A DNA stretch of 64,000 nucleotides, taken from positions 2,398,125 to 2,462,124 of the forward strand of contig RPFO01000130.1 of assembly GCA_009746045.1 (NCBI GenBank). Direction: 5' to 3'. The notes beneath the pieces were generated by a model. It saw only the letters and a list, made by a program, of their open reading frames with translations, did not search any database and had not been told where the DNA came from. Origin of the DNA: Mesostigma viride. Its lineage: Eukaryota > Streptophyta > Mesostigmatophyceae > Mesostigmatales > Mesostigmataceae. The number at the start of each line of letters is the position of its first letter. The stretch's first letter is position 1. Both the position numbers and the translations under genes were made by a program. Positions 1 to 64,000 of this stretch are shown here, piece after piece.

Positions 1-58
1 GGTCTAATCTATCTACAACAGCTATCTACAAACAAAATCTATCAACATCAACTCTACC

Positions 59-280
59 CTAGGGGACCTGTCTGGCGTGCTTCCCGTATGTTTGCCCACG
101 CGGGCGCTTCCCCACGGGGACGTGGGGCTCGTTGTCCTCTATGACCTGGGCCCACTTGGCCTTGTCCATCATCTTTTTCCAAATCACGGACCGGCATGCA
201 TGCAATGTTGTACTATAGGAGAGCATGGATCCATCGAGCATCATGCACGTTAATACATTATTAATGAATTTACATTGCAC
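59..280 (-). pseudogene. LINE ORF2 C-terminal fragment (tentative)
   Basis: A short open stretch ends in a Lys/Trp-containing segment (MMDKAKWAQVIEDNEPHVP) that resembles the extreme C-terminus of the LINE copies at 5374-5970 (MIDKEKWAAICDKHLPEG) and near 7430-7560 (DKKRWRTIVQA). No reverse transcriptase motif is present, so it is at most a 5'-truncated relic. It could also be chance similarity. Confidence 0.3.
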
Positions 281-414
281 GAGGAATTCAATCTTTGCAT
301 GTACGTAGATCTAGAGTTAGCTGTCTCACATATGTTGTCTCACGAATGTACAGTTAGCTGTCTTGTACGTGGATCTATATATACGCATTGGTACTTGTAC
401 TTGCAAACTGTTCT

Positions 415-913
415 CCTGAAGGTGGTGCTCGCCATGGTCCGGTCCGTTTTCCCCCACGCGAACATCCGGTCTGAGGATGCGGACGGCGCGGCTTTCTACT
501 CCCCCAACCACCGCCCTGACATCGTGGTTCTGGACTATAAGGGAGGCTGCCGGCACTTGCTCATTGACGTTTCTGTGGCTCGCCCAGGCTTGGCTCTTAG
601 CCATGTGGTTGGTGCATCCCAGGCGGCGGGCTACACGGCGGATCGGGCTTCGAGCGGGCCAAGCTCACGGCCTATGGGGACGTCGAGCATGCACCACCGG
701 GTGGTGCCCTTTGTCTTGGAGGAGTTCGGGGCCATGGGGACCCTGACCGCTGGCTTTGGGAGGACCGCCTGGACATGGAGGGCCAGCGGGCCCCTTGGTC
801 AGCGCGGACCTGGACATCGTATTCCAACGCCTTTCGGTAGCGCTTACCCGGGCTATGGCTGATATCTTGCTCCGCCACACGCGGGCTGACTTTGCGGCAC
901 CGCACGGTTATTA
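415..913 (+). pseudogene. Non-LTR retroelement 3' fragment, endonuclease-like C-terminal domain
   Basis: The translation contains RPDIVVLDYKGG followed by LLIDVSVARP, then AGYTADRA and RVVPFVLEEFGAMG. This is the order of conserved blocks seen at the C-terminus of many algal, plant and fungal reverse transcriptase ORFs, a PD-(D/E)XK-like nuclease remnant. The similarity switches frame near 645-690 and again near 765, and a plausible natural end (PHGY then stop) lies near 913, so the copy is frameshifted and dead. No RT domain lies upstream; the element is 5'-truncated. The family assignment rests on motif memory only. Confidence 0.45.
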
Positions 914-2639
914 GGCTGTTTTACTTCATTCCGCGGTGTGGATCGAGTGTCCCATGCCGGCTGTAGTTATTTTGTCTTGGTATTCTGATTTTGTCTTGGT
1001 ATCTTTGATTAGTGTTGGCTTTGTTTATTTTTAATTGGGTGCCTTCACTCTGATGTAAGTAATTATATATTTTCAATACATACGCACAATCTTTGGGAGA
1101 TAAATCACACAACAAACAAGAGCAGACTACAGATTTATGAAGCACTGCAGAATTGGAACCTAATGATGTCAATTGAACTACGCTGAGACCAGTTATCGCG
1201 GATTCCCGACGGCTAGCTAGACAACCATCCCGTTCCATTTCCATTTCACTGAGGATTTATGCTCACGTGACGTGCAGTCACATGTTATCTAAAAATGTCA
1301 AGTAATCAATTGTCGAGACTTAATTGATTCCTATCTATGGTCTATCTAGCATGAAGGCCAAATGAGGAGGTACTCAGATCAAACCTGGGCTAAGTTACCG
1401 TCGGTAACATGATGCCGGCCGGCAATATGTGCGTGTGTTTGATGTGGACGTGTAAACGGGCGCATTCATCTGCCGACTGCCGCGTATGAACCGGATGTCA
1501 TGCAAACCCAATCCAACAGTATTTGTCCCCAAAGACGGCCATAGTAGAGCATCCGTACATGCATGCGTTCAGTGGCTTGAGGCATGTCTAACATCACCTC
1601 AGTCCGCAATATGTCCAGATCATAACGACGATCGACGCGACCATGAGCTGAACTGCTTTCTTGATCAGTGTGCTGAAAATTGCATCATATTGAATGGACG
1701 AGGTGGCTGAAACAACAGACAATAAAGCGACATGATACCCGCTGCCTACCAGGGAAAACTGGAAGATGTCGATTAAAGAATAGGTAGAATCTTTTCACTG
1801 CTCCTTAATTACAATACCAATTCCAGTCTCCAGAGATACTGTGACAAAAAACAGCAGAACAGGCCGGCATCGGATCCCGCCATCCCGGAACGAACGAATT
1901 ACAGGCAATTACAACGCTCATTACTATAATGAGGCCGCTCTTTCGTGACCATGTTGCGCAAATATATCGTCACTGAAGAAACATTGGCGGGTTGAAGTAC
2001 AGGCAATTACTCTCACCGATACAAAACCTAATAGGTAATATAATTTAAGGCCCTTTGATTACTACAAAATCTTCATCATGACTTTAGCATCCATGACAAA
2101 ATGCGGGTTTGCTGTTGTTGGGGGGAAAATAATTAATCACAGGTATAGTAGGTGAGATCGAAAAGCTAGCGTCCCACAAACCCTTTGTGTGTAAACAGAC
2201 GTGGAGATGACGCCGGTGATCACGTTGTTGCAGGTGCAGATACACTGGGCGCCCGCCATCAGATGACCAGAGTCACCAGACACCAGACCCCACGAGGACC
2301 AGATCGAAAGCATGAGGTGACTGACACGTTTCAGGACACGTGGCACCTTTCCAGCAAAGTTCCTCGCCTGCGTCCTGTGGCGCTACACGGGCGATGCCAA
2401 TAACAATCACCTCCCAAAAGCCAATAAAACCAAATAAATGCACCTTTGCCATGAAGGCCAAATTCATGGCAGTGAAGAGGTACTGGTAGAGACACCCGAA
2501 GGCCAGCGATAATAGTTCGGGTTTCCTTAGAAACCAATTTTCTAGTTCTTTACGCAGTGAATATTACCCCGATTGAAAAACCACGGGCGGTTGCATTAGT
2601 CCGCTCTGTTGTAGCCGCTGTCCTGCATCAACTGCTCTT
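914..2639. other. Intergenic stretch without a supportable gene
   Basis: Only short ORFs without recognisable domains occur here. A dispersed-repeat 3' end lies at 1218-1292 (separate entry). The rest looks unique and AT-richer than the flanks. The 100-200 bases before 2640 would be expected to hold the promoter of the SABATH gene, but no convincing core element could be picked out. Confidence 0.4.
1218..1292 (+). repeat. Dispersed repeat D, 3'-end fragment
   Basis: The segment 'cactgaggatttatgctcac' followed by 'gtgacgtgcagtcacatg' matches stretches at 36436-36530 and 37965-38041, where the same sequence runs directly into a TTAA-repeat tail. This marks it as the 3' end of a retroelement family (SINE or truncated LINE). 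The copy here has lost its tail. Confidence 0.5.
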
Positions 2640-3740
2640 ATGGATACCGACTACAACTCGAATTCGTCCGTTCAACGCCAGCAGGGTCACACCGTGGAGC
2701 GCCATCTCACGGAGGTGACGAGGCGACTGCGTGCGCCGGAGGGAGGTAGAGCATACGTGGTCGTCGACTACGGCTCCGGTCCGGGAAATAACGCCGCCGA
2801 GCAACTGTCCCACCTCGCTAAATCAGTTCATGACAGGACCATGAAGAGCCTGCAGATTGCTGCATACTTCGTGGATCAGCAGGACAAAGAATTGTGGGAT
2901 CAGCTCAAGGAGTACCTGGACGCTTGCTTCTCGACGTTTCCGGATAAGGAGCAATATTGGCTTTCCTACAAATTCGTCAACCGATCTTTTTACGACAACC
3001 AGAGCGAGCTGGCCCCCGGCTCAGTCGACATCGGCTGGTCCAGCATTGCCGCCCACTGGCTCCCAGAGATTCCCATCGGACTCCCAGAAGCCTTCGCCGC
3101 TAACCAGGTCCCCGTGGACGACCCGACCCGTAAGAAATGGGCCGAGGCCGCCGCCAGCAGCTGGCACCGCTGGCTCGCGCTGCGCGCCATCGAGCTCAAG
3201 CCGGGCGGATACCTGGTCGTGGCGCTGCCCGGCGCTACCGATGACGGCGGCTTTGTGGGCCGGACCGCATGGGACGTGTTTTCCGAGGTGAAACGCGACA
3301 TGCTGGCAACCAATCAGATCACGAGGGCGCAAGCAGAACAGCTCTGCACGCGCGAGTACTGGCGCACGACACGCGAGGTGCTGGGCCCGATGTTCTCGGA
3401 CGAGCTGCTGAGCAAGCAGTGGGAGCTGCAGTTCTACGAGCTGGCCTGGCAGCCGTCCCCGTTCCTGCCCCGCCTGGCTGCGGGGGAGGTGGACAAGCGC
3501 GCGTGCGCAGGGTCCCTGGTGGCCTCCTTCCGGGCATTCCTCTCGCAGGAGGTCACCAATGCGCTCGATGGCGGTGGCAGAGCTGGTGGAGTTGGTGGCG
3601 GCGCTGCTGCTGGTGACGGTGCTGGTGGTGGCGCTACCGCAGATGCGTTCTGGGATCGGATTGCGAGGATTGGGGAAGAGGACCCCTCACGCCTGGACTT
3701 GCAATTTATCGTCCACCATATTGTGCTGCGGCGCAAGTGA
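2640..3740 (+). CDS. SABATH-family SAM-dependent carboxyl methyltransferase
   Basis: The ORF of 366 aa is uninterrupted and of usual length for the family. A SAM-binding motif I-like stretch (VVVDYGSGPGNN, residues about 40-52) is followed by the characteristic block SFYDNQSELAPGSVDIGWSS with AAHWLPEIP (about 119-147), equivalent to the SABATH 'SFY...S.HW.S.VP' region that lines the substrate pocket. LRAIELKPGGYLVVALPG matches the post-motif segment, and the C-terminus (LDLQFIVHHIVLRRK) fits the family's final strand. SABATH enzymes methylate carboxyl groups (or a ring nitrogen) of small acids in the cytosol. The substrate cannot be predicted here. Oddities are a Gly/Ala-rich insert at about 308-333 encoded by GGTGGT-type repeats, and a triplicated stop-codon region (separate entry). 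The first ATG is used because similarity to the family begins shortly after it. The gene is intronless, unlike the other host genes here. Confidence 0.82.
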   Translation: MDTDYNSNSSVQRQQGHTVERHLTEVTRRLRAPEGGRAYVVVDYGSGPGNNAAEQLSHLAKSVHDRTMKSLQIAAYFVDQQDKELWDQLKEYLDACFSTFPDKEQYWLSYKFVNRSFYDNQSELAPGSVDIGWSSIAAHWLPEIPIGLPEAFAANQVPVDDPTRKKWAEAAASSWHRWLALRAIELKPGGYLVVALPGATDDGGFVGRTAWDVFSEVKRDMLATNQITRAQAEQLCTREYWRTTREVLGPMFSDELLSKQWELQFYELAWQPSPFLPRLAAGEVDKRACAGSLVASFRAFLSQEVTNALDGGGRAGGVGGGAAAGDGAGGGATADAFWDRIARIGEEDPSRLDLQFIVHHIVLRRK

Positions 3741-3826
3741 AACAAGTTTGTCACTTTGTGCTGCGGCGTAAGTGAACAAGTTCATCACGTTGTGCCGCAG
3801 CGCAAGCGAAACAAGTTTGTCAAGTG
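3717..3826 (+). repeat. Three tandem copies of the SABATH gene 3' end
   Basis: The last codons and stop (ttgtgctgcggcgcaagtga) plus the following 'aacaagtttgtca' are repeated twice more immediately downstream with a few substitutions (near 3751-3787 and 3788-3826). The first copy is the coding one. Later copies have 'cgtaagtga' and 'cgcaagcga' at the stop position. This is a short tandem duplication exactly at the CDS edge, the same pattern as at splice sites elsewhere in this window. Confidence 0.75.
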
Positions 3827-4740
3827 AGCAGGTTTGTTGCTGGCGTTCGCGGCGTCCGTGCAGACAAGTGGGCGACAGCGGGCCGTCTGCAAGTGCAAGT
3901 GAGAAATCACGTGGGCACGCCACCTGGAGTGGGGGCGCTTGGGCATGCATCATGGACACTGAGGATTTGCCGCGGCGGACACGGGAGGTTGCTCGAAGTG
4001 AGGGAGCGGAGAGTGGGCAGGGTACACATGGCACTCCAACGTGCACATGAGGCTATATTTGGTGGGAGTGTTGTGGGCCTGTGACTGGATATCCATCAAT
4101 TGGGATGACCATATATACTGCATTTCCATATACTGCATGGTTTGGCAAACCCATATGAACGGATCTAAATTTTCCAGGCCTGATCTCGCGCTAAAAATGA
4201 AGGGCTTGGTCTGCCTTTCGACTGCAGTTTGTGATTGGCAATTGATATGCATATGCAACTGTTATCCCCATCGACCTTGGATAGGTATAATCGCAATGCG
4301 GCTACTACGTACTGGGGCATCACTGAATAATATTTGAAACAACCATAACAACAGCAAATTAATTTGACGGTTGGATGTGGTTGTCTGCAACAATGTGGTA
4401 CTGTGATAGTCAAGTAGTATACATTTTCAGATTCTCGCTATATGTTAAGCATCTGCATTGGTGACATGCAACCATGGTTTCAGTGCATCGCATGAGGAGC
4501 AAACGTCTCATTTAGAGTCAGTACGACACGCAACCAACAAAGGCCTTATTCATATACTACTGGGAGGCAATAAAGCTTGCCGAAGCTGCTTGCGTCTGAC
4601 CCCGTGAAGTACCAGTTTCTTCGTATTGGCCAGTACTAGCCCAGTTCAACGAGCAAACCAATGCCTATTGCCTGACACGCGATTACTGAGTACACTCATA
4701 GCACTTGCAATGTATCCAAGCACATGCAATGCCATGTCCG
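3827..4740. other. Intergenic, no supportable gene
   Basis: Short ORFs on both strands have no recognisable domain. No repeat shared with other parts of the window was seen. Confidence 0.35.
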
Positions 4741-4870
4741 GCTAAGGAAAATGGCTGATGGCGGTATGGCTGACTTCGGAGCCCAGAACTTTTGTCTGAG
4801 CCCGAATTCAGTCAGATCTCTTGCGTTCAATGCGTCTTATTAAGACGCACCCGCCATGCAGTATAATCGG
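4741..4870 (+). repeat. Diverged LINE 5' leader
   Basis: The stretch beginning 'ggctgatggcgg' and running through 'gcgtcttattaagacgcac' to 'cggttacggctgaaacgca' aligns by eye with the leader upstream of ORF1 at 34484-34611 and, inverted, at 41625-41757 (gctgacggcggagctc ... gacgcgtctttctacgacgc). It is clearly older than those copies. No intact ORF1 follows. Confidence 0.55.
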
Positions 4871-5165
4871 TTACGGCTGAAACGCAGTACGTATCGAAAA
4901 AGCTGTGCATGTGACAAGATTCCGGGCTATGACGACTCCAAAAGCTAAACGCGGTTTGACAAAGGACCTCTCCGGCTCCCAGCCCAATCCCCTCGCCGCC
5001 CTTGCTCAGACTGGCTGAGAGAGACTCTCTCAGCCGCCTGGATAATTAAACACCAACCCATCGCCAATCGCCCCGCCCGCTGAGTCTAAGAAACCTTGCC
5101 ACGACCACCATTGGAGCCACACCCCGGCAACGATCGAACACTTCTCCTTATACGATTCCAAGTTT

Positions 5166-5257
5166 ATGGCTTCCCGACAGTACGTGTGCCCAGGTTGTCC
5201 GGTACCTGGTCCAGAAACGCAAGATTGTTATGCCTGCCGGAAAGGATTTCGACCACG
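5166..5257 (+). CDS. Possible first exon with CxxC pairs
   Basis: An ATG opens MASRQYVCPGCPVPGPETQD and continues through a CYAC pair to GFRPR, then meets a consensus-like donor (gtaagtaatt). Two CxxC pairs about 12 residues apart suggest a small zinc-binding segment. It lies about 300 bp downstream of a diverged LINE leader, so it could be the start of a LINE ORF1 variant or of a host gene. No second exon was identified. Confidence 0.2.
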
Positions 5258-5373
5258 GTAAGTAATTAAGTAAGTAAGTACTTGCGTGTCATGCGCAAAG
5301 GCATGCCACGGAGTACTATGCTAATCTCATTAGAAAAATAATTACACAAAAGTTTAAACAAATATCGTCTGCA

Positions 5374-5970
5374 TCATCCCCCGACCATTTTAAAAGCACT
5401 ATAGATGGGGATGTAATCCTCATCCGAGCTGTCCTCTACTGTAATGGCAGACGAGGCGGTAGTGTAGCGGCTATCCTCAGGACCAATAACCTCCACCTGT
5501 GGACTTCTACCCTGGCTAGCAACGGGCCGCGGGGCCCGTGGGGAGAAAACAGGAGCATACCCCTCGGGAAGGTGCTTATCGCAGATGGCAGCCCATTTCT
5601 CCTTGTCAATCATGCGGGCGCGGAGTACGGATAGTCCCAGAAGCCCTGCATCTTCAAGCAGTTGTGTCACATAGATCCGGGTCGCGCCGCGCCGGTGCCC
5701 GGCGCGCGCAAGTTTGCCAGTGGGTTGCGATGGCCGGGACAAGGGGACCCTGCCATAGAAGGAGGTGTCTACCTGGTTGGCCCGTCTTAAGCCCCCCCGC
5801 GGCCGGCATGCAGGGCCCACATCGGTATTCATGAACCTGCTGGTCTGTGCGGGCAAGATGGCCGGCAAAGGAGGCGGCGGTGTCGGATGGTATGGGTGAC
5901 AAGAGGGAGCTCGCAGTAGAGCTCGGCCCGGGTGCGGCGTTCTTGACCACGGTGACCACTTTTCGACCAC
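5374..5970 (-). pseudogene. LINE ORF2 C-terminal relic
   Basis: The frame reads FAGHLARTDQ in one phase, then RIYVTQLLEDAGLLGLSVLR and MIDKEKWAAICDKHLPEG in another. 'GHLARTDQ' is shared with the LINE fragment at 34060-34090 (LAGHLARTDQV), placing this as the region downstream of the RT domain. Frame changes near 5830 show it is decayed. The 5' (RT) portion is absent. Confidence 0.6.
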
Positions 5971-6439
5971 GCTGACCGAACAGCAAGTGGATGCAGTTGC
6001 TCCTCAACCACTCGGGGGAGCCCGGCTCATGCGCCTGCTGATCCTGACCAGCTACTTTCAGCTCAATGAAGCAGACCTCCTTGCTGCGCTAGGCAAGTTA
6101 CCGGCCATGCAGCACCGTCTCCCTCCCTCTGCAAGGCCGACCTCCTCACCGTGCTGCATGGAGGCCCACCACACATGACCTGGCCTCTGGGCGCCGAGAT
6201 TTAAGCTGATCTCGCTGACTACTGACATCGAGCTCAACGCTTACGGTGGAGGCCCGGGTCTCCAATTCGGAAACCGCCCACAAACTTCAACTCCAGCTCA
6301 CAGCGGCCAGCGCTAGCTGCAAACCGCGGCGCAGGCAAGCTTCTGGACGAGGCGCGCATGCCGCCCTAGTTTCTCGCCTAAATAACTAGGTGGATCGAGG
6401 GTAAGAGCGGCCTGCTCGTCAAGAAGCTCGATGCCATCA

Positions 6440-7150
6440 CCACCCATGCAAACCGATTGAGGCCCTGGCCGCGCATGTCCCGGAGATTGCAGCGCATGGA
6501 CGGCCACCATCGCTGCCCAGCCCACCCAGCCGACAGATGCCGGCAGCCTCCCGTCGCACTCCCACGCGGATATGTACCGTGTGGTCAACGACCACCTCGA
6601 CGTACGGATGCCATCGCCACGAAGCTGCAGGAGCTGGAAGCCCAACGCCAAGCAGAAGTGCGCAAGGACATGCAGCGACGACCGCGCCCGCCGCGAGCAT
6701 GCCGAATGGTGCTGCGTCGTTTCACCAAGGAGCCAGCTAGGGGAGACGGCAACCACTCTTGCGGAACTGAGCTCAAGAGCACTTGCTTCTTACCCTCCTG
6801 GGCCTGGCAGGTGAGCTAGAGCTGCGTGGGCAGCACCGCCTTCAGTGCCCACACACGGGACAAGGCGAACCCCCACCATGCAGTCCTGGCTCACCTTGCG
6901 CTCCATAGAGGATAATAAGCGGCGCGGTTCCTCTTTCGTGGTTGCATTACTTCGATCCCCTGGACGCTGGACGACGACCTGAACCCCGCTCAGCAGCGGC
7001 AGCGACGCGACCTGTGCCCGGCCCGGCCGGAGTACCTCCGCCACAAGCAAGACCGCAAGTTCTTGGGGGGGCTGAGATCAAGCCCAAGGTGTTCTGGAGG
7101 GCCGGCAGGGACTTGATCGTCAACATTACCAGCTGTGGAAGCCCCCCACG
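6440..7150 (+). pseudogene. Diverged LINE ORF1 C-terminal fragment
   Basis: The stretch near 6955-7110 reads WTLDDDLNPAQQRQRRDLC followed by ARPEYLRHKQDRKFLGG, the counterpart of FTLDDDLTLAQQQRRRELW and TYLQLRQTKAGQPVYWKG at the end of ORF1 in the younger LINE (35810-35940). Upstream, IATKLQELEAQRQAEVRKD is a plausible coiled-coil segment at the position of AQLRDIDQRLKDNAIAIEVL. Several frame changes are needed, so it is a pseudogene. Confidence 0.5.
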
Positions 7151-7399
7151 TACGGGCTAGACTAGCAATAACGTAGTCACACCCACTGATGTTCGGGTGT
7201 GCACATGATGCAACCTGGGCATCGCACCCCGGCATGCATGGCGCCATGCCAATGCAGGGTAGAACGTAGCCATCCATTACATTAAAAATTGAAATAAAAA
7301 ATGGTTCCGTTGGGATATCACATGTAGCACGTATTCCGTTGCTGATGGCTGGGGTTGGGCGCAGGCGCGCAGCCGTGAAAACCAATTACTAAGCTACAC

Positions 7400-9760
7400 T
7401 TCTAATCTAATCTAAGCTACAAAATACCCAGCTTCTAGCTCTACTCAGCAAAGCGCCCCTTCCTCCTGGGGGGGAGGCCGGGCCTTGCCCACAGGGGCTG
7501 GCTTGTGCGGGCCTGGACAATGGTCCGCCACCTCTTCTTGTCCTGCATAGCAGTGCAAGCAAGAGAGAGGGAGGAAATGCGGTGTTCAAACTGGGCTAGC
7601 TGGGACCACTAGGTCGGCCAGCAACTGATCTGTATAGTTCATGGCACTGAGGTCTACTGCCGCCCGCTGCGGGGCTTGTCCTTAATTGGGGCCAGGCCAG
7701 GTCAGGATATGCCGCCATGCAAGCCGCTGGGGGCCGGCCATGCAGACCAAGGGCGGTGTTTCCCTCAGTCAGCAGTGACTGGCTCGAGCAAGATGTCCTA
7801 GCTACAAATGCTATTCTACGCTGCCTAATCTCATCCGAAATACGGGGCATACCCTTATACAAAGACTCTAGCGATCAATGTGTGGAAAACCCTACGTTCA
7901 GCACCTGTCGGAGCACTGATCCTGTATACTTTGCCATTCTGAGCCGGGTGACGTACCAGCTTGTCCGTTCGAGCGTCCATGCCTCGGCACCGTATGTGAG
8001 CACTGTGAGGACCAGGACTGACCTTGAAGAGCATGCGCTTGCGGTCCTTCGAGTACCAGTAGGTGTTGAGCGAGCAGAGCCTGGCCCAGGCCAGACCGAT
8101 GCGGGTGTCCACATCATCGGCCGTGTCAGGGAGCATGCTCCCCAGCAGTTTCAAGCGATCACGGAACGGGACCTCAGACCCGTCTAGCAGCCGCAGGAGA
8201 GGCGGGCGAATGCGGTAGCACCAATCACCATCGCCTCGACGTTTTGACGCTAGCTAATCTCCAGCCCTTATTAATTACCGCCCGTGCCTCCTAGCCCAGA
8301 CAGGCCAGGCCAGGTCTGAAGGTGCTCGAGGCGCTCGATGAGGGTGGTATCATCCGCATTTATAAATCAGGTCGATCGGACAGGCGATAGACAGGGCCAC
8401 CGCCTCCCTCACTGCGGTAGTTAAAGATGACCCGAGCCCGCAGGCTCGAACCCCTTAATGGCGCGCATGCGTGCCTGGCACGTGCATGACGTGATCCACG
8501 ACAATAATGGACAGGTATGGGGACAGGACACAACCTTGCCACACCCCGTTGTGAAGGACTGAGATATTGTGGGGTACTTAAGTGGTGCCTTCCGCAGTCC
8601 GCACTACTGCCTGTGAACCCTCGTACAGCCGGCGAATGGTAGCAATGAATGCTGCATGGTGCCTCGCCGGCGGCCCAGAGCTAGGATGGCCCAAAGAGCC
8701 TCCCAGAGGACCGTGTCAAAAGGCTTGATGTAGTCGACATGCAAAAATGAAGACCGGCCCTGGAGCGGACAACCATCAGGGCAAATGGGACCTCCTCCAC
8801 CAGCCGGCCCGCGACAAACACGGCAGCCATGACAGTGCTACGGCCACGTACTACGGAGACCCATCTAAGACACGCCCAGGTGTGGGTCCAACGCAGCGCG
8901 GAGCCTGTGCAGCATCACATGTGAGCATATGAAAACCTTCAGAGCGGCGCTCTTGACGCAGCTATAGACACCCCGACGGATAGTTACCGGGGTCAGCAGC
9001 AGAACCCTTCTTGTACATCATGAGTCCTCGGATGGTCGTCTGCCACTCAGCAGGCGGAGGCTCATCAGAGAGCAGAACGGTTGCAGAACGCCAGCAGAGG
9101 CTCCCGCACCACCAGGTCAGGGGTCTTGAGCAGGCTCGGCCGAAAGGTGGTCGGCACCGACCGCCGCATCGTACCCGGCGCACGCAAGCAAGGGCACCGT
9201 CCAATTCCTCAAAAGTTTAGGGGTGGACGACGTCGTTGGTGGCAAGGCAGCCCTCCTTCAAGCACGGGGACTTGGTAGTCCGCGGGTGAGGAGGGCGCCG
9301 CGGGCGGCGGGGGGGGGTCCAGCAACATCAAGACGGGCGGCCGTCTCGGGGTGAAGCGGCCGGGCGGGGGGGGGGGGGGCGCAAGCCCCAATGACCTGTC
9401 AAGGAAACATTGTGGGCCAACCAGCGGTCAAGGCTGACCGGCGCCGTGCCGTCCCCCGTGTGCTCCACCGGGGTGCGCTGCCGCCGGCCGCCACGAGCCG
9501 GTCAAGGTGATATACCACATTTCCTTGCTCTGGTTGCGACCAGCCTGGCAGGCCTTCGCATCCGAAATGCACTCGGCCGCCTCTGCGCCCTGAGCACGTG
9601 CGTACGTAGGCCTCCACAAGGGCGGCCATAAGGACCGGTAATTTCGGCAGCAGGTCCCGGTTACGTTTGAGGCGGTGCCGGGCGGCCAGGACCTTGGGGT
9701 CCTGCCAGTATAGAGCGGGCCGGGTCGGCGGCGGGGCAGGGCCGGCAGGGTAGCCATGCA
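7400..9760 (-). mobile_element. Degenerate LINE (non-LTR retrotransposon), RT region
   Basis: Read on the minus strand from 9760 down, pieces of one reverse transcriptase ORF appear in order but in shifting frames. They are an inter-domain region (EAYVRTCSGRRGG; about 9575-9640), PPPAEWQTTIRGLMMYKKGS (about 9010-9070), a DYIKPFDTVLWEALWAIL block (about 8690-8745), GVWQGCVLSPYLSIIVVDHVM (about 8490-8560), a frameshifted (Y)ADDTTLIERLEHLQT catalytic box (about 8310-8370), and the downstream thumb-like stretch VLTVLTYGAEAWTLER (about 7960-8010). The C-terminus near 7430-7560 ends DKKRWRTIVQA. Stops and indels separate most blocks, so it cannot be active. Confidence 0.75.
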
Positions 9761-9889
9761 TGCCTATAGCCTAACCTGTAGCCAACAGACATCCGCCAGC
9801 CTAACTATGTGTCTCGCCTAGCGCTACATGTTTGCTCGCGTCTCCATAGCAATGCAATGCTCACACGGGTCATATTGCACCCACAGGGG

Positions 9890-10060
9890 ATGCCCCAGAT
9901 CGTTTTGACGGGTCCAATGGAGCACCCTGTGGCATGCCTGATGCAAGAAGGAAGGGGGGGTCTCTGCCCCCCTGCCCGTAATGCACACTCAGGGATTAAA
10001 AGCACTCCGTTGCTCCGTAACCCCCCAACAGGAGCACATGTTTAATTAATTAATTAAATG
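9890..10060 (+). repeat. Dispersed repeat B with TTAA tail
   Basis: This segment ends 'gctccgtaaccccccaacag' then 'gagcacatgtttaattaatt' and carries 'gggggtctctgccccc'. A better copy lies at 39175-39360 and an inverted one at 38920-39150. The AATT-repeat tail suggests the 3' end of a retroelement family distinct from the ORF1-bearing LINE. Confidence 0.55.
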
Positions 10061-10369
10061 CATGCATATGGCCTTTTCACATGCATCGGGGTATAGCTGC
10101 AAACATGCTCGATCCTCGAGCGCTATGGATTCATCCACCATTAATCTAAGTCATTCACAGCAGCCCGGTGAAGGTCGGGCTGGGGGGCTACCAGCCAGGC
10201 CCAATGCAAGTCATGCACAAGACCTGGAGCTGACAGTGTGCCATGAATGTGACCAAGTTGGCTGCATAGCGCTGTAGGGGAGCCCGGCTGGCATGTACGA
10301 TGGATTCGCAAACATGTTCTTCATGCATCCAGCGTAGATTACACACACTGTACACTCAAGTCACTTGAG

Positions 10370-13300
10370 TCAGAGTGATGGGTCCTTGATGACTTGCGGC
10401 TTGAAGTCCGGCCGGATGTACCGCTGCAACAGATCCGCGTACATCTCATAGCGAGCCGTCATCTGGAACGCCCAGTGGTCCTTGACCTGGCGGCACAGGT
10501 TCAGGTCCATCTGCCGCAAGCGGAGGTGTACGTAGGGAACGGTGATGTGGGAACAGGGACAAAACAACCAACAAACGTTGATAGTTGTCTCACTTCAAAT
10601 GAAAACAAAGGTGTTGAGATGGAAAATGGTAAGGCAGGTGGCCCACAGTGACAACAGTGCACACACACAGGCGTAGTCGCCCAAGTGAACCCTCGTCGGT
10701 GCCTCTGTCAAAACACACCCTCAAACCCAACCCAATAAACCAACCACTGCCAACTTGGCAACGGACAGCCACCAGCACAACTTGGCTGCTGCAAGGCTCC
10801 GCGCCACGAGAGAAAACACCACCCACCTCCGTAACAACCAGGCCGTTGCATCAGCACACATACCCATGCAACTAATCACCCGGCGGACGTAAGCACCGTC
10901 CTTCCCAACAACCACCCACCTCAGCAACCAGAGGTGCATTGCGGCACCGAGAAAAAACAGCACCCACCTGATGTTATGCAGGTGTCCATGAGACAACCAG
11001 CGCAGGCATGGCATTACGATACTATAGTGACCATGGTAGGCTGGTAGCCATGAGACAACCAGCGCAGGCCTGAAATCTGGAAAATCCAGACCATGGGCCC
11101 TACCGTTTATTTAAGAACCACTTGCCACCTGACCAACACTGCCCACCGCAACGACCAGCAGCCCAATGCAGCAGCCCACATGCCCACATGCCCACAAACC
11201 CACTCACGTGTAACTTTACAGAAACCACCCCCAACCCCGATCGCCACCTGCCTTGGCGACGAGCAGCTGGTGCACGCATCACGGCAGCGCAACTCACGCA
11301 AGCAATCATCCCAGTTTCGTTAGCACAAATCCCCCACACTGGCGACGCACCTCGGCGACGAGCAGCCCATCACGGCAGCGCGACAGCGAGGGCGTGCGCG
11401 AGGCGTCTGGCGCGGCGACGTAGCTGCTGCCGTAAAAGTGGCCAAAGTCCTTGTGCGCGGGCGCGCCGTCGCCCGAAGTGAACGCGTTGGGGAATGACTC
11501 GGTGCCCACGCGGTTGATGCAGCCGACAAAGTAGTTGTTAGCGATTGCGGCATTGCGCGCCTCGATCGACCACATGGGCTCCGACAGGGAGCCGACGGTG
11601 GCGCTTGGGTTGAACACGATCTCGGCGCCGTTCAGGCCAAACGCCTGCCGGGGGGAAGGCGGAGATGGGATTAGAAGGGAAGAAAGGATGACAGGGATCA
11701 GGAATCCTGGGGGGCGGGGAACGTGTGTGTGCAACATTTTCACTATCCTGCCCCCCACCCCGGTTGAATTGTGAAGCCGTAGCGCGCGCGCGCGCGTGCG
11801 TGTGTAGGGGGGATACGATACGGGAACAGCCGGTGGGGGTGTGGAAGGGGGCAAGGGAGGAGCGGGAGGAGGAGGGGAGGAGGAAGGATCAGGAGTCAGG
11901 TCCAGGGGGGGGATTTGATCTGCAATGCAAGACACCTTCCAGGCGAAGGAAACGGGGGGGAGCCAGGAGGGGGGCGGGATGGGGGCAGGATCAAGGTTGG
12001 ACGGTGGCAGTTACGATGGTCGCGGCGGTGATGATGTGGCTGGGACAGCGGCTGGGGAACAAAAGAATGGGAAAGCCAGCCAGAACAAAACAGGATGGGC
12101 GCCAGAGGTAACATGTATCGCTGGGCTTGGTGCTGGGACCGGTTGCTCACCAACAACAGGCAGAGACACGAGAGGCGGTCGTGAACATGGTGCACGCCAT
12201 GCACGAACGTTGCTGGCATCAACCGCTGGCATAGACGAGCAAAGTCTTCACCTCGATACACCCCAACGCTCCCTGCATCCACGAATCTCTGACTGACTAT
12301 AGCGAAGAAACTCGTGTAGGATGGCACTACAAATGCCAGTCCATCAGGTCAAACCCATCAGGCCCTACCTACCCCCATAAAAAGAAGACGATTAGAACTG
12401 AAGTACCACATCCGGAGTCTACGTGTTACACACAGCTGAGAATTGAAGGTAGTTTTGCCATGTTCCAACGGCCCAAGTGCCACAGAGCCATGGAGCGCAC
12501 TCCCACCTATTGTCCATGGGCCCACCTTGTGTACTCGGTCGACTACCGAAAAATGGTGCGCGCTCCCACCTACACAATTCATTGAGTAGCACCGTCCCCA
12601 CCTGGTCGGATCATAGAGAAAAAAGTTCACGATACGACTTCTTTCATTCCTTACCTGCCAGTTCATCGGGTGGTGCCTCCCGTAGCAGATGTTGACGGCG
12701 ATCTTTGCGTACGCCGTTTCAAACACCGGGTGGCCCGTGTTGCCCTCCATGTAGTAGGTGCTCTCGTTGAAGTCGCCAACGCGGGGGATGTGGTTCTTGC
12801 GGTGCTTGCCGATCACGTTGCCTGGGGGAAAAGGAATAGGACACGATAATAAGCAACAAAGAGTTGCACCCAACTTAGCAATTCGGTGCTTGCCGATCAC
12901 GTTGCCTGGGGACAAAGAAGAAGACAAGCGATAGGGCATTGAATAGGACATTCCCATAGGGCAATTAGTGCATTCAACTAAGTAACTCGGCTTGCTGATC
13001 ATGTTGCCTGGGTAGAGCTAATAGGTGGCGGATACAGCAATTAAGAAGGCATCCAATAGCGCAACATACAGGGTGCCAATTAGGGTATCCTAGGTACCTC
13101 AGTGCTTGCCAATAACGTTGCCTAAGGGGCACCAAGAGGGCACCCCAAAAGAGCCTCGATGAGGTATCCCACATGTACACGGCTCGATGAGGTATCCCAC
13201 ATGTACACGGCTCGATGAGGTATCCCACATGTACACGGCTCGATGAGGTATCCCACATGAACACGGCTCGATGAGGTATCCCACATGTACACGGCTCGAT

Positions 13301-16300
13301 GAGGTATCCCACATGAACACGGCTCGATGAGGTATCCCACATGTACACGGCTCGATGAGGTATCCCACATGTACACGGCTCGATGAGGTATCCCACATGA
13401 ACACGGCTCGATGAGGTATCCCACATATACACGGCTCGATGAGGTATCCCACATGAACACGGCTCGATGAGGTATCCCACATGAACACGGCTCGATGAGG
13501 TATCCCACATGAACACGGATGAGGTATCCAACATGAACACGGCTCGATGAGGTATCCCACATGTACACGGCTCGATGAGGTATCCCACATGTACACGGCT
13601 CGATGAGGTATCCCACATGAACACGGCTCGATGAGGTATCCCACATGAACACGGCTCGATGAGGTATCCCACATATACACGGCTCGATGAGGTATCCCAC
13701 ATGAACACGGCTCGATGAGGTATCCAACATGAACACGGCTCGATGAGGTATCCCACATGTACACGGCTCGATGAGGTATCCCACATGAACACGGCTCGAT
13801 GAGGTATCCCACATGAACACGGCTCGATGAGGTATCCCACATGAACACGGCTCGATGAGGTATCCCACATGAACACGGCTCGATGAGGTATCCCACATGA
13901 ACACGGCTCGATGAGGTATCCCACATGAACACGGCTCGATGAGGTATCCCACATGAACACGGATGAGGTATCCCACATGAACACGGCTCGATGAGGTATC
14001 CCACATGAACACGGCTCGATGAGGTATCCCACATGTACACGGCTCGATGAGGTATCCCACATGAACACGGCTCGATGAGGTATCCCACATGTACACGGAT
14101 GAGGTATCCCACATGTACACGGCTCGATGAGGTATCCCACATGAACACGGCTCGATGAGGTATCCCACATGTACACGGCTCGATGAGGTATCCCACATGA
14201 ACACGGCTCGATGAGGTATCCCACATGAACACGGCTCGATGAGGTATCCCACATGAACACGGATGAGGTATCCCACATGTACACGGCTCGATGAGGTATC
14301 CCACATGTACACGGCTCGATGAGGTATCCCACATGAACACGGCTCGATGAGGTATCCCACATGAACACGGCTCGATGAGGTATCCCACATGAACACGGCT
14401 CGATGAGGTATCCCACATGAACACGGCTCGATGAGGTATCCCACATGAACACGGCTCGATGAGGTATCCCACATGAACACGGCTCGATGAGGTATCCCAC
14501 ATGTACACGGCTCGATGAGGTATCCCACATGAACACGGCTCGATGAGGTATCCCACATGTACACGGATGAGGTATCCCACATGAACACGGCTCGATGAGG
14601 TATCCCACATGAACACGGCTCGATGAGGTATCCCACATGAACACGGATGAGGTATCCCACATGAACACGGCTCGATGAGGTATCCCACATGAACACGGCT
14701 CGATGAGGTATCCCACATGTACACGGCTCGATGAGGTATCCCACATGAACACGGCTCGATGAGGTATCCCACATGAACACGGCTCGATGAGGTATCCCAC
14801 ATGAACACGGCTCGATGAGGTATCCCACATGAACACGGCTCGATGAGGTATCCCACATGAACACGGCTCGATGAGGTATCCCACATGAACACGGCTCGAT
14901 GAGGTATCCCACATGAACACGGCTCGATGAGGTATCCCACATGAACACGGCTCGATGAGGTATCCCACATGAACACGGCTCGATGAGGTATCCCACATGA
15001 ACACGGCTCGATGAGGTATCCCACATGAACACGGCTCGATGAGGTATCCCACATGTACACGGCTCGATGAGGTATCCCACATGAACACGGCTCGATGAGG
15101 TATCCCACATGAACACGGCTCGATGAGGTATCCCACATGTACACGGCTCGATGAGGTATCCCACATGAACACGGCTCGATGAGGTATCCCACATGAACAC
15201 GGCTCGATGAGGTATCCCACATGTACACGGATGAGGTATCCCACATGTACACGGCTCGATGAGGTATCCCACATGAACACGGATGAGGTATCCAACATGA
15301 ACACGGCTCGATGAGGTATCCCACATGTACACGGCTCGATGAGGTATCCCACATGAACACGGCTCGATGAGGTATCCCACATGAACACGGATGAGGTATC
15401 CCACATGAACACGGCTCGATGAGGTATCCCACATGAACACGGCTCGATGAGGTATCCAACATGAACACGGCTCGATGAGGTATCCCACATGTACACGGCT
15501 CGATGAGGTATCCCACATGAACACGGATGAGGTATCCAACATGAACACGGCTCGATGAGGTATCCCACATGTACACGGCTCGATGAGGTATCCCACATGA
15601 ACACGGCTCGATGAGGTATCCCACATGAACACGGCTCGATGAGGTATCCCACATGTACACGGCTCGATGAGGTATCCCACATGAACACGGATGAGGTATC
15701 CAACATGAACACGGCTCGATGAGGTATCCCACATGTACACGGCTCGATGAGGTATCCCACATGAACACGGCTCGATGAGGTATCCCACATGTACACGGCT
15801 CGATGAGGTATCCCACATGAACACGGCTCGATGAGGTATCCCACATGAACACGGCTCGATGAGGTATCCCACATGAACACGGCTCGATGAGGTATCCCAC
15901 ATGAACACGGCTCGATGAGGTATCCCACATGAACACGGCTCGATGAGGTATCCCACATGAACACGGCTCGATGAGGTATCCCACATGAACACGGCTCGAT
16001 GAGGTATCCCACATGTACACGGCTCGATGAGGTATCCCACATGAACACGGCTCGATGAGGTATCCCACATGAACACGGCTCGATGAGGTATCCCACATGA
16101 ACACGGCTCGATGAGGTATCCCACATGAACACGGCTCGATGAGGTATCCCACATGAACACGGCTCGATGAGGTATCCCACATGAACACGGCTCGATGAGG
16201 TATCCCACATGTACACGGCTCGATGAGGTATCCCACATGAACACGGCTCGATGAGGTATCCAACATGAACACGGCTCGATGAGGTATCCCACATGTACAC

Positions 16301-19300
16301 GGCTCGATGAGGTATCCCACATGAACACGGATGAGGTATCCCACATGAACACGGATGAGGTATCCCACATGAACACGGCTCGATGAGGTATCCCACATGT
16401 ACACGGCTCGATGAGGTATCCCACATGAACACGGCTCGATGAGGTATCCCACATGAACACGGCTCGATGAGGTATCCCACATGAACACGGCTCGATGAGG
16501 TATCCCACATGAACACGGATGAGGTATCCCACATGAACACGGATGAGGTATCCCACATGAACACGGCTCGATGAGGTATCCCACATGTACACGGCTCGAT
16601 GAGGTATCCCACATGAACACGGCTCGATGAGGTATCCCACATGAACACGGCTCGATGAGGTATCCCACATGAACACGGATGAGGTATCCCACATGAACAC
16701 GGCTCGATGAGGTATCCCACATGTACACGGCTCGATGAGGTATCCCACATGAACACGGCTCGATGAGGTATCCCACATGAACACGGCTCGATGAGGTATC
16801 CCACATGAACACGGCTCGATGAGGTATCCCACATGTACACGGCTCGATGAGGTATCCCACATGAACACGGATGAGGTATCCCACATGAACACGGCTCGAT
16901 GAGGTATCCCACATGAACACGGATGAGGTATCCCACATATACACGGCTCGATGAGGTATCCCACATGAACACGGCTCGATGAGGTATCCCACATGAACAC
17001 GGCTCGATGAGGTATCCCACATGAACACGGCTCGATGAGGTATCCCACATGAACACGGATGAGGTATCCCACATGAACACGGCTCGATGAGGTATCCCAC
17101 ATGAACACGGCTCGATGAGGTATCCCACATGAACACGGCTCGATGAGGTATCCCACATGAACACGGATGAGGTATCCCACATGTACACGGCTCGATGAGG
17201 TATCCCACATGAACACGGATGAGGTATCCCACATATACACGGCTCGATGAGGTATCCCACATGAACACGGCTCGATGAGGTATCCCACATGTACACGGCT
17301 CGATGAGGTATCCCACATGAACACGGCTCGATGAGGTATCCCACATGAACACGGATGAGGTATCCCACATGAACACGGCTCGATGAGGTATCCCACATGA
17401 ACACGGATGAGGTATCCAACATGAACACGGCTCGATGAGGTATCCCACATGAACACGGCTCGATGAGGTATCCCACATGAACACGGCTCGATGAGGTATC
17501 CCACATGAACACGGCTCGATGAGGTATCCCACATGAACACGGCTCGATGAGGTATCCCACATGAACACGGCTCGATGAGGTATCCCACATGAACACGGCT
17601 CGATGAGGTATCCCATACGTACATGGCAATGCACCCGCTCCCCTTTCATAGTAGGCACACCACGATGCTGTTAAATTGCCCATTTTACTGTTACTGCCAG
17701 CCCCGCTTACCCCTGTCAACCCCCCCCCACATACCATTAGTGCCACCCCTTGCCCAACATCGCTGCCGATGGTACCCGTATCATTCTGCCGTAGACGCTG
17801 TCGTGTTGTATTCCTTGGTACAGTAGCATCATACTTCTATCAACTAGGTTACTAACTAAGGCGCTTTACTGAGTCACGTGAGCATAAACCGTTAATGAAA
17901 TGGGTGGTGGCGGAATGTAGCATACCACAGTGAACCCGGCCCCTTGCCTACCGTTGTTGCCGATGACGACGGCCGTGTTCCAGATCGTGTCGCCGTGGGC
18001 CGCGTCACGCTCCAGCATCGGGCTCACGATGACCATCCCGTGCTTCAAGGCCAGCGCCTGCAGCAGCTTGGTGCTCTCTCCCGTCTCGGCGCTCTCCGCA
18101 AACTGGCACCACGACTTCTCGCGCGTGCAGAACGCAAATGGCATCGTCCAGGCCTCCTGGGTGCCACAACACCGTCAAGCATTAGTAGTCAACCATTAGT
18201 ATAAGATGTGGATGGTACTTAGTAAAACAAACGGCATCGTCCAGGCCTCCTGCGCGCACACACGCCATGTACGTGCAGCAGCATGCGAGGGTAGAGTTAG
18301 AAACTTATTAGATACGAGCAAACGGAATCGTCCAGGCCTCCTGCACCTCAACAGCATTCAAGCGAAGACTACGCTCTGTAAGTGTTACGGACTAATCCCC
18401 TGTTCATATGGTTCAAGCGAAGACTACGCTCTGTAAGTGTTACTGACTAATCCCCTGTTCATATGGCACCGTCCAGGGCTCCTGGGCGCCACAACAATCA
18501 ACCACCTCGTGCACACACCCGAACCCAGAATGCAGCAGCAGCATGCAATGTCAGCATGCAAGTGCAAACGGTATCGTCCACGCCTCCTGAGCAACCAATC
18601 GCATGGCCATATTTCAGTCTACTAAAATAATAACGTGCCCTTTTTAGTAATAAATTTTAAATAAGGACTACTAGTGTCATTACAGTTTAATTGAGCATAT
18701 GCACCTGTGAGCGCCGGAAACCACCACTACAGAAGTGATGGACCCAGTGGGCACCTTTAACAGGGGACCTTTGAAACCCTGAGTCCAAATGGCGAATCGC
18801 TCGCCAACCCGAGTTTTAATGATAGAAAGATACAATTAACTAGCAATTAAACAAGCATCTAACAAAAACAAAGTCGCATCGCTCATGAAAATCAGAAATA
18901 CCTTGTGCTGCGAAAGCACACCGTGATAACATCGACCATGCCCCCCCCACGCCACAAGCAACAACCAACCACTGGCTGCCAGCTGTCATAGGCACCTGCA
19001 GGCAGATGATCTTGACCCCCATCGAGCCCGCAGCGTCAATGATGGACGAGATGCGCCCAAAAATAGCCCGCTGCTGCTCAGGGTACGGCGCCGTGGTGGG
19101 CGCGACGATGCTGTTCTGGATGAGGCCCACCTGACGTTGCGGATCAGCACACCCAAAGGTTTATAGTGATGGTATATGCATCAGCAAGGTGTGAAGTATT
19201 TTGAGCACATATCCTAGCGATTCAAACTGGTGGTTGTCACGATGCTGTTCTGGATGAGGCCCACCTGCGGTTGTGGATTGACATCAACACGCCAAAAAAT

Positions 19301-20992
19301 ATTACATTTTGACTAAGAAGAAACCCAATTCATGGCCGCCAATATGCTGTTCTGGATGAGACCCGACCGAGAGATGTGGCCGCATTAGGGGGGGGGGACC
19401 AACAGCTAGGCTGCCATAAGCAAGATGGATTGGAAGAGAGAGAAGAGATTGCAAAAAAGGGTACATCGGAAAATGTAATGAGCCTGGTAGGAGGAACGGT
19501 CTGCACAGGGGGGGGCCACAGTGGGTGCACAGGGGAGGGCCACAATGGGTGCACAGGGGGGGGGGGAATCAGGGGGCCACGCAGTGGGCGCGCGGAAAGA
19601 CAGGGGGACCCCCTGGACATGTTTGAAGGGATGATGAGGCTTACAAGAGCGATGACCCGCTAGGGGACATGCTAGGGCGCCACAGCCAGTGAGCTAGACG
19701 CAGCACTTGTCACGTTGTCGCTATTTATAGTACCTTGACGATCCGCGGTTCCCGCATCTGCTCCGGCTTGGCGGTGAAGCGGTACGCCTGGTGGACCGTG
19801 CGCCAGTCCACGTGAAGCCGCAGGCCGTGGAGCGGTGGAAGGTGCGGCCGTCCACGTGCAGCCACGTGGGCACAGCAGGGCGGTGGCACGTGGGCACAGC
19901 AGGGGAGGGGGGCACCAGGGGGATGTACGTGTGCAGGGCAGGACAGGGCAGAAGCAAGACATCAGGGATGCATGCGGTGACGAATAACTACATCAGACTT
20001 ACCCTAATTAGAAACGTAACATCTCGAAGGAGGCATCAAAGCCCACGTGTGGGGAAAGCTGTGCGCACATTTTAGTAATCCTCATGTCTTGCTATCATAA
20101 CATCTTCAAGTGGGCATCAAAGCGCCTATGCAGGAAAGGCATCAAAGCGCCCATGTGGGAAAAGCCGTGCTCACACTTAGTGCTTCTGATTTCTTACTGT
20201 CCAAGGAAACGAATGTCAATGACTAACCTGGTCTCTTGACGTACTGTAGTTATGCTAGAATTCTCCACTGTCCATCCTTCAAGTGCTGCTAGAAGGCTAG
20301 TATATGCTGGATCTACCCTGGGTATATACCGTCCATTCCCACAACCACTCGCCTGGTCTGGACGCTCAGGACTGCACTGGCGATGAGTGGGTACCTTTGA
20401 AATCCCGGTGAAAGATAGTGGTATGCCGTAATGTGACGTTCCACGTCCACATCATGGCAGCCATGCTGTTCTAGTTCCGTCATCGAGCAAGGGACACATC
20501 CACGACATGCGTGGAACGTGCTGTGCATATGCAGCATACAATCCTGGCATGCCTTCATCTAGATGCTGCTCGCCTGCAGAGTGGGTAGCGCATTCTTGTT
20601 TGTAGGCGCACAGGGCGAATTCTACCGGCGTGGTCCTTTCCAAAGTAGTTAGTCTGCTCCAATGCTGCTACAGAGTACGTTCTCTGCACCCAAAAATAAA
20701 GTACGTCGAGTGTATAACAGATTACCTGTAGGTCAAAATTAAACCACGTGGCAGCTTGGATAACCGCCTTGTCAATCTCGAGACGTTGGACAGTTTGACC
20801 CTGATTGAGTCCGTATATCACCCGCTTCACTTCCTCCATTTTCTCGGCAGGAAGAAAGGCTGCTAGCAATTCGTCCAGCGTCTCAAAGCCAGCAAAGCCA
20901 TCCACCTCCACGTTCGGCTTTTTAACAACTTCCGTCACAGGTCGTTGTCTCTTCTGCAGATGATTCTGCATTTTCCGCATTAACCGCTTCAC
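10370..20992 (-). CDS. PYD3: Beta-ureidopropionase (N-carbamoyl-beta-alanine amidohydrolase), plant PYD3 type
   Basis: Exons in coding order: 20726-20992, 20612-20683 (tentative), 18996-19130, 17952-18156, 12655-12821, 11351-11644, 10370-10510. The others join in phase and give about 426 aa, near the usual length. The enzyme performs the last step of reductive pyrimidine catabolism, hydrolysing N-carbamoyl-beta-alanine to beta-alanine, CO2 and ammonia. Nitrilase-fold catalytic residues are visible: Glu in [13 protein letters not shown] (first codon of exon 4), Lys in [19 protein letters not shown] (exon 5) and Cys in [12 protein letters not shown] (exon 5). Exon 6 holds [20 protein letters not shown] and exon 7 ends with [17 protein letters not shown], closely like land-plant PYD3. 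Exon 1 is the least conserved part, as is usual. Exon 2 ([16 protein letters not shown]...RIRP) is inferred from phase and position. Intron 4 holds a 4.46 kb minisatellite, and most introns contain copies of the adjoining exon edge. Confidence 0.92.
10745..11294 (-). repeat. Decaying copies of the exon 6 donor edge inside intron 6
   Basis: The real exon 6 3' edge on the plus strand reads 'cacctcggcgacgagcagcc' then 'catcacggcagc' (11349-11380). Near copies lie at 11245-11290 (ccttggcgacgagcagctgg ... catcacggcagcgc) and 11143-11175 (caccgcaacgaccagcagcc). More decayed ones lie at 10821-10855 and 10915-10950, both keeping 'caccca-cctc', the reverse complement of a GAGGTG donor. Each copy carries the splice donor. 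Confidence 0.6.
10991..11070 (+). repeat. Direct repeat of 'gagacaaccagcgcaggc'
   Basis: The motif 'catgagacaaccagcgcagg' occurs twice about 61 bp apart (from 10989 and 11050). It also forms both arms of a hairpin at 39473-39573, where one arm is inverted. It is therefore a dispersed family motif, not an exon-edge copy. Confidence 0.5.
12503..12600 (-). repeat. Copies of the exon 5 donor edge inside intron 5
   Basis: The exon 5 3' edge reads 'ttacctgccagttcatcggg' then 'tggtgcctcccg' on the plus strand (12651-12682). At 12566-12599 the intron reads 'cacctacacaattcattgag' then 'tagcaccgtccc', and a further copy starts at 12503 (cccacctattgtccatgggc). Both keep an ACCT that is a donor on the minus strand. 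Confidence 0.45.
12883..13128 (-). repeat. Three copies of the exon 5 acceptor edge inside intron 4
   Basis: The true acceptor and first codons of exon 5 (GNVIGKHR) read 'ggtgcttgccgatcacgttg' then 'cctggggg' at 12801-12828. Copies occur at 12883-12911 (nearly identical), 12986-13013 (cttgctgatcatgttgcctg) and 13101-13128 (gtgcttgccaataacgttgc). Spacing is roughly 80-115 bp, and similarity extends a little into the pyrimidine tract. They are potential decoy acceptors that would preserve the start of the exon. Confidence 0.8.
13153..17612. repeat. 28-bp minisatellite (about 160 units) in intron 4 of the PYD3 gene
   Basis: The unit is 'ctcgatgaggtatcccacat' plus 'gaacacgg' (28 bp). A 24-bp variant lacks 'ctcg', and point variants have gaacacgg/gtacacgg/atacacgg and tatccc/tatcca. 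Because 28 is not a multiple of 3 and no unit makes a stop on the minus strand, all three minus frames stay open for about 4.5 kb, giving spurious ORFs of 1500-1590 codons. It lies wholly within the intron between exons 4 and 5. The extreme homogeneity indicates recent expansion or ongoing homogenisation. Confidence 0.97.
18228..18592 (-). repeat. Four copies of the exon 4 acceptor edge inside intron 3
   Basis: The true exon 4 start is at 18138-18160 (plus: atggcatcgtccaggcctcc, i.e. acceptor plus EAWTMP on minus). Copies occur at 18228-18256, 18320-18345, 18464-18490 and 18565-18592, each with 'g-atcgtcca-gcctcctg' and mostly substitutions. Every copy retains the 'cctcctg' that is an acceptor CAG followed by the Glu codon on the minus strand. 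Confidence 0.85.
18358..18467. repeat. 55-bp tandem duplication
   Basis: The string starting 'tcaagcgaagactacgctct' and ending 'ctgttcatatgg' occurs twice head-to-tail (18358-18412 and 18413-18467) with one or two differences. It lies between the second and third exon 4 edge copies in intron 3 and is therefore more recent than those. Confidence 0.85.
19229..19375 (-). repeat. Two copies of the exon 3 acceptor edge inside intron 2
   Basis: The exon 3 start (VGLIQNSIV) reads 'cgatgctgttctggatgagg' then 'cccacctg' at 19106-19132. It recurs at 19237-19267 with the acceptor intact and VGLIQNSIV still encoded, and at 19341-19375 in a more diverged form (atgctgttctggatgagacc). Confidence 0.82.
19380..19985. 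other. Intron 2 low-complexity G-rich DNA
   Basis: Short G-rich tandem motifs (cacaggggggggccacagtg, gtgcacaggggagggccaca) and a repeated 'cacgtgggcacagcaggg' occur here. No coding evidence was seen on either strand. Confidence 0.5.
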
Positions 20993-21433
20993 AGTTGACA
21001 GACAAACGCAATTGTGCGCACAATTCTCTCAGTAGCTGCGAATAATGGATTCCAGAAGCCCGCCAGTGTTTTCTTTCGTGAAATTGTCACCGTAGCGACG
21101 GTATACTATGCACGTGACTATGTGCCGCAATCGTATCACAGCGTTCTCGTTTACCGTCAACTTAACGCCATGTCAGGCAAAATAAGGCCTAATGCTAGAT
21201 TATAGACCAAGGAAATTGTAGGTTCTAATTTATTATACTAAGCTAAATTCAGGGCGCGCTCGCGTCTCCATCCAAAATTTATGGCCTTATCTGCCAGCCT
21301 TACCTGCCAAGCGTAGTCGTAGGCAGTGGACGCTACAGCCTGCGAGACGCCACAAGATCTCCTATTTCTTATCGTAGCTGTTGGCCGTCCGGTACCTCAA
21401 GAATGCAACAGCTTCCCGTCGTTCCAGGTGGCA

Positions 21434-21495
21434 GGTGGTTGTTGTTGTTGTTGTTTCCGTAGCCTACGCCGCACATGGGCAGCAGGTGGCAGGTA
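21434..21495 (+). repeat. (GTT)n plus 'cacgccgcacatgggcagca' family motif
   Basis: A GTT run is followed by 'cctacgccgcacatgggcag'. Related copies lie at 25722-25770 (inverted, with CAA run), 49999-50045 (partial) and 50227-50275. The constant spacing between the triplet run and the GC-rich block suggests a retroelement end with a TTG tail. Confidence 0.55.
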
Positions 21496-21513
21496 GAAGC
21501 TCCTTATTAGTTA

Positions 21514-21635
21514 GGGCTTTTGACAGATCTGTAAAGTTAGGGCCCGAAAAATACAGATGGCTAGGCGTATATGCAGATCTGTTTTTTTATTCCAGATCTG
21601 TACGTAAACTCCGACGTAATGCCTTTACGTCTTCG
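21514..21635 (+). repeat. Left terminal inverted repeat of the MULE-like element
   Basis: Matches 24925-25046 inverted without indels; three mismatches were seen (second base, the base after the first CAGATCTG, and a C/T in 'gcc-ttacg'). The repeated CAGATCTG palindromes are candidate transposase-binding sites (inference). Confidence 0.9.
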
Positions 21636-22653
21636 GGGGTCGAGGTGCAGGCCGTGTTCACTTGTTCAGTACCTGGAAGCGAAATTCAGCCATGGCTACT
21701 GTACGAAAGCTAGAGGAATGTCAGCCGTATGACCTGCACACGAGGGTAATTGAGAAATCAAGCCGAAGTTAATCCTGCATCTTAGCGAGCAGAATAATTG
21801 CAAACACAACAGCAATTGTGCGACAGACCAAACAATAATGCCGCGTGCACTAGGCTCTGTATTCTGGTCACACCCATGTGCATTTGCTGCATTGGATTAG
21901 GCGCCATTACGAACTGAGTCGAGGGAAAACGCGAGGAGCGCCATCTAAGCAGTTGCTTGTCATGTCTATACGCCCGGGCATCTTATTATCTGTCTACCAT
22001 GCACGCATTTTCCTTGGACGAATCAAACAGCTTTTGACATTTTAATGGCGACATTGAAGTCCGGCCACGACAATATAGCGCTGCTCAGAGCTTCGTTGCC
22101 GAGAAAGATGTGCTTTGTCCGGGCCGATAATGTAACTCTGCATAGACCCCGGTAGCTTTCAGCATGCGCATATTGCTTGAGGTAAGCGAGCCACGACGCC
22201 TGCAGGTGCTCCTGCCGAGGTGGAGACCTCCGAGAGCACGTGGATTAGGCTCATGCGTCAAAGCAGCATCGACCTTCATTCTCCTGGTGTGGAAGGTCAC
22301 TTTTCAGGATTAACATATCTGAATGTTGATGGCCTGTGCATTTTCTGTCAATTGAGCAGCGATTGAAACCATGAGCCATGCAAGTGTAAGGTGCAGAATT
22401 CAGTTGATGAACCCAAGCCGGTAATGTGCAGAATTGATGAACCCAAGTTATATGTGCAGATGTTTCGTCCCATTGGCTGTGTGCTAGTGCATGAACCGTC
22501 TAGGCCCTTGGCGTGTACTCACTTGCTGCAACCGTGCCCACAGCTGCTTGTCAATACACGCGGCAGGCACAATGACTTTTGCCGCGAGGTGAAACATTGA
22601 ACTCCCCCACACCTTGCATTTTTCACTCTTTGTTTTCCCTATCCATCCTACCC

Positions 22654-23545
22654 CCCAGCACACACACATGCACACACACACACGCCCACATACTGCACAT
22701 GCACACAAATGTTCACACACACACGCCCACATACTACACATGCACACAAATGTTCACACACACATGCACACACGCACACACATACACACATGCACACATG
22801 CACACATGCACGCATGCACACACGCACACACACACACATGCACACACGCACGCATACACACATGCACACATACACACATGCACACACGCACACATGCACA
22901 CATGCACACACGCACACACGCACACACGCACACACGCACACACGCACACACGCACACACGCACACACGCACACACGCACACACGCACACACGCACACACG
23001 CACACACGCACACACGCACACACGCACACACGCACACACGCACACACGCACACACGCACACACGCACACACGCACACACGCACACACGCACACACGCACA
23101 CACGCACACACGCACACACGCACACACGCACACACGCACACACGCACACACGCACACACGCACACACGCACACACGCACACACGCACACACGCACACACG
23201 CACACACGCACACACGCACACACGCACACACGCACACACGCACACACGCACACACGCACACACGCACACACGCACACACACACACGCACACACGCACACA
23301 CGCACACACGCACACACGCACACACGCACACACGCACACACGCACACACGCACACACGCACACACGCACACATGCACACATGCACACATGCACACATGCA
23401 CACACCCACGTGCGCACATGCACGCTAACACATGCGCACACACTAACACACACATCGTCGTCAGAACACACATGCACACAAATGTGCACACACCCACGAG
23501 CACACGTGCACATGCATACAATCCCACACAAACACAGGCAGACTT
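22654..23545. repeat. CA-rich octamer satellite (GCACACAC)n
   Basis: The core from about 22909 to 23366 is an almost perfect repeat of the 8-mer GCACACAC. The flanks contain ACACATGC variants. It keeps several frames open and generates His/Thr/Arg-only or Cys/Val-only pseudo-ORFs on both strands, none of which should be called genes. It lies inside the MULE-like element. Alternating purine-pyrimidine sequence of this type can adopt Z-DNA (established knowledge). Confidence 0.95.
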
Positions 23546-24924
23546 GCACACATGCGCCACATACATTAATCCATCACCAATAAACTGGTTGCTTGGACCC
23601 AACGACCTTCTTACTCGCCTGTCCACCCAACGTTCTGCCCATCCTCCCGCCTGCCCGCCTGCATGTCTGCCACCCGCCTACTGCCCACCCATCTGTCAGC
23701 CTGTCTGCCTGCTTGTGTGCATGCCTGCGGGCCTGCATGTGCACCTGCGCCCATGCACCTGTTATGCCCCCATGGCACGTATATGCAGCCTAGCTAGTTG
23801 AGTGTCTCTTTGCACGCGCACATGGGTGGCTACATGGGCATTTGCCTGTGTCTTGGGCTGGGGGGTTGGGCTGATTAGTTCAAGAGTGGGCGGGAAGACG
23901 GTGGTATAATTGGGTGGGTAGGGACGGAGTGGATGGATGATTGGGGGGGCTGGATGCGGGTGGGACTCAAGTTCGTGTAAAGTCCAAAGTTGCCTGTAGC
24001 ATCAGCAAAAATAAGCGAGAAAGCAGCCTAAATTCAAGGAGCCTACTTGTTGTAACATGTGCCAAACTGCAATTAATGGTTGCAGGCTCACAAGCTGCCA
24101 GCTTCATAACGCAAATGGAATGAATTGCATGGTTACAGGACAAGCGTGTGGTTGGAAATCTTACAATGCCTGGCAACGTCTCTTTCATGTGCCCACTGAG
24201 AACCGCTGTTCAACACAGGAAGGCTTTGGCAAGCAACGAGCTTCGGCCAGGGCCTTCATTGCAAGGAAGCGTGTGTGAAGCAATAACGTCAGGATTTACA
24301 AGCAGAAACTATACCTAACTTTGCGACCTTCATGCAGTATGTCATGTGCATGGCTATGTAGTATGTGCCAACAATCACAACGAAAAAGTGCGAAATTGCA
24401 AACATTGCCATGGAAGGGCAGGAGCCACGCACGCAGCAAATTAAAACGGTTCGTGAACCAATCTGTCGGGCATAAAGGCAGCAAAGTCTGGCCAGCAATA
24501 ATGCAGTGCGATGCGAGAAAAACTCGGTAACTATGGGCAGGCAGGCGCAGCTCGTCCTCAGCAGTGCTATCTAACGTGACGGCGCCTTATTTCCGCGTGC
24601 ACGGTGCCGAACATGGCGCTGGCCTGATTCCAGTTGCAGCAACGCCAGATGCCTTCCCGTCATAGAGCAGAGGCTTCACGTACGTCGACATCGTTGCCTA
24701 CCAATCGTAATGCTTCCCGTGATAATGCACTCGCGTCCGAACAAAATGTCGAGAAAGCAAACAATCTACACGCGATAAAACTGGGCTGCTAGCTTTTCAG
24801 GACTGGTTTTACCATGCCTTAAAATTCCATTAGCTTACTTTTAAAACCATGGCTGACTAATTTTGGCTAATTTTCAGGTATTTGTGCCGCACCGCCCGCA
24901 TGCATGCATGCCCGGGACGAGTCT

Positions 24925-25046
24925 CGAAGACGTAAGGGCATTACGTCGGAGTTTACGTACAGATCTGGAATAAAAAAACAGATCTGCATATACGCCTAGC
25001 CATCTGTATTTTTCGGGCCCTAACTTTTCAGATCTGTCAAAAGCTC
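24925..25046 (-). repeat. Right terminal inverted repeat of the MULE-like element
   Basis: Inverted partner of 21514-21635, followed immediately by the second copy of the 9-bp target duplication (25047-25055). Confidence 0.9.
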
Positions 25047-25148
25047 TATTAGTTAAACAACACAAAGATTTATGTTACTTGACCATGTGGTACTTGTGTC
25101 ACTGGACCTGGACCCGAGTGGGACCAGCGCTATAGTGGTCACGAGGGC

Positions 25149-25197
25149 CGACTTGTAGTCACGAGGGCCGCATGGCCCGAGTGACTACAAGTCGTCC
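25149..25197. repeat. Hairpin with 14-bp arms
   Basis: 'cgacttgtagtcac' is followed by a short spacer with 'gagggccgcatggcccga' and then the inverse 'gtgactacaagtcg'. A preceding 'tcacgagggcc' is repeated in direct orientation. The function is unknown. Confidence 0.6.
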
Positions 25198-25405
25198 CGA
25201 GCCGTGGACAAGCTCTAATTAATTCCAACGCCGGCGCGGGAATATACTCAACTCAACTCAATTCATGCTCTAATTGAACTTAACTAGAATATACGGTCAA
25301 ACTGAACTAAGATGCCTTCTCGGCAGAAGCTAGGACACACCAAGCTGTTGTACCAACGCGGGTGTATCCAATCAAGTAACGTGCGTGTTTGCAACTTGCC
25401 CGTTG

Positions 25406-25622
25406 AAACTCTACGGCGGAGCCAATTTTCGGAAGAACCTCACCCTTCTGCTTGCAAATCAGGGACAAATTCGGTGGATGGATGTATGTATGTATGTATG
25501 TATGGATGGATGGATTGACGGATTTTCATCCCCTATTCCTATGTTTTCTCACGTGTACGGCCTTATAAGCTTCGCCAATTCTGGCGAACCTAACGGTTCT
25601 TCCGAAAATTGGCTCCGCCTGA
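25406..25622. repeat. Inverted repeat with 25-bp arms around a TGGA/GTAT microsatellite
   Basis: 'ggcggagccaattttcggaa' plus 'gaacc' near 25410 is the exact inverse of 'ggttcttccgaaaattggct' plus 'ccgcc' near 25595-25619. The loop holds a short tetranucleotide run (tatgtatg / atggatgg). It could be a miniature element, but no target duplication was recognised. Confidence 0.65.
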
Positions 25623-26235
25623 TTATGCAACCGTACACGTCCCCGCTGAGTACCTTTGTTTCGTTGTGTATTTGTGATGGCATGCTGTTCAGTGTCCTGG
25701 CCCTTAGCCGTTTCCAAATCTCTGCTGCCCATGTGCGGCGTGGGCAACAACAACAACAACAACAACAGTATGGCTTTCCGTTCCAGGGCTAAATTTCCTG
25801 GTCCGGGGAGAAAGGCAAACTCAAACACTATGCGTCATGTTTTGGGATTGCAGCTGCTTTGTTAGGTCGCGCCTAATAAGTAGACTGGTCGACTATGGAG
25901 TTCAATAAACACGAGAGCACCGAGAGCACCTGATAATGTGACAACATATGACTTTACAAATGAGGATGGGGGACATATTAACCAGTCGGATATGGATGCG
26001 CCGAGCGTTGATGGCCAAGTTTTAAGGAGGTAGCACGCTCACAATGTATTTTCCTCAGCGATGGCAAGTGCTGCTGCAACGGAATTGTCAGCGATTCCAC
26101 GGGCTGAGAGGCAGTGACGAGAACCAGCAACGTTTTTATCGCTATTTGGCTAAGCCAAAGCCGGTTGAAGCGTTCGTGGCTAGATGAAACCCGTGGGGTT
26201 ACTGGCTTGCTAGCTTTTTTCAATCAGCCTACCAA

Positions 26236-29200
26236 ATGGCGAATGTCTTGCGGGTTGCCTTATGGCTGCTGCTGGCTTCGCTGTCCACAAGCTCGCGAAC
26301 CAAAATCTTCATAAACGACGCCCCGCCTCAGCACAGCTGCGCCTACGTTGGGGAGGTCTGGGGCAAGCTGGCGGAGGTGCTGACGATGTCAGGTTTTTCA
26401 AGCGACAGGCAGCTGAAGAAAATGAGGCACGAGCGACTTGTCACGTTTGCTCACATCGGGTGCAATCCATACCAATTATTTGATGATTTCTCGTGGCTAC
26501 GTTATGTACAGGTACGACCCACAGACATGATCTATTTGTTGGTATTTTTTTATTCTTGTCTGACCCCTGGTTAGGCCGATGTAAACTGCGCATACGTCTT
26601 CTAAATCTACTCGTTTCCGCTGCGTGCGTAGAAGTCTCCAGGTAGCCCGTCCCGATGGTCTGTGAACCGTGGTATGTCCTTTCGTTCGCGTTATGCCCGT
26701 TATTAGCATGTTTCTTCAAAGAAACGTAGGATGTAAAGGGGGCCTTAAGTGCAGTACATGGACCTACGAGTATACCCTTTTGTCACCTTTGGCGATGCAT
26801 CGACGCTGTCTAGCACACTCTAGCAGATGCAGAGTCGTCAGTCAATGGTAGAACTGTGGCGCTATTACCCCACGGCAATCCCTAGCTTGTTCATTCGCAC
26901 GGTTTTGAGGCGGGGTTGTAACGCTGCTACCCTGCCACACTGCAATGCTTCCAGACTGCCATTTTCCTGTAGGGCATTGGTGTCATATGCTAACAGCAGC
27001 GGCGGCAGCTGTGCCATCGCCAGTATCGCCATCATCATTCTTACCCCCATTCACATTCGGAAACCGCAAGGCTTGCTTCTGTCACTTTCACGGGGACGGG
27101 CATTTGCCAGCACATGTGCAAAAGTTGGCAACGCCGTCTGGTTAGGAAAAAGTTTGGGGTTGACTTCTCTAGCAGATTGTGCAGCAGGGTTCCCATTCAT
27201 GCTGACTGTCATCTGCTGCTGTTCACAGCTCTATTTCTATTTCCGCCGTCAGTCAGTAATACAGTGATGCTTCTCTCCCATACTTATACCCGCTGCCCTG
27301 CATTTGAATCCCAGTAGTCCTTAACACGGCTCTGTCGCCGGTTGAATCCTATTCAAACTCCTGTGGCTGTGTCACCTTGTGCCATGATGTGCGGACCACA
27401 CGGTACATGTCCTACACATATCCTGTACGCACATCCGGCACATTTCCCTCCACACATCCTACACACGTCCAACGAGTTTCCCTTTCGTCCTCCCGCTGTG
27501 GAACCACGGGTTACCCGCCTGATGGGCGCTCAGGCGGGACGTTCATTCTTTCACGTTCGTTTTTTCCTTCTTTCATGTTGCCTTTCTTGGAAATACTAGC
27601 GGTGACTTTTCTCGCCTGGTGCGTGCTCCCCTGATACCGCCTGTGTGGCCCCCCTTCAGACTCGTGCTTTCCCATTCTGCCGTGTCCCTGTGGCATCCCC
27701 AACATATCCCCGCTCTCTAAGAATAAGAACTATTTACTAATGCTCGGGTAAAGTGAATGCTAAATGAATATAGAGTCTCGAGTACTGAGCACATCCATTC
27801 CTTATTCAGCTCCGCCTTTGTACACAGTAGTGGCCCCCATCGTCCCCTCATCCTCTCATCATCCCAGCCCCCCATTATCGCCCAACCCCCAGCCCGTCAT
27901 CATCCCTGCAGCGCCCAACCCTCAGACCCTCCCCTGACTGCCGCATCCTCATCACTATGGCCCTCCCGTTCACTGTGTTTTTTCCCAACCAGCATAGCCC
28001 ACACTGTGGCGCATGCTAATTGCCAGGTTACTGTGCTTTTCTTGGTCCCTGCGCACTCTTGGTAACCTCAACATGCCTCTTGCCCCCCGCACCCCGCACC
28101 CACACATCACCACCCACCTGGCAAATACCCTGGCTGTAACAGTATGCCCTGCCCCATGCTCCCTTGATGCACCTCCCTTCCGCCCCCGGCGCTTTCCTTC
28201 CCTCTGACCACTCCTGGTTACCGTTCCCTGTATCCCCCCCCCCCCCACACGCCCCTGGTCAATATGGCTCTGGTCGCTGTGGCCTGCAGGGCAACTGGAT
28301 CCCTCCCAGCTACGAGGCAACGGTCGCAAGCCTGGCGTCACTGCCGGTCGACCCTCAAGGGGTGCCACGTGCGGGGCTGCACTGCAAGTGCGTGAGGGGG
28401 CCGTGCCGCTGGGATTATTTGTGCAGTAGGGCGTAGCTTTGCATGCTGGGGGATTGTGTTTGTAGTGGGGGGGGTACGTTCGGTAGCAGGGGGGGGCGGG
28501 GGAGTATGGGGGCAGTGGGGAGGGTACGTGGGCCGTGACGTAGTTTTTTTGTCTGTATCCCCTTGCCTTGATGAAGGGGCCAGATGGTATCAAAAGTGGG
28601 CATCCGCCATCACCACCCGACTCTCTCCTTTCCAAGCATGACACTACCAATGTGGATGTGGACAACACGACATCATTGATGCCATCATGCCGCTGTCTCC
28701 TTCGCGGGTGCACCAGTGTCACATTGCAATCCTATTCTGTCATGACACTGTGTTCATAATACTTGTATACTAGTAATGGTAGTGGCATTGTCCTGTGGCA
28801 ATAGCACAGACCGCGGCCATGCAGGTTAAGTCTAGCTCTAGTGAGGCCCCTCCAAGGAAGCCCATAGGCCTCTTCACACATAGCAATTGCCAGGCTCGCC
28901 ACCACAATCCTTGTATCCCTTTCTGCCCGAGCAGCCAGGACTCCATTTAATTATTACATGCCCCTCACAGCCTTTGCCCTATCAACTGAATCTACGTAAA
29001 GACATCCCTATTCATTACCCCCTTCCCCCCCCCTTCCCCCCTCGTACCCCATAACCCCCATCATCCTTAACCCCCATCACCCTCAACCCCCATGACCTTC
29101 AACCCCCATGGTCCCTAACCCCCTTGCCCCCCACACCCCATGCCCCCCCCGCAACCGCCCAACCAGGTGCACCGGCCCGCTCCACCCCGCGTCTCTCTCC

Positions 29201-32200
29201 GACGCCACCCTGCGCGTGATGCTCTGGACCCTGCTGCTCGACCACCAGGACCTGCAGGAGGCCGTGGCGGCCGCCAGTGCCTTCGAGCCCTTCCTTGCGG
29301 CCCACCAAGCGCGAGGGGGCGTCGTCGCGGTCGGCCACATCAAGCTGAGCAACGCGTTCCCCCTGGGCAACCGCACGGGCGCCGTCATCGACAAGTTCCC
29401 CTGGGTCATGCGCTTCGACGGCGACTGGGACTACGAGCTGGCGGCCTTTGCGGGCACCAAGCGCAACCTGTGGCTGCTCGAGGGCCAGAAGCAGATCTGC
29501 GGCTGCGACACGCTGCGCTGCTGCAACCTGGCCAAGATCACGTCCCTGTGGGCCCGGCTGGGCAACGAGGTGGACCTGTACGTGGGCGACCCGCCCCCCG
29601 GCCACACCAAGCCGGCCCGCGCGCAACGCACCACCTTTGTGGGCCCCTCGCTCGTGCGCCCATCGGCTGTCCACTTCTGGCTGTGGCTGCAGAGCCGCGT
29701 CATGCCGCAGATCCGTGTCCCGTTCCCCCTGGGGTACCCCCTGCGGCCGCCCTTCAAGGGCCTGTTCATGCTCCTGCTGCTCGGCATGCAGCCCACCGTG
29801 GTGGCCTACCGTGTCCTCCACTTGATGCCTGGGGCCGATTTCATAAACCCGGCCGACATCCCTGGCCACCATGTGCACCCAGGGGGGGAGGACCCCACGG
29901 ATGCGGAGCAGGCGGCCATCCTGGGCACGCTCATCGAGGCCGGGCTTGTCTTCGAGCTGAGCGAGGAGGACTGGAAGCGGCAAGAGGCGGCGGTGGCCCC
30001 CGCGCGGACACGTGGCGGCCTCCCAGTGGATCTCGTCGGCTCGTTCCTGGGGGAGGAGGCGAGCGGGGCTCTCGATGCGCTCTTCGGGCAGGCGGCGGTC
30101 GTGGTCAGGGACCCGGACGAGCTGGCAGCGGAGGCGCTGCGGGCGCGGCAGACAACGCTCGCTGGGGAGGGCATCCTGCAGCAGGCGGATGAGGTGCTCG
30201 AGGGCAGCATAAGGGCCAAGGAGATCCAGGCGCACCTGCAGCACAAGGAGGCGGCAGCGGTGCTGGAGGAGAGCATGGGCGCGCTCTCGGCCGCGCTCGC
30301 CGCCCGGAGGGAGGAGCTGGCAGCGCAGAAGGTGGCGGAGAGCACAGGGGCTGTACCGCTCCCTGTGACCACGCCGGGGAGCGGGGCGACATCGACACCC
30401 CACCTCAGCGGCCGGAAAGTGGGCGCGGTGGCCGGGGCGGGGGGGGGAGAGAAGGATGACCCCGGCACAGTGGGCGCGCTGGCGTCCGCCACAGGCATGT
30501 CCCTGGAGGAAGCCCTGGAGTACACCCTGGCGTTCCAGGACGGGCTCGCGGCCGCTCAGGCCAAGATGGAGCTCGAGGCGCAGCGCCAGTGGGAGGCATC
30601 AGGGAGGGGGGGTAAAGGACGGTCCTCGCAGGGGAGTGCGGGGAGGGGGGCGGGAGGGGGGGGGCGCCGGCCGCACCTGGAAGCGGGCTGGCGGCGGCGC
30701 TTGGGGCTCTCTCTGGATTATCCTCGTCCCCCCTGGATGCGTCCTTCCCATCGCAACTGGGAGGGCCCAGTGCTGGGGGTGAGTATGGCGAGGAGGACAG
30801 GGATGTTGGCATGGACGCCGCCGGTGACCTCTCTCTGGTTGGCGGACGGCGGCGGCGGCGGGGCCAGGGGAGGAGGTCGGCGGGCGGCGCACCAGGTGGG
30901 AAGGGCGTATTGGAGGAGGATGCGGACGCGCTAGTGGCGGACCAGCTGGAGGGGATGAAGGCTCAGTTGCGGGAGCAGGTGTTGGCGGAGGAGGTGCGCC
31001 GCGACATGGGGTTGCCCGTGGGCAGTGGTGCTGATGCCAAGGGTAATGGCACGGTGGGCGCCCGGGTGGGTGGTCAGAGGAGCATCAACGGCACGGGTTC
31101 CGGTGGCAAGGATTTCTTGGATGACGACAATGAAGGTGATTATGACGACGATGATGATAACGATTATGATGTCGAGGGGGAGGCGGTGCCCGCGGACCCG
31201 GACGCACAGGTGCGCCAGCAGCCGGAACGCGTGAAGGATGATGGGCTGGTAGATCAGGTGCTGGCGGGCACCAAGAGCGCGGCCTCACTGGGGGCATCCC
31301 TTTCGGCCACGGTGCCGTCGCAGGGTCAAGGGGGGCAGGAGGACGCGGACGCACGGCTCAAGGCCGAGCTCTTAGCCATGATCGAGGAGAAGCTGAGCAA
31401 GAGGGGCGATAGCGGTGGCCAGGGGGGTAGTCGTGGAGGTGGCCAGAGAGGTGGGGGTGGTGGGGTCGGCACGGTGGATGTGCCCGTGACGCGGTGGGAG
31501 CGGCTACGCCTGCTGCGGGACAGCTTCCTGCGGCGCAAGTCAGGGATACAGCCAGTCGGGGACGGGGCCGGGCACGCTGTCCCCCGGGCCCAAGTACCCA
31601 CCAGGGCGCGCGGGGCCAGCGCGGCGGCCAATCGTCGGCAAAAGAGGGGCAGTGCGGGGGCGGGGGCGGGGGCAGCAGCAGTGGCGGCAACGCCGTTGCC
31701 GCCGGAGGCGTTAGAGGCTGGGATGGACATTGTGAAAGGGTTTGGGGCCGCGGAGGCAGCGGCGGGGATGGATGTCGTCAAAGGGTTTGGCGCTGCACCG
31801 GTGGTGCCGGTTGCTCCCCAAGGGGTTTCAGTGGCTGCAAAGGTCGCAGAGGGGCCCAGCGGGGCGCGGGCAGCGCCGTGGACAGGAGTTGTCGATGGAA
31901 CGGTGCCAACCTCGCAGGTGGGAATGGACCAAGAGGTTGAGGAGGAAGAGGAGAAGGAGGAGGAGGAGGAGGGGGAGGAGGAGGAGGAGAATGTGGTGGT
32001 GGTAGATCCCTCTCGCAAGGCACCTCCGGTGGCACCATTGCCGGGGGAGGCGGTGGAGCCCCCTCCCAAGTTGCCCGTCGGTGCGCTCAAGATCCTGGAA
32101 ACACCACTGGAGGTCAAGCCGCTCAAAGGGGCAATATGGCGGGAGCAGGCGAATCGGGAACGGCGAGCAGCCGAGGCCGAGAAAGTGGTGCCAGTGAGTC

Positions 32201-32676
32201 AAGGCAACGACGTGGTAGCGTTGGCGTTTCCGAAGGACAAGGTAAACAAGGGAAAAGATAAGTCGAAGAAGGGGGGGGGGGTGGAGCCCGTGCCTGGGGC
32301 AGGGGCCGCAAGGACTGCGGGTTCCGCGGACGCCCGCCGCCAGGTGTCGGCGGTGGCCGCCGCTATCAAGGCGGAGGAGGAGGCAAAGGAGGCGGCGCGG
32401 AAAGCGACGGAGGAGACGGCGTTGGCGGCGGCATTGGAGGCGGCCGACCGCGCCGCCAAGATGGCGGCGGCGTATTCTGGGGTCTCCACCCAGAACCCCG
32501 CTGGGGATGAGTCGAGTGACGATGGGTCGGGGGCCGGTGGCAAGGGCAACAAGGCCAAGGCGGCCCCGACTAGTTCCACGTCCATGGTGGGGGCGTATGC
32601 GGTCAGGCAAGATGAGTCGGGGAGGGTGTTGTACAGCAGGAGCAAACCACCCGGCGATCGCTCGCAGCAACGGTGA
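26236..32676 (+). CDS. GT29-like glycosyltransferase with long low-complexity C-terminal tail
   Basis: Exon 1 (26236-26511, 92 aa) opens with a signal peptide or anchor (MANVLRVALWLLLASLSTSS). A middle exon is 28290-28387, joining in phase to a large exon from 29167 (HCK|CTGPLHPAS). Others may lie between 26512 and 28289. The large exon carries a divergent sialylmotif L-like block: VVAVGHIKLSN, LGNRTGAVIDKFPWVMRFDG, then FAGTKRNLWLLEG (about 29316-29480). A motif S-like block follows (YPLRPPFKGLFMLLLLGMQ, about 29734-29790) and a C-terminal HHVHPGGEDPTDAEQAAI region in which the motif VS histidine is not evident. After about 30200 the protein becomes Ala/Glu/Gly-rich, with a DDDDD segment (about 31126-31180), a duplicated GMD-VKGFGAA unit (31721-31797), an E-run (31936-31990) and K/E coils. 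The reading frame must shift by one between 30605 and 30790, in or near G-runs: either an indel or an assembly error. The Golgi role is inferred from the family. Confidence 0.55.
29040..29130 (+). repeat. Short tandem repeat 'aacccccatcaccct' in the last intron
   Basis: Five or so imperfect 15-17 bp units immediately precede the acceptor of the large GT29-like exon (29166/29167) and supply a pyrimidine-rich tract. Confidence 0.6.
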
Positions 32677-33234
32677 CGGCGCTATGTGATGAGGAGTCGC
32701 TAAATAGCGGGTCGTACCTCACCTCCTGCCACGCTGCCACGATATGGGGTTTCAAGACCCAGCCACCGCCAGTATGAAGTGAGACAACTAATAACGCCAG
32801 TATGCACAGGATGCACGTGATCGTGGATCTAGGAGGTGACGCGGTGTAGCAGGAGCAGGAGCAGCTCATGGGGGCTCTCTCCGTCAAGGTGCCTCGACCT
32901 TATCAAGGCGTCTGGCTGCTAGGAAGAGCAACAAGCGAGCTTCTTGAGCTGCTATGCAGGCAAACCGACCTGGGTTTTTAGAAGTCGCACGATCTTGATA
33001 AAAAGGTATCTATAACGAAGCCAGGTGGTGGCCAGGGTGGGGGTAGGGGGATTTCCCGTGTGCTTTTTGAGATAAGTATTGCATTAATTAATTCATTCAT
33101 TAATAAATTGTTTGATGCACGACATGCATCCAGGAATGCCTGTCTCATCACAAGGGGGCGCACATGAATTGGCTAGTGCCTGGAAGCATCTTCACGAGCT
33201 GCCTGGAAGCATGAATCTTTAGAATATTAATTAA

Positions 33235-33420
33235 TTATTAAGCACCTGGCTGCGCCACGTGGGTGCCAATACAGAGTAAAGGAGCCTTCAACCCTATATA
33301 CACAACGAGGAGGGAGGGCGCCCTAGCTAGCTTTTCTCACTGCCGCAAGCGGGCAGGCCGCAGAGCGCTCGCTCCACAGCACATGGTGCCGGGGTGCAAC
33401 ACTGTGGGTGCAACACAACC
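33235..33420 (+). repeat. Dispersed repeat C, left copy
   Basis: The block containing 'gagggagggcgccctagcta', 'caagcgggcaggccgcagag' and 'cgctcgctccacagcacatg' is matched in inverted orientation at 41800-41980. AT-rich direct motifs (attaattattaag) sit at its outer end, as in the other TTAA-tailed elements here. Confidence 0.6.
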
Positions 33421-33639
33421 GTGCAATACATGCATAGGTAGGCTGACGTACGTATAGCTGATGCTATAAACTGAAGGTGAGGTGGGCTCAAGACGTCGGC
33501 TAAGGCGCAAGCTGATGGCCACAAGGTGCCAGAGCTAAGTCAGTTACTATATTAACGCGGTGCGATGTACAGATCAGCTGCTGGCCGACCTAGTGGTCCC
33601 AGCGCCCAGTTTGAACACCGCATGTCCTCCCTCCCGCCC

Positions 33640-34110
33640 GGATTGTCAAGCATGACCTCTTCAAGGTCGTCATTCTGACGATCCTGACCTACGGCGCCGC
33701 CAGACCTGGACACTGACGCAGGAGCTGGAGCACCGACTCGACGGCAACGCCACCAATTAATTAATTAATTAGGAACATAACTCTGTGGGGAGTGTATGTA
33801 GCACATAGCCCTTGAGAAGGGGCGTATGGCCTATCATACATTCTAAGCTACTTCTTCAAGGTCGTCATTCTGACGATCCTGACCTACGGCGCCGAGACGT
33901 GGGCACTGACGCAGGAGCTGGAGCAACGACTCGACGGCGCCGTCACCAAGATGCTGCGCCAGGCCCTTAACATCCCCTTTGGTTTGCACATTAGTAATGA
34001 GGATTTGTACGCTGATTTGCCCTATGTTTCCCACATTATTAGGCACAGGCGCCTGGGCCTAGCCGGGCACCTGGCCCGCACAGATCAGGTACGTAGATAC
34101 ATCAGATAGA
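33640..34110 (+). pseudogene. LINE ORF2 C-terminal fragments, partly duplicated
   Basis: 33849-34100 reads FKVVILTILTYGAETWALTQ, LEQRLDGAVTKMLRQALNIP, then LYADLPYVSHIIRHRRLGLA and GHLARTDQ, the region downstream of the RT catalytic core in this LINE family. A shorter copy of the beginning (cttcaaggtcgtcattctga) lies at 33659-33750. A TTAA tail plus a LINE 3'-end segment (33756-33848) separates them, so one LINE end has inserted into another. Confidence 0.7.
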
Positions 34111-34199
34111 CTAGCTGGCACCAAGCCCGCCCAGCCTGGGCGATATGTCCTCACCTGGCGTGCCCCCGGCCGCGCAGGGTCGCCACCCGTGGACTTTTC

Positions 34200-34440
34200 G
34201 TGATAGACTCGGCATGGACATGTGCTACACTAGACGTGACGGGCTCACCCCCGGGCAGCCTCCTGGTTTGTCTGTAATATGGAGGCAGATGGTGCGCAAG
34301 GATCATAGATGGCAAGTAGTGATGAAGGAGACCACCCCCAAGCCTGTGGGGGCTCCGCGTGTGACCAAGTATGGCATTCATAGCGATTCGGGCCGCGGTG
34401 CCCACACCCATGTAACTAGGACCTAGATAGCTTATACCAT
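34200..34440 (+). repeat. Repeat E, uninterrupted copy
   Basis: The segment from 'gtgacgggctcacccccggg' to 'gtaactaggacctagatagc' recurs at 37576-37960. There it is split by a 163-bp insertion after 'gcaaggat', so this copy serves as the empty-site reference. Confidence 0.8.
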
Positions 34441-34483
34441 CCATTCCATGCCACGAGCCACGAGCCACGAGCCACGAGGTAGC

Positions 34484-36000
34484 CATGGCTGACGGCGGAG
34501 CTCATAACTTTCACGTTTGAGCACCGAATTTAGCCGTGAATATCACAATCGACGCGTCTTTCTACGACGCACATGCTGATATAATTTTCCGACGCTATTA
34601 CGCAATATACGATGAGCAAACGCCCATCGACGCAACGCAGCCTGACGGCTGCGCTCGGCAATGAAAATACGTCTGCAGCTCCGGCTGCAGCTTCGCCATC
34701 AGGGCCGGAAGGCGGTGGTGACCCTAGTCGCGCACTGGTTGTCGCCCAGCACCCTCCCGGGCTTCCTGCCTCGCCCTCAGCCTCGCCCGAGCCAAAACGC
34801 AGCCGCCCAACCGAACCAAGCTGGTCTGAGCGCGACTTTGACGTTGACGGGTTATTTTCCACCTTCGACGGTGCCTGACCCGGCTTTTTCGACATGCCAC
34901 CCATCAAGATACTGGAGCTCGTGTTTTATGGGTCATACGCCTCCATTTTCGACCTGTGCCAGCGCCTTCACAGCCATTACCGCCTCCGCACTGGACCTGA
35001 CGGCCGGTTTACTCACCGACCTGAGAACCTGGCCCGCTGGTCTCGCCCCCGTCTTCAGCTCGCCGCCCTCTTTTCCATCCTTGACCGCTCTGTCACGGAC
35101 CTCTGGACCCCCTCCCCCTTGACCGAATCCACCTTCCTCCTCCACCTCCAAGAAACCATCTCACAGCACGTGACGCCCCTAGCTGCAGATGTGGCAGCTG
35201 TGGGTCGCACGCTGGCTGCTGAGCTCCCCACCATCCCCACCGCCACCGCCACCCTCCTCGCCTCCACCCCCCCCCTCCGCCTCCACCGACTCCATCACCG
35301 CCCAGCTCCGCGACATTGACCAACGTCTTAAGGATAATGCCATCGCTATCGAGGTCCTGCAGAACACTGCGGGCCTCACCGCCCAGGCGGTGAAGGACAT
35401 TGCCGCCAAGCCAGCCTCTGCTGGCCTGGCCGGCGATGCTCCTCCCATCACGACCTGGGCGGACATGCTTAAGCAGCACACCACCTCCACCACCTCCGCC
35501 GTCGCAGCCCAGCTCCAGCGGCAGACGCTTGACCTCCGCGAGGAGGCCGAGCTTGCCAAGCGCAGCCTTAACGTCATTGTCAAGAACCTCGACATGGAGG
35601 AAGGTGAGAATTCCGAGAAGCTTGCACGTGCGTTTGAGAGAGAAATTCTTAGCCGCATGGGCCTTACTGGTGAGATCGACCTGGTCGCCCACCGCCTTCC
35701 CCGCGCGCGGGGTAAGGCAGGGCCGCCCCCGCTCCTTCTCACCTTTAAGACCCCGGCGGACAAGATTTCTTTTCTCCGACGCCGCAAGCGGCTCGAGAAG
35801 ACTCTCTTCACCCTTGACGACGACTTGACCCTGGCGCAGCAACAACGGCGACGGGAGCTATGGCCCACCTACCTCCAGCTCCGGCAGACCAAGGCGGGGC
35901 AGCCGGTGTACTGGAAGGGGGCGGCCATCTACGTCGGCCACAAGCCCTGGCAGGCGACCCCCGCGGCCCAAACGACTCCAGACGCCCCAGCTTAGGGGAA
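34484..36000 (+). mobile_element. LINE 5' leader and ORF1 (one nonsense codon, one frameshift)
   Basis: The leader (34484-34611) is shared with 41625-41757. ORF1 starts at 34612 (MSKRPSTQRSLTAALGNENT), has an in-frame TGA at 34876, continues in the same frame (PPIKILELVFYGSYASIFDL), then shifts frame in a C-run near 35268. It resumes as SASTDSITAQLRDIDQRLKD to the stop at 35995. Coiled-coil-like stretches (AQLRDIDQRLKDNAIAIEVL) precede a basic region with RNA-binding character: SLNVIVKNLDMEEGEN, LVAHRLPRARGKAG, PLLLTFKTPADKISFLRRRK. This order is typical of LINE ORF1 proteins with an RRM-like fold (inference). LINE ORF1 proteins coat element RNA. No RT follows; the copy passes directly into 3' sequence. 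Confidence 0.8.
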
Positions 36001-37575
36001 TACAGCAGTAGTAGTGTAGAATAGATAGACCGTGGCCATGTACATGTACGCCTCCTAGAGGCACTATCCTAGCTAAGCCACACGCTTTATTTAATCATGT
36101 ACATGTGTGCCTATGATGTGCCACACTCCAGATGATGCCTAGCTTTATTTAGCTATGTTGTGCCCATGCAGGGAGTAACTCTCTGCTGAGACGCCATGCC
36201 CTAGCCTTTTTGTATAGCTATGCTGATCTTCCCCCCCATGACAGGCTCCCCCTTCGCTGGGCATAGCTTGAAGATCATGGGGATGCAAGTGCCCTGGTGC
36301 ACCTAGAGCAAGGGTCCTTTACATCCCCACCCTTGCAGGAAGTAGCTTAGGATGTATGATAGGCCATATGCCCCCTCTCAAGGGCTATGTGCTACATATA
36401 CTCCCAACGGAGTTATGTTACAATTCAATTCAATTCAATTCAATCCATTCCATCCCATGTTCCCCTCCCACTGAGGACTTATGCTCACGTGACGCAGTCA
36501 CGTGTCTATTAATTAATTAATTAATTAATTAATTAAGCTACTTCCTGCAAGGGTGGGAATGTAAACGACACTTGCTCTAGGTGCCCCAGGGCACCTGCAC
36601 CCTCATGATGTATCACGCTATGCCCAGCTAAGGGGGAGCATGGCATGTGGGGGAAGATCATCATAGCTATACAGAAGCTAGAGCGTGGCATCTCAGCGCG
36701 CAGGGGGGAAGCCGGTGTACTGGAGGGGGGCGGTCATCCACGTTGACCACAAGCCATGGCAGGCCCCCCCTGCCACCTCAGACTAGGGAACCTATACCAG
36801 TAGTGTAGATTAGTCAGGCCTAGCCTAGCATGTGGCCCACGCGCATGTGCGCCCATAATGGCCCCCATGGATGATGCTTTCACTATTTAGCCGCGCCCAG
36901 CCTACAATGGGACCTCCCATGGATGATGCATTAAGAATTTAGCCCTGCTATGCCTATGCAGGGAGTTACTCTCTGCTGAGATGCCATGTGTACACCAGCT
37001 ATAGCCCAGCCACATACCTTCCACCCCATATGTCATGCAGGCCTTCTAGGCCCTCTCCTCAAGCCCCCCCCTGGGTGCCTGTGCTTGGTAAGGAGGCATG
37101 AACCATCATGGCGGTGCAGGTGCACCTTGTGCACCCAGAGCAGGTGATAGTTGTACATCCTCCACCTGCAGGTTGTAGCCCTGATTGTATTACAAACCCA
37201 TAGATGCCCCTTTCTCAGGGCTATGTGTTACATATGCTCCCAACGGAGCTTTGATTTTAATTAATTAATTAATTAATTAATTAATCTCAGCAGAGAGCAG
37301 CTCTCTGCATGGGCACAGCATAACTAAATAAAACTAGGCATCATCTGGAGTGTGGCACATCATAGGCACACATGTACATGGCTAAATAATGCTCGTGAAT
37401 CAGCTGGTATAGTGCCTGTAGGAGGCGTACTGATGTACATGGCCACGGTCTATCTATAATACACTACTACTGCTGTATATTCCCCTATTAAGCGGGGGCG
37501 TCTGGAGTTGCTGGGGCCGCAGGGGTCGCCTGCCAGGGCTTGTGGCCGACGTAGATGGCCCCCCCCTTCCAGTAC
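36001..37575. repeat. Nest of LINE 3' ends in alternating orientation
   Basis: Four pieces of the same 3' region alternate: about 36001-36435 plus, 36541-36690 minus, 36691-37260 plus, and 37285-37575 minus. The diagnostic strings are 'gcatcatctggagtgtggca' or its inverse, 'gcatagctatacagaagcta', and 'aacggagttatgt' next to an AATTC or TTAA tail. Tails at 36514-36536 and 37258-37285 mark junctions. Repeat D (36436-36530) sits at one junction. Confidence 0.75.
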
Positions 37576-37960
37576 ACGTGACGGGCTCACACCCGGGCAG
37601 CCTCCTGGTTTGTCTGTAGAATATGGAGGCAGATGGTACGCAAGGATTAATTAATGAATTAATTATCAACCGATCACTCCGTTGGGAGTAAATGTAGCAC
37701 ATATCCCTGAGAAGGGGCATATGGCTTTTAATACATGCTAGGCTACTTCATGCAAGGGTGGGAATGTAAGCTACCCCTGCTCTAGGTGCCTCAAGGGCAC
37801 CGGCACCACCACGCAAGGATAGATGGCAAGTAGTAATGAAGGAGACCACCCCCAAGTCTGTGGGGGGCGGCCACGCGTGTGACCGCGTATGGCATTCATA
37901 GCGATTCGGGCCGTGGTGCCCACAACCCAGTGTAACTAGGACCTAGATAGCTTACATCAT
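37576..37960 (+). repeat. Repeat E, copy interrupted by a LINE-end insertion
   Basis: Matches 34220-34440 up to 'gatggtacgcaaggat' (ending 37647) and again from 37811 onward (acgcaaggatagatggcaag). The interruption is annotated separately. Confidence 0.8.
37638..37820 (-). mobile_element. 5'-truncated LINE 3' end with 10-bp target duplication
   Basis: A 163-bp insert (37648-37810) carries a TTAA/AATT tail at its left and the LINE 3' sequence (ccgttgggagtaaatgtagc ... gcaagggtgggaatgtaagc) in inverted orientation. It is flanked by ACGCAAGGAT at 37638-37647 and 37811-37820. The paralog near 34294 has a single 'gcgcaaggat' at this point. Target duplication plus 5' truncation is the signature of target-primed reverse transcription (established for LINEs). 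Confidence 0.88.
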
Positions 37961-37964
37961 CCAT

Positions 37965-38041
37965 TCCATCCCATATTCCCCTCCCACTGAGGACTTATCG
38001 GCTCACGTGACGCAGTCACATGTCTATTAATTAATTAATTA
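37965..38041 (+). repeat. Repeat D with TTAA tail
   Basis: 'cattccatcccatattcccc' then 'tcccactgaggacttatcgg' and 'cacgtgacgcagtcacatg' run directly into TTAATTAATTAA, as at 36436-36540. The tail abuts the GGAC/GGAT array. Confidence 0.65.
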
Positions 38042-38044
38042 ATG

Positions 38045-38890
38045 ATTGGATGGATGGATGGATGGATGGATGGACGGACGGACGGACGGACCGGGACGGA
38101 CGGACGGACGGACGGACGGACGGACGGACGGACGGACGGACGGACGGACGGACGGACGGACGGACGGACGGACGGACGGACGGAGGGACGGACGGACGGA
38201 CGGACGGACGGACGGACCGGGACGGACGGACGGACGGACGGACGGACGGACGGACGGACGGACGGACGGACGGACGGACGGACGGACGGACGGACGGACG
38301 GACGGACGGACGGACGGACGGACGGACGGACGGACGGACGGACGGACGGACGGACGGACGGACGGACGGACGGACGGACGGACGGACGGACGGACGGACG
38401 GATGGAGGGAGGGATGGATGGATGGATGGATGGATGGATGGATGGATGGATGGATGGATGGATGGATGGAGGGAGGGATGGATGGATGGATGGATGGATG
38501 GATGGATGGATGGATGGATGGATGGATGGATGGATGGATGGATGGATGGATGGATGGATGGATGGATGGATGGATGGATGGATGGATGGATGGATGGATG
38601 GATGGATGGATGGATGGATGGATGGATGGATGGATGGATGGATGGATGGATGGATGGATGGATGGATGGATGGATGGATGGATGGATGGATGGATGGATG
38701 GATGGATGGATGGATGGATGGATGGATGGATGGATGGATGGATGGATGGATGGATGGATGGATGGATGGATGGATGGATGGATGGATGGATGGATGGATG
38801 GATGGATGGATGGATGGATGGATGGATGGATGGATGGATGGATGGATGGATGGATGGATGGATGGATGGATGGATGGATGGATGGATATG
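38045..38890. repeat. Tetranucleotide array (GGAC)n then (GGAT)n
   Basis: About 845 bp comprise a short GGAT run, a GGAC block (about 38072-38400) with two 'gaccgggac' interruptions, then a GGAT block (38401-38890) with two 'ggagggaggg' interruptions. Both ends abut TTAATTAATT tails (before 38045 and 38901-38918), so the array appears to have grown at a retroelement tail. The Met/Asp/Gly/Trp and Thr/Asp/Gly/Arg ORFs it produces are artefacts. Confidence 0.97.
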
Positions 38891-38919
38891 GATATGGATA
38901 GATTAATTAATTAATTAAA

Positions 38920-39360
38920 CTCGTGCTCCCGTTGGTTGGGGAGTCACGGAGCACCCAAGTGCTTTTAGTCCCTGTGTGTGCACAACAGGAGAAAGGGCAG
39001 AGACCCCCAGTCTCCTTCATGCCTAAGGACTTGCTGGACTCAAGATGTTATTGCATATTAAAATTCTGAAAGCCCTTGAAGTTTAGATATTCCTGGCACC
39101 TGGGTTGAGGGTATTTGGAGTTGTAGTCTATGAGTTATGATTTTTTTCATTTTCAGGGGTCAAAAAGTGCCAAAAAAGGCCTGGCGGACCATGATCGTAT
39201 CCGATTGCTGCTGTGGCATAATTGCCTATGGCACATGAAGGAAAAGGAGGGTCTCTGCCCCTTTCCCTGCTGTGCAGTGTGCACATATACAGGGATTATT
39301 AGCACTCTGGTGCTCCGTGACTCCCCAACGGGAGCACGTGCTTTTAATTTATTCATTAAT
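38920..39360. repeat. Repeat B in head-to-head copies (large imperfect palindrome)
   Basis: The left part is the inverse of the right. 'ctcgtgctcccgttggttgg' then 'ggagtcacggagcac' (38929-38965) pairs with 'gtgctccgtgactccccaac' then 'gggagcacgtgc' (39309-39341), and 'gggcagagacccccagtctc' pairs with the 'gagggtctctgcccc' segment. The outer ends are AATT tails. It represents either two insertions in opposite orientation or an inverted duplication. Confidence 0.75.
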
Positions 39361-39472
39361 ATATAGAAATTAGAACCTGTAGGATTGGTGGCCTCCATCC
39401 ATCCACCCATCCGTGATCGGGAGCACGAGTTTAATTTTTAAACAAAGCTTCCGATCCGTTTCCAAGCTATAT

Positions 39473-39573
39473 GGCCTGCGCTGGTTGTCTCTTTGATAGT
39501 ACGTAGAGATAGCATGCAGCGCAAGGGTTTTGTGGGTGAACCCTGGGTATCAACGAGACAACCAGCCGCAGGC
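39473..39573. repeat. Hairpin with about 19-bp arms
   Basis: 'ggcctgcgctggttgtctc' near 39474 is inverted as 'gagacaaccagccgcaggcc' near 39554. The same motif is a direct repeat at 10991-11070. Confidence 0.65.
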
Positions 39574-39739
39574 CGCTAGGTATGCCCCTACAAATCCTCA
39601 GGCTCTGGGAGATCGAGGCCCTTATATTCTTGCAATCTGGCTGGCACCTCAAGAGACAATGCGTTCCAAGTGTTTCTGTGGGCTCTGGACCATGGGGCAG
39701 CCTTACTGCATCTGCCACGCTTTTGCTATTAATTAATTA

Positions 39740-40190
39740 ATTAATTAGGAACATAACTCCGTTGGGCCCCAACGGAGTTATGAGTATCTGTAGCACATAG
39801 CCCAGAGAAGGGGCATATGGCCTATAATACATTCTAAGCTATACTTCCTGCAAGGGTGGGAATGTAAACAACACTTGCTCTAGGTGCACTAGGGCACCTG
39901 CACCACCCAGAGTCTCGGGCAACACCCAGCTAAGGGGAGCCCGTCATAGGTGGGGAAGATCAGCATAGCTATACAAGAGCTAGGGCATGGCTTCTCAGCA
40001 GAGAGTGACTCCCTGCATGGGCACTGCATAATTAAATAAAGCTAGGCATCATCTGGAGGGTGGCTCATCATAGGCACACATGTACATGACTAAAAATGCT
40101 AGGCCTCAGCTGGTATAGTGCCTGTAGTAGGCGGGCATGTACAAGGCCACAGTGGTCTGTCTAACTATTCTACACTACTGCTGCTGTATT
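39740..40190 (-). mobile_element. LINE 3' region with palindromic tail junction
   Basis: Minus-oriented 3' sequence of the ORF1-bearing LINE continues from the ORF1 copy at 40165-41757 to a TTAA tail at 39729-39745. At 39755-39785 'cataactccgttggg' and 'cccaacggagttatg' are separated by one base, a near-perfect palindrome formed where two element ends meet head to head. Confidence 0.7.
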
Positions 40191-41757
40191 CCCCTAGGCT
40201 GGGGCTTCGGGAGTCGCTGGGGCCGCGGTGGTCGAGGGGGTCGCGTGCCAGGGCTTGTGGCCGACGTAGATGGCCGCCCCCTTCCAGTACACCGGCTGGC
40301 CCGCCTTGGTCTGCCGGAGCTGGAGGTAGGTCGGCCATAGCTCCCGTCGCCGTTGTTGCTGCGCCACTGAGGGTCAAGTCGTCGTCCACGGCGAAGGGAG
40401 TGTTCTCGAGCCGCTTGCGGCGTCTGAGAAACGAAATCTTGTCCGCTGGGCTCTCAAAGATGAGAAGAAGCGGAGGCACCCCTGCCTTACCCCGCGCGCG
40501 GGGGAGGCGGTGGGCGGTCAGCTTAATCTCACCAAGAAGGCCCATGCGTGCAAGGGTTTTGCTCTCAAACGCACGTGCAAGCTTCTCGGAATTCTCACCT
40601 TCCTCCATGTCGAAGTATGGCCTTGAGTATGGCGTTGAGGCTGCGCTTGGCGAGCTCGGCCTCCTCGCGGAGGTCAAGCGTCTGCCGTTGGAGCTGGGCT
40701 GCGACGGCGGAGGTGGTGGAGGTGGTATGTTGCTCAAGCATGTCCGCCCAGGTCGTGATGGGAGGAGCATCGCCGGCCAGGCCAGCAGGGGCTGGCTTGG
40801 CGGCAATGTCAGTCCTTCACCGCCTGGGCGGTGAGGCCTGCGGTTTTCTGCAAGACCTCGATAGCGATGGCATTGTCCTTAAGACGCTGGTCGATGTCGC
40901 GGAGCTGGGCGGTGATGGAGTCGGTGGAGGCGGAGGGGGGGGGGGGGGTGGAGGCGAGGAGGGTGGCGGTGGCGGTGGGGATGGTGGGGAGCTCAGCAGC
41001 CAGCGTGCGCCCCACAGCTGCCACATCTGCAGCAAGGGGCGTCACGTGGTGTGAGAGGGCGACATGGAGGTGGAGGAGGAAGGTGGATTTGGTAATGGGG
41101 GCGGGTTGCAGGAGGTCCGCGGACGAGCGCTTAGTGAGGGTAAAGAGAGCTGCGAGCTGAAGGCGGTGGCGAGACCAGCTGGCCATGTTGGCCGAAGAAG
41201 GGGCGTCAGATACGCTGTTGGAAAACTTGCCGTCAGCTCCATTGCGGAAAAGGTGGGTTCTGGAATGGAATTGCAGGCACAGGGCCAGCAATGAGGCGTG
41301 GGACCCGTAAAACACGAGCTCCAGTATTTTGATGGATGGCAATGCGAAAAAGGCAGGCCTGTTGACGTCGAATTCGGCAAAGAGCTGATCAACGTCAAAA
41401 TCACGCTCAGACCAGCCAGGTTCGCTTGGGCGACTGCGCTTTGGGTCAGGCGAGGCAGAGGGCGAGGAAAGCCCGGGAGGGTTCGAGGCGAGCACCAGTG
41501 CGCGACTAGTGCCATCACTGCCTTCCGGCCCTGATGGCGAAGCTGCAGCCGGAGCTGCAGACGTATTTTCATTGCCGAGCGCAGCCGCCAGGCTGCGTTG
41601 CGTCGAGGGGCGTTTGCTCGTCATATATTGCGTAATAGCTTCGGAAAATTATATCAGCATGTGCGTCGTAGAAAGACGCGTCGATTGTGATATTCACGGC
41701 TAAATTCGGTGCTCAAACGTGAAAGTTACGAGCTCCGCCGTCAGCCATGGCTACCTC
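40165..41757 (-). mobile_element. LINE 5' leader and ORF1, inverted copy
   Basis: ORF1 begins at 41624 (MTSKRPSTQRSLAAALGNEN). It is open through SIKILELVFYGSHASLLALC and TLAAELPTIPTATATLLAST to 40809, where a small insertion (aaggactgacattgcc against aaggacattgcc) shifts frame. It goes on to LARAFESKTLARMGLLGEIK and ends within the 3' region. A second indel lies near 40610-40640. The region that is broken by the TGA and the C-run in the plus copy (34484-36000) is intact here, so the two are independent copies of one family and not a recent inverted duplication. Confidence 0.8.
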
Positions 41758-41799
41758 GTGGCTTCCTCGTGGCTTTTGCTATGCCGAAGCTTTATTGCA

Positions 41800-41980
41800 C
41801 CCACAGTTGCGCCCCCACACCATGATCGATTCGGAGAGAGCGCTCTGTGGCCTGCCCACTTATAGGGTACCCCGTGAGAGAAGCTATCAGGGCGCCCTCC
41901 CTCCTTCTCATTGTGTATAGGGGTTGAAGTCTCCTTTTTTGGTACCCACGTGACGCCGTCTAGGTGATAAGCAATTAAGT
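41800..41980 (-). repeat. Dispersed repeat C, right (inverted) copy
   Basis: Inverse of 33235-33420 (gagcgctctgtggcctgccc; gggcgccctccctccttctc; ggtacccacgtgacgccgtc). It is directly adjacent to the LINE leader, whereas the left copy is separated from the corresponding leader by about 1 kb of other LINE DNA. Confidence 0.6.
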
Positions 41981-42597
41981 AATTAAAGAATCAATGCATC
42001 GCATACTTGGTGCAGTGTTTGAATCAAGTGAGATGCAGCTATTCTTGTTGAATAACTCTTCACGCAGTCCTAGTGGGGAGCGTATTGCCGATTGTGCGGT
42101 GTCGGGTATTGGTTCCGTAAACAGCCCGCTCACACTCACAGAGAAATTAGAGGCATACTCCTAGACAGTTTCCAGTTTGCAATTCCTGCAGCGCACTGGG
42201 CTCCTGCCCCAAGTGCTATCATCGCATCCCAAACGCCAGTTTGCTATATAAGGGTCAACCCTGAGCCAAATGTCTCTGCCTGAGCGCTGTCCTTGGGAGT
42301 GCTGATGGGGCATGCGCGGTCGCCTCTACCTGGCCATTACCGGCCCAACGTGATATCAATCAACAACCATAGATAGTGGGAGTCTCACATTGTACAACGG
42401 CAGGGGCAATACGTCATCCTACAGAGAGGAGGTCCAAGGGTAAGGGAACGGCAGACGAAACGAGTCTGACCTTGATTGATCGAAGCATCTCCCTGCTGGG
42501 CAATATACCCCCGAAATGGAAGGTGCGTAGGTATTGACCAAAATGGCACAGCTGGGTCCCATGTGTAAATATATTACTAGTACTTCCACCGCTGGCT
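41981..42597. other. Unique DNA downstream of the GT29 gene
   Basis: No ORF with recognisable content was seen. This is the 3' flank of the minus-strand GT29 gene and should contain its polyadenylation region, which I could not pinpoint. Confidence 0.35.
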
Positions 42598-45500
42598 TCA
42601 GCTTCGAAGCTGCAAATTCAAGCCGCTCTCTCCCAGCATCTTGAATATCTCGACCGCGAGGTCAAAGGAGTGGACTTTCACCAGCCCCTCCTCATCATCG
42701 AAGTAGTGATAAGGGATCGTCTTGTTGCCGGGCCGGTGTGTGTACTCGTCGAACCCATACAGGGTCACGTGGTCACATATCTGGAGCGCGAAAATGGTCG
42801 CAAAGAATCCTGACATCGGTTTGGGGCGAAACTCCTTGTGCTGCTTGTCCTCCAGCAGTGCTTTCAGCTGCGCCCGATACATTACATAAAGAAGGTAAGC
42901 ACGCAAACACAACAGAGCAATAAGCTAAATAGGTTATGCACTTGCAAGGAGGCCTCAGGTACAAAGCGCACTAAAGGACGTATAGCTGGTCTCCAAGTCC
43001 TGGTAGCTGCTGCAGTAAACCAGGCCTCCTGCCCAGCTGCAGTTCCTTCCCCTCTTCCCCGCCCCCCCCCACTCCTCGCAACAGCAACCTCCAATCATCC
43101 CCATACACCCTCTCACCTGCCCACAAGTCTCAACCCAAAAACTTGGATGGAAGTCACCACTGTCTACACTACATCCCAAAACCCAAGCTAAATAGTCCTA
43201 GCTTGAATACAAGCCCGGTTTTAAATATACATGCGGTCGTCATGGCCATACGAGTTGCTTCATATCTACTTTGCCAGGAATAGGCGCGCTGACGCGTCAA
43301 CTGGGGCTTACCAGCACACAAAAACTCCCAAATGCGTGTGAAAACGTCTAATGGCGTTTGTGAGGCGTGGTGCGCGCGTACCTGGACCCACACTTTGTAG
43401 GCCTCATTCTGGAAATAGGGGTTGAGCAGGCACAGCATGTTGGAGGGCACGCCGCGCAGGATGGGCGCGAGCATGTGGTGACGCGACGCGTGGCTCGTCG
43501 TCTCAAAGATAACGAGCCGGCCCTGGCAAACATCACACGTGGTGAGACAGCATAAGAGGCTAGAGCAGGTCAGCGTTGACATGGCTGTGGTCGCCTCAAA
43601 GATGACCAGCCGAACATGGCGAGCGTCAAATGTACGTGAAGGGGAGCAGAAGTGAGGGCATACACGAACATAGAGGGTGAGGACATACAAGAATACATAG
43701 GGGTGAGGACCTACAACTAGAAGAACACATATGGTGAGGACCTACTCTACTAGTAGAACAGATAGGGTGAGGACCTACTACTAGAAGAACAGATAGGGTG
43801 AGGACTTCTAAGATAGATGGCAATGGTCGCCTCAAAGATGGCCAGACCGCCCTGGTGAGCATGGCATGCAGGGCATTGGAGACAAGGTTGCGGCACCTCA
43901 GCTATGGCACGAAACAATCAACCAAAGCTATTAGGCACATGACCCCCCGGGCCCCGGCTGTCCCTCAACGCGACACTCACCCCCCGGCTGCCCCTCAGCT
44001 TGGGCACGATTGCCTCCTCCTCCAGCTTCTGCACCATGATGCGCAGCTTCTTGCCGTTGATGATCGAAAAGGTTGTCCCGTTGCCCACAAAGCGCTCGTA
44101 CCCACGCAGCGGCGCAAAGTTCATGCGAAAAATGGCATCGTGGCCATCAATCTCCTGCCCTAGCGGCTGCTGCAGGAGGATGCCACTGTTGCCAACCACC
44201 GCACAACGGTTGTAGTGCCTGGTGGTAGGTGGGTGGGTGGGGAATGGGGGGGCGGGGGGCGGGCAGTCCGTAGTTCTCATGAGACTAGGCAATACACAAC
44301 TGTGGCCGGCGACTGCACAGCCATTATAGTGCCTGGTGGGGGGAGGGGGGGGAGGGGGTTGTCCATAGACCAAACGAGGCTCAGCAGTATGCAATAGCCG
44401 CATGACTGCGAACAGTTGTAGTGCTAGGAAAGGGAGGGGGGTGGGGGCAAAGTAGAGAAACCACGCGCGCAAACCAAGGTGGGCGCGACGGATGAAGCCT
44501 CCCTGTTACAAAAGAAGTTGCGCTCCAACATGCACTACTGCGGCTGATCAGTGCCCATGGCCATGCCCGTGCATGCCCCATGGGGTCAGGGGAACTTCAC
44601 AGCAGTCCGCCCTCCAGCAAAGCGCATATGCAACCCCGAGCCTGTTATAAGCCGGCATGCTTGGATAACATGCCTGTAGAACAATACCGTGAACAAGAAC
44701 GGGAGCCCGACTATTTTCTGCCCACTGCCCTATGCTCCTATGCCCTATGTCCTATTCCCTACGTCCTATGCTCCTATGCCCAACGCCCAACGCCCAACGC
44801 CCAACGCCCAACGCCCAACGCCCAACGCCCAACGCCCAACGCCCAACGCCCAACGCCCAACGCCCAACGCCCAGTGCCCAATGCCCAACGCCCAACGCCC
44901 AACGCCCAACGCCCAATGCCCAATGCCCAACGCCCAACGCCCAACGCCCAACGCCCAACGCCCAACGCCCAACGCCCAACGCCCAATGCCCAACGCCCAA
45001 CGCCCAACGCCCAACGCCCAACGCCCAACGCCCAACGCCCAACGCCCAACGCCCAACGCCCAGTGCCCAACGCCCAACGCCCAACGCCCAACGCCCAACG
45101 CCCAACGCTCAACGCCCAACGCCCAACGCCCAACGCCCGACGCCCGACGCCCGACGCCCGACGCCCGACACCCAACGCAGTGCCCAGTGCCCAGTGCCCA
45201 GTGCCCAGTGCCCAGTGCCCAGTGCCCAGTGCCCAGTGCCCAGTGCCCAACGCCCAACGCCCAACGCCCAACGCCCAACGCCCGACGCCCGACGCCCGAC
45301 GCCCGACGCCCGACGCCCAACGCAGTGCCCAGTGCCCAGTGCCCAGTGCCCAGTGCCCAGTGCCCAATGCCCAGTGCCCAATGCCCAATGCCCAATGCCC
45401 AATGCCCAATGCCCAGTGCCCAGTGCCCAGTGCCCAATGCCCAATGCCCAATGCCCAATGCCCAATGCCCAATGCCCAATGCCCAATGCCCAATGCCCAA

Positions 45501-47845
45501 TGCCCAATGCCCAATGCCCAATGCCCAATGCCCAATGCCCAATGCCCAATGCCCAATGCCCAATGCCCAATGCCCAATGCCCAATGCCCAATGCCCAATG
45601 CCCAATGCCCAATGCCCAATGCCCAATGCCCAATGCCCAATGCCCAATGCCCAATGCCCAGCGTCCCTGGCGTGCCACCTGGCGTGCACCTGACGGGCGG
45701 CTCCTCCTGCGGCAGCAGGTGGTACACCTCCTGCGAGTAGTAATAGACCACCGACAGGTTCCCGCTCTGGTACTCCAGGTACGGCCGGCCTTGTGGCTCG
45801 TCCTGCGCGGAGATTGTAGGACGTGGATTTGGAGATGGGTGTGGGGTGTTGGGGCGCATGAGTGTGGGGTTGGAGGAGAGTGTGGGGACCATGGGGTTGT
45901 GGGGGCCATGGACGTGTGGGTGTGAGACGGTGGCATGGGCACGGAGGGGAATGGGGAATGGAAGAGGAAAAGGAGAAGAGGAACAAGCGTGAAAGGTGGA
46001 TGATGAAGAGGGCGAGGCACAGGTAAGTGTCTCACGAAGAACAGGGACGCGAGGGAAGGGTCAGGATCCGCTACACACAGCGCCAAGGAGGGAACGAAAT
46101 TCAACAACTGCAGACAAACTCCACGTAAAAAGGTGAATAGCGGCTAGCCCTGGTCAGCAAGGCATGCCGTTCAAGGGCATTTCGGCCAACAGACAGCAAG
46201 TCCAACCCCGCATACGTAGCATCCTACCCGCTACCTTATTCCTGGTGCGCACGCTGGGAAAGATTGGGTTCAAATGTGAGAATCAAATCCAAGCAATTAC
46301 CACTCTGGGCAAGGGGAGGGTAGTCTTCCGTTTGGTAGCTTACGAGAGACTTGATAGTAAATTACTCGAGTAGGTCAAGACACAGACCAGCATTACTGCC
46401 AGCTCTACCGCCAGCATTACCGCCAGCATTACCGCCAGCATTACCGCCAGCATTACCACCAGCATTACCACCAGCATTACCGCCAGCATTACCACCAGCA
46501 TTACCGCCAGCATTACCGCCAGCATTACCGCTAGCGTGCGGCCACCATTCCACTCACACAGACTATTCTATTATTTACCATTAGTACAATCGTGCTTGCT
46601 ATTTACCAAATTTTACACAACATTTCAGTATATTATAGAAGTATATTGATAAATATTATCCTCCATAGTTATAATAGTATTCCACTCACCCACGAATTGT
46701 GCGATCCGCAAACCAGCACCACAAAGCAAGCCAAGCGCCACACCCAGGCCACGCTTCCTCACCACACTCACCGGGTTGACCGTCGCGTTGAACGCTGGGA
46801 ACAGCTTCTTAAAATAGAATAGCCGCGTGCTGTTGTGGATATACGGGACGGTCGGCAGTATGTCGTACGACCGGTTGCGCACCAGCCACTCCTCCGGCGC
46901 AAGACCTGGCCCCGAGCTGCGGGGAGCCAGAACCACACGGCCCGGCGCGCACTGGCTGGGCGACACGTGGCGATCGCAGAACTCGCCTGACGCCGCCACC
47001 TGTTCGCCGTACGGCCTCCCCGCGTGGTCCCTCTGCACCTCCCTGCCCAGGTAGATCTGGGGGAGGTCGCTCTCCTCCCCGTCAGGACCACCCCGCCGCC
47101 GACCGGGGTTATCGCCGTCGTCGTCAGCGTCAGTGTCGCCAGAGGAGCCACCAGGGGGGTCCAGGGACTCGGCCGGAGGGGTTGATGCGTGCGGCAGCGG
47201 CACCAAATGAGGGAGGGGAGGATGAATTTTGGTTGGCGTGCTGGATGCTGGTGGATGGGACTCGCCCTCTGTGCCCTCTGTTTCTAAAATTAGCTCGTCC
47301 TCATCCTTCCTGGCTGGGGCGGTAGCGAGGGGCGCTGTTGTGAGCAAGGGGGCGGGGTCCGCTGCCCTGATAGGGGTGGGTCCTATTTCACTTCCAGAAG
47401 TTGATGAGCTGGCGGGCGCTGGTTCTTGTTCGGGCACTGCGGCTGCGGGTTTTGATTTGTGGCGCCGGCGGTCATGCTTGCTTCTGCTACTGGGCGAATG
47501 CTTGCCCCTGTCAATGACATCGTGGCTGGCCGAGGGAGGTTCGAGCGCGCCGGTTTCGGTTGTATCCGCAACAAGGTTGGAAGACGGCGAAGAGGATGAC
47601 ACTTCTGGGAGGGGAGGAACACCATGCAACACCGGAGGGCGGCGCTCATATAGCGAGCTCTGGCGGTGAACCGCGTGGCGAGTCGCCCCAGGGCGCTTGC
47701 TCACTTGGTGCACGCTCCATGGCTGCTCTTCAATAGGCAGGGAGGCAAATTGGACATGTATCCAAATTGCTCGTGCCGAAGCGACGGCAATGAGGAAGAG
47801 AAGCACGACATGGTCCCGCCGCAGGCGAAACCGTTTCCAGCGCAT
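42598..47845 (-). CDS. GT29 family glycosyltransferase (sialyltransferase-motif protein), five exons
   Basis: Exons in coding order: 46772-47845, 45690-45802, 43981-44218, 43382-43522, 42598-42867. All join in phase (611 aa). It is a type II membrane protein: a basic head ([11 protein letters not shown]), then a transmembrane anchor ([20 protein letters not shown]), then a long Ser/Pro/Asp-rich stem to about residue 290. The catalytic domain shows motif L ([30 protein letters not shown]), motif S ([29 protein letters not shown]), motif III ([10 protein letters not shown]) and a VS-like [10 protein letters not shown] in which the Glu of the usual Hx4E is Ala, with Glu two residues later. GT29 enzymes transfer sialic acid or, in plants, related Kdo/Dha sugars from CMP donors in the Golgi; the donor here is unknown. 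Introns 1, 2 and 3 hold microsatellites and exon-edge copies. The intact motifs and splice sites argue for a functional gene. Confidence 0.9.
43589..43860 (-). repeat. Two copies of the GT29 exon 4 acceptor edge in intron 3
   Basis: The true edge at 43499-43527 reads 'gtctcaaagataacgagccg' then 'gccctggc' (acceptor plus GRLVIFE on minus). Copies lie at 43589-43622 (cgcctcaaagatgaccagcc) and 43825-43860 (cgcctcaaagatggccagac ... ccctggtgag). Between them a roughly 30-bp 'gtgaggacctac-acta-gaa' repeat occurs about four times (43673-43810). Confidence 0.85.
44299..44428 (-). repeat. Two copies of the GT29 exon 3 acceptor edge in intron 2
   Basis: The true edge at 44197-44225 (accgcacaacggttgtagtg then cctggtgg) encodes HYNRCAVV. 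A copy at 44299-44341 reads [11 protein letters not shown], and a second at 44395-44428 (actgcgaacagttgtagtgc) is more decayed. The first includes the start of motif L. Confidence 0.85.
44776..45662. repeat. Heptanucleotide array GCCCAAC/GCCCGAC/GCCCAGT/GCCCAAT in intron 2
   Basis: About 125 units of 7 bp are arranged in blocks on the plus strand: mostly AAC units, then GAC, AGT, AAC, GAC, AGT and a long AAT block (45366-45660). The segment GAC...'cccaacgcagtgcccagt' occurs twice, showing block-level duplication. It makes spurious Asn-Ala-Gln-Arg-Pro ORFs. It starts about 30 bp beyond the GT29 exon 2 donor. Confidence 0.95.
46392..46530. repeat. 12-bp repeat 'attaccgccagc' in GT29 intron 1
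   Basis: Eleven or so units occur with a C/A alternation (accgcc / accacc). It lies entirely within the intron between exons 1 and 2. Confidence 0.92.
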
Positions 47846-47879
47846 CTGCGCTTTATACTTCCGCTTTACGTTGCATGAC

Positions 47880-49359
47880 TATCAAAACCATTACCCAGCC
47901 TCCCTGGCTACTGCTAACGTGCATGCTGGCACGGATGCACGCGTGCACCGCATTGCTCGAAGCCAAGGCGCAGTCACGTGTGCGCCAGGAGCACCCGTCT
48001 CAAACATGGAGAGACACCAGCCAGTTAATCCCCTATTATTTGCCAACCGTAGTACGCTATGCTGCTCATGGCAGGCAGTCCCACAAAAGTGGCAAGGGCT
48101 CAACAATCCGTGATGCTGTTTCCCGCTGGCAGACGTCCATGAAACACACATATCCCACGAAAATTCATGGCAGAGGAAGCTTGCACAATTACACGGGTTT
48201 GAACAGTTACATAGCAATTCTGCATCCACATCATGCCTAGACTCACGCTATAAGCGTGATGATACGCAACGCGCCATTAATAACAAAAATGCCAGAGTAA
48301 AGGAATTACTGCGTTTAGGCGGGCTGGAACTCCGCGAAAATAAGTTGATTACCGGTACATGTAATCATGCTGCTTCCGTCGTTCCGTCCATGCCAGCCAC
48401 CCTTCTCAGTTCTGCCACGTCCCGGCCATGACGTGCCATGCCAGCGTCTCTGCCAAGGTTCAGACATGCCCTCATTACTGTATGGACCATTACAGTACGT
48501 ACTGTCCAAAACTCCAGATCCCCGGTGGTCCAGGGGTGGACATGATTCAGCCAGTCCATAGAGCGCAAGCCGGACTACTGTACACAAATCCCGGCTTTGG
48601 GACCGCCCAGCAGCGTCGGAGTTGGCGAATCAAGGCCCGAGGGTTCAGAATTACCGATTACGAGCACAGTGCAGCGCTTCGTTTAGACTTTTTTCCACAG
48701 CCGGCACCGCGCCGGCAACAATTTTCCTTGGCCGGTAGCCGGCGAATGCCGGCCAATAGCCGGCGTAGGCCGGCCACGAGCTGGCCAAGTACCTGGCTCT
48801 GTGGACAGAGGAGTGTGGAGGCACTGATGGAACGCGGGAATGTCCCCTAATGTAACTACAAGGTGGGGGGGCCAAGGCCCCCCACGAATTCGGACGCACT
48901 ACGCCACCAGGGGCCCTGAGGCCTTCGCCGAAAGCTTCGACCCGCCGGGCGGAGCGCCCGCCTACCGGGCCGGCCCCTACGCCGGGGGGCGAACGCTCGG
49001 CGGCCTTCCTTGGGGGGCTTCCCATCGCGCGCGCTCGCGCCGGCCCGCCGCACCGTCGATCCCACGCTCCGTCCCTCACGGGGAAATCTTCCAAATAAAT
49101 TTTTATTCCTCGGAACTACGAAAATTCGGCCTGAACTCGGCCTAAATTCGTTTTTATTGCTCGAAACTAGTGACCGCTCAACCAAAAACGATTTCAGGCC
49201 GAATTTAGCATGCGTTCAGGGCAAAATTTCGTAGCACTTTTGATTTCAGCAAAATTTAGATTCTCTCTGCGCTGAATCCAGAATCGGCTCAGAATCTCGC
49301 AAAGTTCGTCCAGCAAGCATCGTACTACGCTCCGCTCCTGCAACTCAAATTTTGCGTGT
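47880..49359. other. Intergenic region upstream of the GT29 gene
   Basis: No supportable CDS was found. Notable pieces are a cluster of GGCCGGC/GCCGGC palindromic motifs at 48690-48790, a very GC-rich block at 48880-49080, and then an abrupt change to AT-rich DNA with repeated 'gaaattt/aattcggcc' motifs (49085-49330). The promoter of the GT29 gene should lie just above 47845. Confidence 0.4.
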
Positions 49360-50002
49360 ACTTTTCAACTAAAATTAAGTCAGATCACGTTCAGACTTAA
49401 ATTTCGGTCTGACTAAAAAATTGCAACGGAAACGTTCAGTAAAACGGTTTCTGAACGAAATGCGGACAGGAAAACGGCCATAACGCCCAACGTGTTACGG
49501 TTTCAAAACATTTTCTGGACATTACGTCGACTTGCCGCACTGAACTCTACGAAACTTGGGACGGCGGGTTCAATACTTCGAAGTTTTTGTACTTCCGCGT
49601 CCCACATCCTGTAACCGCGGGCGGGTTGTTTGATTCGCGACACAGAGTTTGACGCCCGCGAAGAAGTCAACATCGTGCCGGGTGGGAGGCCAGCCAATGG
49701 CCGCGGCCAGATATAAATACGGAACCCGGCACGATGTCGACTTCTTCGCGGGCGTCAAACTCTGTGTCGCGAATCAAACATCCCATGCCTTGCGGCGATC
49801 AACTGCGGCTACTGGGCCCATCGCTAGGCCGAGAGCGCGCCGTCCTCAAATTTCGTAGTGTTCAGCGCGGCAGTTAGACGGAACGTCCAGAAAATGTTTA
49901 TAAACCGTAACATTTTGGGCGTTAAGACAGTTTATTGTCAGCATTTTGTTCAGACCGAAATTCAAGTCTGAACGTGATCTGAATGAGTTTCACTTGAAAA
50001 GT
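49360..50002. mobile_element. Foldback (long inverted repeat) element
   Basis: Arms run from about 49360 to 49682 and inversely from 49725 to 50002. They are near identical at the centre and more diverged outward: 'tcagatcacgttcagactta' and 'aaatttcggtctga' pair with 'tcagaccgaaattcaagtct' and 'gaacgtgatctga'; 'acgcccaacgtgttacggtt' pairs with 'aaccgtaacattttgggcgt'. The loop is about 42 bp. The structure is that of a MITE or foldback element without coding capacity. No target duplication was recognised. Confidence 0.75.
49627..49780. repeat. Central hairpin, 56-bp arms with one mismatch
   Basis: 49627-49682 is the inverse of 49725-49780 apart from one base (agtcaac against agtcgac). It is the core of the foldback element and would form a strong stem. 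Confidence 0.93.
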
Positions 50003-50226
50003 GAATGTGGTTGTTGTTGTTGTGTACACGCCGCAGTCAGCAGTAGAGAATTCTAAAGTGGAGTTGAAAAGTGCATGCACCTTCATTTAGGATTCGCTGA
50101 TACTCATTCCCCTCTCACCTGCACACTGAACTTGGACGAGTGCAGCGTGTAGTAGTAGTAGGCTGAGTGCAGCGTACAGTAGTAGTAGGCTGATCACTAT
50201 AGGCTCTTCCCTTCAACTAAGTTACA

Positions 50227-50275
50227 TTGTTGTTGTTGTTGTTGTGTCCCACGCCGCACATGGGCAGCAGAGAAT
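50227..50275 (+). repeat. (GTT)n plus 'cacgccgcacatgggcagca' motif
   Basis: Same family as at 21434 and 25722 (inverted). A partial copy with 'gttgttgttgtgtacacgcc' lies at 50010-50035. Confidence 0.6.
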
Positions 50276-50432
50276 CTGTAGTGGCCGAGGGCCTGATATA
50301 TTTGGGTATCGGTGGTACAGGGTACAGTGTACTATCGGGTTCAGAACGGAGAGGCGGATGGGTTCAGTAGGCTGCAGCATTTTTGGGACATGCGCCGCAA
50401 GGTTCGCCGGTGGGCAGTGGCAAGCCTACGAC

Positions 50433-51278
50433 CAAGTCGCGCAAGAAATACTATTTTTGCTGCTAGCTAGCAGGCGATGGCGGGTATTCGTGGTTGGAAA
50501 TTGGGGTTGCCGAGTTTTTCAGACGCTAAGGTTTGATTTTTCGACGCGTACGTGCCTTTCGAGGAAGTGGGTGGCCGATTTCGGATTCGTATGGGACCTG
50601 GTTGCATGACCTGGTGACTTCATAAGCTCGATCAGGCACCATGGGACTAGACTACGGCGCCAGGCTGCCGGGTCTGTTGTGCACCGCCATCCTCGTGGCA
50701 CGCTTTCTGCATCTAGAAAGGGAGGATGGAGTGGGGTGCCTGAGGTTGGCGTTGTGGGCGGTATGGTGGACCTTCACAGAGCTGATGTGCGTCGTTCGGC
50801 TCATCATTTACTACCCAGGTGGGCGTGGTATTTTGTTCACAGGTTAGCACCTGCTTTGTTTGTCTTCTGTGCAAGTCGCGCAAGAAATACTATTTTTGCT
50901 GCTAGCTAGCAGGCGATGGCGGGTATTCGTGGTTGGAAATTGGGGTTGCCGAGTTTTTCAGACGCTAAGGTTTGATTTTTCGACGCGTACGTGCCGTTCG
51001 AGGAAGTGGGTGGCCGATTTCGGATTCGTATGGGACCTGGTTGCATGACCTGGTGACTTCATAAGCTCGATCAGGCACCATGGGACTAGACTACGGCGCC
51101 AGGCTGCCGGGTCTGTTGTGCACCGCCATCCTCGTGGCACGGGTGCCTGAGGTTGGCGTTGTGGGCGGTCTGGTGGACCTTCACAGAGCTGATGTGCGTT
51201 GTCCGGCTCATCATTTACTACCCAGATGGGCGTGGTATTTTGTTCAGAGGTTAGCACCTGCTTTGTTTGTCTTCTGTG
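50433..51278 (+). repeat. Tandem duplication of a 439-bp unit
   Basis: Unit 1 is 50433-50871; unit 2 is 50872-51278. They are nearly identical except that unit 2 lacks about 32 bp after 'ctcgtggcacg' (present at 50700-50731). The unit contains the candidate start codon at 50641, duplicated at 51080. The 32-bp loss changes the frame in unit 2. Confidence 0.93.
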
Positions 51279-52034
51279 GGTCAAGTTACCTTTCTTTGGC
51301 GGGGAAGGAGGCCTCATGAGTCATGATTATGTTTTACACAGCACTTTGTGATGAACTGATGTCATTCTGTTTTTGCACAATGATGCTGGCCCTTTGCCAT
51401 GCTACTTGCAGAGCTTCTGGTGGCGCCAGTTGTGCATGTTTTCCTGCAGCTGGTCTGTGGTAAGATGCTGCACGAGAATTGTTTTGCGTATCCGTAACAA
51501 GTTGTCGCTGTAGTTGGTCTGCTTATTGTGGCAGTAGATGACATGTCTCTTTTTGGGAGGGCTGATTGTTGACAAGAGTTTGTTGTGTCGTTGCTGTGCA
51601 TGCTGTGTTGTGTGTTCTCTTGAATCCACGAGTGCAGCCGTGATGAGGCTCGTGCGGAGGATTTCGCAACTGGTCGGTGCGATGCTAGGCGCGATGGCAG
51701 GCACAAGGGAGTTCTGCAACATCATGGTCGCGCTTTTCATTGCGGCCATCGTGATTGTAGCTGAAATTGCCACTGTCGGCTACGACGGCATTGTTTTCGC
51801 TCTTTGCAAGCCAGGTGGGTGCAGTTGTTTTTGGACATAACTCGTACGTTGGCTGTATTGCGGGGGCATGAATGTGGATGAGATAACTTGAAATTTGAAT
51901 GTTTCCGCTAAAAGACGTTTACATTTGTGTGGACCATTGCTGATGTGTGAATCTTGTTTGCGCCATGCAGATATCCGTTTGGAACTGGGAGCTGCCGTGG
52001 GGACTGTTGGATGGTATATCCTCCTTGGCTTCTG
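50641..52034 (+). CDS. Possible exons of a small multi-pass membrane protein (tentative)
   Basis: An ATG in a good context (caccATGG) at 50641 opens MGLDYGARLPGLLCTAILVA, followed by a hydrophobic segment (LRLALWAVWWTFTELMCVVR, LIIYYP) to a donor at 50818. A second candidate exon (51638-51811) reads AVMRLVRRISQLVGAML then FCNIMVALFIAAIVIVAEIA, and a third (51971-52034) reads DIRLELGAAVGTVGWYILLG. They join in phase (one leftover base each). Several hydrophobic helices suggest a membrane protein. It lies directly upstream of the Helitron-type gene and could be a captured fragment or the 5' part of the same transcription unit. Continuation into 52188-53220 could not be phased confidently. Confidence 0.35.
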
Positions 52035-53491
52035 GTAAGTGCCACTGGTAATGTCATGGATAGTGCCAGTGACATCATTTCTTTCTCATGCATATATGAT
52101 GGCCTGTTTGTGCCATGAATCATAGCTGTGACGAACGTTATCTTTTCCTTTTCATCGTGTGGTGTTTTTTGTTTGGTACTTGCCAGGAACAGGACCGCAC
52201 ATTGTCCATGGCAGCAGTGCAGCACCCAAGTGTGGACATCACAGCGCTCAACCATGGTGTTGCGTTGTTATCGATTGCCAAGGCATCCTGGCATTGTGCG
52301 GCGGCTCACGGCAAGACATCGACCTATGAGGCGGCGTCGCTGTGCAAGGCGACTGGCATGGGTAGGTGGATTGCATCCTGAGTATTTCTGGGAGGTTTCA
52401 AATTGTCGGGAAGCAATGATTGCTATGTTGGACACAGCAAGAAAAGTACTGTGGTAGGTTTCCTTGGTGGTATTTCTGGTCTTTTAACTGTGCGTGTGTG
52501 TCTTTTGTGTTGGTGCGCTTGTTTATGCAGGCTACCGTGCCGCTTTTTGGTGCGTGTCCAAGGAAGGGTCCTTGCGCTCGCGTTAGGTGCATCATACGGC
52601 GCCGTTTGCCCCGACCGCTGCGCTCAGCGTGGCGTCCCACTCGGTATCCGCGTGCTGTACGGCAGCGAGGTCCTGGCCCCGCGCGGCAATCACGACAGCA
52701 AAGGCGTAGGATGCGGGCTTTGGCTGCTGCCATGTGTTGGTGTCCACGTCCAATGGGAGGTCGTGGAGAGCTGATGTACGATGGAGATTGCGAGATACCT
52801 TTGGCAGGGGAGCACGACTTGTGCGTGGAGGTATGCGCTCATGGATGGTATTCGTAACATTCTGCACATTATCGTTTGCCCGCGTTGTGGCTTTGTGTGC
52901 GAATGGCGTTTCTGATCATGGTCGGTGCCTTGCTGCCGTGCATTGGCGTCATCCACAGGGCGGTGATTCCGACGTGGACGAACGTCTCGAAGTGACCGGA
53001 GATTGGGACGAGAGCTACTGTGTATGTTTCTGCATGTCTGTTTTTAACATTACTGTATAACGTCATCGTTGAGAGTATGCACCGATAGTGCCCTTCATGC
53101 GTACGCGTGTGTGTTTGCTCACATGTGTTAGCTAACATGTACGTGATCTGTATTTGTTAATCCTCTACTGTCATGGCAGGGTGTGCCTTCACAACGTCAC
53201 CGACGCAGGAGGAGGAAGACAAAGGTGGGTGAATAAAGCATCCCACATGGTCGCCGGATGTGATGTATATGCTTACGTCTGCGAGATCTTAGTCTTTACT
53301 TTTGTTGTTTTGGGGGGGGGGGCATCAAGCTGCCCTGTTTCCCTATGAGCGATTTCTGAATGTGTGTATTCTTTACTGTCAAACGATGCTATGGAAGTGT
53401 CAAATGATGTTATGACGTTGATTGTATTTCACTGAATTTACGTAATGGGTTGGTCCGTCGCCAATGTGTATTCTCTTTGCGCCATGTCCAG

Positions 53492-56400
53492 GCAGCACCT
53501 GCATTGGATGCCCGAGATTCATGCGCATGTGGATCGCCGTGTGTCGCAACAACTTCGACTCAAGGGTCAGGTCCAACCCTCGCTGCGCATTCACCAGCAT
53601 CACCATGCGTCGCATCATCCCCACAGCCGGCAGTTTCACTGTGTCACACGATGGCGTCGCCTGCGACTGCAGTTTCACCTGCACCTGATTCTCCTGTTGC
53701 TCCTTGGCATCCACGTCAGGATTCCATAGGCGGCGGATTGCCACCGTGTGCTATGGCTCGTGCTGGGGACCCTCGCCCTCGAGCATATTTGTGTGTAGAA
53801 CAAGCCGACTGCTTAGTTGGGAATCCATCCGCCTGGGTGGCCTTCGTTCGAGGTAAAATCGACGAGTTGGTGAACGCAGCGCCAGACAAGTTCAGTGACA
53901 ACATTTATTATGCGGTGAGTGCAGTGCGATTGGCTTGTGTTCATTGTCACTTTGCTCAGCTTGTGTCCGTGACATATGCGGCATGCTGTTACTAACATCG
54001 ACGGTTGCTTGATGATGTGTTGTTCTCTGTCTTTGTCTTGCAGATGCTAATGCTGCAGGCAAGGGTGGGTCCTGTCGTGCCTTGGCCAAGGAGCGCTTCG
54101 GAAACACTGTTGGTAGGTTGTGCCATTGCTTAATGACTCATCTTCTTACCTGGCTTTAGTGTGAGTCGTTCTCTTGTCGACTACTAAGACTCTTGTCGAC
54201 TAAGGTGTCGCATGCCAGTGGTTTTGATATTCTTGCGATCCTTTTGCGCAGGCGGATGTCGCTGGGTACTGGGCGCACGGATTTGTCCAAGCTGCAACCG
54301 CATTGGTTGGCGATCCTGTACAATGCATGGCGTCTCTGCGCTTTATGATGGGTATACTGCAAGTCCGGAAATCGGAGTTTACATGGGATGACTACTGCAT
54401 GGCGGTAAGTTCAGCTGCAGTGATGTTTTGGTCTGTCGTTTTACTTTGATGATGATTAACTGTTAACCATTTATCGAGAGAACATGATCCGTGCAGTTAA
54501 GGCGATGCAGTTTTATTTCGGAGTTCTACTGAGTGGTCACTCTGCTTCATTATGGTGGTTGCCTTGTGGCAGGTTACTAGCATCCAGAACAATCTGCGGT
54601 ATTGGGAAACACTGCGCGTCCAGATGGAAAGGCAGGGGTGTTACACGATGACTGCGGCCCCGGTGGGTGTGCCTGCGCAACCGGTGGGCGCAATACCTAT
54701 GGGCGTGCCTGCGCAAGCGGGTGTCGTTGCACCACAAATGGGTGCACCACTTCCGACAGTGGTGAGTTTGTTTTAAGTACTTGTGTATGTCAATGAAGGT
54801 AGCAGAATTTTCTTCACCTTTGCTAAGGGGCCATTGTGGACCATGGCTAAGGTTCCCTATTTTTCCTCCCTTTGTGATTGGGTGTCAGTGTAGGTTGCTG
54901 GGAGGAAGTTCCAAAGTGCTTCCTCGTTTCTGGAAGCTGCCCTGGCATGCGATGGATCTGTGGGGGAGCGCTTGGTGACGGTGGAGCATTACCTGCGGAT
55001 GGTGGAGGGACGACGCGACGTGCTCTATGCTGCGGACTATGAACCTGCGGTGAGTGGCGTGCACCGTGGAAATGCTTCATCAATAACTGTTTGCGCTTGT
55101 TATTGGATTGTCAGGATGTTGCTCTCTACAATCGGGTGTAATATATAATATGTGATTCATGATCTGTATGGTTTGTACGGTGGTGAGCTGCAGGTCGCAC
55201 AGCTGAAGGAGCTGTTGCGGTATTGGATGGAGAGGAGTGGAGGTCAGGTGGCAGAAACTGCACAAGGAGACGCCCAGGTGCTTCAACCAACTGTACCGAC
55301 ACAAGTGTCGGCCGCTGCGTGTGAGACACCGATGCCCATGCCTGCACATGCGGCAAATGCATTGCAGCCAGGGCTGGAGGTGGACGAACCACAAATGGGT
55401 GCATCAGCTGCGATGACGGTGAGTTTGTATTTTAGCGTTGATAAGGTTCTTTATATATAGCTCTATAATTGGACGTGAGTCCATCTTCGTAGCAGGCCCT
55501 TGCCGTCTTGGATTGAGAGCAGCCTCCTGACTTTGCTGTGTTGTTATGCTCTACTGGTTGGTGTGCAGGTGGACGTGACCCAATTCACAACAGCGTCAGA
55601 GTTCGCGGACACTGCTTTCACTGGTGCTGCGAATGTCTGGGAACGGCTGGCGCGCATCCAGTATCTGCTGAATGCATTGGAACAGGAGAAACACAGATTT
55701 TCCGCCGGCAGTGTCGATGCAGCAGTAAGTGGCTGTGTATGTGTCCCACTTTGATCTTGCTTTGATGTTTCATTGCTGCATGCAGTGGGTGCCATTTGGA
55801 TACATGTTGGTGTATGCTCATAACGATTTCTGTGTGATTTTCCTGCGTGCAGATGAAAAGGCTGAAGAAGGCATTGCACCAGTGGGAAGAGAAATGGTCC
55901 AGTTTGGCTGAGATACAAAAGCAGCGCTTACAGTCTGGATATGCGGCGACCACGCCAGCTGGCAAGGTGCGTCTGCATGTGCGGCCAGCTGTGGTGGAGG
56001 TTCAAGGGGTGCCGCATGTGTGTGTGAGCCCAGCAGCTGCTGCAGCCCAAGGGGGCAGTGTTGAGGTTAGTTCTGCTGGCACTGTGTCATCTTGTGCATG
56101 ATTGCATATAGTGCGGTGTGTGCTTTGTCAACTGATGAAATTTCATCAGCATGCTGTGTAGGATTTTCTGACATTTGCATGAAGCTAATCACACGCAATG
56201 AACTTCAATTGGCGCATGGCACTTGAATGTTGGACTCTAACTTTGATAAGTGTCGCTTTTGCCCCTTTGTGTGTCGATGCCGGATGTGGACACACAGGAT
56301 TTCAAAACAGCTGTTGAGTTTGTGGATTATGCAAAAACCTTCTCTCGTCGTAGGGAGATGTCGGTTGAAGAGAAGATCGCCCGGCTGGAGTCGCTGTTGG

Positions 56401-59400
56401 AAGAAGTACGACGGTGGAATTTGCATAAAACTGATGCCGAAACAATCAGACAGCGAGACATGGCGGTAAGCTGTTGTTATAACAATTTTTTTAGTTCTGG
56501 GATAGTCCAGTCTGCAATGTTATTTGTCTTTGATCCTGCAGTTCTTTGCTGTACTTAGTGTGCAGATGACACCAATGCAATCGATGTCCTGTTTATGGCC
56601 TTCGTGCTTGCAGGTGAGGACATTGCAGAGGATGGTGAACCGTCGACAGGGGAGTCAATCTTCGGCGCATGGGAGACAAAGCGGCACTGCTGAGGTGTGG
56701 CCATATATGCTTGCCACGTGTGGTCTTTATATTTGGCGTTTCTCCAAAGGGTAACAATGTTTGTTGGATTAAACTTAGTTGATTTTTCATTAATGGGTGG
56801 TCATGTGCTTTTGCAGGATGTTGCGTGCGAACCCGGTGCGACGTTTGCATACGTGCGCGCGGCGGAGGCCTTTTGTCGTGGTGACGTACACTCAGTTGAG
56901 GAACAGATCGAGTACCTGCAGTCGTTGGTGAACGAGATTCGACGTCGGGATGATTTCACTGACGAGCAACGTCGGACCCTGGTGAGTTGTTTTTCCGTCC
57001 TATGCACCTGTCAATTTCGCTTCTTTTCTATGTATTGTGATTCTTGCTGTCGCTGTGTAATAACCCACACGATGGTGGAATGTCCTGGATTTATTGCAGG
57101 GAAAAACTGTGTTGGACATGATCAATGCGAGGGTGCAACCTGCAGTTCCTGGGATCATTCGAGAGTCAGCGGTAAGCACAGGCGTTCAGTGGTTTCTGGT
57201 TTGTGTTTGTCGATGGTCACTGTTGTTAGTTGTAACATGTTTACCATGTCATGCAGTCATGTCACTGTGGCAGCATTTGTTGCACATTTGTCTTCGCAGT
57301 GTTTACATTAATGACTGACGGCTAGGGTCTGTTCACCTCACATTCTTTTTGTCATGTCACATGCGCAGGATCCTGCTGGTGTGCAAGCACAGGGCAATGC
57401 GGGGCGGCGTGATGCTGTTGTCAACAAGTTGAATGCGCAGCGAAGGCGGAAGCGTGACAGTCATTTGCGACAGACAAAGCAGAGGATTGCGAGCGGTGCA
57501 CAGCACAAACGAGGCAACAAGGATGCGAGGATGGACGACAATGACGCTGATGACAGCGAGGGGGCTGATGCCGACAGCGATGCGAGGATGGACGACAATG
57601 ACGCTGATGACAGCGAGGGGGCTGGTGCCGACAGCGATGCGAGGACGGACAGCGCCGACGCCGACGACAACGTGGGGAGCACCGGCGACGGGGAGCGCAT
57701 CGACCCGGTTGAGGCAGGCAACCCGGGCTTGTCACCACCTGGCAGTGATGGGAAGCGAGCTGTTGACGATGTGGCGCCTGTGACCAAGGAGACGCAACGG
57801 CAGAAGAACAAGAGGGTGAGTTTTTCTGACGTTATGTCACTGGTGTGCCATAAATTAGATTGCACTTGGTTTGGTATTGGGGTGATGGGCAGGGCATCGC
57901 CAAGTGTTCCCATCAACGGCACGTGGGGGGTGCCTGGCATGCATGCGTGGGTTCGTGGGGTGGCTGCCATGCGTGCGTGGGTGTGGGGGTGGCTGGCATG
58001 CGCGCATGGGTTTGTGGGGTGGCATGCATGCATGCGTGGGTGTAAGGGGGAGCTGCCATGCATGCATGTGGTGCGGGGCTTTTTTTTCGTGCAAGTGTCA
58101 AATGAAATGGTGGTGTTCTTGACCGCGCTGTTCGTTCTGTGCTGGTTTTGGTTGTTGACGACGCAGGAAAACGACGAGATGAAGAAGTTCGGCATGACGC
58201 TCGCCGAGGTGCGTCGGCTCTCGCGTTGCTTGGACACGGGCGACTATGCTGGCTTCGGAATGCGGCCGTTCAAGCTGCGACCACTGACCAACGACCCGAG
58301 CGCCGTGCATCCGTACTCACTCGATGAGCACCGCGAGCGCAGCAAGTGCCCCAAGTGCCACGCGCCCATGTTCAAGGAGGAGGAGCCCAAGGGTAGCCGC
58401 TGCTGCTCGAAAGGAAAGGCAAAGGTGTTGGAGCCGAACCTGAATCTCATCATCGAGAAGCGTAGGCGGCGTGAGCGGCTGCTGGCTGAGGCGAACGCGG
58501 ATGAACGTGAGCTCGCGCGCAACGAGCTGACCCACCAGGAGGAGATGCTGTGGCAGATCCACTGCAACCCGACGAACGTGGCGCTGTGGATCAGGTACGG
58601 TGTTGGCATGAGCACTGCTCTTAATTACTACGTGTTTGTGTGTATTGACGCATGGACCGTGCGGGCATGTCATGCGCCCTTATAGTGCATGAGCTATGCT
58701 CAAATTTTCTTCACAACCCTTGTAGTGCGGAAGCTATGCTGAATTTTTTTCACCATGTTTGCTGGTGCGGAAGCTATGCTCAAATTTTCTTCACAACCCT
58801 TGTAGTGCGGAAGCTATGCTGAATTTTTTTCACCATGTTTGCTGGTGCGGAAGCTATGCTCAAATTTTCTTCACAACCCTTGTAGTGCGGAAGCTATGCT
58901 GAATTTTTTTCACCATGTTTGCTGGTGCGGAAGCTATGCTCAAATTTTCTTCACCACCCTTGTGGTGCGGAAGCTATGCTGAATTTTTTTCACCATGTTT
59001 GCTGGTGCGGAAGCTATGCTCAAATTTTCTTCACCACCCTTGTGGTGCGGAAGCTATGCTGAAGTTCTTTCACCACGCTTGAGGCTTGAGCTACGAGCCT
59101 TGGGGCATGGGATGAGGAACCCCCTAAACCCACGCATGCATGGCAGCTCCCCACCACAGCCACGAATGCATGCCAGCGCCCCCAAACACCCACGCACGCA
59201 TGCCAGCCCCCCCCCAAACGCTTGTGGTGCGGAAGCTATGCTGAATTTTTTTTCGCCAGCCTAGGCTGAAGTGGGTTGCGCCTTGTATTGCACCCTGACA
59301 CATCGTCCCCGCCGATGTATTTGTGAATATGCATCAGGTATGGGCGGATGATCAACCAATTTTTCGCCGTGGCGCGCGTCGTCGCAAGCGGGCGCATCGG

Positions 59401-62400
59401 GGATTCGGTCAAGAACAAGGGGGCGTGCGTGCTCGAGCTGCACGGCCAGACCGTCGAGCGCATCAAGCCAATCATCCGGGACGGCGTGCACGTCAACAAC
59501 GACTTCTTCTTCTTGCTGGACAAGCCGGGAAAGGACGAGGCGCAGGAGGACGTGTTGAAACGGTGAGGGCACGGCAGTCGCTGGTTTTAGCGAGTGCGCG
59601 TTGTGATGTGTGATGGGGTGATTCTTTGGCGTGAGGCGGCGCACACGATGGCTGACGGTGTCTGTGAGTGCGGATGCGCGTACCTTTGTGGCTTCCTGCT
59701 CCGCAGGTGCGAGGTGAAAGAGCGAGACCCCAACCTGCGCAAGCTGCTGGACCTTCTGGAGGAGTACCTGCTCACCTACAACCCGTTGCTCCAGCAGTTT
59801 GCCCGGCAGGCGACCGAGGAGTTGGAGCAGCGGCAGGCGTCCGTAGAGGTGGCGGGACAGTTCTCGCCGGAGGTGCACGCGCCGGAGATCTTCCTGCTGC
59901 CCAGGTGGGTGGGACATGGGTACGGGCCCGACCCTTGGCTGCATTTGTCGCTAGCGACGGTGCACTGCTGCATGCATTAGGGATCTGCATGCATTAGGGG
60001 GGCGCTGCCATGCGTGCGTGGGTGTGGGGGGGGGCTGGCATGCGTACGTTGGTGAGGGGGGTGGCTGGCATGCATGCGTGCATGTGGGGGGGGGCTGGCA
60101 CGCGTGTGTGTATGTGGGGGGGGGCTGGCACGCGTGCGGTTTGCGGGGTGGCTGGCATGCATGCGTGGGTGTGGGGGTGGCTGGCATGCCTTCGTGGGTG
60201 TGGTGGGGAGCTGCCATGCATGCGTGGGTTTAGGGGGGGCTGGCACGCGTGCGTGGGTTCGTGGGGTGGATGCCATGCGTGTGTGGGTGTCGGGGGTGGT
60301 TGGCATGCGTACGTTGGTGAGCGGGTTGGTTGGCATGCATCACCGCGTATTCTAGCAGCTAAAGTGTGGACATGGCGTGAAAGATGATCATGGCTAAGCC
60401 TATGTTCATAAGGTTAATATTCATTGAGTGGCAATCCTTTGCACATGTGGGGGTTGGCTGGCATGCGTGCGTGGGTTTGGGGGGCGGCTGCCATGCGTGC
60501 GTGGGTGTGGGGGGGGGGCTGGCATGCATGCATGCATGTGGGGGGGGCTGGCATCCAAGCGTGGGTTTGTGGGGTGGCTGGCATGCATGCGTACATGAGG
60601 GGGGGGCTGGCATGCGTGCGTGGGTGTGGGGGGGGCGTAGGTGGGTATGGGGGGTGGCTGGCATGCGTGCGTGGGTGTGGGGGGGGAGTGGCATGCATGC
60701 GTGGGTGTGGTGGGGGGCTGCCATGCATGCGTGGCTTGAGGGGGGGGCTGGCATGCGTGCCTGGGTTCGTGGGGTGGCTGCCATGCGTGCGTGGGTGTGG
60801 GGGGTGGCTGGCATGCGTACGTGGGTGTGGGGGGTGGCTGGCATGCGTGCATGGGTTTGTGTGTGTGGGGGGGAAATTGTATGGGCATAATTGTATGGGA
60901 ATTTATTTTGTATTAAGTGATTTCTCCGTGCGCATGGCTGGCATAGCGACCTCGGCTGTCGCCATTTCTGTGCGGGGGGGAGGTCAGCACAGGCAATCGA
61001 GTAAAAGGGCAAGCTGAGCAGACTGCGATATACCATGCATTGAAAGTCCATGACACTGTAGTAGGGCACGAGAGGCAGGGGATGTTGCAAGGGTATGCAG
61101 CACATGTAGGCTGGCGGGCGAGCAGAAAGGGGCAGATGACATGCTGGCATGAGCCATGAGGCTTGAGCCACGAGGCTTGGGGCATGGGGTTGGGGGACGC
61201 AGCAATCAGGCGGGTAGCCAGCCAGCCACATGCACGTGAATAGGGGCAACCCGTCAATCAGGGGTACTACGGGAAGGCGTGGGAAACCAGTTGAGGGTGC
61301 AAACTAGCAAGCGGGGGCGATAAGGTGCGATAAGGTGTGTCACTGTCGGGGGGAGCTGGCATGCGTGCGTGGGTTCGGGGGGGTGCTGGCATGCATGCGT
61401 GGGTGTGGCGGGAACCTATTATTTTGATTTGAGAAACAAGTGGGGTGGCTGCCATGCGTGCGTGGTGCATGGGTGTGGGGGGGGGCTTCCATGCGTGCGT
61501 GGGTTGGCGTGGGGGCTGGCAAGGTGCGTGGGTGCCAAAATTTTCTGCACCACCCGTGTGGCGCGGAAGGTATGCCAAAATTTTCTGCACCACCCTTGTG
61601 GCGCGGAAGCTATGCCTAAACTTTCTGCACCACCCTTGGGGCGCGGGAGCTATGCCAAAACTTTCTTCACCGCCCTTATTATTATTATTGTGCACAACAG
61701 ACACCAACCTTGCCTGACAAGCCCTTGCGGCGCGGGGTGTGTGGGGGGGCTGGCATGCGTGCCTGGGTTCGTGGGGTGGCTGCCATGCATGCGTGGTGCG
61801 TGGGTGTGTGGGGGGGGCTTCCATGCATGCGTGGGTTGGCGTGGGGGTTGGCAAGGTGCGTGGGTGCCAAAATTTCCTGCACCACCCGTGTGGCGCGAAA
61901 GCTATGCCAAACGTTTTCTGCACCACCCTTGTGGCGCGGGAGCTATGCACCACCCTTGGGGCGCGAAAGCTATGCCAAAACTTTCTTCACTGCCCTTGTG
62001 GCGCATAAGATATGCCAAAATTTTCTGCACCACTCTTGTGGCGCGTAAGCTATGCCAAAATTTTCTGCACCACCCTTGTGGCGCGAAAGCTATGCCAAAA
62101 ATTTTCTTCGCGACCCTTGTGGAGCGGGAGCTATGCCAAAACTTTCTTCACTGCCCTTGTGGCGCGGAAGCTATGCCTAAATTTTCTGCACCACCCTTGT
62201 GGCGCGAAAGCTATGCCAAAAATTTTCTGCACCACCCTTGTGGCGCGGGAGCTATGCCAAAATTTTCTGCACCACCCTTGTGGCGCGTAAGCTATGCCAA
62301 AACTTTCTTCACTGCCCTTGTAGCGCGGAAGCTCTGCCTAAATTTTCTGCACCACCCTTGTGGCGCGAAAGGTATGCCAAAATTTTCTGCACCACCCTTG

Positions 62401-64000
62401 TGGCGCGGAAGCTCTGCCAAAATTTTCTGCACCACCCTTGTGGCGCGAAAGCTATGCCAAAATTTTCCCGCGGCGCGGCGCGGTCATGCCAACATTTGGG
62501 TGGCACGAGGCACGCGAGTGGCTGATGTTTGCTCGAGGAAAATCGGGGTGCGGGGGTGGGGATCGCGTTTGCGTGGGTGCGTGCTCGCGTGCAGCGGACA
62601 AAGGAACGCGCAGCCGGGCCACTTTCGTGTCGATGTAGTGGAACGTGGGCCGGAGGGCCAGCGTATCACGAAAGAGCTGCCGCTGGGGAGCAAGGACTAC
62701 ATGGCGCTGGCTTTCCCGGCCATCCATTCGGAGGGCAAGGGGGGGTGGTCGTACAGCTACGATGGGAAGAGCAAGCGCAAGCAGGAGGTCAAGCTGCAGG
62801 ACGAGATCAAGTGCCGGCTGTTCTCCGAGTGGCGGCTCAAGAACAAGGGCGCTTTCGGGCAGCTATACCCGCTGCACGGGAACTCCGCCAAGGAGGACCA
62901 GACCATCACCTTCCTGCGGGGGAAGCAGCGTGAGAAGCACCAGAGGCGGTTGGCGACGTGGGCCGAGCTGAACGACAACCTCAAGGTATTGGACGACCTG
63001 AAGACGATGGGGGTGTACAGCGAGAAGGACTGGAGGAAGTTCACCAAGGCGAACGCCAAGGACCTGCCGGATGAGCTGCGCTCGGGGCTCACCATGCAGC
63101 TGCCGTCCGGCTCAGGGATGGCCAACCGCTTCGTGCTGCACAACATCCAGAACAACATCGCCGCCATCGCCGAGGACGGGGCCCCCTCGGTGTTCGCCAC
63201 GTTCACGTGCAATCCGATGTGGCCAGAAATCCAGGACAACCTGCCGCCGGGAACCGACGTGTACCAACACCCCGAGTTTGCCAACCGCTCGTTTCACATC
63301 CGGCTGGCCGCGTTCATCAAGGGCATCGAGGACGGCGTGATGGGGGCCAAGCCGCTGTACTTGATCTATGTGATCGAGTACCAGACGCGCGGGCTGCCCC
63401 ACGCGCACGTCATCTTCCGGCTCCCCGAGCCCTTCCACCCGACCACCGCCAACGGGCGCATCGACGAGCTCGCGTGGGCGGAGCTGCCGCCAGAGGACGT
63501 CGCGGCGGGGCGTCTGCGCGAGCTCGTGCTCCAGCACATGGTCCACAACCACACCGCTGGCGCCAAGTGCATGAAGAACCGGCGGCACGAGGTGGCGATG
63601 CCCCCGCGGAAAGCGCTGCGCGCGGCGGACATCGCGGCCGCGCGCGACTCGTTCGACCTCGACTCGGCCTCCTCGTCCTCAGACGACGAGCCGTTCACCC
63701 CGTGGCAGCCGCGCACGTACAAGTGCGCCAAGCGCTTCCCCGAGCCCTACGCCAAGCGCACGTTCGAAGACGTGCGGGGCTTCATCCACCCGCGGAGACG
63801 GCACACGTGCAGGCTGAACCAGTGGATCGTCCCGTACAACGCATGGGCCACGTTGCGGTTCGAGGCCCACATCAACTTTGTGGTGACCTCGCACACGCAC
63901 GTCGTCTTCTACCTGAACAAATATATAAACAAGGGGCAGGAGTACGCGGAGATCAAGCTGGGCGAGTGCGACGAGGCCGACGAGTACCTGCGGGGGCGCC
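53492..64000 (+). CDS. Helitron Rep protein with spliced six-module N-terminal array (3' end beyond window)
   Basis: Exons with matching phases: 53492-53914, 54044-54112, 54252-54404, 54573-54761, 54894-55049, 55194-55418, 55569-55724, 55853-56065, 56298-56465, 56614-56694, 56817-56981, 57100-57171, 57369-57815, 58167-58594, 59338-59562, 59707-59904, 62595-64000+. Exons up to 57815 are all phase 0-0 and alternate between two helical exon types, six pairs in all. Exon 57369 has a basic stretch (RRRKRDSHLRQTKQR) and a duplicated acidic MDDNDADDSEGA repeat. From 58167 on it is a Helitron Rep. Features are a zinc motif (CPKCHAPMF, RCCSKGK), ALAFPAIHSEGKGGW, FATFTCNPMWPEI (63195-63233), the HUH pair LPHAHVIF (63400-63408) and the two-tyrosine box YLNKYINK (63910-63933). 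Rep nicks and joins DNA for rolling-circle transposition; the helicase domain should follow past 64000. The true start lies upstream and is unknown. Intron 59905-62594 is filled with satellites. All Rep residues checked are intact. Confidence 0.85.
57930..58075 (+). repeat. G-rich minisatellite (GGCTGGCATGCGTGCGTGGGTGTGGG type), first block
   Basis: Four to five imperfect units of about 30-33 bp with the core 'ggtggctg-catgcgtgcgtg'. It lies inside the intron 57816-58166 of the Helitron-type gene. Confidence 0.85.
58690..59085 (+). repeat. 40-bp satellite organised as 80-bp dimers
   Basis: Unit a (gtgcggaagctatgctcaaa + ttttcttcac...) alternates with unit b (gtgcggaagctatgctgaat + tttttttcaccatgtttgctg) in a regular a-b-a-b order, about 4.5 dimers, so the dimer is the unit of amplification. 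It lies in the intron 58595-59337. One more unit lies at 59221-59250. Confidence 0.93.
59115..59220 (-). repeat. G-rich minisatellite in inverted orientation
   Basis: 'cccacgcatgcatggcagct' and 'cacccacgcacgcatgccag' are the reverse complement of the units at 57930 and 60000. This single inverted block sits between copies of the 40-bp satellite. Confidence 0.8.
60000..60870 (+). repeat. G-rich minisatellite, main blocks
   Basis: Two runs (60000-60345 and 60440-60870) of the roughly 30-bp unit 'ggctggcatgcgtgcgtggg' plus 'tgtggggggt' lie in the intron 59905-62594. G-runs of 5-9 occur in most units, which would favour quadruplex structures on the coding strand (inference). Confidence 0.9.
61350..61870 (+). 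repeat. G-rich minisatellite interleaved with 40-bp satellite
   Basis: Blocks at 61350-61400, 61440-61530 and 61745-61865 are separated by 40-bp units (61540-61680). The composite 'gtgcgtgggtgccaaaattt' joins the two families at 61526 and again at 61856, showing that the two satellites were co-duplicated as one larger unit of about 330 bp. Confidence 0.8.
61540..62466 (+). repeat. 40-bp satellite, second array
   Basis: Units read 'atgccaaaattttctgcacc' plus 'acccttgtggcgcggaagct', about 18 copies with variants (ctttcttcactgcc; cgcgaaagct). It ends about 130 bp before the Rep exon at 62595. It is the same family as 58690-59085 but monomeric and diverged. Confidence 0.93.

Follow-up and report, generated by a model that had tools for sequence, protein, structure and literature searches.

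Decoy exons, pseudo-splice sites and NAGNAG tandem acceptors are familiar cases of splice-like sites competing with the true ones; to our knowledge, none of them is a copy of a neighbouring exon edge laid out at ~100-bp steps. Local tandem duplication from staggered breaks or through patch-mediated repair has reportedly been seen in rice, and after paired nicks in Arabidopsis. Templated insertions of the polymerase-theta type are expected in both orientations. PMC8469720 singles out tandem genomic duplication, in which a stretch with a splice signal is duplicated, as the only route of intron gain demonstrated by experiment; introner elements (proliferating introns), another subject of that paper, are repeated sequence with splice signals. 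The stwintrons of Lipomyces, as far as the available text of PMC7138796 describes them, involve a donor duplication of 4-7 nt that is tied to two-step splicing.

We analyzed a window of 64,000 nt (the whole stretch of DNA under study) from the streptophyte alga Mesostigma viride: positions 2,398,125-2,462,124, forward strand, of contig RPFO01000130.1, assembly GCA_009746045.1. Its introns carry copies of the borders of adjoining exons. As in staggered-break or patch-mediated duplication, the repeats are direct, short-range, tens to ~100 bp long and sometimes head to tail; unlike those duplications, they concentrate at borders, include less than 60 nt of exon and often have unmatched spacers. 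Tandem genomic duplication, in the part of PMC8469720 available, makes a new intron from exon, whereas in these genes the introns already present become longer and no newly formed one was seen. Introner sequence is common to different genes, whereas each Mesostigma family repeats its own border. Like the stwintron, these introns hold a duplicated donor element, but compared with what is available of PMC7138796 the copies include 14-59 nt of exon, occur at acceptors too, and lie ~100 bp off. Among the literature matches listed, judged by titles and the beginnings of abstracts, we found no earlier description of this border-copy pattern, and we do not claim that it is unpublished.

The sample comprises five genes on one contig: beta-ureidopropionase (BUP), GT29, prolyl oligopeptidase (POP), a CorA-like gene (COR) and a gene designated X. 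BUP and GT29 had been picked in the original prediction, and the zones of the other three were searched for genes because repeats had already been seen there. POP (17 exons, fully modelled), COR and gene X (at 150-161 kb of a 264-kb stretch; possibly EB1) lie outside the window. The genes within it are:

10370..20980, minus strand: BUP gene, 7 exons, GT-AG introns, complete 416-aa frame
20726-20980, 19734-19787, 18996-19130, 17952-18156, 12655-12821, 11351-11644, 10370-10510, minus strand: BUP exons
42598..47845, minus strand: GT29 gene, 5 exons, open spliced frame
46772-47845, 45690-45802, 43981-44218, 43382-43522, 42598-42867, minus strand: GT29 exons
2577-3740, plus strand: ORF of the SABATH-like gene, Pfam Methyltransf_7

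BUP matches Pfam CN_hydrolase (4e-58) and the public model Mesvir1/3540 (369 aa; 100% match over 89%), in which the same exon edges are joined and the first 47 residues of the 416-aa frame are absent. Both public gene models used join true edges, not copies. The Pfam domain Glyco_transf_29 was found in two ORFs bearing GT29 exons; for a second GT29-like gene, one exon was modelled.

Five copied edges had been named in BUP. When 30 nt at each edge were scored, the acceptors of exons 3, 4 and 5 (26, 20 and 22) and the exon 6 donor (17) stood above their backgrounds, in which the highest scores were 10.5-13 for shuffles and 8-13.5 for interior windows. At 12, the exon 5 donor does not exceed its shuffles (maximum 13), and this edge is therefore not confirmed. 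The true edges and their copies are:

19100..19130, minus strand: true exon 3 acceptor edge, junction 19130/19131
19228..19272, minus strand: exon 3 acceptor copy 1, AG kept, score 33, junction-to-junction distance 134
19333..19368, minus strand: exon 3 acceptor copy 2, AG lost, score 22.5
18135..18156, minus strand: true exon 4 acceptor edge, junction 18156/18157
18228..18257, minus strand: exon 4 acceptor copy 1, AG kept, exon part 95% identical
18318..18343, minus strand: exon 4 acceptor copy 2, AG kept, 91%
18460..18489, minus strand: exon 4 acceptor copy 3, AG kept, 86%
18554..18589, minus strand: exon 4 acceptor copy 4, AG kept, 82%
12800..12821, minus strand: true exon 5 acceptor edge, junction 12821/12822
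12884..12911, minus strand: exon 5 acceptor copy 1, AG kept, exon part 22/22 identical
12990..13012, minus strand: exon 5 acceptor copy 2, AG kept, 89%
13093..13128, minus strand: exon 5 acceptor copy 3, AG kept, 83%
11351..11390, minus strand: true exon 6 donor edge, junction 11350/11351
11251..11293, minus strand: exon 6 donor copy 1, GT lost (GC)
11144..11180, minus strand: exon 6 donor copy 2, GT kept, 74%
10914..10952, minus strand: exon 6 donor copy 3, weak (score 15, 67%)

The decay with distance described in the original prediction holds for all 8 neighbouring pairs in BUP. Over all genes it was seen in 14 of 21 pairs, with 6 against and one tie; decay with distance is therefore not general.

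Copies had also been claimed at exons 3 and 4 of GT29. The exon 4 acceptor (score 17) and exon 3 donor (15) stood out in the 30-nt test and the exon 3 acceptor did not (12, shuffle maximum 14); despite that result, the latter forms a 41-nt alignment with its copy, scoring 23. The repeated stop-codon edge reported for the SABATH-like gene was recovered, with three head-to-tail units and an edge score of 18.

44299..44339, minus strand: GT29 exon 3 acceptor copy, AG kept, score 23
43890..43912, minus strand: GT29 exon 3 donor copy, score 15
43582..43620, minus strand: GT29 exon 4 acceptor copy 1, AG lost
43818..43855, minus strand: GT29 exon 4 acceptor copy 2, AG kept
3721..3825, plus strand: SABATH-like units starting at 3721, 3756 and 3790, across and past the stop codon

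Edge copies extend beyond the window, to POP, COR and gene X. Four genes together have 62 splice edges, 18 of them with a copy in the adjoining intron, and about a quarter to a third of edges carry copies in the few genes sampled. All are direct, as expected of tandem duplication from an adjoining source: no edge had an inverted copy (0/62), which removes inversion from the pattern, or a copy beyond the opposite end of its exon (0/62), and none had one at the far end of the same intron (0/40). Shuffled edges matched in 1 of 62 cases, ruling out a chance origin. Within exons, windows 31-60 nt from the edge had an intron copy in 3 of 58 cases and those at 61-90 nt in none of 51. The 30-nt test gave 11/52 edges against 3/610 exon-interior windows, and POP alone gave 8/32 edges against 2/185 deeper exon windows. 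This excess, obtained in the sequence within reach rather than genome-wide, is the contrast on which the original prediction had staked its claim, and it supports the view that exon boundaries are recurrently duplicated by a local process.

Comparison with introns requires more care. Random unmasked intron windows matched as often as edges (17/48) because of satellites, and the contrast appears only once these are masked: 18/61 edges then compare with 29/954 intron windows, or 3/460 outside arrays. Masking tandem-repeat arrays with a period below 60 bp leaves the edge excess in place, which rules out satellites as its source. A genome-wide search for AGGTRAGT pairs 76-106 bp apart returned 563 forward and 323 reverse, with 148 and 639 for backward-pattern controls; most of the places listed belong to satellite runs or to a 108-bp span that is itself repeated, and we therefore draw nothing from these counts. 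A local scan for the same pairs was beset by the same problem. Repeat pairs in a further 100 kb of sequence resemble satellites and transposons; a donor-like pair also lies in that sequence.

These counts bear on the idea that neutral tandem duplication occurs everywhere, with border cases staying visible since the exon does not drift and in-exon duplications are purged. Introns do contain short-period repeats, unmasked intron windows match frequently, and 2 of 5 stop-codon edges are also copied, at steps of 33-35 bp. On the present sample, however, the idea is contradicted and we hold it to be improbable: simulated uniform neutral duplication predicts an edge-to-intron-window ratio of 0.79, whereas ~10 was observed, and placement is not independent of gene structure. 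Random ~100-bp units would moreover often carry more than 60 nt of exon, whereas the exon part was at most 59 nt in all 36 copies measured. Borders are therefore special in the birth or the upkeep of copies. Since the two stop-codon edges are copied as well, being a splice site may not be what makes an edge a target.

What is copied proved larger than had been described. Instead of 15-30 bp of exon per copy, the exon part spans 14-59 nt, with the splice site carried along as stated. Among the 37 copies scoring 15 or more, the median step was 100 bp and 31 lay within 75-134; for steps up to 160 bp (30/36) the mean was 104 and the SD 16, six longer ones (161-255 bp) being left out. A constant spacer of ~70 nt was dropped as a description, as unit length was steadier once the exon part was measured further. 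Two arrays are evidently recent. The exon edge at the donor of POP intron 4 recurs at 103-bp intervals, three times in all, and its spacers match at 60/62 positions; in gene X a 93-bp unit starting ~5 nt before the donor is present three times, successive units being 91/93 identical.

Spacers are informative about how the units arose. Of 35 spacer pairs from neighbouring units, 13 were homologous (p<=0.05), with ~2 expected; the other 22 had no significant homology. A divergence test was applied to 18 of these 35 pairs, from 17 families. It took the pairs adjoining the true edge, leaving aside COR intron 3 and spacers longer than 130 nt, and one additional pair, the second of POP intron 4. In 11 of the 18 (7 on the assumption of very frequent indels), spacer divergence exceeds what the identity of the exon parts would allow; this counts against plain duplication followed by neutral decay, and not all families fit it. 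Spacer similarity averaged 6.6 (SD 1.4) between families and 11.8 within them, a comparison made against no independent background, and on the same terms it gave no sign of a mobile filler common to different families.

One way to account for unmatched spacers is that a 30-50-nt edge was copied as a short templated insertion during double-strand-break end joining, the spacer being original intron. The outermost copy in POP intron 4 has just ~13 nt of intron in common with the true edge and so resembles a copied edge beside an unrelated spacer more than a whole unit, and the unmatched and overly diverged pairs would be expected on this account. Yet steps lie mostly near 100 bp, more than a third of spacer pairs are homologous, copies never cross the exon, and templated end-joining repair is disfavoured because no copy is inverted; we regard it as quite unlikely. 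Another account would have short gene-conversion tracts from the exon maintain copies after a first tandem duplication. Spacer similarity does not visibly track exon identity (by inspection, BUP intron 4 has 22/22 with a spacer score of 14.4, POP intron 14 has 86% with 26.4), and copies and exons have changed at similar rates since their last common state, as conversion would allow. By itself, though, conversion leaves the start of arrays at borders unexplained, and we consider it a possibility on the doubtful side.

Once present, the copies appear to be little constrained. The splice dinucleotide, described as kept in the original prediction, is so in 37 of 47 copies and lost in the others, no better overall than the ~35 expected from neighbouring bases. 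Differences between exon and copy numbered 55/47/85 at codon positions 1/2/3 (over ~410 sites each), and those between copies 41/33/51; copies change at all codon positions, the exon mainly at position 3. At positions 1 and 2 the copy lineage has changed by ~12%, no less than the ~8% of additional change seen at exon position 3; copies are therefore not slower than synonymous sites. Both results speak against selection retaining the copies as decoy or helper sites that recruit or trap splicing factors, as does the inconsistency of copy number and position among the genes sampled. What such selection could explain is that copies are confined to borders with exon sequence and splice signal together, that spacers are often less well preserved than exon parts, and that GT/AG persists in 10 of the 12 most diverged copies, against 6.4 expected (p 0.03). 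On balance we think decoy selection unlikely.

Reading frame shows little sign of constraint either. Copy-to-junction distances were divisible by 3 in 15 of 37 cases (p 0.22), and stops interrupted 31 of 37 read-throughs, the remaining 6 being stop-free; in COR intron 4, an in-frame TAG lies within the exon part of the copy (read by eye). Some read-throughs are open and in frame, such as those of BUP intron 4 copies 1 and 2, and acceptor steps lean to multiples of 3 (11/20, p 0.04; step-wise 12/20, p 0.013; donors 4/17), a lean that free drift does not predict. The reading of copies as alternative splice sites or exons that yield protein variants can draw on these points, but on frame and stops, and with the two public models joining true edges, we reject alternative coding exons, the acceptor lean notwithstanding, and give the reading very little credence.

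The mechanisms offered in the original prediction thus separate: local duplication is best supported (arrays with 103- and 93-bp steps, 13/35 spacer pairs), templated repair is disfavoured (0/62 inverted), and decoy selection finds little support (37/47 against ~35). The copies are direct, sit in the adjoining intron mostly at steps near 100 bp, include recent arrays, show little constraint on frame or dinucleotide, and are in excess at borders. We propose, with a probability of roughly 0.6, that local direct duplication, acting recurrently on ~100-bp units that straddle the border, gives rise to them and that roughly neutral decay follows. A unit comprising 14-59 nt of exon, the splice site and adjacent intron would be repeated into the intron, at times serially, and the exon-proximal true site would remain the one used. 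Extra copies, which would normally not be spliced to, would from then on drift about as fast as synonymous sites do and lose GT/AG, frame and their identity to the exon. The border excess would be mutational rather than selected, either because duplication starts there more often or because the exon is re-copied. More tentatively, a duplication process targeted to splice junctions and coupled to transcription or splicing might stamp out the ~100-bp border copies, so that introns lengthen outward from their ends while the splicing machinery ignores near-identical sites; we see this as conceivable, with the odds against it.

Public PacBio full-length transcripts and Illumina RNA reads of M. viride NIES-296 exist (PRJNA509752 and GSE123852, as given in PMC6947507), and a nearly identical pair of chaperonin genes is present on contigs C887 and C1641. 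Duplication linked to borders may explain both the growth of introns and the tolerance of splicing for decoy sites. If the rate seen here holds genome-wide, many introns in this early-diverging streptophyte would carry fossils of their own growth and so provide a datable record of intron lengthening. They would also constitute a natural experiment in splice-site choice, with near-identical sites mostly 75-134 nt apart of which one is used in gene models, and may point to a link of splicing or transcription with local mutation.

Exon edges, the sequences at exon-intron borders, recur as copies inside adjoining introns of the beta-ureidopropionase gene (BUP). The gene lies on the minus strand, with seven exons, GT-AG introns and an intact frame, and its spliced protein was 100% identical to the M. 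viride model Mesvir1/3540 over 89% of its length. When 30-nt edges were scored against the adjoining intron, four of the 12 BUP edges stood out from controls; the exon 3, 4 and 5 acceptors and the exon 6 donor each scored above shuffled introns and above interior windows of the same exons, and the acceptor copies were also recovered independently by repeat finding. The original prediction had included a copy of the exon 5 donor, but its score fell inside its shuffle range.

The window spans 2398125-2462124 of contig C1513 in an assembly of 439.9 Mb and 2243 contigs; the main text of the M. viride genome paper (PMC6947507), which gives 441.8 Mb, a mean intron length of 1142 bp and full-length transcript data, does not contain the word stem 'splic'. 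For a wider search, 200 kb of flanking sequence was added. Local direct repeats outside tandem arrays numbered 70 pairs, versus 0 in shuffled sequence, and many of the flanking pairs, inspected by eye, were again splice edges. Coding exons were sought in zones holding such repeats; with BUP and GT29, the sample came to five genes on one contig. Models of BUP and the prolyl oligopeptidase gene (POP) rest on public proteins, and those of GT29, a CorA-like gene (COR) and an unnamed gene X from our own reading. Spliced alignment placed POP in 17 exons with one GC donor; COR has six in-frame exons (Pfam CorA, 4e-59). A neighbouring gene best matched Mesvir1/3538 (91% to a partial draft), which spliced alignment followed throughout the locus. 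On the strength of this match and that of BUP, M. viride was taken as the source.

Counts were made on 62 edges of BUP, POP, GT29 and COR, with gene X left out. Copies lay within the adjoining intron, at a reach of ~400 nt, for 18 of these edges, versus 1/62 in the shuffled control; the position of donor copies 3' of the donor and of acceptor copies 5' of the acceptor was set by the construction of the search. No edge had an inverted copy (0/62) or a copy in the intron across the exon (0/62), and none of 40 had one at the opposite end of the same intron. Matches fell to 3/58 with exon positions 31-60 as query and 0/51 with positions 61-90, and the intron's own first 30 nt matched in 7/62. As predicted, edges exceeded exon-interior windows: 11/52 versus 3/610 lay at least 6 above the shuffled mean (BUP, POP, GT29). 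POP is the best sample because every one of its edges was scored, although its zone, too, was entered after repeats had been noticed there; 8/32 POP edges matched, versus 2/185 exon windows at least 30 nt from an edge (Fisher p 3.6e-6). In gene X, 5/7 edges scored at least 17, these seven having been selected after the repeats were noticed. The whole-genome count of donor pairs is confounded.

Unmasked random intron windows matched in 17/48 cases, because the introns contain satellites. With short-period tandem arrays masked, edges matched in 18/61 and intron windows in 29/954 (18/492 downstream, 11/462 upstream). In a downstream-only recount of 528 windows, 17 of 20 matches lay in, or pointed to, edge arrays, and 3/460 windows matched elsewhere; 29/954 is the safer control, since array exclusion relies on the arrays found. 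Other repeats, in window coordinates unless stated, were as follows.

3721-3825, end of the SABATH-like gene: three ~35-bp head-to-tail units, each with the last codons, units two and three within the 3' flank
~13160-17615, BUP intron 4: ~4.45-kb array of a 28-bp unit and some 24-bp units, filling most of the intron and starting just past the last exon 5 edge copy
33654-33756: open reading frame piece, presumably resembling part of a retroelement reverse transcriptase, with a second occurrence 193-195 bp further on
34234-40300: several diverged blocks recurring at 1.2-3.5 kb, apparently an ancient duplication, either segmental or of a transposon
38031-38914: six open frames over ~290 codons, as expected for a short-period repeat
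44766-45660, minus strand, GT29 intron 2: ~900-bp hexamer array, with GGGCAT, GGGCGT and GGGCAC types in blocks
50433-51266: ~400-bp block in nearly identical head-to-tail repetition, at 439/407 bp
G000:C1513 near 2183000 (position ~14875 in the 364 kb of joined sequence): 35-bp repeat pair 100 bp apart, the first copy terminating in the donor-like GAG|GTGAGC

At a lenient cut (score at least 12.5) we found 26 edge families with 47 copies, whose exon parts had a mean identity of 86%. Exon parts, predicted at roughly 15-30 bp, measured 14-59 nt across 36 copies once exon templates were lengthened and gene X was added. Junction-to-junction steps of the 37 copies scoring at least 15 had a median of 100, 31 of them within 75-134; in the set of 36 copies, steps up to 160 bp averaged 104 (SD 16, n=30), with six longer ones of 161-255 bp left out. 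Spacers, the sequences between neighbouring copies, were shorter where the exon part was longer (Spearman -0.53; 36 copies, gene X included), and unit length is therefore the steadier quantity. Decay with distance held for all eight neighbouring pairs in BUP but failed as a general rule, the nearer copy being more alike in 14/21 overall.

Two very recent arrays show how copies arise. The donor of POP intron 4 has its exon edge in three occurrences at 103-bp steps; spacers are 60/62 identical, and the 33 nt of repeated exon match fully or differ at a single site. After the outermost copy only ~13 nt of common intron follow. The array in gene X consists of three 93-bp units, whose start lies ~5 nt before a donor; successive units are 91/93 identical. 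Given these arrays, and homologous spacers (p<=0.05) in 13/35 neighbouring pairs, at least some copies were born by duplication of an entire ~100-bp unit. Templated insertion is a weaker option for the origin of the copies.

Exon-copy differences at codon positions 1/2/3 numbered 55/47/85, at ~410 sites each, and differences between intronic copies 41/33/51. We read this as fairly even change in the copies, to which the exon would add synonymous changes, both rates being similar; such rates would be expected if drift had been free from the time of their last shared state. The splice dinucleotide, predicted to be kept, was GT/AG in 37/47 copies and lost in the rest, where exon-part identity leads one to expect ~35; among the 12 most diverged copies, it was kept in 10 versus 6.4 expected. 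Distance to the true junction was divisible by 3 in 15/37 copies (p 0.22), with 4/17 for donors and 11/20 for acceptors (p 0.04; 12/20 step by step, p 0.013), and 31/37 read-throughs contained stops. Selection of the copies as decoys likewise appears a weaker explanation than local duplication.

Elsewhere in the assembly, chaperonin (PF00118) genes at G000:C887:341605-349664 (-) and G000:C1641:60944-67934 (+) have three identically scoring exon matches and differ by ~3.2 kb in downstream intron spacing. They are a recent duplicate or haplotig pair, and good material for dating intron change. The chaperonin genes elsewhere are split, whereas G000:C2011:1347332-1348840 (+) holds a full-length match (positions 1-489) in a single uninterrupted 554-codon frame; candidates are an intronless copy, an organelle-type gene or a bacterial contaminant.

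In a simulated gene with uniform ~100-bp tandem duplications and neutral drift, the edge/intron-window ratio was 0.79, versus roughly 10 observed with masked intron windows. Either copies must therefore arise preferentially at borders, or those at borders must be renewed or retained. Spacers were more diverged than the exon part permits in 11/18 pairs (7/18 if indels are taken to be very frequent); conversion from the exon, copying of the edge alone and constraint would each be compatible with this. The predicted repetition of the SABATH-like stop-codon edge was borne out: two of five stop-codon edges had copies at a score of at least 13 (SABATH 18, COR 14), in 33-35 bp steps, as against none of four start-codon edges, all scored without shuffles. 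The stop-codon copies, few as they are, give a hint that the process may concern coding/non-coding borders generally. We rank first a recurrent local direct duplication across borders, probably helped by gene conversion from exon to copy; a paused polymerase, an R-loop, a nucleosome edge or a spliceosome-bound transcript are suggestions for what might mark the border.
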